Shown: positions 1-64,000 of the stretch, piece by piece | How positions within the stretch are numbered: the first letter of the stretch is position 1 | Layout: the number at the start of each line of letters is the position of its first letter | DNA from: Branchiostoma floridae | Lineage: Eukaryota > Chordata > Leptocardii > Amphioxiformes > Branchiostomatidae | Direction of reading: 5' to 3' | Length of the DNA stretch: 64,000 nt | Assembly (NCBI RefSeq): GCF_000003815.2 | Contig: NC_049981.1 | Coordinates: forward strand, 9,995,482-10,059,481 | Program-made: the position numbers and the translations under genes | Notes under the pieces: generated by a model | What the model was told of the DNA's origin: nothing | The model's input: the letters and a program-made list of their open reading frames with translations, nothing else | The model's database searches: none

Positions 1-330
1 CCATTGTATCAATGGTAGACTCTGAAAAAAAACTGTTCATACATTTTGTCTGTTTCATTCACAACTTGTTGTCTGGTGGCGATGAATTATATAAGACCCA
101 AAGACAGTGGGTAAATGTGTTTATCGCCCGTTTTGTTTCCCTTGCCATTGAATCAATAGGGAATCTTGATAAACAATATTAGATGCAGTTTGTCTGTTCC
201 CGTCACAGTGTGTTGTCTAAAGATGACTGAAGCCAAAAATGTTGGGAATCCATGGCCTTTTTTGTTTCCCTGTCAACGGTAATTTCTGATAAACAATGAA
301 CAGTGTCTGACGCAGTCTGCTCCATTCAAG
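1..330. repeat. Degenerate ~145-bp tandem repeat, non-coding
   Basis: Two clear units start near 1 and 144 (both open with CCATTG.ATCAAT and later share a TTTGTCTGTT ... TTGTTGTCT stretch). A third, weaker partial unit starts near 270. No convincing coding sequence is seen from 1 to 660; the short open frames there lack any recognisable protein character. This lies downstream of the minus-strand GFUS gene. Confidence 0.55.
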
Positions 331-662
331 ACTACACTCTTTAAGTCCCTGTCAAAGACTACAATTTAAACCGTGATTTCTGTATGCCGATTTTAGAAGA
401 AACCCAGAAAACGTTCAAAGTCCATACGAATTTTGTAGCCATTGACAACCATTGTTTCAAAATTCAAAAACATCATACGTATGTTATATTGTGTAGCATT
501 CAACGTAAGACTAAAGTGTTTTGTCTATATGTGCCCTTTCTAAGACCGCACATACACGTGTCTTGTAAGTCAAAATCCTCAGTGTATATTTACTATCTAT
601 TACATCATCTATCAAAATAATGGATTCTTGAAACATGAATCATTTTGAGTGTGTAGATAATC

Positions 663-668
663 TTTATT
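663..668 (-). other. Polyadenylation signal of the GFUS gene
   Basis: AATAAA on the minus strand, about 490 bases downstream of the GFUS stop codon at 1154. It is the first such signal met after the stop, so the 3' UTR is inferred to be about 0.5 kb. Confidence 0.55.
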
Positions 669-1153
669 GACAAAATCAGTTTCTCCATAGAAGAAGATAA
701 GATGATAATCCCATGTCCATAATAGGCATTCCTTCCTGCTACAAAACAACAGTAAATCACAAAGATTTACTACTACTTAAAACTTCCAAGACATTTAGTA
801 TGCATTGCTTACTTTTAATTTGCAATTCCACATCTGGAATCTACGCAGTGTGCAAACTTTTTTACTTCATATTTCAAAATTAACCTTCGGAAATCTTATC
901 ATGTACCTTGAACATACCTTACAGACCCACTCTCGTTCACAAATCTATGAGCATGAATATGAATACTCGTTTTCAAACAAATTTCAGAGGACAGCATGCC
1001 AAAATAAACACAATATGTTCTACATCAAATGTTTCCCAGGTATAGGAGTTAATATAGTCTGTATCAGACTCTGTGCGTTGCTGGAAAAAAGTTACATTTT
1101 CAACAGCCTATAGAAGTCTGATAGAGACTAGCGATGGTTGGGGACTTGATGAT

Positions 1154-5834
<4,681 letters not shown>

Positions 5835-7179
5835 GTTTGTCCTGAACATTCCATACACACAAATAGATAATGAGATATCAAAACCGGAATTTCTGTTGCA
5901 GTGCCTAAGAAAGTCGCCAGGGGCTAATTATCTAGCTACTTCTAAATAGCAAATATCAAGACAATCAATTTATGCATTCTGGAGTTGTCGTGTTCAAAGA
6001 CACACACACGCAGACAGACAGACACACACATACACACGCATACATGCACACACAGACACACAGACAGACTCGCGCACGCGTATGCACGCATACAAACACA
6101 GAAAAACGCTTCTAAAATATAATCTTCTTGGCGAAGATACTGGTAAGTGGTAATAGTATATAATAATTATCAATCACAAGAAATTTTTGCCTTTCACATT
6201 GTATTGTCTATAGTGCACATAAAAGTTAAGAGCTAGCAACCTCTGCTCTAATACTATGAGCCACTAGGCAAACCAACGAAGTGATCGACTTCGATTGCAT
6301 CGAAAACGTGACGAAATACAGCTACACCCACACGCAAGGCCGGGACGGTGTAGCCCTGAATCAGAATCACACACTGTAAGCTTTCTTTTGTGTGTTGGCC
6401 TCGGGCGTAATGATTAAACGGGTGTCTCACATACGTATACGTATATGCCCAGTAATATATCCCCTTTACAAGATTACCAACTCAAAAACAATTCACGGGC
6501 TGACACAGGGATTTCTGTCGGGTATTACAAGCACTAGCCACCGCCTGGGTTCGATCGTTCACGCTCTCGGTGGTTTTTGCGGAGGTAGACTTTTAGTTAA
6601 CATTGCTCGCGCATATAACTCTGTCCCGCTGTTACGGAATAAAAGTTTCGTGGCTGTTCGTTGGTCTCCGAAGCTTGAATACAGGATACCTCGTGTCTGA
6701 GGATGAAAGGTAAGGCTTCCTTTTAGGGAATGGGGGGGGGGGGGGGGGTTGGGGCTACAACCTGTCGCTAGTTTTGTCAGTATACGTATATCACCATTTC
6801 ATCGCTTCCTCCTAAATTTTGACAGACCGCTCAAATTATGTTATAGTTCTTATACGTATAGTTACTGACCTTTTTACACTTTGAGTGTTTTGTTATCAGT
6901 TAGGTTTTTCTTTTACATTTGTACCAAATTCTAATTATGAATTCAAGGATTTTGTAAGGTAATAAGTCACACAAGCTCGAAGTGCGATCGCCGTCTTTTG
7001 GAATAGGGCGGCGAATCCTAAATTTTGGACGGAGCGCTCGACGAAATTCATAAAAAAGAACGACTCTTTTTACGATTTGTGTGTTTTGTTGTATTTTTAG
7101 TCATACTTTAAAAAAGATTGCGTCATGTTCCAGTTATGAAGTCAGTATGGTTTTAATTTACTAAGACAATTCCAATTAG
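5835..7179. other. Intergenic region between divergent GFUS and arylsulfatase genes
   Basis: About 1.3 kb with no coding exon recognised. It holds a CA/CAGA microsatellite (about 5999-6065), a dispersed repeat copy (6232-6410) with the motif GATCGACTTCGATTGCATCG at 6283, and a 17-base G run at 6732-6748. GFUS and the sulfatase are transcribed away from each other, so both promoters should lie here or in upstream 5' UTR exons; no TATA box was recognised. Confidence 0.6.
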
Positions 7180-9193
7180 ATGAAACAAATCATCCTCATT
7201 GTGATATGTCATCGTGTTTTGTTTCTTCACTGCTTTTTTAGGATCGTGTCGAGGATAAGAAAATCAGCCATGGAGACTTCTAGTACACAGTGTCCCTGTG
7301 AGAAGGCCAGAAAACCCCACATAGTTTTTATCCTAGCAGACGACTATGGGTGGAATGACATTGGTTACCATTCATCGCTTATTCAAACACCCAACCTAGA
7401 CAGGTAAGGTACTCTCTGTTCTTTGTTTGATTCTTTTTGTCTGTATCAAATGCATATGACCTTGAGTACGTGTTTGTGTGCGCGCGGTGTACGTGCGCGC
7501 GTGTGTTTGTGCGTTTGTATGCGGTGTAAGCCCGCGCATGCGCATGTATTGGTAGTCTAGTGACCTTGCTATTCTCCTTGTCAGAAAACGTGGTTAACTC
7601 GGGTATTTTTTAAATCATTTAAACACAGGCTGGCGCAAGAGGGAGTTAAGTTGGAGAACTACTACATACAGCCAATCTGCAGCCCTTCAAGGGCCCAACT
7701 GATGACCGGCAGATATCAGGTCAGACAATTGTCAATGTCTTAGGCCATCTGGATTCAATTAAATGGGTGATGTCACTGTGAACGTCAATTTTCGCTCGCC
7801 CTCTTAGAATTGTTTTAAGCCGTACAGATTTTTCCGATAAATAAATGTTGTTGACATGCATATGCTCGTATGTATATGTCGCAGATTCGTTATTTCTCAA
7901 GTATCTCGAGATTTTTTATGGCATCTCAAGATTGTTTAAAATAACTCAATACTAAAGCCAACATATCTCAAGATGAAGTCAATAAATCTTAAGATTTTAC
8001 ACAAATCTCAAGATTTTTTGAAAAGATCTCAAGATTTTTCGAATTTCCCGCTGTTGATCATTATGATCCGTTAAGTATACGTACAAGACAAGATTAAAAA
8101 GAAAAAGATATGAGATATGCAAGTTAAAGCTGTAAAGGCTACAAGCCTTAGTCCAAAGTCCTCCGCTAAGTCCAACATTAATCTGATCAATGTTGCACGC
8201 TGTCCACAGATTCGTTATGGGATGCAGCACAGTGTTCTTATGAGCGACCGGCCACACGGACTGCCCCTGGGTGAGGTCACTCTTCCCCAGGTCCTGAAGG
8301 AAAGCGGGTACGCTACACACATTGTAGGGAAGTGGCATCTCGGACACTTCAAGAAGGAGTATCTACCGACGTGGAGGGGCTTTGACACATTTTTCGGTAA
8401 GGATATCTGATTTTGCGCTAATACCACCATTCAACATGGAGTACGATATTTACGTCATAGTCACGTGACTCATGTGGTTATAACGTACTATTGTCCGCCA
8501 TGTTGGATGGTTGATCCTAGAAGCGGCCTGGTATATTTGGATTTGATTACGTAATAGAAAAAAAAACTAGGCACAATGGGATTAACAATCCAAGTCAACA
8601 GGCCTTCTCTAAATTCGTCTTAGTAATAAAATATGCATAAAGAATACTTCAAAATTTTATGGTTAGCTGAGAAATTGGTATCCGTACACAAAATTTTCAA
8701 ACTTTAATTGGTAGGCGTAATGGAACTTATCATTTCCGTTCAGACAGTTTGTTGGTTGGCTGGTCTGTATGTGCACGTACAATTGATACTATAAATGGAT
8801 ATTTTGATATTTGTTTTAATTACCGCAAGGTTCAGGTTTGGGCCCCCTAGCGACCTTTTCTGGTACGGAGGTTGACTGTATGTTTTGATTCAGGTTTCCT
8901 TGGAGGCGGAGAGGACTACTTCACGCATAGAATACCCAACGAAATAGTGGAGACTCCGGAAACGTACAGAGCCTTTGACTTCTGGGACGGGTCGAAACCG
9001 TGCTTGAGTGAAAATGGATCATACTCAACTCACGTGTTTGCTAGAAAATCCATTGAACTCATTTCTCGCCACGACAAAGATAAGGTAATGATTTTGAGTT
9101 CATCGACGCACATATAGCAGACATAAGCTTGGATTTATTACCACCATAAAAGTTGGGGGTATTGTTACGGATATACATCTCTCTCTATTTCCA

Positions 9194-9228
<35 letters not shown>

Positions 9229-10748
9229 TTCCATCTTTCTCTCTCTCTCTCTCTCTCTCTCTATAGCTCTACCCCCTCTTTGTCCCGGATTGTTTACGGA
9301 TATTTTTAGTCAACATAGCTTCAATTTTTGCATAAGTTAAGAGTTTTTTTATGGAATCTGATGATATTTGGCATGTGCGTGTTGGGAGGTCAAATGACAA
9401 AACTTGATATATGTTCTTGAGTGTAAATCTTTTGATTTTGATTGCAGACTTTACTTTAATCTTGAATGTAAAACTTTAACCTTGAGTGGAAATTCAATCT
9501 TGAATGTAGTACATTATATCTAATATTCTTCAGTGCATAATAGACTATTCGCATCTATATGTTATTCCTTACAAATTCTAAAAGACTGAATCGCCATCCT
9601 TTACACCTTGTTGTCACAGCCGATGTTCCTGTACCTTCCGTTCCAAGCTGTCCACGCCCCCTTGGAGGCTCCGGAAGAGTACATCAACAAGTACGCGCAC
9701 ATCAGGAGCAAAAACATGAGGACGTACGCCGGCGTGACGACAGCCATGGACGAGGCAGTGGGGAATATAACCCGTGCTCTGAAGGACCATGGGATGTGGG
9801 AGAACACCGTGCTGATATTTTCTACTGGTAAGTGTTGTTGTGTTTTTACCTCACGGTCAAAAGGGAGGTTTGGGCAAGTATGTTTATCTGTTTGTGAAAA
9901 GCGGTTTGTGTTCGTACTTCGAACTCGGCATTGGAATGCTTTGCCCGGGACACTAACAGGTTGTCATAGGACAAAGAGTCACAGAAAGGTGATAAGACAA
10001 ATGATATGGATGTCTCTGACAAAAAACACGCATGCAGTGTAAAAAAGCTACCCGAACCTGGACTCATTCATTCATGACCACAGTGTACCTATTCGTGACC
10101 ATGACGTACAAACCCGGAGTTATGCTGCAGTGCCGAAAAAACCTCTAGAGGAAATAATCGAGATTCGCCTTTGTTTTCTTAAACTTATCAAATATCATAA
10201 CGATCCATAATGTCACAACTTATGTGCATTTGTCTGTACGCCTGTGTGTGTTTCTGGATATTTATGGTTAGCATAAAATGAAGTTTAATTGTACCCCCCC
10301 CCCCTAGTGTTTGATCTTGGAACTGCTGAAGAACTTAACTTTTTTTTGACGTTTTTCTTGTCCTGGAATTGCTGTGTCTTGACATGTTTTTGTCTCTTGA
10401 ACACAGACAACGGGGCGAGTAAAGCCGGCAGCAACTGGCCCCTCCGAGGCTTCAAGAACACCCTGTGGGAGGGGGGCGTCCGGGGTGTTGGCTTTGTCAG
10501 CAGTCCGCTGCTGAAGGTAAAGCAAAGGATATCTGACGCGCTGCTGCACATCTCCGACTGGTTCCCGACCATCGTAAGGATTGCAGGTGGTTCAACCTTC
10601 GGAACGAAACCTCTGGATGGATATGATGTCTGGGATACTATCAGGTATGTCATTAAACTTTTGGTATGGATGGCAATGGTTGTGTTGGGGTTCATGTTCA
10701 TCAACCAATGGTTAACACACACACACCTTGCACGCACGCACACACGCA

Positions 10749-10837
<89 letters not shown>

Positions 10838-12004
10838 ATGAAACATCAAATAACCGATTACTAAGTTATGGTAAGACAGCATTTGTTAACACACGGTGAA
10901 GGACCAAAACATTTTATGACTAATCACTACATTAGAATGTACTAGTAGTTGGAAGAAGAATATCATTTTCAGGCCTGTAATAACGTTCTCACATTCATCT
11001 CTCTATTCAATTCCAGTGAGGGCACCCCTTCTCCTAGAACTGAAATTCTGCACAACATCGATCCATTGATCGCGGCAACCAACTCCGATGCCTCCAAGAT
11101 CCACGGCCACAGCACGTTCAACACCTCAGTGAAGGCAGCCATCCGGGTGGGGGACTGGAAACTGTTAACAGGAAATCCAGGTAAGCAGCAAAGGAAGAAT
11201 ATCCCAATGTTGTAAAGCAGGCTCCGCCCCTGAATCGTCACCAAAAACATTTTCGTTGTTTTCTATAGCTAGATTTGTCGCACTTAAGGTTTTTTTTTAC
11301 AATAAATGTGTTCGGTCATCAATATTAGACAGGAATGACAAATTATAGACCACTTCTAGGATGAAACATAAATGGTATCAAGACCACAATTGATACAACG
11401 TAACCAGAAGTTTCAATTGCATAAATATAAATATCTGCATAAAGCTTGAAATATATAAATTACAATCAAATATATAATGTTTACCCACACATATTCTAGC
11501 TCTTGTGCAATCACATCCATATATTTAATGACCAGCCCCTCCAGCTCTGTCCTGCCTCTTGCTACACAGTATAATCGCACGCCACAGGGTATCTGATACT
11601 TAACTAGTAACCATGATAACAGCTGTCTAGCTCATGTCATTATCCATGTTTGTTTGAAATAGAAGAAGAAATGGAGCAAAAATATACTAGCATTTCACTT
11701 CCATTATGGTAAACATGAATATTGATTTGTATCTATAGGAAACGGGGACTGGCAACTTCAAACCTTCGATGGCAAGATCAAAGAAAAGTCGACCGGGGTG
11801 CGCGGCAAGCAGCTGTGGCTCTTCAACATCCGCAATGACCCGCAGGAACGAAAGGACGTCTCTGACGAGTATCCAGAAGTTGTGCAAAGACTTCTCACAA
11901 AGCTATCCGCGTATAACCAGACGGCGGTGCCCGTGTACTGGCCGGATATAGACCCACGGTCAAACCCAGCCCTGCACGGAGATCTGGTTGGACCGTGGAT
12001 GTAA
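7180..12004 (+). CDS. Arylsulfatase B-like sulfatase (N-acetylgalactosamine-4-sulfatase type)
   Basis: Eight exons with consistent phases: 7180-7403, 7629-7719, 8210-8396, 8894-9084, 9620-9827, 10407-10644, 11017-11180 and 11739-12004; 522 residues (human ARSB 533). Sulfatases remove sulfate esters; ARSB acts on GalNAc-4-sulfate of dermatan/chondroitin sulfate in lysosomes. Seen: a hydrophobic start ([17 protein letters not shown]) that could be a signal peptide; DDYGWND with metal-binding Asp54/Asp55; signature [12 protein letters not shown] with Cys92, the residue converted to formylglycine; GKWHLGH; Asp301-Asn302 in the DNG motif; and a C-terminal WDI-rich end. These positions differ by one from human ARSB, which supports the ATG at 7180, although an internal Met at residue 31 after an acceptor-like TTTTTTAG is an alternative. 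Animals carry several ARSB/I/J paralogues, so the exact substrate is uncertain. Confidence 0.93.
7905..8042. repeat. Short AT-rich repeat built on ATCTCAAGATTTTT
   Basis: At least six imperfect copies of (A)TCTCAAGATT at irregular 15-30-base spacing, in the sulfatase intron before exon 3. Each ATCTCAAGAT is itself close to palindromic. No function is visible. Confidence 0.6.
8430..8525. repeat. Foldback-type repeat around a CACGTG core
   Basis: The outer arms CCATTCAACATGG and CCATGTTGGATGG are near inverted repeats around TTACGTCATAGTCACGTGACTCATGTGG. A related sequence (ACATGGCGGACAA, GTCACGTGA) occurs at 43065-43170, so this is likely an old non-autonomous element. Confidence 0.5.
9181..9262. 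repeat. CT microsatellite
   Basis: (CT)n runs interrupted twice by the block ATTTCCATCTTT, in the intron between sulfatase exons 4 and 5. Confidence 0.9.
10722..10834. repeat. CA microsatellite
   Basis: Long (CA)n tract with few interruptions in the intron after sulfatase exon 6. Open frames of His-Thr or Val-Cys repeats crossing it are artefacts of the microsatellite. Confidence 0.95.
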
Positions 12005-12230
12005 TGTCTGCTTATGACTCAAAAACTTGAATCTAAAGACCGTTAAAACGGTTACTCTATTTGAAATCACCACTGGGTCTATAGACTAGAACACTTGTTT
12101 AAGAAATGGACCTATAACAACTTTTTATGAAACTTTTTATTAAACTTTGTTATTCGCGCGCCGCATCAGGTTTTTTTTTTTAATTCCCAGAGGGTGTCAT
12201 CAATGTAATCAAATAATTATTATATAAAAT

Positions 12231-12236
12231 AATAAA
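12231..12236 (+). other. Polyadenylation signal of the sulfatase gene
   Basis: AATAAA about 230 bases after the sulfatase stop codon; the first canonical signal downstream. Confidence 0.5.
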
Positions 12237-12506
12237 TGGCCTAACTTGCGTCAAGCGTTGTCAGGAAAACTGTATGCAGCAATAGGCTGAGATTAACCGA
12301 TCTAATTACTTGAGAAGCTAAGTAGAATACTGAATACTTTTCGATGCGCAGGACTAATGTTTTTTAAAGGTAAAGTGACATGCACTTTGTACTGTATGAA
12401 ATCAAGACCAAACAGAAAATAGCACTACCTCATGTTCGTGTTATGGGTTCACACGTGCGTATGAGGTCCGTGTGGAATTCATAGCCCCTACCAAGTTCCT
12501 CAGGTC

Positions 12507-12652
12507 GCTGGGAAACAATAGAAATTGGATAGATATAGACAGATAAAATGCCAGCGGAGTCAGCTGGTCGCAAACCATACTCCTCGACCAGCTAGCTCCT
12601 CTGGCATGCCATCTGTCTATCTGTGTCCTATTTCTATAATTTTTCCAGTGAC
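12507..12652. mobile_element. MITE-like inverted-repeat element (family GCTGGGAA)
   Basis: Arms of about 55 bases: GCTGGGAAACAATAGAAAT ... GACAGATAAAATGCCAGCGGAG at the left pairs with CTCCTCTGGCATGCCATCTGTC ... ATTTCTATAATTTTTCCAGT at the right. A second member of the family lies at 46612-46772. No coding capacity. Confidence 0.65.
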
Positions 12653-12769
12653 CTGTGGAGCCTGGTAGAGGCTAATACTTACATACGGACCTTATACGGA
12701 CAAATGAATTTACGAGTACGCATATTCAAGTCCGCATGAGTTCCATATTTACATGGTGACTTCAAGTTG

Positions 12770-12835
12770 GTGTGTTACGCCGAAGGGCGGTTATACCGGC
12801 TATATAGATACAGATACAGATGTTTGCGGTCGAAA
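12770..12835 (+). repeat. SINE 3'-tail fragment
   Basis: The block TGTGTTACGCCGAAGGGCGG followed by short AGATAC iterations resembles the 3' ends of the SINE copies near 47310 (CCGTTACGCCATTGAG) and 57210 (TGTGTTGTGCCATAAGG), and a fragment at 25180. This is inferred to be the tail of a truncated SINE. Confidence 0.45.
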
Positions 12836-13448
12836 AAAATCGCAATCGGGTGACCACTACCAAAGCCCTGACAAATAGTCGACGAGCTTCGGCCGTATTT
12901 GTTGATCGATAGAATTTTTATATATGTGTTCTTGTATGTCATTATTTGTATTGACAAAAATAAATTTGGCATTGAAAAGGATCTTAAACTTTGAAATGAG
13001 TTAATTGCTGTCTTGAAAAGAAAATATTAGTTAAGACGAAAGATTATACTGTCAAATACTTACTAAGAAAAACCAAGTGATAGAAACGTAAGTCAAGCGA
13101 GCATACTCTATCTGAATATAGAAATATCATCATGTTTAAAAAAACACTTCACCCTCTGTACAGAGATAGATAGACAAAGAGAGAAAGACTAAGGAAAGGG
13201 AAAGAGAAGTGTGAGGGAGGGGATCTTTTTTCATCCTAAAAGCGGCAAAATACGACATGCACCATGCTAGTATACTATTCTACTCATGAAAATAAGATAT
13301 TGCACGACAGGTGCAATATTGTTAGTGGGAATTTTCTCTGTAGCTCAATTGGTAGCAGCCTCACAGTTGAGCCCCTCTTTCCAATTAATTGGTACGAAGG
13401 AGACCCGGTTCTAATCCTGGGTAGGGCATCTTGGTTGGGGCTGCACCC

Positions 13449-13616
13449 TAGCCTCTACCAGGCTTCGTGGATCGGTGGTCTAATTGTAGAAAGTGGACAA
13501 ATAGAGTCTATAGTACGCTAGGGGAGTTAGCCGGCCGGAAGAGTACGTTTCCTCACCACTCTCCGTGGTGAGGATAATGATTCTACCGATCCACGGAGCC
13601 TGGTAGAGGCTAGCTA
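13449..13616. mobile_element. 168-bp MITE with 9-bp target-site duplication
   Basis: It begins TAGCCTCTACCAGGC and ends in the inverted counterpart GCCTGGTAGAGGCTA plus GCTA; arms of about 40 bases also share GGATCGGT. It is flanked by the direct repeat GCTGCACCC at 13440-13448 and 13617-13625. The TSD length suggests a Mutator-like transposase mobilised it (inference). No ORF. Confidence 0.75.
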
Positions 13617-13713
13617 GCTGCACCCATCTTTTAAATTGGGAAGGGACGTTATGTGGGGTCCCGTATTCGAGGAGGTCCCTCGAGCACGTTAAAGGGGAAG
13701 GGCTAGCAACCCT

Positions 13714-13913
13714 ACTCTCCAAGCAAAGCTTAGGCCCGGCTGTCCTTTTAACGTTTTTTTTATAGTCGTTTTTATGGGGCTTTCTATTTTGTATAGTATC
13801 TTGCTGTGTCTAAACCTTACTTTTGACAAGATACAATACAAAATAGAAAACCCCATAAAAACGACTAAAAAACGTTAGAAAATAGCCAAAGCCTAACGTC
13901 TGCTTGGAGAGAA
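13714..13913. mobile_element. 200-bp MITE with 10-bp target-site duplication and long palindromic interior
   Basis: Ends are CTCTCCAAGCA and TGCTTGGAGAG. The interior arms (about 13752-13803 and 13824-13876) are an almost perfect inverted repeat around a loop of about 20 bases. It is flanked by TAGCAACCCT at 13704-13713 and 13914-13923. The 9-10-bp TSD again points to a Mutator-like mobiliser. A transcript would fold into one long hairpin. Confidence 0.8.
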
Positions 13914-14170
13914 TAGCAACCCTCTCTGTGAAAATGTACCCTGCTACGGAAACAACAATAAAACTTTGCTGCCATATGTGTCACTAGGCACCACAAGGGT
14001 CTGAACGGCGACCTAAAGAAGTGATCGACTTCGATTCCATCGAAAACATGGCATGCAGCTTGTGGTTACACCCAAACGTAAAGCAGGGTTGGGGCATCCT
14101 TGAATTAAAGTCACACAGTGTGACATTTCTTTTGTGCGTTTGCCTCTGGGGCGTAGTAATTATCGTGATC

Positions 14171-16490
14171 ACCGACTCGGCACTACATTCCATTTGTTTT
14201 GTGCAGTTTGACATTTGACACCACAAAGTTGTTCAACAAGTACAAGTAATTACCAATGCGTCACTCTGCGTTGTTATACTGTCTTTTGGTAGAGAGTGGC
14301 CTCGACAAGATTATACTCTGAGAGGTAGAGGGAGGGGGGTAATTGTTATCTAATTATACAATTCTTTATTGACACGACAAAAGTACAGCGACTTTCGTAA
14401 GGTCTACATATTTCTGACTTAGGGAGATCCTATCTCAGCCTATAACCTTGCAGTGACCTTCGGGTCTTGTTACGTGTGGACCAATGAACATTGAGAAAGA
14501 AAAAAAAACAACTTTATGCCACTTGAAATATCGTCTGTTAGATACTGCCATTTTCAACATGGTGAACGAATGTTCAAAACCTTCTCCACATAGTTTTCAT
14601 GTACTTTTCTCTATTTGCCGATGTGTATTTTTTTTACTATTATACTATATTGTCAGTCAGTCTATACAGACTAGGAGTCAATCCAAAAAATAAAGTACAA
14701 AATGCTCAGAAAAAAATGTTCAATAGTATGGTTAAAATGTTCAAGAAAGAGTTCATTTCAGCTTGGGTGCCTTCCTTCACTACAGTACAGTTTGTTTTTT
14801 TGCTATCGCCAACCTGTAATGAATGCAGATTGACAGTTGACATTACCCAGTGGTGCGTACCTGTCCAACAAGTCACAGATGACAGACTATATTATAGCCG
14901 AGTAATTAGGGGGCCCTTTTCTGGTGAAGAGGATTTCCCGCAGTTACATAGAATCACATATTCATGAATGTCTACGCATTCAATCTTTAGACAAGAAATA
15001 AAATCAACTTTAGATTTCAGGAATTAATCTAACTTCGATATAGTTTATATAATCTATCATATCTAAACCTCTGTCAAACAAAATTTGAGAAATTGCTAGA
15101 GACATTTTGAAAATGTTTGTTTACAGTAATTTACCCTTTAAATTAGACCCGGATTCTATTGAACTTTGACCCAGATGACTGTCCTTGTGTGGGTACCTGT
15201 TCAACAGGTAGAGTGACAGACAACCGCGCATGCGTATCTCCGTCTTGTTAGGCAGCCATTTCTGATGAGGATCGACTTCGATTGCATCGTTTTCTTCAGA
15301 ACCTCCGAGAAATGTCGTAAAATTTTGGAAACATTCTTCGAGCAGTTACAGCGTAGTCAACTGTCAGCACTCAAGGAGTCCGGTAAGTGGCATAACGTAA
15401 CCGATTTCGTAATGTTACAGGTAGTTTCTAAAAATAGTACAAATGGTCTGTTCAAAAATAAAAATGTGGAGAGGGGGATAGAAGGGGCGCGAATCAGATT
15501 TTATCCCTGCCAAATAACTATCTTAGTTCCGATCCAAAGTTACTCAAATCCTCCATAGTTTTCAATGTAAATTCCCAAAACACCTATAGTTCCCAAGTCA
15601 AAATTTCCAAGCCTTCCATAATTCCAAGTTCCCAAACCCTCTTTGTTGCCAATCGAAAATTATCGCCTTTCTCCTTAGTTCTCTATTCAAAATTGCTCAA
15701 ATCCTACCCCAGATGCTTGAACCCACCTACCTCAAATTCTCTCCCCATACCTTTATTTCTTAACAGCCCATTTGCCTAAAGATGAAAGTCATAGAGTTAT
15801 GCATGGGGCGTACACAATGTGAAACCCTGGCAAAGTCTCGCCTTTGGTCAAGTTCTACCTTATTTTAAATTTCAGCAATCGTAGTAGTCTGTTGGGAAGT
15901 ACATAAAGGGGGAGGGGAAATTAGTCGCGTTGAGTTGAACAACAGCAACGATAGACCAATTAATGTACCTAGGTAGACACGTGTTGTACTTTGTGCCTAC
16001 ATGCAGAAAATTTTTCCTTTTAGACTGAATTGTTTATTAAGCATGTAAGCAAAAAGACTAGATAGAGCAAAATTTAAAAGTCTTAAGGATCACATTTCGA
16101 ATTCGCAAACTATTTCTTGCATTATGGCATGACGCATTAATTAACAATTACAAATTTGACAGAATTAATTGACATAGAATTAATTATTTCAAAGTCCTCT
16201 GGAAGCGTTTGCGTATACTAGATTGCTATGTTGTCACATTGCTATATGTGCAAAGCTAGTTCACATTTATCCGCGGGGCAACCTATATACGTTGTTTAAA
16301 AAAAATCGTGGCATTTATTGGGTATCAAGTAGACGGGCGGTGGTTTGGAATGGAAGCATTTTCAATAGATAAAAAGATTTAGAATATTACAATTCATAAC
16401 TTGTTTTTATGACATCAATGGATATAGGTTACCCCGTTAATAAAGGTGAACAATGGTTATACATTTTCATGGTCGTGATGTACGTGTTTG
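14171..16490. other. Intergenic region without recognisable genes
   Basis: No exon with protein similarity is seen. It contains a hairpin-motif copy, GGATCGACTTCGATTGCATCG, starting at 15269, preceded by CCTGTTCAACAGG near 15197; a related TGTCCAACAAGT occurs at 14860. A C/T-rich stretch of loosely repeated CCAAGT/TTCCCAA words spans about 15555-15760. Confidence 0.55.
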
Positions 16491-16539
16491 CTATGAGCAA
16501 GGAGGTTAAAAAACACTTTTTTAACCTCCTTGCTATGAG
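16491..16539. repeat. Short perfect hairpin repeat CTATGAG-CAAGGAGGTTAA
   Basis: CAAGGAGGTTAAAAAA and TTTTTTAACCTCCTTG are perfect inverted arms around a 3-base CAC, flanked on both sides by CTATGAG in direct orientation. The same structure, with the same flanks and a different loop, occurs at 63126-63173. It lies 240 bases upstream of the fucosyltransferase start codon. Confidence 0.75.
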
Positions 16540-16734
16540 TCAGTTGCATTCTGAAATAATGCATGAAAAATAACAATTATGTGTTGTTGTTTTTTCAGAC
16601 GGGCACTACGGTAACGGTAGAGCTGTAGTCTGATCGGCTCTTGTCTGTAAAGACAACTCCCCAGAAAACCTTCGCTCCATCACACACCAAGGTCTCAGTT
16701 GACACCGAACAGTCCCAGATCTCGGCAATCCAAA

Positions 16735-18204
16735 ATGCGATCCACGTCACTGATTCGGCGCTTTTTGGTGATGGTCCCGATATGTCTGGCCACCATTTTC
16801 GTGTTTTATTTCACAAATGCCCTGATGGATAGTAGCAGGGATTCTAGGGATTTCGAACATAAATGTGACTGTAGCAAACATGATATTCCAAGCAAACAAG
16901 ATGGCCACCGTGAGATACAAGATATCCCTAACAAACAAGATATCCCTAACAGACAAGATGTCCCTAAAATCCAAGATATTCCCAAGAAACAAGTTGATCT
17001 ACCTAACGCAGGTAATAACCCGAACGTTGATAAGATCCCTGAGGTTCCCGAACAGACAGATCCAGCGTGTGCCCCCGAACCCAAGGACAACCCGAACGTC
17101 AACCCCCTCTCAAAGTTCTACTCAGTATGGTACGACCCACCTACCCAAGTCGCCAAGCGAGACAAGGTGACGATTGTCATCTGGACAGAGCTGTGGGACA
17201 ACCAGATGAGGAAGGTTCTACCAAAGGGAAAGGGTGCAAAATGCCTCAGTATGCCGAACTGTATCTTTTCCAAGTTTCGGAACGAAATTGAAGAAGCTGA
17301 CGCCGTTCTCTTTGAAGTCAGCAACTTGCAGAAGAACTACAACGCGTCAGTGTTGCCGAAATTTCGTCACCCTCGCCAGCATTGGGTATGGTACCACACA
17401 GAGTGCCCGGGGTTCCCGTCTATAAACTTTGAGACGTACAGGAGTGTTTTTAACTGGACCATCACCTACAGAGCAGACTCCGACTCGTCTGGTGCGTGGG
17501 GATCTCTACACAGAACCTACCAGAGGCTCAAAGTCGAAGGAGTCGATCCCAACAAGGACTACACAAAGGGAAAGAGGAAGCTAGCAGTTTGGTTCATCAG
17601 TAAGTGCAACACTCAAGCCAATCGCGTCGCTTACGCTACTGAACTGGTCAAGCACATGCACGTGGATGTCTTCGGAAGATGTGGAAAGACTGTCTGCGCC
17701 AAGTGGAACGTTACCTGCATGCCTGACATCATTACACAGTACAAGTTCTACCTCGCCTTCGAGAACATGAAGTGTAAGGAATACCTCACCGAGAAGTTCT
17801 GGAGGAACGCCCTGGCAAACGACGTCATTCCAGTCGTTCTAGGAGCCAACAGATCCGACTACGAGAGGCTGGCACCACCGCACTCCTACATCCACGTGGA
17901 CGACTTCAAGTCACCCAAGGAACTCGCAAACTACTTAATGTTACTTGATAAAGATAAGGACCAATATAACGCATACTTTAAGTGGAAGACCCACCCACCT
18001 AAGGACATACCTTTAGAGGAAGGTATGTGGTGTAATATGTGTAGGGAGCTTCTGAATAGGTGTCCGACTAAGAGGAAACTTTACACGAATTTGAGGGGTT
18101 GGTTCGAAGGCGAGAACAAGTCGATGTGCGATCCGATGGAAGATGTGAAATTTCAGGAGCTACAGTTTGAGAACGATCGCTTCAAAGTTGCTTCATATGC
18201 ATGA
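16735..18204 (+). CDS. Alpha-1,3-fucosyltransferase (glycosyltransferase family 10), type II Golgi membrane protein
   Basis: Single coding exon, 489 residues from the ATG at 16735; the frame is open 5' of this Met but has no earlier ATG. Seen: short basic tail MRSTSLIRR, one signal-anchor segment FLVMVPICLATIFVFYF (residues 10-26), and a stem with about six degenerate IPNKQD-like hexapeptides (residues about 50-85). The catalytic domain carries the GT10 blocks HWVWYHTECPG, FNWTITYRADSD, the donor-site block AFENMKCKEYLTEKFWRNAL followed by NDVIPVVLG, and a C-terminal CNMC pair. Several N-glycosylation sequons are present. It would transfer L-fucose from GDP-fucose to N-acetylglucosamine-containing glycans in the Golgi. 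Acceptor specificity cannot be read, and orthology to a particular FUT is unclear because invertebrate GT10 genes expanded independently. A 5' splice acceptor (TTTTTTCAG) lies near 16599, so an upstream 5' UTR exon is likely. Confidence 0.93.
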   Translation: MRSTSLIRRFLVMVPICLATIFVFYFTNALMDSSRDSRDFEHKCDCSKHDIPSKQDGHREIQDIPNKQDIPNRQDVPKIQDIPKKQVDLPNAGNNPNVDKIPEVPEQTDPACAPEPKDNPNVNPLSKFYSVWYDPPTQVAKRDKVTIVIWTELWDNQMRKVLPKGKGAKCLSMPNCIFSKFRNEIEEADAVLFEVSNLQKNYNASVLPKFRHPRQHWVWYHTECPGFPSINFETYRSVFNWTITYRADSDSSGAWGSLHRTYQRLKVEGVDPNKDYTKGKRKLAVWFISKCNTQANRVAYATELVKHMHVDVFGRCGKTVCAKWNVTCMPDIITQYKFYLAFENMKCKEYLTEKFWRNALANDVIPVVLGANRSDYERLAPPHSYIHVDDFKSPKELANYLMLLDKDKDQYNAYFKWKTHPPKDIPLEEGMWCNMCRELLNRCPTKRKLYTNLRGWFEGENKSMCDPMEDVKFQELQFENDRFKVASYA

Positions 18205-18705
18205 GCATTCAACATAGTACCGCACTTTCTCATTGCTGTTTTTTTTCATAAGCTATATTTTATCCACATGTTTTCTACCTCCACGATGTACGTCATGATT
18301 CATTTGACGTAAAAAGTGCAAAAAGTCAAAGTGAGTCTTTTCTGTACTTTTAACGCACAGAACACATCAGTCGATTTAGTGAATTATCATTGTTTATTAA
18401 TTTTCTATATTTAAAAGTAGTTTTTCCTTTATATATACGTAACAATAACTTGAAATGTAAACCAGTGAATTTGGCCTTTAGATTAGTTATGCTACAAGTG
18501 AGAATTTGAACCTGTACATATTTGAAGCTAGTTTTTGTTAGAAACGAGAATCTGTACATATATTTAGTACAATAAGGGTCTTTCGTCAATTTCTTTTATT
18601 TGATCCAATGGATATGTAAATTTGGCACTTTGATTCAGCTGGTATTTTCATTATACAGTATCTTTAGTCCCTAGATCGACAGCTTGTTGGATTTTCATTA
18701 GGTTG

Positions 18706-18711
18706 AATAAA
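18706..18711 (+). other. Polyadenylation signal of the fucosyltransferase gene
   Basis: AATAAA about 500 bases after the stop codon, the first canonical signal downstream. Confidence 0.5.
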
Positions 18712-18950
18712 AAAAATCATAATTCAATCTGTGCATTTGTCTTGTTTTCATGAGTTTCAGATAAAACAAAAAAGATGTAGAAAACTTTGTCTATAACATG
18801 TTTTTCAAACACAACATCGATCATGATTTTTATTCATAATAGGCTTTAAAAATAAATCTGGTCTGAAGTAAGACTGCAAACATAAACCTGCCCCTCCCCC
18901 ACGACACAAAACACGATCAAATTATGCAAGGGCCTTAAACTAATTCTTTA

Positions 18951-21900
18951 TGTCCTTGAACAATTTACAAGTCGTGTACGTGGTGGAAATTTATATATTT
19001 CAAATTAACAACTTCAACAATAAAGTATACAGAGTTCAATATCATCTACAGGCCCTTTAAAACAAAACATTTTGAGGCGTCAATATTGTCTGCACGCAAT
19101 GTTTACATTTGGCGTCTGTGGAGTGACCTTTGTGATATAACATAACACGTGATACTAACTTGTTCAACTGGTCAATTAAATGTCATTGTAAACCTCCGTA
19201 CAGAGAAGGATCGACTTCGACTCCATCGTGTCACGCGCTTGTCTGTTTTCAGATGACCTTTGACCGATGTTAGCTTGCTGTAACTTGTTCAACTGGTTGA
19301 GCAAAGTGTCATGAATAGATCAAGGATCTAACTATGTGTGAGTAAAGTGGGGGAGGATCGACTTAGATTCCATCGTTTTTACACGATCTCCGGCCGTCTG
19401 CACTTAAAAAATCCACGCCACGAAATAAATATCAAACTTTAAAACGATGATATTGTCAACTCTCTCTTATCCTCTACTCTTTCTGTTGCTGTGACTTTAT
19501 CTAATTAAAAGAAACATATGCATGTACATAGTACATGATTTGTCAATACTCCAAAATAACGTTAATAATCATCTTTCATAACATACACCTAGAGCTAAAT
19601 AATAGTCCAACCAACATGCTTGATTCCATAGCAAAATAAGTTAAGTGACAAGATAGAACATAACGTTATACATGTATATAAATCAGGGTGGTCGCCATTT
19701 TGTTTTTGGGTATGTGACCTCGGTTCCATCAAGCAGCCTCTGTGAATTGTTAAATCGAATTACACGCGCATGATCACTCACAAAATCATTCTCTTGATGT
19801 TTTATCATATTTTTTTATCCAACGCGATTCCTGTAATTTTACACTTGATGAGGTTGTTATAATGTCTGCTTATCAATATTTTGTTGTATGAATCCTTCAA
19901 TGCTTGCACCTTATGTTTGTATCATTAATCATAAGTTCATTGACGTTTCACCTATAGGATCGAGAGGCCCTGACTGCTTGTTTAACGAGGCGTGCGTATG
20001 AAATTATGGCAGGTTATCTTGCATGCATAACTGAATAATTGTGCAGCCATTTGAGGCAAGGGCTGACGTCATGAAAGATTTAGAGAAGTGGGGGAGGATC
20101 GACTTCGATTCCATCGTTTTCACACGATCTTAGATAACCTTCAATAAAAAATTACTTCATTGTTGCCTGTTCTTTTGGGGTTAATCTTTTAGGTAACGTA
20201 ATGCTTATTACAGTACTTGCGATCTAAAACGCTACTGCAATTGAAATAATTATCAGACATCTGAATTTAATACTTGAAGTAAGGGTATGGAAAGATAGAA
20301 GTGTATTGAACTATGTCCTTGAACAATTTACAAGTCGTTAATGTTTTATGGGAAAATCTGCATATATAAACTTGCCACGTAACGTTATCTGTTAACAATA
20401 AAATATACAGAGTACAGAGTCACTTACAATTCTTTATATATAAAACATTGCTTTTGAGACGTCAATATTGCCTGCGTGCAATGTTTACTTTTAAGCGCCT
20501 GTGTAGTGACCCTTGACCTATGACATGTGATACTAACTTGCTCAACTGGTCAACCTATGGTCAATTAAATGTCATTGTAAACCTCCGTACAGAGAAGGAT
20601 TGACTTCGACTCCATCGTGTCACACGCTTGTCTGTTTTCAGATGACCTTTGACCGATGTGAGCTGCTGTAAGTTGTTCAACTGGTTGAGCAAATTAAGTG
20701 CCATGAATAGATCAAGGATCTACTTAACCATGTGTGAGTAAAGGGGGGAGGATCGACTTTTTTCCATCGTTTTTACACGATCTCAAAGCGTCTGCACTTT
20801 TTGAAAATCCACGCCACGAGATAAACATCATTGACAAACTTTGAGAGGATGATATTGTCAACTCTCTCTTATCCTCTACTCTTTCTGTTGATATGACTTT
20901 ATTTAATCATAAGAAACCTACGTACATGATTTGTCAGTATTCCAGACATAACGTAAGAATTACCTTTCATAACGTACACCAGTGCAAATAATGACCAAGC
21001 CACTATGCTTGATTCCATGGCCAAATAGGTTAAGTGACAGGATAGAACATATCATGATTTAGGGTGGCCATTTTGTTTTTAAGGCTTAGCCTTGGTTTTA
21101 TCAAGCAGCTTCTGTGCATTGTTAAAGCGAATCACACGCGCATGACCGCTCACAAAATCTTACTCTTGATTTCGTTCAATCCAACGTGATTCCTATAACG
21201 TCCGTGTTACGATATATTCCAGTTGATTAAACAATTATAATCTCTGGTTATAATGTCTGCTTATATCAATATTTGTATCATTAATGTTTGAACATAATGC
21301 TTGTAATCGTACGTTCATTGACGTTTGACCTATAGGATCGGGAGGCCGAGTGTTTAACTAGGCGTATATAATTATGGCAGGCTACATTACATGCGTAACT
21401 GAATAATTGTGCCGTCATTTGAGGCAAGGGCTGACGTCATGAAAGTGGGGGAGGATCGACTTCGATTCCATCGTTTTCGCACGATCTGAAAAAGTTTACC
21501 CCATAAAGAGTAATGGCTGTTCTTTTTGGATGTAAACTTTTAGGTAACGTTATGCTTATTACATTTCTTGTGATCTAAAATGCTACTGAAGTTGAAACAA
21601 ATACAAAATGTCTTGATTGAATACCTTAAGTATTAAAGAGTATGGAAGATACATGTACTAGCATATTGAACTATGTCTTTGAAAAATGAAAAGTCGTTTA
21701 TGTGGTCGAAATTTGTAGATTTCAATTTGCAACGTATCTGTTAACAATATCCTATATCAATTTCATTGCCACAATCCCTTTAAAACAAAACATTGCCTGC
21801 ACGCAATATTTACTTTTAGACGTCTGTGGAATGACCTTTGACCTATGACACGTGATCCTAACTTGTTCAATTGGTCAGGTACATGTCATTGTAAACCTTT

Positions 21901-23450
21901 GTATAAAGAATGACTGACTTCGATTGCATCGTGTCACACTGTTGTCTGTTTTCAGTCGCTGCCAGTCTATAATTATGTTGTTTGTGCAATACAATTGACT
22001 TGACTTGTTAGATGACCTTTGACCGATGTGAGTTCGCTGCAACTTGTTCAACTGGTCGAGCAAAGCGCCATGAAAAGGATCGACTTAGATTCCATCGTTT
22101 TTACACGATCTCAGACTGTGTGCACTTAAAAAGTCCACACCACGAAATAAACACTAAAATCAAACTTTTGAGACGATGATATTGTCAATTCTCTCTATCT
22201 CTCTTATCCTCTCCTCTTTCTGTTGTTATTGACTTTATTTAAATATAAAAGACCTACGTACATGATTTGTCAGTATTTCAGATGAATTGGCCCAACCACC
22301 ATGCTTGATTCTATGGCAAAGTATTAGTTAATTGACAGGATATGATTAGGACGGTCATTTTGTTTTTAGGAATGACCTCGGCTTCACCAAGCAGCTTCTG
22401 TGCATCGAATTACACGTGCATGACCGCTCACAAATCTTGTTCTTGATTTCATTAAATCCAACGCGTTTCCCATAACATCATTGCTATAATATATTGTAGT
22501 TGATTAAACAATCATAATGTCTGCTTATCAATATTTTGTATCCTTAAATGTTTGAACATAATGTTTGTTATCATAAGTTGGTTGCCGCTTGACCTATTAC
22601 ATCGAGAGTCCCTAGCTGCTGGACAATATGTTTAACTAGGCGTATGTAATGATGGCAGAAAACATTGCATGCGTAACTGAATAATTGCGCGGTCATTAGA
22701 GGCAAGGGCTGACGTCATGAAAGAGTTAGACAAGTGGGGGAGGATCGACTTCGATTCCATCGTTTTCACACGCGGTCTCAGATCACCTTCGCTACAAAAA
22801 AGTTTACCCCATGATTGAAGATTAATGCCCGTCATTTTGTGATACAATGTTTGCTTATTCCGCAACTTGCGATTTAAAATGCAACGGCAGTTGAAATAAA
22901 TATCAAACATTAAAAACCTAAAGTAAGTGTATGGGAAGATAATTGAATGTGTGATTTCTTTCTCTTTCTCTCTCTCTCTCTTTCTTCTCTCTTTACTTCT
23001 GACTATCTGTCTGTTGTTGTATCTTAAATCGACCTTGAGAAGTCAGAGAATGCTACATTCCGTTGCCAAACAAGTTAAGTGACAGAAAAGATAAGCGAAT
23101 GAAAAGAGTTGCCGCCATTTTGTTTTCAAGAATGACCTTGGTTTCATCTCCTGCGTACTGTTGAATCGAAGTAACGCGTGCTTGATCACTCACAAAATCT
23201 TTCTGTTGCTTTGATTATATCCAACATTACCTATGACATAGCCATGATAATCATAATTTCTACTTATCAACATTTGTCGTGGTGATCCTAAAATGTTTTT
23301 ACACAATGTTCACTATCACAAGTTCATTGACATTTAACCTTACGGGAGGCCCTGACCGCTTGTTTAACCAGGCATCAGTAATTACAAAACAGGCTACCTT
23401 GTACGTAAGTAAGTAATTGCGCGGTAATTCGAGGCCAGGATTGACGACAA
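18951..23450. repeat. Non-coding 1.36-kb tandem repeat, three full units plus a partial one
   Basis: Equivalent points TGTCCTTGAACAATTTACAA-like lie at 18951, 20314 and 21674, giving periods of about 1363 and 1360. A fourth, decayed part runs from about 22960 to 23450. Units share many blocks in order: TGTCATTGTAAACC, GATGACCTTTGACCGATGT, TTGTTCAACTGGT, CTCTCTTATCCTCT, GGTTAAGTGACA-like, CACGCGCATGA and GAGGCAAGGGCTGACGTCATGAA. Each unit holds three copies of the hairpin motif GATCGACTTCGATTCCATCG or variants: 19209, 19352 and 20096; 20599, 20747 and 21455; 21911, 22078 and 22744 (approximate starts). No ORF is conserved between units. Confidence 0.85.
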
Positions 23451-24879
23451 TTGTGTCGTATTCTACATTCTTTTTGCCATTTAAGAAACAGATAACATCT
23501 TAGAAGCTTGTCTACAGCTATGTTTAATACTGTGCTGCCGATAAACATCCTATAATAGACACTGCAAATGTTTTACACGCTATTTACAATCACATTCATG
23601 CATGGTCTTTAACTAAGATCTAAAAGTTGCCACGTACTTTAGTCAATATGACAATTAATCAGCCTTAAATTTTAAGCTTTGCTACTATGTACGTAGATGT
23701 CATAAAAATCCTAACAAAATACGATTTTAGCATTGTCAGATGAGATATTCTTGTGACTATGTTGGTAAGATCCTCAACACATAATTATGAAAATGTCTAT
23801 TCACGCGATATTCAGTGAGAATATTGACTAAGGACCCTTGTCGACATATCTCTTAGTTATAAGTGTGGTTAATTTTACAAGTATGGCTTCCCTGTTACAT
23901 CTATGTCGGGTGCGGTTGATACACTCTGACAATACACCGACCTCAAACGGACTGTTCCATTAAAATAACATTACACAATACAATACGGAACGATGAGTTC
24001 CCATATTTTTGGGGAAATGGCAAATTTGACACTGCTTAAAGATAACCTAAAGGCTGTAATTTTCAGTCCTAGCTACGTCATAAGATAGACAAAGCGTTCG
24101 TCATTCTTGCACCATTTATGCATTTCATTCGTCACTCGCACATTTCATTCGTCATGCGCATATTTCTTTCGTTATTTACGTTTATTGGTCGCCTTTTAAG
24201 GATTTATTGACGTATGGAAGACAAAGTGTATGACGTCATTTCCGCTCGTCATACTATTGAGCGAACAGTGATGGATCAAACTATTAGTATTATAACTACT
24301 TCAAACGAATTCCATTGACAAAGAGGTGCCTTTTGGAAAATGTGTACGTCTTGTTTTCGTTCGAAGAATAGTTTTACAGCATTGATAATTCTTTAAGCCA
24401 GGAGGTACATAAATCCAGCTTTGTTCAATAAATGATCTCCATTCAGTGAAAAGATGCCTACTGGTGGATACATTTGGTACGTTAATTGCAAATAAAGATA
24501 ACCTTAAGGCTATCTGTATGGTAATTTGCGATGACAGTATGACGGTAGCAGGCTACGTGAAACGATCTCGAATTGAGGTCACTCTTTTGTCCAACGACGC
24601 AACCAAGTTGTCGGACTGGTTGAACAAGTATCTAGCCACTCCCCACATGTCAAAGGACAAAGCGCAGACTATGACATGAAAAACTATCCAATAGGGGGAG
24701 GCCAACCACACCAAACCGCGAGGTAGGAGCTACCTCATTGGTTGAGTGTCTGTTAATTACTTATCAGGACGTGTTAAATGCTGTCACTGAGTAGTACCAT
24801 TGCGACTGGAAAAGTTCTACACTTCGACAGAGTGACTTCAGACCACAGATCTCAGCCTTCGATTCTCAATTCTTCAACT
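23451..24879. other. Intergenic and presumed 5' UTR region upstream of the SDR gene
   Basis: No recognisable gene. Short CATTTCATTCGTCA-like words repeat at 24118-24175. An open frame at 24446-24679 (77 codons) has no family resemblance that I recognise and no neighbouring splice pattern, so I do not call it. The last 100 bases before 24880 are inferred to be the 5' UTR of the downstream gene. Confidence 0.45.
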
Positions 24880-27306
24880 ATGGACAGGTAAGATGATCTA
24901 ATTACGATTCTCTTGGCTTATGAAATGATATACATGTAATGTATGTGGAATGGTGGGCTATGTGTTACGAAAGCAAGAAGCCGTGATCACGAATACTGCT
25001 ATCTACATGTATATTAACCTAAGATTGCGATGTTCGTAAATTCCTTAATCGCAAAAGTTTCGTATCGGTACGCATTGGCACCAAATGCAGTAAGGGCACT
25101 TTCATGGGGTTATAGTTTTGAACAACGCCTATAGTTTTAAACTGTATAGCACTTAAGTCTCGTGTACTAGCAAAGCCGGTGTGTAACGCCGAAAGGCACT
25201 GCTAAGTTGTGTACTGATAAAACAGTATAGATAAAGGTTTGAATAGAAGTTTTCATCATAAAAGCGGCTTAAAATGCACCAGAAATAGTGTTGTAATAAG
25301 TAGTCTATCGGGGACAAGCTCGAAAAATAAAGAATTGCATTTGTGCCATATTTTATCACGGACGTTATATAACGCCCTGGTTGTATGTAGTCTGTTTGCA
25401 TGACTTGAGTCATACGGTGGATCAACAACTTGGAAAAAATGCAGTGGATCTCAGATTTCAATCACGTTTTCAAGTTAAAGAAGATCATCACGGAAAAAAT
25501 GAAAATAGAAACAACATATTTTCGCGGCAAGAGTATGTTAATCAAAATACTGTAAAACGTGATTTTTTGCGCTGGTTCTATTTTCACGGTTTCCGCTTCA
25601 CCGTATCTGGCTGTAGCACTGCGTCGCGAATTAAAAACTTCCGTGCTTCAGAATTAAATAACCACGAACATAAGGCCATTTACGGCACTACTATTTACAT
25701 GTGCACTAAATTTATTGTGTTTCGTGTCCTCAGCTTTACAGATATCACTCCTGAGAATGGCCAGCACGTGTTGGTGACCGGCGGGGCAGGGTACGTCGGC
25801 TCCACGCTCGTGCCCATCCTGCTACAGGAGGGCTACCACGTCACGGTGTTCGACATCTTCAACTTCGGGGTGTTCCCGCTGCTGCCCGTGGCCGGCCACC
25901 CCAGACTCAGGCTCATGGAGGGGAGCATCACGGACGAAGTCAAGCTGGCGGACGCCATGGCTGATGTGGACGCCATCGTTCACCTGGCCGCCATTGTGGG
26001 ATTCCCTGCCTGCGCGGCCCACCCGGAGAAGGCCATCAAAATCAACAAGGTAAGACAACCACATTTGCTTGTCTGTGAACAATTATGTGTCAGACATTGT
26101 CAGACGTTGTCAGAGATTTTGTTGTCGGAAAATTGGACAGACAATAAGGATAGCACTTTCTCTTTTGTTGTGTTGTCCCACAGAAACAAAAAGTTAACAC
26201 TGTCAGACAAGCGATTGAGATTTTTCTGCTGATCAAACTTTGTTATATTAGAGAAAAGATCCAAAAGCTGTTGTCCAGACCATGTCAATGACAGACTTGC
26301 TACATAAGAAATCGTTTTGCTTGTCTGCGAATAGTTGCGACGTATATGTCAGATCACACAAGCCATTGAGCTGTTGATAAAACTTTGTTGACTTCCAAGA
26401 AGCTTTTGAAGGTTTTAGCCCTACGGCATGTCATTGGCAAAAACTTATACCATGCTACTGTTGTGTCTTAAATCATAAAAGGTCACAGTGAACGTTGTCC
26501 GCCTGATGAATCAACACAAGTGTATTATTTACTCGCCCACAAGTGACTGATATTTTTATGTTCTTAAAACTGTGTTGACTTGCCAAAAGCTTTTGAAAGC
26601 TGTTGCCTCAGGGCATGTCATTGACAGAAGTTACATCTCGCTATTGTGCTTTAAATTACAGGAGGGCACCGAGAACATTGTCCGCCTGCTGAAACCACAC
26701 CAGCGCATTGTGTACTCATCCACCGGGTCATGCTACGGCGCGGTGGAGGGGATCTGCACCGAGGACACGCCCATCAGCCCGCTGACGCTCTACGGGGAGA
26801 CCAAGGCAGCTGGGGAGAAGGCCGTCATGGGCGCCGGAGGAGTGGCGCTCCGCCTGGCGACAGTCTTCGGGGCCTCCCCTCGGCTGCGTCTCGACCTGCT
26901 CGTCAACGACCTGACCTACAAGGCGCTGAGCGGACACCACTTCGCGCTCTACCAAGCCTCCTTCCGCCGTACCTTCCTGCACATCAAAGACGCCGCCATG
27001 GCCTTCGCCTTCGTCCTTAGGAACTACGAAAAGATGTCCGGCCAGGCCTATAACGTTGGTTCTGAAACCATGAACCTGACAAAGGCTGAGCTGGCCAAAA
27101 AGATCCAGGAGTTCATTCCTGAGTGTGTGATCACCTTGTCAGATGAGGGTGAGGATAAGGATAAGCGAGATTATGAAGTGTCCTATGCTAAGCTCCGCTC
27201 GCTAGGCTACAATACAACCCTCACTGTGGATGATGGGATCCGCGAGCTTGTGAAGGTCATGCCCTTCCTGTCAGACAGGGAGCTCCGCACATGTTCCAAT
27301 GTTTAG
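24880..27306 (+). CDS. Extended short-chain dehydrogenase/reductase, NAD-dependent sugar epimerase/dehydratase type
   Basis: Three coding exons: 24880-24887 (ATG GAC AG, followed by GTAAGA), 25734-26049 and 26662-27306; phases agree and give 322 residues. Seen: N-terminal Rossmann motif [10 protein letters not shown], acidic residue after beta-2 (VFDIFNFG), HLAAIVG, catalytic SSTGSCYG serine and YGETK tyrosine/lysine, [18 protein letters not shown] and the YNVGSE block of nucleotide-sugar epimerases. It probably acts on a UDP-, GDP- or dTDP-hexose, but the substrate cannot be told. I recognise no close human counterpart; the sequence looks nearer to bacterial NAD-dependent epimerases than to GALE, TGDS or UXS1. 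The coding exons are clearly more GC-rich than the surrounding DNA. The 8-base first exon is inferred from phase and donor quality; the other exons are secure. Confidence 0.88.
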
Positions 27307-27877
27307 GTCTATAGCCAATATTGGGCTCGCTTCTTGGGAGCGTCGACAAAAATTGTAACCATTTGTAACACATTTGTAACACATTGTACGAGTGTACCTC
27401 ATTTTTAGTTCCCCCAGTCAGTATTAGAAAATTACATTTTTTTGTCTCCTGTGATATGGCTTGTAAAGCATTACAGTTAAAATCAATACTGATATTGATA
27501 TGTATTTTTATGTATTTGTATACGTAGCTGATTTAGAACAAAATCAAAGTTGTCGCAGTGTAGTAGGTTGGGATGGTTTCAACTATCAAGGCGAGGACAT
27601 GTAGACAATTGAAATAAACGTTTAATGTATTTTGGACATTGGAATGGAATGGATTAAATTCTAGTACATATGATTTTGTGTTATACGTGAAATCGCATGT
27701 ATTTTGGTGGTATCATCATTTGATAATTTGAACATCAATGTACGGAATTGTATCTAGATTTAGCTTGTGTAAGTAGGTAGATGTAAATACTTCATTGTGT
27801 TGGGCACTTACATAAATCTACAAATCACACAGTACTATATTGATGTATCATTATAACTTTGTATCATGTGAAAGCAA

Positions 27878-27883
27878 AATAAA
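27878..27883 (+). other. Polyadenylation signal of the SDR gene
   Basis: AATAAA about 570 bases after the stop. An earlier AATAAA near 27612 is an alternative. Confidence 0.45.
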
Positions 27884-27899
27884 GCACAAGAATCAAATT

Positions 27900-30874
27900 T
27901 TCAATACCTGTCTGTGAGTTGTTTATGTCATTATTAGAGGAGTTAGGGAGTGGCCTATAACGTAGTGTGTAATTACGTGATAATCTCCAGGCATACTTAA
28001 GGATTGACTCAGTGTTTTGAAAACATCTCGTGGCAGTACGTATTTCTTATAGTGCATCCTTAAAACTTCCACGGAAAAGGTAAAGATTTTTTTTTACAAA
28101 TATACTACAAAATGTGGTACTGCTTTGTTGTATTTTAGTCTATTTTTTCACGAGATATTCCCATTATAAATGGATAGTGCAAATTCAATTTAGAACGTAG
28201 CAACACAGTCAACATACCACTTGTAGTGAGATACCCCTTTAGATGTCAAATTTGATTGATGTCTCGAGTCAAAGGTGTGACTAGGCTATTGTTTCGTTCA
28301 ATTTCTAAGAAGGGAAGGAGAATCTACGTACTGGACATGTCTTATTCCTTGAGGCTGTTCTTAATCTATTTCTCTTCAAGATAAGACGTCATAAATCCAT
28401 CACCACGTAAGCCCCTAAAGCAATTCATTGTCTCTTTCGGAGAAAGCTCCATAATGTCTAAATCAACAAATTTCAACACTCGGGTATTTATTCGTGCAAA
28501 TCAAAGAAAGATACAACACAACTTGTGACTGTAATTGCATCTAAGTTCGCGAGTATTTAATTTCGCGGTAGGAGTGTTTGCAGTGGTTTTAAGTTCCCGA
28601 TTTAAGTCATATTGTATACTAGTAGTTAATAGAAACGCCAGCAAAAACTGAATCTTCTAATATCTAACCTAAATGGAAAGAAAAGAGTCAGACAAGGGAA
28701 AGAAAAGATTGTTAATACTATTCATTTGTCATTGGCAAAGACATACCCTAAGATCTACAACATGCAAATCATCTATTTCCGTGTCGTTCCATCTACAAAC
28801 TGCACTTATAGTCACTATCCGCAAGAGGAGCTTCCGCACTGCTAGCACGCTCTGTACAACGGATTGGGTACCTCTGAATTAGCTCGCGACGGCCAGCAAT
28901 GTACCTAAGAATATTCTTCAGTTATAAACACAATTCTCACCTAACTGACGTTTTTAAACACATTCTTTGGATTAATTGGACGAAAGGGAATTCATTGAGA
29001 ACACACTTCTATGTACCATTCTTTCAAAATGATTTCCATTTTAATGAAGGGTGTGCCAACTTTGTGAGATAGTGCCTTGTAGATCAAAAGCTTTAGACGT
29101 GTTCTGAAGTGTGACTGGTTCTAAATAAGCGCCTAGCTTATGTGCTTATACATATCTATCAATACTAGCAATAACACTACGTGCCCGATAAGGGGTTGCT
29201 TTTGGCTTTTGACGCTTGAGACAGCGATAAGCAGACTTATGTAGGATTAATGGCTATATAATTATTGGCTCGACCATTTCTAGACGTACCTGGACATAAT
29301 CTCGTAATAGATTATTATAATTAAAAACACCTGGAGTCAGATATGGAGGACTCACTCCTCCACAAATAATGGGATTTACCGAATATCGTCAAATACATCC
29401 AGTAAATCTATAAACTAGTACTGTAAATGCATTTAAGTTCGCGGAGATTTAATTTCGCGGTAGCACCATGCACTGTAGTCTCTTAATACCATAGAAAAAT
29501 GTTCGCGGTGTTTTTAAATTCGCGGTGAAGCATTAAACCACCGCAAAAGTTTCTGCATTTACAGTATACTAGTACCGTGTCACATTTGGCGAAAATCGAT
29601 CGGACGACGATTCTGCGGCAATCACTTATGATAATAACTTTATTGCAGAACATCTTTACAAGGTACAAAGTATGGCTTATATGTGACAAGGACGGTTGTC
29701 AGGTAAAAATACGCGCAACCCTCTGTCGATCTTAGATATGACCGATCTTCCATCGATACGCCCGAAGATCGTGGATAATGTGACAGGGGTGTTACCAGAT
29801 TTACCCTGTCATTTGTAATATGGGACATGTCAACCGTCAAATGTCATACATATGACCTTCCAACAGTAATTCGAAAGCTGTGCCACTATCTTATATCTAT
29901 TTCTAAGCCTTTAAGTAAGCATTGTGTGAAGAAAGGACACCATTCGACCTTCTCACAAGTAAAAGGGATATGTTTTTCATATAGTTGTTATATGTTACAT
30001 ATCACAAAAACAAGTAATTTTCTATCTAGAGTTCTAACTAGCAAGATATATATTTCTCGATATTCAATCCATTGATAATAGGCAGATGTAAGATAATGAT
30101 TGTGGATTCTATTCGACCCCAAAACAACAATGATACCGACAACATAATGATTGTCTTTGCAAAGTTATTAAAAACACCACTTATCATTATGGAAGATAAC
30201 CAGAGATGAAATTTGCTACCATTATCTGGCAAATGCACAAAATGACAGGTATTTTAGATAATGACGGGTCTTTGGGCACCAGTTGTCTCTTTCAGTGCAG
30301 TCAGGTGTATGAAAATACTCTGTTCTGCAAGCACTGGATATCCTCACAATGGTCAGACGTATAATTAAGATTTTCCGCTCTATTTCCATACCATTATATA
30401 GCAGTAACCACCCATTGGGAAAGTTGCCTCTCAGGTGGCACTATCATACCGTAAAACTGCACAGAAGGAACACGGCATATAAGACTTTTAGAATAATCCG
30501 AGGTTTTACAAAGTCTTTTTATATGCGCGCGCGCGTGTGTGTGTGTACTTGTGTGAACGTGTATATATGTGTGTGTGTATGTGTAGGTGTGTGTCCGTGT
30601 GTGAATGTGCATGTGCGAACGTGTGTGTAGTACTACGTTCTTGCGTGTGTGTGCTCGCGTGCTGTGCGTTTTTGATGCCAGTTCTAATATTTTGACACAC
30701 AGGCTGGATCCCGTTATTTGTCAAAGCGCCCCCTCCCGCCGATAATCACAGTTGTATACTTTCAAACGGGTTGCGAGCACTGACTCTTCCTCATGGTGCA
30801 AAGACGACCCCTACATTTTTTTCTTGATATTGCAAGTTTATCTCAATGAATCACCGGAGACACTATGTGCTAAC
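27900..30874. other. Intergenic region without genes, left of the large transposon
   Basis: No exon is recognised. It contains a half copy (about 28525-28615) and a full copy (29419-29566) of a TTCGCGG-type MITE, a TTTATTGCAG-type 3'-tail fragment near 29639, and a GT-rich microsatellite with interruptions at about 30530-30660. Confidence 0.55.
29419..29566. mobile_element. TTCGCGG-type MITE, 148 bp
   Basis: Inverted ends TACTGTAAATGCA and TGCATTTACAGTA. Inside, TTAAGTTCGCGG and AATTTCGCGGTAG on one side face CGCGGTG and ACCACCGCAAAAG on the other. A longer relative is at 58371-58579 and a 5' half near 28525. No coding capacity. Confidence 0.7.
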
Positions 30875-30952
30875 CATAGCTCTTTTCACGGATACCGGGT
30901 GACCCTTGACCCAGGACGCCGCGCGGTGCATTATGGTCGCCCTGGGGGACAA
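30875..30952 (+). repeat. Left terminal inverted repeat of the 12-kb transposon
   Basis: 78 bases identical, in inverse orientation, to 42784-42861. Contains GGGTGACCCTTGACCCAGG and GTGCATTATGGTCGCC. The outermost CAT pairs with the right-end ATG, so a few outer bases are target sequence. Confidence 0.95.
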
Positions 30953-31008
30953 CTGCTTTCGCGCGAAACTTGAAAATTTCCTTCAGTCATAGCGCAAATC
31001 GGACGACA

Positions 31009-33812
31009 ATGGGGAAATCGGACCGATGTGTGGTTTTTGGGTGTAACAACGACAGGCGCTATCCAGACAGGTATTTATTAGCTTAAATATTCAATATTCC
31101 AGTCATCGGTACCGGTACAAAACATTTTTTTCCCGTTGGACAGGTTACGAAAAACCCGGAAGTGGGCCGGTCGATCGGATTTTGGACCGATGAGAAAATT
31201 AACAGATATCGGCAGGGGTTTACATGTTTTGGCGTTTTACCGGTTCAAGAAAAAACAAGAGCGAAGTAGAGTAGAGCTTATATTAATTTCTACCAAGTTT
31301 CTACAGTCAAACTTACGGAGACAGTTAGCATAATTTGTTTACATGCCGGAAGACAGGATACGCCAACGAAAGTCGGATATTCCACCAAAACACTGTGAAA
31401 CAGTCCTTTATAGCGAAATAGATCATTGTTTTGAGTATCACTTATTTACGAGTTTTCACAGATAATAAGGTCCTGGTTCAGGTCTATACCTGTAATGAAT
31501 CTTCTGTACCAATATCGATTTTTCTCATTAGAATGTACAATATTCTTTACTGGGCAATCACTATTTTTTATAGCTGTCTTCTGTTTTTTCAACACATGTA
31601 ATGCAGCAGAACATTAGGGTTCCTAAAGCTAACCCTGCTACCTGTATCATGTATTTTGAAAGAAATAAAGCATCATGATTAAGAAATAAAAATGTTTTTG
31701 AACTGTTTCTTTCTTTGTTCATTTATTGCCCACGATTATGTTGATAATTATGACAGTTTTTATCTAATATATGAAATAGCATCTTCAGTTCAGTTCAGTT
31801 CAGATCATCCTCAAGGAGGTGACACTGGTGTCTCCACTCGTTTCATCATAACAATATATAAAGATTATTAAGATAAAATAAATATTTCCTTTGTAGAATG
31901 GTTGTGAAGGAACACGTGAGCCTTCTACAATTCTTCAAGTGCCCAACAGAGCACAGGAAGACATGGGCCCGCCTTCTTCACAGAGAAGGCCTTGAAATGC
32001 TCTCGGAAAACCAGAAAGTGTGCAGTAACCACTTTGTGATTGGGAGGCCATCAGTGCAGTACCCACACCCAGCCCTCTACTTGCGCGGATATCATAGCAC
32101 ACCAACCCAAAACCTCTCAGTCATGGACTCCATGAGGGGGCCAATCACTGAGTCTGACGACACCTACATGCACACCAGAAGAGGTATTATTTTAGCATAA
32201 AGTGCAAGTAGAAAAAATAAATTGTTGAAAGTACTAAAAAAGACCATGATGAGCAAAGAAATAAATTGGGTGACAATGATGTTTGTTTGTTTGTGTTTGT
32301 TTATTTGCATATAATGTAAATGCTAATATGATTCATGCATCTAGATAGTGTTTCAATGCAATGATTTGAGATTTGCAGTGACAACAGATTCCTGTCTACA
32401 TCCCTGAAGTAATTCTAGTTTGATTTTGAAAAATTTCGATTTCAACTGATCTCTTGTTGATGATTATATCATTCTCGTTTTGAGATATTTTCATTCCTAT
32501 TCAAGGATCAGTGAAACGCAAGCTGCCAATGGAGAGAGTACAAAAACAAAAAAAAGGCACAAGACAAGATGATCCTGAACCCTACAATGACTTGGGCCGA
32601 CGTGATAACACTGAAAATATTTCAGAACATGCTAGCACTGAATCTGAACAGAGTTGTTGTTACAGTAATGATCATTCCTATGCTGCGTCTAAGGAAGAGG
32701 CACAATCTCCAGTTCCTGATTCCTGTGAGTGTGTCAAGACTTGCAAATTATGCAAGCGAGCCTATAAGGACCTGCAACACAGAAATCAGGAACTCGAGAC
32801 CGAAGTGAAGGAACTAAAAGAGGAACTAAAAACTGTCAAGGAAAGTGCAAAAAACTCTAAGCAAGTCAGATATGACATTGAACAAATAAAGGACTCAGAT
32901 ACCAAAATGTCACTGCACACAGGTCTAACATATGCAATCTTCATGTGGGTATTCAACATAGTTGCATCCAAGTTACCAAACCTACAATATCACAAGGGTT
33001 CATCCTCTGCCACACCCAAGAGTTATCAGACGACAAACAAACAAAAACCAGGCCCAAAGCGTTTTTTGACTCCTCAAAATGAACTGTTAATGGTTCTCAT
33101 GAAGTTGAGACAAAACTTTGTAGAAGACTTCCTGGCCCATCTTTTCTGCTGTAGTACTACTTTAGTTTCACAAATTTTGTCAACTTGGTTACCCTTGCTA
33201 GCTCTAGAATTGTCTCCATTAATCTACTGGCCCACACAGCATGAACTCAAGCTTTACTATCCGGATTGCTTCAAAAAGTACAAAAATGTCAGAGCAATTA
33301 TAGATTGCACGGAAATTGAGGTTCAAAGGCCATCACTTGCCAAAGCAAATGGACAGATTTTTTCAAACTACAAAAATAGGCCAACCTTAAAAGTATTGAT
33401 AGCCTGTACACCTGCTGGTACAGTGTCCTTTGTGTCCAAAAGCGCAGGCGGAAAGATGAGTGACAAGGAAATTGTTTCCAGGTCGAATTTAGTTGAGGGT
33501 TTTGATTTTGGTGACACCCTCCTTGCTGACAGGGGTTTCAATATACAAGACTTACTGCTGGATAAGGGGGTTACTTTAGTTATACCTCCCTTTCTAAAGA
33601 AGAAGAACCAGTTTGCAGAATCAGAGAACAGAAGAACCAAGAGTGTAGCTAATGCTAGGATACATATAGAGAGAGTTATTGGTAGGATCAAACATTTCAA
33701 GGTGATGAAGGGGCCAATTCCCCTCAATATGAGAGATCTATTTGATAATGTAGTTATTGTAGTCTGTGCACTAACAAACTTACAACCAAAGATTGTTCCC
33801 CTGAAATGCTAA
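31009..33812 (+). CDS. THAP-domain DDE transposase
   Basis: Three exons, 31009-31070, 31897-32183 and 32506-33812; phases agree, 551 residues. Seen: N-terminal THAP zinc finger (CVVFGC, later TWARLLHREG and VCSNHF) spanning exons 1-2, about residues 7-90; a small cysteine cluster CECVKTCKLC near residue 190; a coiled coil (ELETEVKELKEELKTVKES) at about 210-230; a helix-turn-helix-like block; and a DDE nuclease domain with Asp383 (IIDCTEIE), Asp458 (LLADRGF) and Glu505 (HIERVIGRIK). This matches the IS5/Harbinger-like DDE_Tnp_4 fold. The THAP finger is expected to bind the terminal repeats, and the DDE triad to cut and join DNA. The start lies 57 bases inside the left repeat and there are no interruptions, so the gene looks intact. 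It faces the second transposon gene tail to tail. Confidence 0.94.
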
Positions 33813-34530
33813 TGTACCTGTAGAAAATATTTGAACGAAACATTGTAGAGTCGATTCCGAGTCACCTTGAGGGTTTTGAAATAATATTTGTAGTGAGTTT
33901 GAACTATTCTAAGTAAACAGAAATAATGTATTTGATGTTAGAAATGTTTCTAACATGTATGAACACTATAGAAAATATTTAGAACATTAAACAGAAGTTA
34001 TAAATAGTTCTAAACAGTTACTTATCACAGTTAGAATATTATTAAGATTTCCAAAATGTTGGAACAAAAGGCAAGAAATACCCTCTTAGTAATGTGGAAT
34101 TGACTCTATATGCTTCATTTGAATGAAATATTCTATATCCTCTCTATGTATTTCTCAATTGGTATGCACAATTCAAATTGTGGCTTGTCAGTACAGCCAC
34201 ACATAATATACTGTATGCCCACTTTGATAGCTTGTACCACAACATTCTAAGTGTGTACCATATTCCAGTAGTTTATGTAATGTTGACATTCTTACAAAGT
34301 TACGATGGAAAAAAAAAACATGTTAAAATGTTTACAAACATACAATTGAATGAAACAATGTATATACGCTTGAGCAGAGTTATTTTAACTCTCAATACTA
34401 CAATATGTATAGCAGGACACATGCAGCAAACAGAAACAATGTACATGTATATCTACCATGTATGGTAAAGTGGGTTAATACAGCTATTCTACTGGAAATG
34501 TTAACTATGTATAAACAATGACAAGAATTT

Positions 34531-37500
34531 CTAGTCGTTGCTCATACATAGTTTACATTTCCATTTCAGCTTCTTTTTCTTCAGAAATGTCTCCTTTCCT
34601 GTGACATCAACACATATCCAATGAAACCAATCGTGGCAATAATCACAATAAATACTCATTTCTTCAAATCTTTCAGGTTCATCCTTACATTCTTTCTGAC
34701 ACACTTTGCAGATATACTCTGCTGCAGAAGATGTTTGGTCAAGTGTAATCACAGCAATGTTGGGCATGACTGTTTTCTTTACATTTTCATGAACAAGCTC
34801 TTCAACAATTACTTTCTGGAAAACAAGCAATGACTTGGAAATTACCTCCTCCAAGAACTCAGGATCAAGTCAAATCTCTTCCCAATGAAAGTTATTGTAA
34901 GCACAGGCTGTCTGGAGGGCAAAGTATCCACTGTCAGCCTGCAGACACAGTAGCTGTGCCTGTACTTGGTAATAATAGGAATGACACGCATTAAGTCTTT
35001 TCTTTCCTGTTGACGTTATGTCCAGACAGGTATCAGGCAATTCTGCAAACTTGTTAATTGACAGGTGTCTATTGGTGTAGGGGTTTTTGACTTCAAGTGG
35101 CCTGACTCCACAACATGTACATGTAATAACTGCATCAGGAGATGCTGATAAAAAAGGGTATTCAGCACACAGTACTGTGCCACAAGCATCTGCCCTCAGC
35201 TTCTTATGATGTCGCCGATTCAGCTTGACAAACTTGTCTACAGCAGATTTTTCATTGTACTGTCCCCAGTATATTGCTGGTGCATATGGACGAGGACCAT
35301 AATCCATAACTTTCTTCAGGAATGATGTGTTTTGTTCACTTACCGTTTCATCTGAACGAACCTTCCTTACTGCTTCGTACAAATTACTGGCAGTTATTCT
35401 CCCTTGTCTATATTTGAACCAACTATCTGATTGTGTCTGGTCTTTGGTGGTCTCTCTGATGATGTTAACTACTTCTTCTGATACAGGTGTTGTTGCTAGT
35501 TGGAACAGTTCTTGAGTACTGCTAGCCTCCTGTGCAATTTCTGGTAAAGTTTTTGGAAGATCTGGCATACAAATATATTCTGCATTGGTAACAACCTCTT
35601 CATTAACAACATGTTCAACATCGGGCATCTCAGACTCATTGCTGCCAAACTGTACATAAGCCAATATCCCTGCACTACCATTTGTTGCCACCCTGAGTCC
35701 CTCTAAGTCCAGGTCCTGGAGAGTCTTGTCCTGTCTGTCCTCAACTGCCCTGGGATCATTGTTGTATCTTGTACGTTTTGTGTGGTTGCTGTCTTCTTCC
35801 AGTCCACAATCACCTGAACCATAAGTAATTTTCCATCAGCAAAAACTAAAAGAAGATTAGAGTTTACCAGAGAAATGTTCTGAAGTAAGACTATTGTTGC
35901 AGCCATAACTATTTGGTGTTTTTATCACCACTGCAACAAGTCATTCTATTCATTACATATATATGTACTGTGATAACAATAACTACTGTGTAGTAAGGAT
36001 CAGCCATAATGCATCATAAAACAATACTAGTACAGGTTTTATACAATAGAATTATAGTAATTCATACAATACTTTATGTAACATTTCAATTTCCACAGGT
36101 TATAAAAGCAGTATTAGCTTTAAACTGTACCTTTGACTTTTCGGATGGTTATGTCCTTTACGAAGTCTGGCTTATGTGGCTTCTTCGATGGTGCATGCCA
36201 GGCTTGGACTTTCTCCGTCACTGCTTTGTTATCACCTCTGGCAACTGTTTCAATAACAGTGTGACACAGCGCTGCAATGTGCTTGCAGGTCCCTTGAATA
36301 CTAAAATTGAAAACAATCACAAATAGATTAGTCGAACCTGGTCATTGTACTGTGCTACTTAACTGAAGTAAGACTATTGTAACTTGTAATGTAAGACAAC
36401 AAAAGGACTGATCAATGATAAACTTGTCAAGGTTTAGATTTCTAATAACACAATGCGGAAAAAAAGTAGTATTACATACCCTCCAGGACAGGAACAGTAG
36501 CCATCAACAATGATGTTTCTTCTCTTGTGTACAATTATCCATGTGTCGTATGGAGGCAGTGAGACACTTGTCTCCCTGACAGCTTTGCAGCGGATGAAAC
36601 AGTACGGGCTGTCCACGTGTACTCCATGGACTTGCAGATTGCACACGTGCCCAGAGAGGTGCAGACTTTTTCCGTCTCGCAGCGCCTCCTTTCCCGCTGT
36701 TTTGATGTTCATATCCTTGTTTTCTAAAATTGATATAGTGAGATACAGATATCAACACATAGCTGGTACTTAAAATAAGTTAAATTCTGTCCTTCCCTAC
36801 AGATGTACTTTTCACATAAACTGCATGCCTGCGGTGCATTGAAAAATAATTAACCCTGTAAATGGCATTTTCAGCAGCCAGCAGTACGACAGAGCAGATG
36901 CTAGACTATGTATACTACAGTGTATGGCACTTCTGCAACCTTTTAAAACCACCGTGAACACTCCACTTTCCCACTAGCAAGAAATTAAATCCCCACTATT
37001 ATAATTTATATGCACCTTGCTGGATTACACAAAACGTTTGTCAAGCACACCAACAATTACAAAATTAACATCATCATGCCATTGAAAAGCCTATGGTGCA
37101 TTTACAACCTGTCAATATTAAAGATAAATAGTAATATCTTGTGGACACTTACCCAAATTATTAAGAACTCAACATATATGCATGAACTGCAGATGCTGAA
37201 AAATATATGGACAAAATGAACAGTCAGAACTTTGATGAACAGTTAGCACATGTAACACATTGTTATAGTTAGTAGTACTAGGTCAAACCAAGTCAAACCA
37301 AACAACGATGTAACAGGAATGTACTGAGAAAAAAAACAACAACAATAGATTGTGACGATTTTCTGCGTGACTCACTTCGCTCAAAGTAGTTTTCAACTCC
37401 AACTTGAAGTAGATCTGGAAGACCTGAGCCGTCAGACTCCCACCCTGCTGCCAAAGACGAAGAAGAAGGATTTGGTAACCTTATAAGGCCCCCATCCAAG

Positions 37501-37748
37501 ATCAGTTTTTGCTCGATGTATCGGGTGTGGCCGGGGTCACTGATTCCCGATCCCTTTGGTAGAGACAAAAGCTGCGCCTTCTTGCAGAGACGAATAAGTT
37601 CATGTTTGTTTTTGTCACTTGATGGGACTTCTCGGTTCGACAGAAATAATTTTAACTCCTGTATATTCCACTTATCGAACTCAAGGTCGCCGTCGCACGT
37701 GTTACTGCCCAGATTTTGCACATGGGGGCGACCCTCACGGCCGGCCAT
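34531..37748 (-). CDS. SAP-SWIM-YqaJ exonuclease-PHD protein of the transposon, with one in-frame TGA
   Basis: Four exons, 37748-37376, 36723-36480, 36300-36131 and 35813-34531; phases agree and the whole reads 690 codons. Seen: SAP DNA-binding motif at about residues 25-60 (ELKLFLSNREVPSSDKNK); SWIM zinc finger split over exons 2-3 (CSC...CKH, about 199-212); and a YqaJ-type nuclease at about 393-530 with conserved GRITASN, SPDA, EVKNP and YYYQVQAQ blocks, that is, the Asp, Glu-x-Lys and Gln of the active site. A C4HC3 PHD finger follows at about 625-685 (CKVC, CDYC, HWIC, CKLC). Codon 577 is TGA (34872-34870), directly followed by C. If it terminates, the product is a 576-residue SAP-SWIM-nuclease without the PHD finger. 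The role in transposition is unknown; end processing is a guess. Domain calls are firm. Confidence 0.88.
36895..37005. repeat. Degenerate TTCGCGG-type MITE fragment in a transposon intron
   Basis: Blocks AAAACCACCGTGAACA, CTTTCCC and GAAATTAAATCCCC match the right half of the MITE at 58371-58579. The intron lies between exons 1 and 2 of the SAP-SWIM-YqaJ gene. Confidence 0.45.
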
Positions 37749-38224
37749 ATTATATGTAAAGACTATCACCGTATTCCAGCCAACTTTTAAAACGTCGTGA
37801 GGATCTCTTGATGAGTTATATGGAGTTAAACTCTTCTTCCAGACGAGTTTGAAGACCTCGTGAAGATCACTTCGTGAAAACGGAATTTCTGGCGTCAAAA
37901 CTTGAACACATTTCAGGGTTTGAGGATCTGTTTCCGAGCCCGAATACAGGAAATACCATCACGGGTCTATATGGGGTTTTTGCAAGGCCCATATTTTTAT
38001 TTCCGGTCACGCATTTGACTTCGCAGTTTGAGTTGACGGAACAGCGTTCAAAAGATGTTACCAGTAATACAGACATAATGCTCTACTCTTACAAATTATT
38101 TTGATAGTTTTTTTAGATATAACTTGCACATGGGTCTGTATTAACCGGGTATGGCATCAACTGGGAACACATAGTTGTGTGGTCATTGTATATAAACAAG
38201 ATAATACCATGTTGAATATTAGTA

Positions 38225-38960
38225 CTTTGAAGGTAAGACAGGTGTGTTGTCTTTGACTTATGACCAGGTAAAACCAGATGAGGTACATTACAGGAAAGAC
38301 ATGTGTGTTTTCTTTGAATAATGACCAGGTAAGACCAGATGAGGTACATAACAGATAAGACAGGTGTGTTTTCTTTGACTACAGGCCAGGTATGACCAGA
38401 TGAGATACATTACAGGTAAGACAGGTGTGTTTTCTTTGAGTAATGACCAGGTATGACCAGATGAGGTAGATTACAGGTAAGGCTGGTGTGTTGTCTTTGA
38501 ATAATGACCAGGTATGACCAGGTGAGGTACATTACAGGTAAGGCAGGTGTGTTGTCTTTGACTACAGGCCAGGTATGACCAGATGAGGTACATTACAGGT
38601 GAGACAGGTGTGTTGTCTTTGACTTATGACCAGGTATGACCAGATGAGGTACATTACAGGTAAGACAGGTGTGTTTTCTTTGAATAATGACCAGGTAAGA
38701 CCTGATAAGGTACATTATAGGTAAGGCAGGTGTGTTGTCTTTTAATAATGACTAGGTATGATCAGGTGTGGTACATTACAGGTAAGACAGGTGTATTTTC
38801 TTTACAAATTACTAGGTATGACCAGATGAGGTACATTAGAGGTACTACAGGTGTGCTTTCTTTGACTACAGGCCAGGTAAAACCATATGAGGTACATTAG
38901 AGGCAAGACAGGTATATTTTCTTTGCCTACAGAAGAGGTATGACCAAATGAGATACAGTA
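38225..38960. repeat. Minisatellite array A (about 60-bp unit) inside the transposon
   Basis: About 12 imperfect units, each containing AGGTACATTACAGGTAAG, CAGGTGTGTTTTCTTTGA and TGACCAGGTA. Units differ by scattered substitutions. It is the reverse complement of the neighbouring array B. Confidence 0.93.
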
Positions 38961-38974
38961 CAATGTACAGGAAA

Positions 38975-39870
38975 GTACATAACCTGGTGCCTTCTGGTCA
39001 ATCTTGAAAGAAAACATACCTGCCTTATCTGTAATGTACCTTACCTGGTGCCTTCTGGTCAATCTTGAAAGAAAACATACCTGCCTTATCTGTAATGTAC
39101 CTTACCTGGTGCCTTATAGTCAGTATTCAAAGAAAACATACCTGCCTTATCTGTAATGTACCTTACCTGGTGCCTTATAGTCAGTATTCAAAGAAAACAT
39201 ACCTGCCTTATCTGTAATGTACCTTACCTGGTGCCTTATAGTCAGTATTCAAAGAAAACATACCTGCCTTATCTGTAATGTACCTTACCTGGTGCCTTAT
39301 AGTCAGTATTCAAAGAAAACATACCTGCCTTATCTGTAATGTACCTTACCTGGTGCCTTATAGTCAGTATTCAAAGAAAACATACCTGCCTTATCTGTAA
39401 TGTACCTTACCTGGTGCCTTATAGTCAGTATTCAAAGAAAACACACCTGCCTTATCTGTAATGTACCTTACCTGGTGCCTTATAGTCAGTATTCAAAGAA
39501 AACACACCTGCCTTATCTGTAATGTACCTTACCTGGTGCCTTATAGTCAGTATTCAAAGAAAACATACCTGCCTTATCTGTAATGTACCTTACCTGGTGC
39601 CTTATAGTCAGTATTCAAAGAAAACACACCTGCCTTATCTGTAATGTACCTTACCTGGTGCCTTATGGTTAATTTTCAAAGAAAACACACTTGTCTTAGC
39701 TGTAATGTACCTTACCTGGTGTCTTGTGGTCAATCTTTGAAGAAAATACACCTGTCTTACCTGTAATGTACATTACCTGTTGTCTCATCAGGTCAATCTT
39801 TAACGAAAACACACTTGTCTTACCTGTAATGTACCTTACATGATTATGATCAATCTTCAAAGAAAACAAA
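38975..39870. repeat. Minisatellite array B (61-bp unit), inverted relative to array A
   Basis: About 14-15 units, each with TCAAAGAAAACATACCTGCC, TTATCTGTAATGTACC and TTACCTGGTGCC. The central units are almost identical and the edge units diverged. Reverse-complemented, the unit aligns with that of array A, so A and B together form a large imperfect palindrome centred near 38965. Confidence 0.93.
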
Positions 39871-42783
39871 CACATTTCACTTCCCTTACTTTTGAAGGAA
39901 ACTATATCTAACATGTAATGTACCTCATCTTGTTTACCTGGCCCTAGTCCGAGTACACGAGTACAGACCTGCTTTACCATGTACGGAACTCTCACATCCC
40001 TCCCGGCATCATCAGATAGTTCTACTTTTCACAATCATCGCACCACTTAGTACTTTGGGAGCAATTCATTTTGGAATATCAAACAGACCAATTTATACCA
40101 AACCTTTAACTTATGTCATTGGAGAGAGTCACTCGGCAAGGTTTTCTGTCATTTTTCTTCCTGGCCATAGGAGAGACGCGACTTTAAAACTTTGTAATCT
40201 AAGGTATGACTCGTAAAGACTTGTGTTTGACACAAAATGTTTTAATATACATCGTTTTGAAAGAGTACCCTTGATGAATCTTGGACAAGTGCCGGAGGAA
40301 AGTCTCACTCCCCCTGTCAAATCCATTCCTGTATCCTGTATCTGTCATCACAGTGTAGTGAGCGGGAAAGACCGAACCTTTACAAAGTGATATAAGTAGG
40401 CAGTTTCATATGGTCACATTATTCTGGTAAGGAGTATTACTTTGTGGGTAATACTCTCCGTTGTTTGAAGGAGAATTTGTTTTATCCGAAGTACATAGAC
40501 AGGCCGTTGATCACCGGATATTACCAAACCTTTAATCAATCTAAGATTTATATTATCGCAAACTGTGGATGCGCCCTGTACACGCGCCTTTTTTCCGTCA
40601 TTAACACTGGAGACATGCGACCTTCAAAACGCTTGCAAAGGTCTTAGTTATACTTAAGGAGAACGCGCGTTTCACCCAGTGAGTTATAGCATGTATTGTT
40701 TTTCAAAGTTTCATTAATTGATTCATTCCGATGTAATATTTCAACCACGTGATTGGAAAATTTCACGATGGCTACGCGTTCTCTGTCCGACTGAAAAAGC
40801 GAACTGTTATATTCATTGGTTCACACTCAGATGGTGTTACTAAACCATAAGGTATGTTACAGCAAATATGCACCCTTTACACATGTATCATTTGGGTCTA
40901 TTTCACCCGAAAGACTTTGCCTTTAGCTATATGACAAAAGATCCTTGATTCACACAGACTGGTGAGTTTTCATCTGTATCGTTGGAAGAAATACCCTTCA
41001 TATCTCTTGCAGTTTCACGTAGCTCGTTGGAAAGGAGTATTGTGATATTTCAACTTGTATCATTTGAGATCATTTGAAAGATACAGTCTACTGAAAACTG
41101 TTAAGGGTCCTGATTCAGGGCTGTGTTGTTGAAAAGACCTATTGGGCCTCCACAAATTCCTCTTCTGCGTCTGTACCAGTGTTTTGTGTTCGGGAAATTA
41201 ATTTAAAACGGATACATTCCGCAGTTGTATTATTTGAAAGTTACTTGGCAGGAAGGATACCTAAGAGTCTCGTGGCATATACAGGCGCGTTCCAACCACT
41301 CACGGCTTCGGCAGATTGAGGCTACATGACTGTATATGGTGTCAATTTAAAAGGCTTCTCTTGATCAGGAAGTGAATTCCCTTCCTAAATCGTGAATAGA
41401 TTGGTTCCTAAGCCGTAGGATTGTGTGCTGGTCCATCTCTGCTGATTACAGCTCTAATCTTCCTTTACTTATAGAGCGTACAGTCCATTCTTTTGTCTTC
41501 AATCTACCATAGGCAAAAGTGCATGTATTGTTGGTTCAAAGAACACTGTGCATTCGCCTTTAAATCAATACGGCTACACCGTATCTTGAACCCGGATAGC
41601 CTATAATCAATCTTTAATATATACGTATACAATTTAACATATATGACTTTTTGTACATAAATGTATTAAAAGCCTACAAAAACACTCCCTCCACACCAGA
41701 CTCTTGTGCTCAGGTCGTGCCACTTCCAATCTGCAACGTTACTTTTGAAGGGAAAATCCGGGCATGTACACTTTGATTGAAGTAAGAATTTTCATGGTGT
41801 TCCTTCATCACAACTTAAAAGAAAGCACTGTCCCATCGCAGCATTGTATATCCTGTGTGACTAATTTTTCGTTTCAAATTTCAGGCGCAACATTGCACAC
41901 CGTGATTGCGCCTCTCGCCAACAAGAAAAAAAAATTCAAGGCACTCTCCGGGCCACGCGGCGCAGTTTTAACACATAACGTTGTAGTTTTTTGTAGTAGT
42001 GGTCTAAGGGGGAGAAAATAATACCTTCAGAGTGCAAACATGAAAATCAGTTTTGACGCGGTTTTCACAAGACTAATTAATTTTCCATCCTTAGTGAGCT
42101 CGAGTGCCTTTTAGTATGTGATTAAGCAAAACGGAAAGTGCACCAAGGGATCCAAGGGGGTGTCGTATTAATCAAGTTTATTGCAAATTCTTGTCCGTGT
42201 GCTAATTGCAGGTAATATAGATTCAAACAGTGTAAAATACAATAACACAAGTGTCTACTCTTGGTCTAAAACTAATAAAAGCTAACTCTAGATCCTGGGT
42301 TATTGATATACAAAACAATCTTTCGTCCTAAATGCCCAAGTACGTGCAAATAAGCAAGAGAGTCTGCCCGCCGATCTACAATCAGTGCTCCGAGTAGTAA
42401 AAGCCCGAAAGACCCGGCAACTAAATTAAACTCCCCGGGGCAAGGAGGTTATCGAGCTCTCCCCGGAGCGCTAAGTTAGATTGGCGGGCAGGCTGCACTA
42501 GTGAGCCACCGAAGAAACAGCCTGCCGCCCCTGGATATGGATATATATCTGGTACCAGGATAACTTGTTATTAATATTAAACTTTTATTTTTTTTATAGC
42601 CCCTTTGCTGCTTTTTGTTGCTAAATGCCCTGAAAATGTGACCCGGAAACTGATAGACCTCGTTCAATTACCGTATGCCTCAAAACCCCCATATAGAACC
42701 ATGTCCGCCTGTGAGGGTCGCCCCCGTGTACACGATCTTTACTGCCCGACGCCGCCATCTTCTCTCTGCTCTGGGTGATATTC
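39871..42783. other. Non-coding right arm of the transposon
   Basis: No gene is recognised. Weak repeated blocks such as ACCAAACCTTTAA (40098 and 40525) suggest old tandem duplication between about 40080 and 41300. A TTTATTGCAAATTCTTG tail-like stretch lies at 42178, and a GC-rich part near 42420-42510. At 42693-42740 a short plus-strand frame resembles the first codons of the SAP-SWIM-YqaJ gene. Confidence 0.5.
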
Positions 42784-42861
42784 TTGTCCCCCAGGGCGAC
42801 CATAATGCACCGCGCGGCGTCCTGGGTCAAGGGTCACCCGGTATCCGTGAAAAGAGCTATG
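42784..42861 (-). repeat. Right terminal inverted repeat of the 12-kb transposon
   Basis: Exact reverse complement of 30875-30952 over 78 bases. Similarity stops abruptly on the inner side (GACAAGAATATC here against GACAACTGCTTT at the left end). Confidence 0.95.
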
Positions 42862-43064
42862 TACATTGTATTTATGTACTGAATTTTCCTCAAAGGTAAT
42901 TGAGTAAAATTGACGTCATAGTGACGTAAGTTCAATCACTCTAAATGCTGCAACATTGCGCGTGACGTCACAGCCTCTGAGCTTGTTGGTTGGTTGAAAC
43001 TACAAGAGTGAAACATATACATTTAAACATGTAAATATATTACATGACAACTTCCAGATTTAAC

Positions 43065-43200
43065 CTTCCAACATGGCGGACAACAGTGACGTCATTGTCA
43101 CGTGATTACAAACACTACTTCAAACACTCCACCTTGCTACCTTGGGAGTAACAACGTAAATATTGGCAATGTAGGATTATCAATAATAAATGGAGTCCTA
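43065..43200. repeat. Diverged repeat related to 8430-8525
   Basis: Shares TCCAACATGGCGGACAA, GTCACGTGA and AACGTAAATATTGG-like words with 8430-8525 in the opposite order. The stretch 42862-43460 has no gene. Confidence 0.4.
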
Positions 43201-43464
43201 TCAAATCACGTAGTGAAGGTTCTCTTGTATACATAAGGGAAATACGCAGTCTAGGCAACCTTTGTCGAGTTTTCGCATTTGTTGAGGCTTTGCACGCAAT
43301 GGGTCAGGTGCCTATGTGCTAACCTGGAATCTAGACATTTTTCCAGGGCCTACACGAGTCAGCCCTTTGGCACCAGGCCCTAGATACCTACAAAGAAATT
43401 TTGCCGCAGCGCCCGTAAAAGACCCATTGGTTATAACTTGCATTCAGACAGACATGCAAGATTA

Positions 43465-44704
43465 CCGGTGTGACAGCGTTCTCGCCCCCCCGTGATCTCG
43501 CCCCCCCGGGGGCGAAAGCACTAGCGATCTCGCCCCCCCCCGGGGCGAAAGCACTAGCGATCTCGCCCTCCCCAGTTAGTGATCTCGCCCCCCTACCTCG
43601 CCCCCCTTTAGCGATTTCGCCCCCCCCCCCAAAAAAAAACGGGTTTACATGATATTTTAGAAGTTGATTGGTATAAATCACACAATGCAGTTTCAGAATG
43701 ATATAAGTACACGAGTTTGATACATAACTCCATCCATAGTATCAATATTAACGTAAGTACATGGCAATAAGATAATTGAACTTGTTTCAGACAAGGAGGG
43801 TTGGGTCCCTTGTATTCCCTTTATTGCATGTACCTGAGTCTCGACATGAGATATATTTAATTGTATTCACCTGTCCTCAAGCAACCTATATATCTCCAAT
43901 ATGAAGTCTCTATTATGAATTGACCACAAAAGAACTATGTCATGTCTTTATTGATTATGCAAATAAGGTATTCATTAGAATAATGCACATTTTGGTGTAT
44001 GCACCTGGCCAAGGGGTATCTTCACCTTCAATATGACTGTTTTTCTAGTATTTAGAAACTGGTACGTTATATGCACCTACCCTATGGATATCTTCACCTC
44101 CAATATGACTGTTTTTCTACTATTTAGGAACTGGTGTTTTACCCGTGTTTCTTAAGACTGGTACTTTACCAGTTTTTTGTAGCATTTAGCAACAGGTATA
44201 TGAACTTGTGCGTAGATAGTGTTTATAATGAGAAACTATTATTCAATTGTGTTTTTCTTAGTGCTTTGGAAATGTTTTCTGCACAAGAAAGAAAATACTG
44301 TGACAAATTGAAAACATATAGCTGACGTATTCTGTACCATAGACGGTGTTGATTTATACGTTCACAATAGCATTGTTTTCTATGCCACCTCTGCCATGTC
44401 AGCTGCAAAAAAAATGTCCTTTCAATGTAGTGTTTGCACCGAACAAGGTATGACATCTTACGGTAACAAGGTGCCATATAGGTACCAGGTAACACACCAA
44501 CTATGTTACTCCCAGGTGCAGTATAGTACCAGGTAGCGCACCTAATATGTAGTAACCAACCTGCTTTTAAGACCTCTCCGAGGAATACTAGTAATGTCCG
44601 GGGGGGGGGCGAAAACGCTAAAGGGGGGCGAAAACGCTAGTGATCTCGCCCCCCGGGGGGGCGAGATCGCTGGGGGGGGGGGGGCGAGATCGCTGTCACA
44701 CCGG
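43465..44704. mobile_element. 1.24-kb non-autonomous TIR element with C/G-tract subterminal repeats
   Basis: Ends are CCGGTGTGACAGCG and its exact complement CGCTGTCACACCGG, flanked by TA on both sides. Inside each end lie several iterations of (C)n followed by GCGATCTCG or GCGAAAGCACTAG: plus orientation at 43475-43630 and minus orientation at 44598-44690. The interior (43640-44590) is AT-rich with a tandem duplication near 44000-44120 (TATCTTCACCT.CAATATGACTGTTTTTCTA twice, gapped) and no ORF. TA duplication is typical of Tc1/mariner-type mobilisation, but the superfamily is unproven. Confidence 0.8.
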
Positions 44705-45274
44705 TACTGTGTGCTTAGTTGGCCAGGTCTGGGCTGAAGGCTATATCACCGAGAAACCCTGCCCACAGCCCTAGCCTCGCAAAAGACTGGAGACTAGGTT
44801 ATGTGTTCGCTGGGGAAAACCTACATTTCTATAGTACCTAAATCTAAGCGTGTGAGAAATCATATTTCTGAATCAAACCGGCACAAGAAAGGCGACAAGC
44901 TGGGATTGTTAATTTGGATAAAATAGGTAAGTAGTGATGTTAACTTTGTTGTTCTATCAGTACAAGCAATTATGGACATAATGATATCTACAACCCGTTA
45001 TGATATGTGTTCATGCTTTTTGAATGATAGTATCATATAGGATAAGCACAATATCATCATCTCATATGTCAACATGCCACGGTAGTATATAAATCAAGAT
45101 TCAACATAAGACGGGAAAAGTGCCTTTTCTGATAGAGTAGTGTTTTGTAGAGCTTAAGGAAGGACAACATGTTTTTAAAAATCATGAAATGAATAATAAT
45201 TAGCTAATCCGATCTAACTCATCCTGTCATCAAATGTTTTCCAAAGATACAAGACTAACCCCCCCCCCCCCTCC

Positions 45275-46330
45275 CCAATACATTGTTACCATCTCCCTGA
45301 ACACCGATGTAGTATTTTCAGGTATTCAGGCATTACAACAAGGCACCCCCTCCTGAAAGTAGTGCGGTATAGTCCATGAAAATGAATTGCCAAAAACCAA
45401 GGAATTTCCAATAGTTCCGATTCTCCAATAGAGGTCTCTAAGCAAATCTGCCTATTGTTTCCAACACCATACGTCATCAACATCTTTCCCACACATTGTT
45501 CCCATCTCCGTGAACACCGTTGTAGTGTTTTCAGCTATTCCAATATAACAACCTTGGAACAGAAGAAGGCGATTATACACATGAATACACAGCCTGTCCA
45601 CTTATATACAACTGTTATTGTACTATTATGTTTTCCTTATTTTCTGTATAAATCCTGATCTGTTTAGCTCCGCGAAACCATGGTTTGATGGTATTGATCT
45701 GTGTGATTATGATTATGATTTGATATCTGTTATCTGATTTATAATAGTTACCGATTATGTTCATGTCGTTCTCTTATGTTATAATATCCTATGTTCACTC
45801 ATAATTTATATTGTATGTGTCTTATAAGCTTACGTGGGCTGGGCGTTCTAACACAACACGTTAATAAAATTCATTCATTCATTCATTCATTCATAACAAG
45901 AAGAATACAAGAAAACAAACCCTTCCTGAATCTAGGATAGTATAGTCCATGAAATTAAATCACCAACACTGACTTTCTAATCTTTCCGATTTTCCAATAG
46001 CGATTCTCCAAAATCTACCCATTGTTTCCAAAGCCATGCGTCATCAACATCTTTCCCATACATTGTTCCCATCTCCATGAACACTGTTGTAGTATATATA
46101 TTTTCAGGTATTCCAGCATAGCAGGAAGACACCCCCCTTCCTAGATGTAGTGTGGTATACTCCATGAAAAAATTACCAACGCTGACTACTAGTATATAAT
46201 CTTTTCGATTCTCCAATAGAGGCCTCTAAGCAAAACACTATTGTTTCCAACACCATACGTACGTCATCAACATGTTTCCCACACATTGTTCCCATCTCCG
46301 TGATCACCGTTGCTATACAGGCGTCCCATG
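45275..46330. repeat. ~220-bp tandem repeat interrupted by a LINE-like 3' fragment
   Basis: The blocks ACATTGTTCCCATCTCC(A/G)TGAACACCG, CACCCCC, GTATAGTCCATGAAA, GATTCTCCAATAGAGG and CCAACACCATACGTCATCAACAT recur in order from about 45280, 45495, 45905, 46060 and 46280. The array is broken between about 45550 and 45895 by foreign sequence ending in (ATTC)n. Confidence 0.75.
45555..45896 (+). mobile_element. LINE-like 3' fragment with (ATTC)n tail
   Basis: It interrupts the ~220-bp tandem repeat. Its 3' end is GTTAATAAAATTCATTCATTC and further ATTC units (45869-45894), a tail type of CR1/RTE-like non-LTR retrotransposons. No reverse-transcriptase motif remains, so this is a 5'-truncated copy by inference. 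Confidence 0.5.
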
Positions 46331-46445
46331 AACACACCTGTCACTGTTCTCACAACACATGACAATATAGGTCTCGCCTTGACATTTCAAACTACTGATG
46401 GGAAAGGAAGTTCCCTTAGAAACATGCAAACAAACGGGCGAAGGG

Positions 46446-46453
46446 TATAAAAA
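46446..46453 (+). promoter_or_regulatory. TATA box of the MARVEL-domain gene
   Basis: TATAAAAA about 30 bases upstream of an inferred transcription start near 46480. A 5' UTR exon ending at 46521 (followed by GTAGGA) and an acceptor at 46835 (CTTTCACAG) would join it to the first coding exon. Confidence 0.5.
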
Positions 46454-46611
46454 ACGGACACACCTTTTTTATTCTCAAATACAAAGCGGAGAACGAACTT
46501 GAAGCCAAAGTACTGAATAAGGTAGGAACATATTTTTTGTTGGTTATCCGAAGGTTTCCGATTCAATGATAATACCAGGATTTGTAGTCTCTATAATAAG
46601 ACTCTATAAGT

Positions 46612-46772
46612 CGCTGGGAATAGTAGAATTTGATAAATAGAAAAATGATATGTCGCCCTATACTAAACATAACAAACTGTACTCCAAGGCCGGCTAACTC
46701 CTCTGGCATGTTATTTGTCTATTTGTCATAGATGTTTTTAATTTTTTTAGCACTATTTTTCCAGCGAGTCTT
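46612..46772. mobile_element. MITE-like inverted-repeat element, second member of the GCTGGGAA family
   Basis: Begins GTCGCTGGGAATAGTAGAAT and ends ATTTTTCCAGCGAGTC. It also has GGCTAACTCCTCTGGCATG as in the element at 12507-12652. It lies in the predicted 5' UTR intron of the MARVEL gene. Confidence 0.6.
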
Positions 46773-46965
46773 TAATATAATAGATGATTAGGTGTGTATT
46801 ATGTGTTATGTTGACGTATTTCTTTTCTTTCACAGGATTTTCATCTACAACTATCCAACAGAGACAAAAACTACTTAACTACGGACGAAAGCTACCCAAC
46901 GGAAAGTCTCGTATATACTGTACTCTTATTCGATTGCTTGAGGATTTTTACGCTGCGTGGCAGAG

Positions 46966-49900
46966 ATGGGAGTGTATAGCTACACGTGCTGCAACTTTGA
47001 ATACATCTGTAGTGTCATCGGAGCCTTGCACCTTCTAGAACTGGTAAGCATATAATATATTTGTTTTGTCTTAATATATATTTCTATGTACGAACACTTT
47101 TTTCACCCTTAAGGTTGTTGACTCAAAACCTGGAGGTACTGAGTTCGAATTTTAAACGTTGCGCCTTTGGGAAAGGCACTTGACAGTAACTTTCTCACTT
47201 GACTCAAGTGTAAATGAGTAGTACGTACTTAGCTTCGGTTAGCTTTTTAGAGGCATCCCCCCAATAGCTCGACATCAAATGGAAACCCCGTACTCTTCAG
47301 TACAAACCTGGTCCGTTACGCCATTGAGTGATTCGCAAAACAAACACAAACAAACCAACTGGAGTAAAGCCTCTGAATGGTAGCAACAATACTTTGTGGA
47401 ACTGTTTGACGTTTAAACTTAGTGTTTTGCTTTTTAAGGATAATTTTGTGGTTAAATTATTAGCTCTAAAAGTACCCTATTGACACCACCAAGACTGTAG
47501 ATACAAAACATTTTCTCTCTAAGAAATATTTTGAAGGTCATTGCTTAAAAAAACAATCTTTTTTCATTTTTCATCTGTGTATATCACTGTATTGCCTATC
47601 GTATTCCACACAAAAAAAATTAAAGAAAGGATATAACTAACTTCCAACGGTCCAATTCAGGTATGGGTTCATAGATTGAACACCTGTTTTGCCAGCGTTT
47701 GGAAAAATCAGCCACACTTATTTGCAATTATATTATTCATGTTTGGGCGGAAATCACACATAATGTAGTTTGGTAACACCTGTTTCGTGTTGTCAGTCTA
47801 GCCGATGTTTGTTAGTGACAGTTGTAGATACCACAACTATTTGTAATTAGTGTCTACCAGATCTCATGGTTTTCATGAAATAGTACAATAACTTCCTAGA
47901 TGAGTCACCCAGCATACGCATTTCCAATGCTTCTGTCGGGAGTCGCTGAAATGTAAAGCGGAAATATCACTGGATTGCGCCATATTGCGCTAGAATATTA
48001 CGCCAAATTTACTATAATGGATTTGCACTAATTTTCCCATGCGGTCACACTGACCTGCGACGCGTTTACGTATGAAGTCCAGATCAGGAGTTTATTGAAA
48101 ATCGCAGTGTCGCAAAGAGATTGTAAGTGATAAAAGTACCTTCATTTATGATACTTGCCCGGCGCAATGTAGGCAATAGATTAGAAAATGGCATTTCGCG
48201 CCCATTTCACCATTTGGGAACTGCGATTTTTAAAGGAAAATTTTAACAAAATTCACAAATTTGGGTGCTCGTTGGCGAATTAGGTGCAATTTGGCACAGT
48301 CAAGGTATAAAGTAAACCAGTGGCTTTAAGTCCCAATTGGAAACGACTAATACAATTCGTATACCGATACATTGGGATGCATATCTTTGTTATCCTCTAT
48401 TCATACACATATCATACTCATCTTCAAACCGTCCACATCCGATCTATACTACACTGAATAATTTATAAGTGTTGTTGGCTTTGGGTCTTGTTGTAGGTGT
48501 TGCAACCATAACAACTGTCTTCCCCATTGTGAGTAACACAATCACACATGTCAAAGTCTTCCTTTGTCAAATTTCTACATGTGTCAAGTTTTTTGTTCCG
48601 CATTATAAACTGTCACGCAAGCTGTCCAATTGTGAAGGTTGCTGTAGCTTCAGGTTTACTAGACAATGGATTTATAGTAATGGCAAAGGACATGTTATGA
48701 GATTTTATTATCCAGACACGTTTACAAGTGCGTGCCAATGTTTTATGAGTGTCCTTGATCACCAAAACAAATGGTCTCCTAGTTTCTTTCTTAGTTAACT
48801 TTAGATAACAAAAAAATCTGTCAGAACTTTTATCGCAGTAAGGGACTCAATCCAAACATGTGTTGTGTTGCTGCTTTAAAATGATTCTTTGAGACATGGC
48901 ATTAGAAAAGCGTGTATCATAAAGTCATTTACGTGTGTGATTTTCGAATCTTGTTTAGAGGGATTAAAGTTTATTCCAATAAAATCAAAAAATAAGACTG
49001 CTCGAATTCCCCATCGTGTTATCTTCTGGTATTTTCTATTATGCTCAGAAAACGTTATCTGTCGAAGTGAGTAACGGGTGAAAGGTCGAGTTAAAGTTGG
49101 TAACGGCCCCCGTCCCTGTTCAATCACATTTTTATCAAGGATGGTATTGCAAACACAGCTGCGTGGGTCAAAGGTACCGGCGCCCAACAATGTCCAATCA
49201 AATTTTACTAACTTAAAAGGATTATTGCAAGAAATGATAAACGGGTAAAAGGTGGTTGGAAGTCGGTACCTGCCCCCGTCTCTGTTTAACCACATCATTC
49301 TAAAGATTGTTGGAAGTCGGTACATGCCCCCGTCTCCGTGTAATCATATGTAGCCATCTCTTTATCGAATAAGATGTTGCCAGCGCAGAAACTCGGGTCT
49401 GGTGAAATCTTCATATTGCCGAATGTGTTACCGACATAAAGATTAACTATATCATGATGCTAATGCATATGTTTTATTGAATAAAGAGACATATGTTATA
49501 TTCACGGACATATATGTTTTATTGTTTTCCAGTTTTTCGGGTTTGTTGTGTGGGTGTTACTGGTTGTGTATAGATGGATTATATCATGATGATAATACAT
49601 TTGTATATGTTTGATTGTTTTCCAGTTCTTCGGGTTTGTTGTGTGGGTGCTGCTGGTTGTGTACGCGTACTTTGACCTGTCGCTGGTGTCCGTGCTGGGG
49701 GATGCCCAACACTGGGTGGTGCTGGTGGCCGTGACGTGCTGGCTCGTCACCTTCATCTTCATCATCACCCACGCTACCGGTCTGTGCAAGAAGTGCGGAT
49801 ATAACTGGAATCTGGTGGTCAGTATAACATCCCTGTTATCAGAGTTTTTACCTAAACCAAGAAGTGTGTTTTCGGTATCATTTGGTTTCGTTATCAGGGT

Positions 49901-52610
49901 ACAAAAGCCCAAAATATACATGTTTGGTCTGAAATTGCCACAAAAGCCATGAAATCGGTTGTAGGCAGAAGTTGATATGCCTCTATATCTATTATTCTTA
50001 AGAATACATTCAACCATCTCTCTGCCAAATTTGGTACTTTTAGACAAATCGCTGCTTTTGGAAAAATATCGGGTTGGCCCTGAACCCAGGGGTCCTGGTT
50101 TCGAATCCTGTCATGCTATCGATCATGTTCCCTTGGAAAAGGCTGTCTTTCCTCTCTCCACCCAGGTGCAATTAAAATGGGTACCCGACTTCGTTTGGGG
50201 GTGTAAATAGTTGGGCTCCACCTTCCAGTACCATGCCTTAGTGGATAACAACCCGCATGCCCATAAGGCATTTTAATGCGTAGAAGGTATTGGATTTTTG
50301 ACCATCCAGCACATTTCCTCAATCAGGGAATGGGACTTCAGGTTTTCGTATTTCACCACTGTTCTTTAAGGTTAAGTCCTAACGATTTTTTCTTCACCTC
50401 TGGCAGGATTTCATCTACTCCCTGATCGCCTTCATCCTGTACTTTGTGGCGGCCATTGTGCAGACGTGGTCTGTAGCCGACCAGTACGCACCCATCTCCG
50501 GGTACGCTGACTTCTGGAGCGACTGGTACATCACCTACTCCATCGCCTGCGTAAGTTCCATTTAACATTTTAAAATAACGGTCATAACGGTAACTATATT
50601 CAAACTCCGCAGAATACAGTTACAATGACTTTTGATGCGACAAGCACATCATTTTCTACATCGCCTGTGTAAGTTCCTTCTATTCAATTTAAAAAAAAAA
50701 TAAAAATCATAACGGTACCTATATTCAAACTCCGTGGAATTCAGTACAATGGCTATTGAAGCGACTAGCACCTCACCTACTAAATCGACAGTGTAAGTTT
50801 CTTCTATTCAAATCTTAAAAAAAACGGTCATAACGGTACCTACATTCAAACCTCGTGGAATGCAGTTACAAAGACACCAAATACTAGTACGACTGGTACA
50901 TCACCTATTCTATCGCATGAGTACGTAAGTTGCCATATATTACATATTCACAAATTAACGGCCACAACGGTCAAATGTCCTTAACACGTATTCGTATTTG
51001 ATTATGCTAAAAAAACATATGGTTCAAAGATATTTTGGCTTTTATATCAGACATGAACATTATTTTCTATGACTTCAAGTAACTCTAGGGGGACAACTAC
51101 GTGTTTGATCACCAATATTCCATAAATTATTCATCGGTAAAATGCTTCCCTTGACAAATCACTGTAAGAAATTATTAATGAGACAATTGTCAGGTAACAA
51201 AGAGATGATTCACCTCGTGGAAATCACTGTCCTGGTATTTACATTGGGACTCTAATGATTGTCATCACTTCGGTTACTGACAATATGATTTCAATCCCAA
51301 AGCTTTCAATGAAATTAAGGCGTATGCTCAAAATTATTTTTCATTTTCTTTGTCATCTCAGAATGTACATCATGAATTAAGCCCGAATATGAATCTTCTT
51401 TTGAACACTTATCGTTAAAGAATGGTTAATACCTCACCCCAATGCATTTACGTTGGCAGATTCAGGACTGCCCAGTTGCCATTACCATGCAATATATACC
51501 ACCGAGTGAGCGAGGCGACTGGTCCAACAATGGACACTAACCAAAGCTCTTGGCTGGCCAATGTTATTCCAGCCTCAAATAGATATTGAATCTGGTATTG
51601 AGCAATCACTTGTATGGATATAAGGTAATATTAGCTTATTTGTTTAACAGGCTTTACCGATTTTTTTTTTAAGCGATGGACAACTTGACATCAAGTCATG
51701 ATGAGCTATGCTCTTTTCTGCATTTAGGCCTTCTCCTGGTTGGTGGCGCTGCTGTACATCATCAACGCGTTTGTGAGCTACATCTACTTCCGCAGCCGCA
51801 CGGTGGTGTGCTCCATCCACAACCAGGCCCCGCGGAGGAACGACACGCCCATCAAGGCACTCAGTCACAAGAGAAACAACGAGCCTGAACAAGCACGCAA
51901 GGTAACGAGCAACTCAGTTGACACTTTCTTTTTCTGTAGTGACTTTAAAACTTTAATGACTGATTTTGTATGTTGAGTTACATTGTATGCCCATTTTGTT
52001 CTTTACTTTTCCTCATAAGAAAATTATTAGATTTTCTTTCTTTTCTGACAACGTTCTGTGTAATAGGGCCCCAGGCACAGTGAAAATTTTGCATGGTGTC
52101 TTTGATAGTTGATCTTGTATGTTGAGCTATAACTACAGTTCTGTTCCTTTGTCATTCTTTTTAAATGGTGTTTTTATGTTGTTACAGGAAAGCTCTAGCT
52201 TCTAATAGACAAAGTTTAAGACTTCAGATGGATTCAAAGAACTACATGTACAAAACAACAGGACACCATTAGGCCCGCCCCTGAGGCGTTGCCAAAATAT
52301 GATTGTTGTTTGACAAACTCACTACATGCCTAATGCCATTATTCATCTGTTTCAGGACAACTACTACAACCCCAACCCCCAGGAACCTAACAACTCCGGC
52401 TACTACTACGGTAAACCCAACGAGACCCCCCGCAACTACGACACCCCGCGCACCCAGGACCAGCAGCGCCCCCCCAGCCAGGACCCGCGCCCCCCCAGCC
52501 AGGGGTACTACAACAACCAGCCCAGCTACGACCCCCCCAAACCGCTGGAGAAACTCAAGAGGGAGAACTCCCGTGACAGCCTGGAAACTGTCATGTTCTC
52601 AGACCCTTAG
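46966..52610 (+). CDS. MARVEL-domain four-transmembrane protein with Pro/Tyr/Asn-rich C-tail
   Basis: Five coding exons, 46966-47043, 49626-49817, 50407-50550, 51728-51901 and 52356-52610. Every intron is phase 0, and the product has 280 residues. Seen: four hydrophobic helices at about residues 14-42, 56-78, 91-111 and 129-157 with short N-terminus, the pattern of MAL/CMTM/plasmolipin-type MARVEL proteins of membrane-apposition and vesicle-traffic sites. The cytosolic tail (about 160-280) is rich in Tyr, Pro, Asn and Gln (DNYYNPNPQEPNN; repeated RPPSQDPRPPSQ) and ends in a charged region. Exons 4 and 5 are GC-rich with C runs. The assignment to a specific subfamily is open. Introns 1 and 3 carry decayed copies of the gene's own exon borders (see findings). 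The start fits an 'AGAGATGG' context; an upstream ATG in another frame exists in the same exon. Confidence 0.85.
47107..47345 (+). mobile_element. tRNA-derived SINE copy
   Basis: Contains GAGTTCGAATTTT (B-box-like), CTTTGGGAAAGGCACTTGAC, GTACTCTTCAGTACAAACCTGG and CCGTTACGCCATTGAG, in the same order as the copy at 56901-57245. Lies in intron 1 of the MARVEL gene. Confidence 0.6.
47350..49525. other. Intron 1 of the MARVEL gene, remainder
   Basis: No exon is recognised. From about 49070 to 49345 there are three loose copies of a GGTAAAAGGT..GTTGGAAGTCGGTAC.TGCCCCCGTCTC block, a short tandem repeat. ORFs at 48469-48798 and 48876-49325 show no family character. Confidence 0.5.
49522..49572 (+). 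pseudogene. Duplicated 5' edge of MARVEL exon 2 (dead splice acceptor copy)
   Basis: TTTTCCAG followed by TTTTTCGGGTTTGTTGTG and a TGGGTGTTACTGGTTGTGTA stretch copies the acceptor and first 42 bases of exon 2 (49626 onward) with few changes. It then diverges and reaches a stop codon. If spliced in, it would truncate the protein after helix 1. Confidence 0.8.
50050..50295 (+). mobile_element. Diverged tRNA-derived SINE
   Basis: GGTTTCGAATCCTG (B box), CCTTGGAAAAGGC, then AATGGGTACC and CAACCCGCATGCCCATAAGGC. The middle block corresponds to TTGGGAAAGGCA of the copies at 47107 and 56901. Lies in intron 2 of the MARVEL gene. Confidence 0.5.
50620..50935 (+). repeat. Three decayed tandem copies of the MARVEL exon 3 3' end and donor site
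   Basis: Each unit of about 110-125 bases carries a degenerate copy of GACTGGTACATCACCTACTC + CATCGCCTGC + GTAAGT (true exon end at 50550): near 50640-50673, 50760-50797 and 50889-50931. The units share AACGGTACCTA.ATTCAAAC and a poly-A stretch. The third still keeps GACTGGTACATCACCTATTC but has a frame change before its GTAAGT. Confidence 0.8.
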
Positions 52611-54630
52611 ATTAATGTTTGCTGCACTCCAAAACTTGCTATGTTCCAAAAGATACTATATGGTGTACATGTAAAGTAGAATGGCATGTTCAGGATCCAA
52701 ATACGGTGCATTCCAAATGTTCTCAACTCCAAAATGTGCTCCATCTCAAACATGCTCCATCCAAAATGTACTACATCCCAAAATGTGCTCTATACCAAAA
52801 TACGACTCCATCCCAAAGCATTTTGCAATCCCCAAACATACCTGAAACACATTTTGGAAGATCCAAAAATGTAACTGGTGTTCATTTTGAATTAACCAAA
52901 AGGTACCCAACAACTTCGAATAATAAGAACATTGTGGAACGTCCCAAATGTAACACCAAAATAAACCTGATACACATTTTGTAGAATCCCCAAAGTTAAC
53001 GTAACTGATTGAGCAGCACATTTTTGTGCATGGCACCATACGGAATGCATGTTCTGGACTACAACATTAGTCACCACAGCCAAATCATTTCACATGATGT
53101 AATAGCATTGTAAAACACCCACAGTATGTGATGGTTTGCAAGTAGGCAGCTATGTTTTTAGTCATCTCTACATCCCTTATTATAGCCAAAATATATATTC
53201 AAATGTGACTAGTCTCAAGCTATGTGTTACGTAGATGTAGGTTAGACATCCAGGTAATAAGATATGCCAAAAAGCAGTTGGAAACTGGTGGATTCCAGTT
53301 GAAACGTCTGACCATTTCCAAAATTATATCCAGTTGCTTGAGTAACTGCTTTTTGACAAGCTATGTGTTGCCTGATTTTAATACATGTAGCATATTCCTG
53401 ACTCTACCAAAGGCAATTTAAATATACTGGTGAAAGAGATAATTGAAATATATTACAATAATCCTGCACATTGTGTTTTAGTGGGTAACTGTAATCAAAG
53501 AAACTGGTACATCATAATCATTGAAAGTCACTTTGTTGGGTATCTTTTTGTACAGGTCTGTAAACTGAATTGTAAGTCTAGATTGTGGCCCTTTGTGTAG
53601 CAAGTGGCAGGACAGAGCTGGAGGGCTGGTCACCATATATATGAATGGGTTAGAGTAAGAATAATCAGCACTGTTTGTAAGGCTAGACCATGTAAAGGTA
53701 AACATTATGTATAAGCTTATAAATGTTACCTTTCCTGTTGTAATCAGATATCACCTACTCAAATAACCAAAAGAGGCCTTGTAACGTACTAATGACTATG
53801 ATATAGAATGTATTTTTACAAAATGTATTTCTCTGATCTATGAAATTTATCCCATGTTACCGTATGGTGGTTTGTGTATGAATAGCACAGTACTGTAAGA
53901 AATTAAAAAGTCCATGTCTGTTACTCGAGCGTGCATGAGTAGTAACTTTGTCATTAGTAATGAGAAAACATGTATGATACATATCAATGGTGTCACATAC
54001 CATGTGCTGTATACTATTGTCTTCAAGTTGACTTCACTTGTAACAAAGCCTTGGCTAAAGCCATGTTCTGAATCAAAGTTGAACTGTAATTTCCAACACA
54101 AATATGGGACTCACCCAAATCTTGGACGTCCTGTCCAACTCCAGTCTCCAGGAATGAGCAGTCCACTACTTCTGTGACATCATGTTTTACAGATAGAACA
54201 CATGACTTGGTGAGCTGAGGTTCATAAGTTCCAGAAAGTCTATGGCACCTCCCGTCTCTGTTGAGGGATGGTTGTAAAATCTTGAAACATAGAGGGCTTC
54301 TTTATTGTGTATTGTTGCTAAGGCTATTTTGTTAACAGTTGCATTTGGAAACTTGCAATGTGTAGGTTCTGTCTGTCAATAAGCCCTAAGGACACAGGTG
54401 TTGTAGTAGCTAATTTTGTCACAAGAAGCAGGCAAGCACAAAGAACAATTGTTGGTTTATAGTGTCATACTACTCTTTGTATCTAATTGGAAAATTTTAT
54501 ACTGTTAACATTCACATTGTAGGAACTATGCGTTTTGTGTACATGACTGTATAAAAATGACACTTTGCACTGAATTCACTTAATATGTACAGGTCCCTAT
54601 GAAACTAATAAAGTGTCTCGGTGATGTTTT
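52611..54630 (+). other. 3' UTR of the MARVEL gene
   Basis: It runs to the AATAAA at 54607-54612 followed by GTGTCTCGG. Between 52620 and 52990 short words such as CCAAAATGT(G/A)CT and CCATC are repeated many times. No coding sequence. The length, about 2 kb, is inferred from the first canonical signal. Confidence 0.55.
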
Positions 54631-55149
54631 CACTTTAGATTTGCATTCTCATCATTTCAAATCTGCAAGCTAAAGAAAAAAAATATCGATATCCTTTTTT
54701 TTGTGTAAAACATGTTAAAAGGAGTTCAATGCTATTATGAGGCACTTATCTCTGTGAGTTGTACATTAAAAGGCTTGGCTTGGACAATTTTTGTTGTACA
54801 CATGTATTAGGGGCCACATTTGTCATTTTAGATGGTGACATTCAGATGGTGAAGGAGCTTTAGGTGTAAGCTACAACCTCTGCATGCAAAATAACAAAGC
54901 ACACTTATCCAAAGCGGTAGGGTGTAATGACCTGGTGGTCAAAAATACAAGCCGTGGTAAGACCACTGTGCAGTTACATGTCGATGATGATAAAGCTTTT
55001 AGAATTCTACTTGAGGTCCCTATCTAGGTACATGGTTGCATTTCAGGGTAATTGTAAACAGCTATTCAAAGATTCATCTTAGTTATTCCAGACCTTGCAC
55101 AACTGGGCAGTCAAGGCAAAACATCAAACATTATAGAAAAGAAGTCACT

Positions 55150-55155
55150 TTTATT
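55150..55155 (-). other. Polyadenylation signal of SKI8
   Basis: AATAAA on the minus strand about 520 bases after the SKI8 stop codon. The convergent MARVEL and SKI8 transcripts thus end about 0.5 kb apart; 54631-55140 contains no gene. Confidence 0.5.
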
Positions 55156-55674
55156 TTCTGAAGTAAGGCTTTTGTAAAACAATGACAAGAAGAAGCAACA
55201 CCTTTCTAACATTCTTCATCAGTTTCAGCTTTTCTAGTTTTACAATTAAGATCCCCCTTTACACACACCACTAAACACTAAACATGAACTTAAGTGAACT
55301 TTGTAGTTGAATTATTATGTATGTGATTACTACATGACAGCAGGAACGTTATCACATCAAAGGAATGTAAAAAAATACAGCTTAATAATATACTAAGTAT
55401 AATACATGCCGACTAAGGGACGTACCGACATGGCAGTAGGGTCAAAGAATGGGTAAAAATCTGCTAATTTCTTTCCCATGCTAACTCATTATGCAAATTT
55501 GATTTTCCCCTTTTTCTAGTGTCTTTCTTAATGCTCATCATAAATCAGTAGATTATGCTGTAAAACAAGCTGAATTTTACATGTTTTTACATTAAAGTTG
55601 TACATTTTGAGCTCAAAGAAAGTAACTAAGTGTGCTATACATCAAATGTAGTTCAGTGGTTTTAAGATAGAAAT

Positions 55675-58600
55675 TTACAACGGGCAGTCATAGATGTGAA
55701 TGGCTCTATCGTCTGAAACCGACACAATCTTGGTTCCGTTGGTATTGTACTCCGCACACCATACCTGGTCACGGAAACAAAAGTAACGACCATTAGTAAC
55801 ACTATTAATTGTTAGTTAATGGCAGGAAGTAACGATCATCTATTGACAAAACATTTTATACACACACTAAAAGAAGAAACAAAACAAACAAGGGGATATC
55901 AATACCACTTGTTCTAGTTGCCAAGTGTATGCAACAATAGCTTTGTAAGAAAAAATATGTAAGAAATTGGTAGTCAACAAACTTTTTTCAAATATTATCA
56001 GAAAATTGTCTGTAAAAAAAAACGAGGGAAAAAAAAAGCAAAATTTTGGCTAAGCTACTAGGTTTGTGTACCGGTACAGAAAATACAGGTATGGTCCAGG
56101 TCCAGAGGATCAGGTCCAGGTCCGGACCTGAACCTTATTGTTCATGAATGGGCGATACTCGAAACAATGGTCCATTGTGTACGCTACAAATGAATCTGTT
56201 TGGTGGAATATCTAATCTTCACGTAAACAATTCTAACTGCCTCTGTTAAGTTTGATTCCAAAGTTAAAACTTCACATGTTAATGTTATGTACCTGATCAA
56301 GATGGTCAAAGAAAGTGTGAGCACACTGCCTCATCCTGCCATCCCAAACCTTCACACTCTTGTCTGAAGAACTAGAGAAAAATGTGTAGTAAAAAAATTA
56401 AAAATAGTGACCACTTACAAATGTGTATACCATACAATTCTTTTATTTCTTAGTATGTAACATTTGTAGTTAAAAGGAATGATTCAATCATCAGAGATCC
56501 TAAAAGCCTAATGTTACATGCACTATCTATTTATCATAAGTCATCACCAACATATCATACCACGCAATTTCCTTCAATTCCTAATGTATCATTTACAGGT
56601 ATAAAGACCCCAAAATTAATCACAGATCTCAAGGGCCTTCTTGTAATCATTATTTAATGTTATATGCATTACTGGTATTTTATCATAAGTCTGTCATCAC
56701 CACACAATTCCTTTAACTTTTAATTTTTAATTTTTGCAGTTACAAAGACAAAAAAATCATCACAGATCTTAAGCCTTCTCGAAATTGACGCTATCTATAT
56801 ATTCATCGTTGACATCAAAACATATTGATTCCTTTTTCATCCTGTTAAATATGCCTGATAAAAGTAAAATAAATAGACTCAGATGTTGAGTCCTAATGCA
56901 GGTGTCATGGTGGCCTTGTGGTTAGGGTTGTGGGCACAGAACATGGAAGTACTGAGTTTGTATCACTGATAGGTCCCGATGATGTGTCCTTGGGAAAGGC
57001 ATGCTTACATGTACATGTAACACCAAATTTGGATGGAGCAGCTGTGGATAGGAGTTAAATGTAACAAGTTTGACAAAAGCCTTGAGCACATTAAAGAACC
57101 CCACCCCACCACACTTATCAATTAGAGCAGGGGTCATTCCCAGAGTAAGTGGATCAAATAAATCTGTCCAGGTATGCAGCTTGTACTCTTCGGTACAAAA
57201 CTGGTGTGTTGTGCCATAAGGTGGTTTAATGGGTATGCAATGCAAACAAAGAAACGTCTTACCTTGACACAAAGTGAGTGTTGTCTGGTGAAAACGACAC
57301 ATTCAGTACCCAGGACGCATGCCCACTCAGGGTGTGGGACAGAGACGCATGTTGGCTATTGGCAAAAAGAAAACAATTCCATCAGGCTCTGCCCTGAGGC
57401 ATTGCCAATAAAAAAACAAGATAACATTATATTTGCTGCTACAGCTAATATTTTGTTCATACTAGTATTTGGTGTAACAGCTACATGCATCATTCCGTTC
57501 ATATTCGCGGTGTGCATTTTGACATGAAGGCCCATTTTCCTTTCCTGTCAATGACAGTAATGATAGGTACTTACACATCATATATCTTGATGTGGCTGTC
57601 GTCTGAGGCTGTGACCAGAAGCTGGGAGTCTCCGGAGAACGCCAGCGATCGGATAGGCATGGCGTGGCCTGTAACAAGGATTCACAATGTTATTAAATAT
57701 TAATTTCAAATAACTATCATTCTCTTGTTCATCCATACATTTTCTCTCTATTCTGAATTCAAATCTTTTCTCTCTATTCCACACTCAATTCTATGACACT
57801 TTTTGATAAAATAAAATAAGCAAATAATATAATCAAATAAAGTTGGATCAAAGATGAAATGGTACATGTACGGGGCTACCTCAATATAGCTCCAACCCTG
57901 AGGTTTTGCCAAAAATGTGTTTAAGATATGAAATACAAACCCTCTAATGTGTGGAGAAGTTTCCCTGTTGTGATGTCAAATATGTTGATGATGCCATCAA
58001 TGGCTCCACAGGCAACGTACTTCCCATCTGGACTCTGCAGAATAACACAAATAAAGAAATGTTTTTTTTTTTTTTATATCGAAATCATTCTGTCATAATA
58101 GTAGTTCTATGACACAAGATTTTGGTGTCATTCTAGAGTAATGTTACAGTACCCCAAATGGGCATGTTTTATTGGAACTACCAACATATCAAAATTCAGA
58201 CAATTTCATTAAATGACTTTGAGTTACAAATATACAAACACAGACAGAAACAATAGCCTCCTTGGAGGTCACTAGCCTCCTTCACATAGATAACAACAAT
58301 TACTGTTACAGCAATCACTGACAATTATCAAGACATATATGTGCTGAAATTGAAACATAACTCTTTATATATACAGCAAATGCAGAAACTTTCGCGGTGG
58401 TTTGATGTTCGCGGTTTTCGCGATGGCCGCTTCACAGCAAACTTAAAACCACCGTGAACATTTTTCCATGGCAGTAAGAGACTACAGTGCATAGTGCTAA
58501 CTTAAAACCACTGCGAAAAGTCCTTTTCCCGCTACTGCGAAATTAAATACCCGCGAACTTAAAAATACATTTACAGTATTACTGTAATAAATGCACTTGC

Positions 58601-60912
58601 TAGAACTTTGAAATTTCTGCTAGAAACCTTTTCCACTCATGGACAGTGTTGTCTTCGTTATTACCTAAATTCATTTTCAGGTACAGTTACAGTAGTTTAG
58701 TTAAGTACGTAGAGTTATCAATAATTAAGTGCAAATACGTTTTGCCAACCACCTGTAAGTTACACAAGCATGTAGTAAAGAAACATAAAGCATTGGAAAA
58801 GGTGTTCTTAAATGTGATGTTGGGAAACGTACGTAGGCGATGCTGAGAGTGAATTTCCCGCGGGTGTCCAGCGACGTTTCCTTCTTCCCGTTCTCCACGT
58901 TGAAGATGTTGACTTTCCCACCGTGGCTGCCGGACGCGATGAACCGCGAATCGGGGGAGAAGGCAACGGTCCACGCATCAACTATAACCCGAACACGTCA
59001 TGTTAATGAAGAAATAATATCCCTCATGGTTCTGAAAATCACACATTCTTTACTGTACTTGACTATTAACTTCTAAAAATCTAAATGTGTCTTACTTTTT
59101 TATGCAAAAAGATTTGCTACATAATATTATATCAATAATAATAAAAATACCCATCTTCCATAGATTCTTTTCTGCAAAGTTTTATTGTTGTGAGGTAAGA
59201 AATTGGCAGTAAAATGTAGGTGTTTGACAAGTATGTGTCAAGAAAGAATTATAATAGTGTTATAAAGCCTTCATGGTAACTTTATAAAGCCTTCATGGAT
59301 TTTCTTCAGAAGGATGCAAACAATGCTACCCAAGTTATCAAATGTGGCAAGACTTGGCTTAATATTAGTATGTGCATAATCATATTATGACTCAGTCAAA
59401 ACTATGTATACTTTACCTGGCCCAGCATCCATGCTCCTCATCTGTTTCCCTGTTTCAATATCCCATAACCTTATATGGGCATCAAGGGAGCTGGAGGCAA
59501 CCACTGGTAACAAGGTCAAGGGTCATGCAAAATAGACAGATTACCTGATGTAAAATGTATAACAAGTGATTGTTTGCAATTACAATGCATGTTATAAAGT
59601 CTTAATTAAAAAGAAGGAGTCAAACGGTAGATCTAGGTAATTAGCAATTGTAGAAAGGATACTGGTGCCTTCCTGGTTCATGTCCACTGACACCACACCC
59701 AGCTGGTGTCCCTCAAGGGTCCATCTTAGCTCCAACTTTTCATCAACCCTGCCCAAGGCAAAGGAACATTATCTTAAGTTAGCTGAATGAATCCCACTGC
59801 TTTATGAAAGGATGATTAGTGCCCCCTAGTGACAAGTTTTGGTACTGCATGAAACAAAGATTTCTGAGGCTAAAATTTGAAACCTACCATTTCCAGACCT
59901 TCACGCTATCGTCTACAGATCCTGTGACAATGTTGTCCACACCATCTGTGTCCGACCGTGCCCACGCACAGCTCCAGATCGCGTCATCGTGGGCTGAAAA
60001 AGTCAAGGAAATGTTTGGTACACATGTATGTATTTGATCTGTGACTGTATTGACTGCTACCAAAATTGAATAAAACGTGGCTATCACAATAATCTAACCT
60101 TTACACATCTGACTCCAGACAGTACTGGGCCAGCAGTAATGACACTACTGGGGGTACAGATACTTACCCAGTATCAAAACAAGAACAAGAACAAAAAGAA
60201 CTATTGGGGGTACGGACAGTACAGGGTGTATGGACAGTATAGGGTGTATGGACACTACAGGGGGTACGGACACTACTGGGGGTACGGACACTACTGGCCC
60301 ATGGGGGTACGGACACTACTGGGGGTAAGAACACTACTGGGGGTACGGACACTACTGGGGGTACGGACACTACTGGGGGTACGGACACTACTGGGGGTAC
60401 GGACACTACTGGGGGTACGGACACTACTGGGGGTACGGACACTACTGGGGGTACGGACACTACTGGGGGTACGGACACTACTGGGGGTACGGACACTACT
60501 GGGAGTAAGAACACTACTGGGCATACGGCATTTACATATTAACATGTCTGACGTTTATTCCTTAGAAAGTTCAGTTGCGGCCCAGACCCAAACTTCGACC
60601 TGAATGAGCTTGACAAGCACCCACCTGGTTACTCCTAGTGGAAAGAACAAATATACTTACCATTCTCCTGTTTAAACAGGATGCTATACTGTTTGGGAAA
60701 AAAAGAAAAGAAAAATATAGTTAATAAAATAGTAAGCTCAAGCTACTTGTCTTTTAGATCACTGCCACTCACTCACACCATACCATTAAATGAAAATAAA
60801 ATCCATAACAAAAGCAAATAAGTCTAAATTCTTCTAACAAAACCTAAGGTACACTGCATTCTAGGAATTCTAGAAATAAATATATAAGCATGTTCACCGT
60901 TCCAACTATATA

Positions 60913-60943
<31 letters not shown>

Positions 60944-61311
60944 GCATGTGAATTGATATGAATTGTGGGAAATATGTCAAAGGTGAAGGCCCCTGAAACA
61001 TAAACAAAACATGTCTGGATATTGTAAATCGAGACAATAGTCCAAAAAAGAACTGTTTACAAATCAGGGGCCTTGACCTTTGACATATTACCCACAATTC
61101 CTGTCAGTGCACTTGCATACTCGGAATGGTGAACATGCTTCTTCACGGCACTGCAACCCACCACAAAAACGGGAAAATGCACACATTCCATAGCCTGGAT
61201 ACCAGACCCCAGCCCAATCTCAAAAATACCCCACACAATAGATATTATGAGCTGGGCTCTGGTATCTAGGCTTTACATTCTATAGTCATGGGGACCAACC
61301 TGTGAGCTCAT
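55675..61311 (-). CDS. WDR61: SKI8 / WDR61, WD40 subunit of the Ski and PAF1 complexes
   Basis: Secure exons: 60688-60661, 59993-59888, 59748-59663, 59503-59417, 58981-58833, 58034-57941, 57668-57575, 57355-57263, 56371-56293 and 55764-55675. They carry 301 residues with perfect phases. A candidate 12-base first coding exon at 61311-61300 (Met-Ser-Ser-Gln, then GTTGGT) completes 305 residues, the human length. The protein is a seven-bladed WD40 propeller that scaffolds the cytosolic Ski RNA-decay complex and the nuclear PAF1 transcription complex. Seen: [105 protein letters not shown] and a terminal IHIYDCPL. All blades are present and nothing is broken. The weak point is only the first exon, whose donor lacks the usual GTAAGT. 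Introns hold a SINE, two MITEs and an 18-bp minisatellite. Confidence 0.95.
56901..57245 (+). mobile_element. tRNA-derived SINE in a SKI8 intron
   Basis: Head GTGGCCTTGTGGTTAGGG (A-box region), GAGTTTGTATCAC (B-box-like), CCTTGGGAAAGGCATG, GTACTCTTCGGTACAAAACTGG and TGTGTTGTGCCATAAGG. It is the most complete SINE of the window and ends about 15 bases from the donor site of the SKI8 exon at 57355-57263. Confidence 0.7.
58371..58579. mobile_element. TTCGCGG-type MITE, ~209 bp
   Basis: Ends TACAGCAAATGCAGAAACTT and AAAAATACATTTACAGTA. The interior TTCGCGGTGGTTTGATGTTC faces AACTTAAAACCACCGTGAACA. Same family as 29419-29566, in a SKI8 intron. Confidence 0.7.
60240..60530. repeat. 18-bp minisatellite ACTACTGGGGGTACGGAC in a SKI8 intron
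   Basis: About 14-15 units, most identical, with edge variants (ACTACAGGGGGTACGGAC, GTAAGAAC). The unit length is a multiple of three, so long open frames cross it in several frames; these are artefacts. An early relic lies near 60145. Confidence 0.95.
60885..61141. mobile_element. ~257-bp foldback MITE with internal TA microsatellite
   Basis: The left end AAGCATGTTCACCGTTCC pairs with the right end GGAATGGTGAACATGCTT. The inner arms GAATTGTGGGAAATATGTCA + AAGG..AAGGCCCCTGA pair with TCAGGGGCCTTGACCTTTG + ACATATTACCCACAATTC. (TA)n sits at 60907-60944 in the left arm only. Lies in the first SKI8 intron. Confidence 0.75.
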
Positions 61312-62684
61312 GGTTAATATTAACTGTCAATAAGTTAGACCAATTGCAGCGGTTTTACACAAGCAAAGGGTCAGCGGTCAGCAAAGATCACAAAGCACTG
61401 TAGCAGGAAAGGTGGGAAAATGGCATTATCTACATATTCTAAAATCTGTGCATGGAAAAAAAAAATTAAGTTATCGACAAGCAGTACTTTTCATGCAAAA
61501 AATAGATCATAGAACAAACTAGAAACCTACAATTCCAATTATAAGCTTGGTTCAGATGAAACCGGTTAGGTCTGGCAGTTACTGAGTTAGTGATGGGTGG
61601 GGGGAGTCGGTGGGGGAGTGGGTGGGGGTGATTTGACAGCAGGTAAACTCTCAAGCTAATTCATGGGCTTGACTCCAGCATGACGGAGGCCATATCATAT
61701 ACATGTCATGATGTGGACATGTAAAAAGCGTGGTCGAGACAAGAAGCCAGGGCTCTTCATAGTTGACCTGCACAGTTGGGTGTGTGAGTGGGAGTTCTAC
61801 TCCACTCTACTCTTTAGTACTTCAGAGAGAATATGGAGATTATAGGAATTCCTTAGATTCTGGAATGATATTCAATGACAACTTCACCCAACTCTCAATA
61901 GTATGAAATCCCCTTAACATGAATGTATCTGCTAAAGACATGTGAATATGATAAATTTGCAAAGAAAAGACACCGACAACATGTGGTGGGGAGGGGGGCA
62001 TGAGAAAGTTCCCTAACAACGAAGAATCAAACCCGGTTAAATAGACATTTGTCACCGAAACCATACATCGATTTGTACAGTTAATTCCTTAAAATCCATC
62101 CAAGCATACCTATCAATAAAAATACAACAATCGCCCCAGAACAACACTTGAAAACAAACAAATCTTGCACGACAACAAAAACAGCGTGGAAACCCACCAT
62201 TTTGGATGCTTGTGACCTTTGACCCTTTGAAAATCGAAACAGCCGTGCCGTTTTGGTGTCTTTGACTATTTCTAAATTTCTCTAACCATTTCTTGACGCA
62301 ATAAAAACAAAAGAAAACAATAAAAATGCATCCTATCAAAACTTTGTACATTTTTGAGTGTTTTTTCTCATTTTTCAACTTGATGACGTCATATTCAAAA
62401 TGGCCGCCACGGGGTAGAAAAAGGCGGAAGTGACTTGTTTTGGGGTGAGTTGTGAGCTCAAAAGCGCGTGACAACCATTGGAAATATCTCTTGAGTCATC
62501 TTAAGGTATGAACACATACCTTGCATCATGAAAATAATATAAAAGTGTCGTTCAAGTCGGTTATAGTCGTAGAACTTAAGGTGAAACTGGCGAACTCGAT
62601 ATATTTTTAACTGCCACCGTGGCCCTATAGGTACAGCCTTCAGTTCAAGGCCAGCTCAAGGACTGACAACATATTTTCTGTGCG
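61312..62684. promoter_or_regulatory. Divergent SKI8/TBC promoter region
   Basis: It separates the presumed SKI8 start (minus) from the TBC gene start (plus). At 62384-62391 lies a perfect CRE, TGACGTCA, and at 62397-62408 AAAATGGCCGCC, a YY1-like element; both are frequent in TATA-less bidirectional promoters. No coding exon is recognised; open frames at 61840-62064 and 62052-62474 lack family features. Promoter activity is inferred. Confidence 0.45.
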
Positions 62685-64000
62685 ATGTCAGAAAAGATGG
62701 CCTTCAAGAATGGCGGAGAAGACACAGTTCTGACCAGGTCGTGTAGTTATGATTCGTCGTTTGAAATGGTGGAGACACCGCCTAGGCCGAAAGGGCTTGA
62801 GGTGACAAAGGAGGATTTGCCTGAAGAAGAAAATGAGGTAATTTAAATGTGTTTCTTTTGTATAATAATGATCGAAACAGACTATGTAAAAAAATTCTAT
62901 GATCTGTTGAGTCAACATTATACAAAAGGGAAAACAAGAGGCAATATCAAAGTTGACAGTTTAATAATGCATATTTGTATAAAAATGTTTAAAAAGAAGT
63001 GGAAACTGCACATTGTTCACATTGTTAGGAAGTTACTGTAAATGTCTTGAAGTTTACAGTGATTCGATTTCACGACGGCAGGAAGAAATTGAAGCTTTTG
63101 CTGTGTGATTTTGTCTTGGCGCATACTATGAGCAAGGAGGTTAACACATGTGTTTTAACCTCCTTGCTATGAGATATATTATATAGTTGTCACCACAAAA
63201 ACTGTAAACAAAAAATCTCTGAAAACACTGCAAGTAATTAATGAAATATAAAAGACTTTCGTGTAGCTAGCCTAGTAGCAGTATGACAATCATCAGACCA
63301 GAATTTATACGCAACAGCCAATCATGTACACTGTTACATTTTATTTCAATACCCAGGGTCCATCCCAGAGTGTGTGTTGCCAGCCACCATTGGACATGAC
63401 TACATTCCGGTCCATGTTGGACCCAGACGGTCGACTTGTAAATGAACACGCTCTGAGGAAAGCTGTCTTCAGAGGTAGAAGTGTCCTTGGTATAGAATCA
63501 ACCAAAAAAGACAGACATCACAAAATGTCAATAGATTTATTATGCTACATACATACTTTACAAAACAAAGACAAAAATGCTCAGGAAACTGGAAAGTGAA
63601 GTTCCTATGACTCAACCTGAAGAAAATGTACCTGATATTTCCTACAAAACATTAATCTGATTATGAATAGTATTGATACGCAAAGGAGGTGTACCAAATT
63701 TTCGATAGTCCAATAGGGATTTTAAAAAAAAAGTCATAGTTAAAGATGTGGCTACATGAAGCCTTGTTTCATATTTGGTCAATCAGAATTTTAACCTAAG
63801 CAATTTATTTCGGAGATCTACCTCCCAGGGTAAGTGGGCACATGGCTAGGGGATTGGGAGAGCTGCACCCTTGTTTTCCTCTTTAAAAAACAATGTCATA
63901 ATGTACTGTTCTACAGGAGGAGTGGACCCTACAGTTAGGAAGGACACCTGGCAGTTCATGTTCGGACTGTACCCGTTCCTGTCCACGGCGCGGGAACGTG
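62685..64000 (+). CDS. TBC-domain RabGAP, 5' part (cut by window end)
   Basis: Exons 62685-62837, 63357-63474 and 63917 to beyond 64000, phases agreeing; 118 residues visible. TBC proteins stimulate GTP hydrolysis by Rab GTPases on membranes. Seen: an acidic, unstructured N-terminus (MSEKMAFKNGGEDTV; EVTKEDLPEEENE), then PPLDMTTFRSMLDPDGRLVN, a typical lead-in to a TBC domain, and its start AVFRGGVDPTVRKDTWQFMF with the following GLYPFLSTARER. The catalytic IxxDxxR and YxQ finger motifs would lie beyond the window. The lead-in resembles TBC1D25- and TBC1D21-type proteins, but subfamily assignment needs the rest. The ATG at 62685 follows TGTGCG and a second in-frame ATG comes four codons later. 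Confidence 0.82.
63126..63173. repeat. Short perfect hairpin repeat CTATGAG-CAAGGAGGTTAA, second copy
   Basis: CAAGGAGGTTAA and TTAACCTCCTTG arms around CACATGTGTT, again flanked by CTATGAG on both sides. In TBC intron 1. See 16491-16539. Confidence 0.75.

Follow-up and report, generated by a model that had tools for sequence, protein, structure and literature searches.

The window analysed here is a stretch of 64,000 nucleotides of the genome of the Florida lancelet, Branchiostoma floridae, located on contig C3 among the 431 contigs (513,431,437 bases) in which the genome searches were carried out. Its central feature is a DNA transposon of the ISL2EU type (30878..42858), 11,981 bp long as present, with a transposase gene on the plus strand, a convergent nuclease gene on the minus strand, and a foreign transposon of 5,028 bp nested between the ends (37711..42738). 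Once this nested element and one copy of the 9-bp duplication bordering it are subtracted, the outer element measures about 6,944 bp. Elsewhere in the window, Pfam recognizes pieces of host genes, namely a sulfatase (9590-10039), a fucosyltransferase of family 10 (16651-18201) and an NAD-dependent epimerase (25300-26229 and 26551-27303). Close to the right end of the outer element, at 43474-43628, is a short minisatellite that is rich in C and contains a TAGCGATCTCGCCCCCC motif, and an 18-bp minisatellite of 17.5 copies, open in two frames, is found at 60200-60521. Rfam returned no match at its gathering thresholds over 30000-44000.

The transposase gene is predicted, as is the nuclease gene, from a reading of splice sites. 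Its first exon (31009..31070, plus strand) encodes the start of a THAP finger that is completed by the second (31897..32183, plus strand), while the third (32506..33812, plus strand) carries the HTH_Tnp_4 and DDE_Tnp_4 domains and runs to the stop codon. The spliced protein of 551 amino acids is uninterrupted, and Pfam detects in it DDE_Tnp_4 (8e-42), HTH_Tnp_4 (8.4e-13) and, across the junction of the first two exons, THAP (9.4e-8), all above their cut-offs and with a DDE_Tnp_4 match spanning the entire profile (1-158 of 158), which bears out the open THAP-DDE transposase described in the first-pass annotation of this DNA. Within intron 1, positions 31109-31436 (up to about 31510 in two alignments) resemble a high-copy interspersed repeat about 430-445 bp long, with 67-71% identity over 336-420 bp; in the six loci compared, the copies of this repeat are 92-97% identical to each other.

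The nuclease gene is distributed over four exons on the minus strand. Its first codons (42748..42758, start at 42758), for which both start and frame were established via a sister copy presented below, are severed by the nested element from the remainder of exon 1 (37376..37710), where a SAP-like domain is visible by eye and Pfam proposes only a sub-threshold Ish1 match. Exon 2 (36480..36723) and exon 3 (36131..36300) encode respectively the start and the rest of a SWIM finger (21.7 bits for a cut-off of 19.6). Exon 4 (34531..35813) comprises a YqaJ domain (Pfam 8e-15, above cut-off, profile positions 2-146 of 150), an in-frame TGA (34870-34872), and then, in the same frame, a PHD finger (8.3e-7). 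When the YqaJ part was compared with PDB sequences, six weak matches emerged (best E value 0.012), four of them to lambda-type exonucleases.

The first-pass annotation had suggested a genome search for other copies, and such a search, using the left 426 bases of the element as query and scoring 40 of 2,161 candidates, revealed one further locus with the same end, at C4:33544179, with a matching inverted end at C4:33550115. The two copies align over three blocks of the window (30873-34144, 35135-37710 and 42739-42861), and the C4 copy is devoid of window positions 34145-35136 (992 bp, in the final part of the nuclease gene) and 37711-42738 (5,028 bp). This comparison defines the limits of the outer element. 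A repeat search of 30000-44000 recovered 30875-30952 and 42784-42861 as inverted repeats complementary at 78 of 78 positions, exactly as first noticed, but the element's own repeat is shorter: the window and C4 copies have in common ATAGCTC... at one end and ...GAGCTATG at the other, the sequence beyond differs, and the left AT is preceded by C in the window and by T in C4. The element therefore reads AGCTC...GAGCT (30878-42858), with terminal inverted repeats of 75 bp (30878..30952, plus strand, and 42784..42858, minus strand) and an AT on each side (30876..30877 and 42859..42860). The 78-bp repeat, read in this way, consists of these 75 bp, the AT duplication and a chance C/G pair. The duplicated dinucleotide had been given as AT or TA; AT is read directly at both junctions of the window copy and is also found in the C4 copy, the contexts being C-AT-G and T-AT-G, respectively, whereas TA can be discarded, as the window shows CA and TG at the corresponding positions.

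The sister copy offers an independent view of the target site. Its flanks (locus L009, about C4:33543930-33550364) belong to a young high-copy repeat, most listed copies of which are 97-99% identical to them. When both flanks were joined and used as a query (500 bases, junction at 250), 42 match rows were obtained from 40 scored candidates, 39 of which, by our own count of the match table, cross the junction with 97-100% identity; the C4 locus itself is among the matches via its right flank only. The eight empty loci that were fetched all read CTTCACT-AT-GGTGTT, with AT present once, and these paralogous empty sites show that the sister copy duplicated a 2-bp AT. Through the sister copy and its empty sites, the check proposed initially came out in favor of the first interpretation, and the assignment to an ISL2EU-type element with a 2-bp duplication stands.

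Is the length of nearly 12 kb, then, a property of the transposon itself? The locus had first been described as a complete element of about 12 kb and a very large intact member of its group, and this description has to be abandoned. The 5,028 bp that are absent from the sister copy are bordered in the window by two copies of the 9-bp sequence TTACTGCCC (37702..37710 on the left and 42739..42747 on the right), in a place where the C4 copy harbors a single TTGCTGCCC. Such a configuration could also arise if the segment had belonged from the outset to a genuinely large transposon and had been lost from the sister by deletion between short direct repeats, since a deletion between the bordering 9-bp repeats would leave one copy, and the sister indeed carries another internal deletion, of 992 bp. 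This scenario is nevertheless highly improbable, because the segment is present at unrelated sites with its own ends and with different 9-bp duplications in all three copies fetched, and because the nuclease frame of the sister is continuous without the segment (MAASGSNTCDGD... across the point concerned), whereas in the window the segment cuts exon 1. That the segment might serve the transposon as an extended regulatory or structural region was considered too, and was rejected given that its independent copies have separate 9-bp duplications.

These independent copies were found by querying the genome with the nested element's leftmost 520 bp, which gave 19 match rows, the window and 18 others (66-96% identity), some of the latter being pieces of one copy. 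Four copies were examined, in the window and at loci L054, L055 and L056. The copy at L054 measures 6,328 bp and lies between two copies of TTCTTCGTC, that at L055 measures 5,029 bp and is flanked by TCGACGTGA, and that at L056, whose left end has diverged, is flanked by TTTACATGC, so that a perfect 9-bp duplication accompanies the four copies (scored by script for the window, L054 and L055, and by eye from the printed ends for L056). Outside the tandem arrays described hereafter, identity to the window copy reaches 94-98% for the L054 and L055 pieces and 79-92% for those of L056. No frame of at least 120 amino acids lies wholly within the window copy. Separate copies with duplications of their own, together with the lack of a long reading frame, identify the nested element as a dispersed transposon in its own right, apparently non-autonomous, which entered the outer element.

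The ends of this transposon form an imperfect inverted repeat in two blocks (31 of 38 and 20 of 23 positions). Its most conspicuous internal feature is a pair of 61-bp tandem arrays, which in the window occupy 38231..38962 (12.0 copies, plus strand) and 38975..39839 (14.1 copies, in the opposite orientation). Both arrays recur in inverted order in all four copies, with unit numbers that vary from one to another (12.0/14.1 in the window, 24.4/12.7 in L054, 16.0/11.2 in L055 and 15.5/11.4 in L056). Two smaller details may be mentioned: the 211 bp at 37749-37959, between two inverted left-side blocks that overlap on the right side, resemble a small further insertion, and 40 bp at 42175-42214 are about 90% identical to pieces of L041 and L042, which are loci of other transposons.

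In the nuclease gene, the nested element interrupts exon 1 in codons 5-7, after MAASGS, from where the frame enters the nested element. The second, convergent gene of YqaJ type described initially is present, but it is disrupted, being split by 5,028 bp and containing the in-frame TGA between YqaJ and PHD. This TGA might be taken for the natural end of the gene, a possibility that was rejected because 112 open codons and a PHD finger follow it, and because two relative loci read through. At these loci, L042 and L044 (L030 and L029 being pieces of those two), YqaJ continues into PHD in one open frame, so that the window TGA is most likely premature. As the deletion in the C4 copy removed the TGA stretch, this judgement relies on distant relatives rather than on a copy of the same subfamily; the two genes are divergent at L042 and L044, the PHD match of L041 is a separate piece, and the remaining relatives compared showed no PHD match.

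Could a modified nuclease still be made from the window copy? Where the nested element adjoins the remainder of exon 1, its inner edge contains an in-frame ATG (open reading frame 37293-37898); starting there and ending at the TGA, translation would give a SWIM-YqaJ protein that lacks PHD and has a different N-terminus. In accordance with this, the frame continues without a stop from the nested element into exon 1, and YqaJ is located entirely ahead of the TGA. Such a product seems rather improbable, however, as the loss of PHD would depart from L042 and L044, where YqaJ and PHD share one open frame, and as the same gene is damaged in the sister copy, through a 2-bp frameshift in exon 1 and the 992-bp loss at the gene end. 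Under the gene models used here, both copies retain their transposase and have a broken nuclease gene, through different lesions, a combination that fits a dispensable nuclease, a supply from another copy, or damage that occurred after the last move.

The relatives of the element in the same genome indicate which size is to be expected. Queried with the main exon of the transposase, the genome gave 97 matches, including the window and C4 copies at 100%, a decayed relative on C16 in pieces (55-68%) and, for the rest, mostly matches of 33-43%. The nuclease query gave 36 matches, half of which (18, counting window and C4) have a transposase match no more than 12 kb away, 15 in convergent and three in divergent orientation, a count for which 48 of the 97 transposase rows were used. 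Twelve relative loci were fetched, and in eight of them a pair of inverted repeats was taken by eye as the ends, 5,450-7,540 bp apart, with the reservation that L037 extends to the edge of the locus and that alternative pairs existed at L039 and L041; the other four displayed inverted matches of 14-19 bases only. AT was found on both sides at the two loci checked, L038 and L039, where the ends start with AGATCGTTTTCAC, and L041 is consistent with AT. With ends some 5.4-7.5 kb apart in these relatives, about 6.9 kb is an ordinary size in this genome, and the nested 5.0-kb transposon explains the size of nearly 12 kb. The outer element is thus of ordinary size and belongs to a known transposon group, and it owes its present length to a nested insertion. 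Taken together, the window almost certainly contains an ISL2EU-type cut-and-paste transposon of about 6.94 kb, and within its nuclease gene an unrelated 5,028-bp transposon without coding capacity.

The age of the element was approached through the differences between the two copies, which by our own tally amount to 21 substitutions in about 5.9 kb, or 0.35% (one column falling on the nested element was omitted, and a duplicated column counted once). On this divergence figure, both elements appear young. The C4 transposase is likewise open and differs from that of the window by one of 551 residues. The initial view of a young element, plausibly still able to produce transposase, is consequently retained. 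A less favorable reading, in which the outer element is a plain decayed relic devoid of mobility, derives some weight from the fact that only two close copies were found in the genome search and that the nuclease gene is broken in both. We consider it unlikely, although by no means negligible, in view of the perfect terminal repeats, identical in the sister copy, and of the transposase that is open in both copies with a single residue of difference, and of the 21 substitutions in about 5.9 kb.

The preferred history, that of a young transposon with a later passenger, can be summarized as follows. The 5,028-bp transposon entered codons 5-7 of the nuclease gene, generating the 9-bp duplication. 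By analogy with its group, the transposase of the outer element would bind the ends through its THAP finger, excise the element and reinsert it at an AT with a 2-nt stagger, in a cut-and-paste manner. The window copy presumably remains a source of transposase and has retained its two ends, and may on this account still move, provided that the nuclease is not required or is contributed by another copy; it is not a self-sufficient 12-kb element.

These results strike a false giant from the list, and illustrate that one transposon inside another can be mistaken for a single very large element. They also document the ISL2EU AT duplication cleanly, by way of paralogous empty sites. In addition, the occurrence of an ISL2EU-type element in Branchiostoma floridae bears on a small disagreement, as the relevant section of PMC9179366 mentions an earlier study, PMC4482050, that reported ISL2EU in amphioxus, and an analysis of its own that could not detect ISL2EU there.

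As far as the account of the PHIS superfamily in PMC4482050 goes, ISL2EU elements combine an AT duplication with a THAP-HTH-DDE transposase and a YqaJ gene. Their terminal repeats measure 6-259 bp and usually begin with GG, their target is A-AT-T, and the mean length of autonomous elements is about 4,840 bp. The window element resembles them by its THAP-HTH-DDE transposase, its YqaJ gene, its AT duplication and its repeats of 75 bp, within this range, and differs by its size of about 6.94 kb, by terminal repeats beginning with AG instead of the usual GG, and by the C-AT-G and T-AT-G contexts. That account defines the groups by target duplication, and A-AT-T is treated here as a site preference and not as a group definition. 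In the same account, potentially active elements are those with both genes intact, a requirement for activity and not for membership; in the window element, by contrast, the nuclease gene is interrupted by 5,028 bp of foreign sequence and carries a TGA.

The nested element is more difficult to place. According to the part of PMC6446971 dealing with these elements, Mutator-like duplications are 8-11 bp long, and Rehavkus associates a 9-bp duplication with a minisatellite; Mutator-like transposases are given there as not detected in Branchiostoma floridae. The likeness of the nested element to Mutator-like and Rehavkus elements is confined to the length of the duplication (9 bp in four of four copies) and the minisatellite. 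Its terminal repeats are short and imperfect (31 of 38), no transposase was seen in the window copy, and Rehavkus has one minisatellite before its 3' end, whereas the nested element has two inverted internal 61-bp arrays. A second point of comparison is the foldback element Tetris, which, as presented in the pertinent passages of PMC4079207, is similar in being apparently non-autonomous and in having tandem repeats in inverted arms, though with units of about 220 bp inside the terminal repeats, in contrast to the 61-bp units and internal arrays found here. Our tentative proposal, held with less than even confidence, is a foldback-like, non-autonomous family with 9-bp duplications and paired inverted 61-bp minisatellite arrays of varying unit number, which may be driven by a transposase of the Mutator/Rehavkus type.
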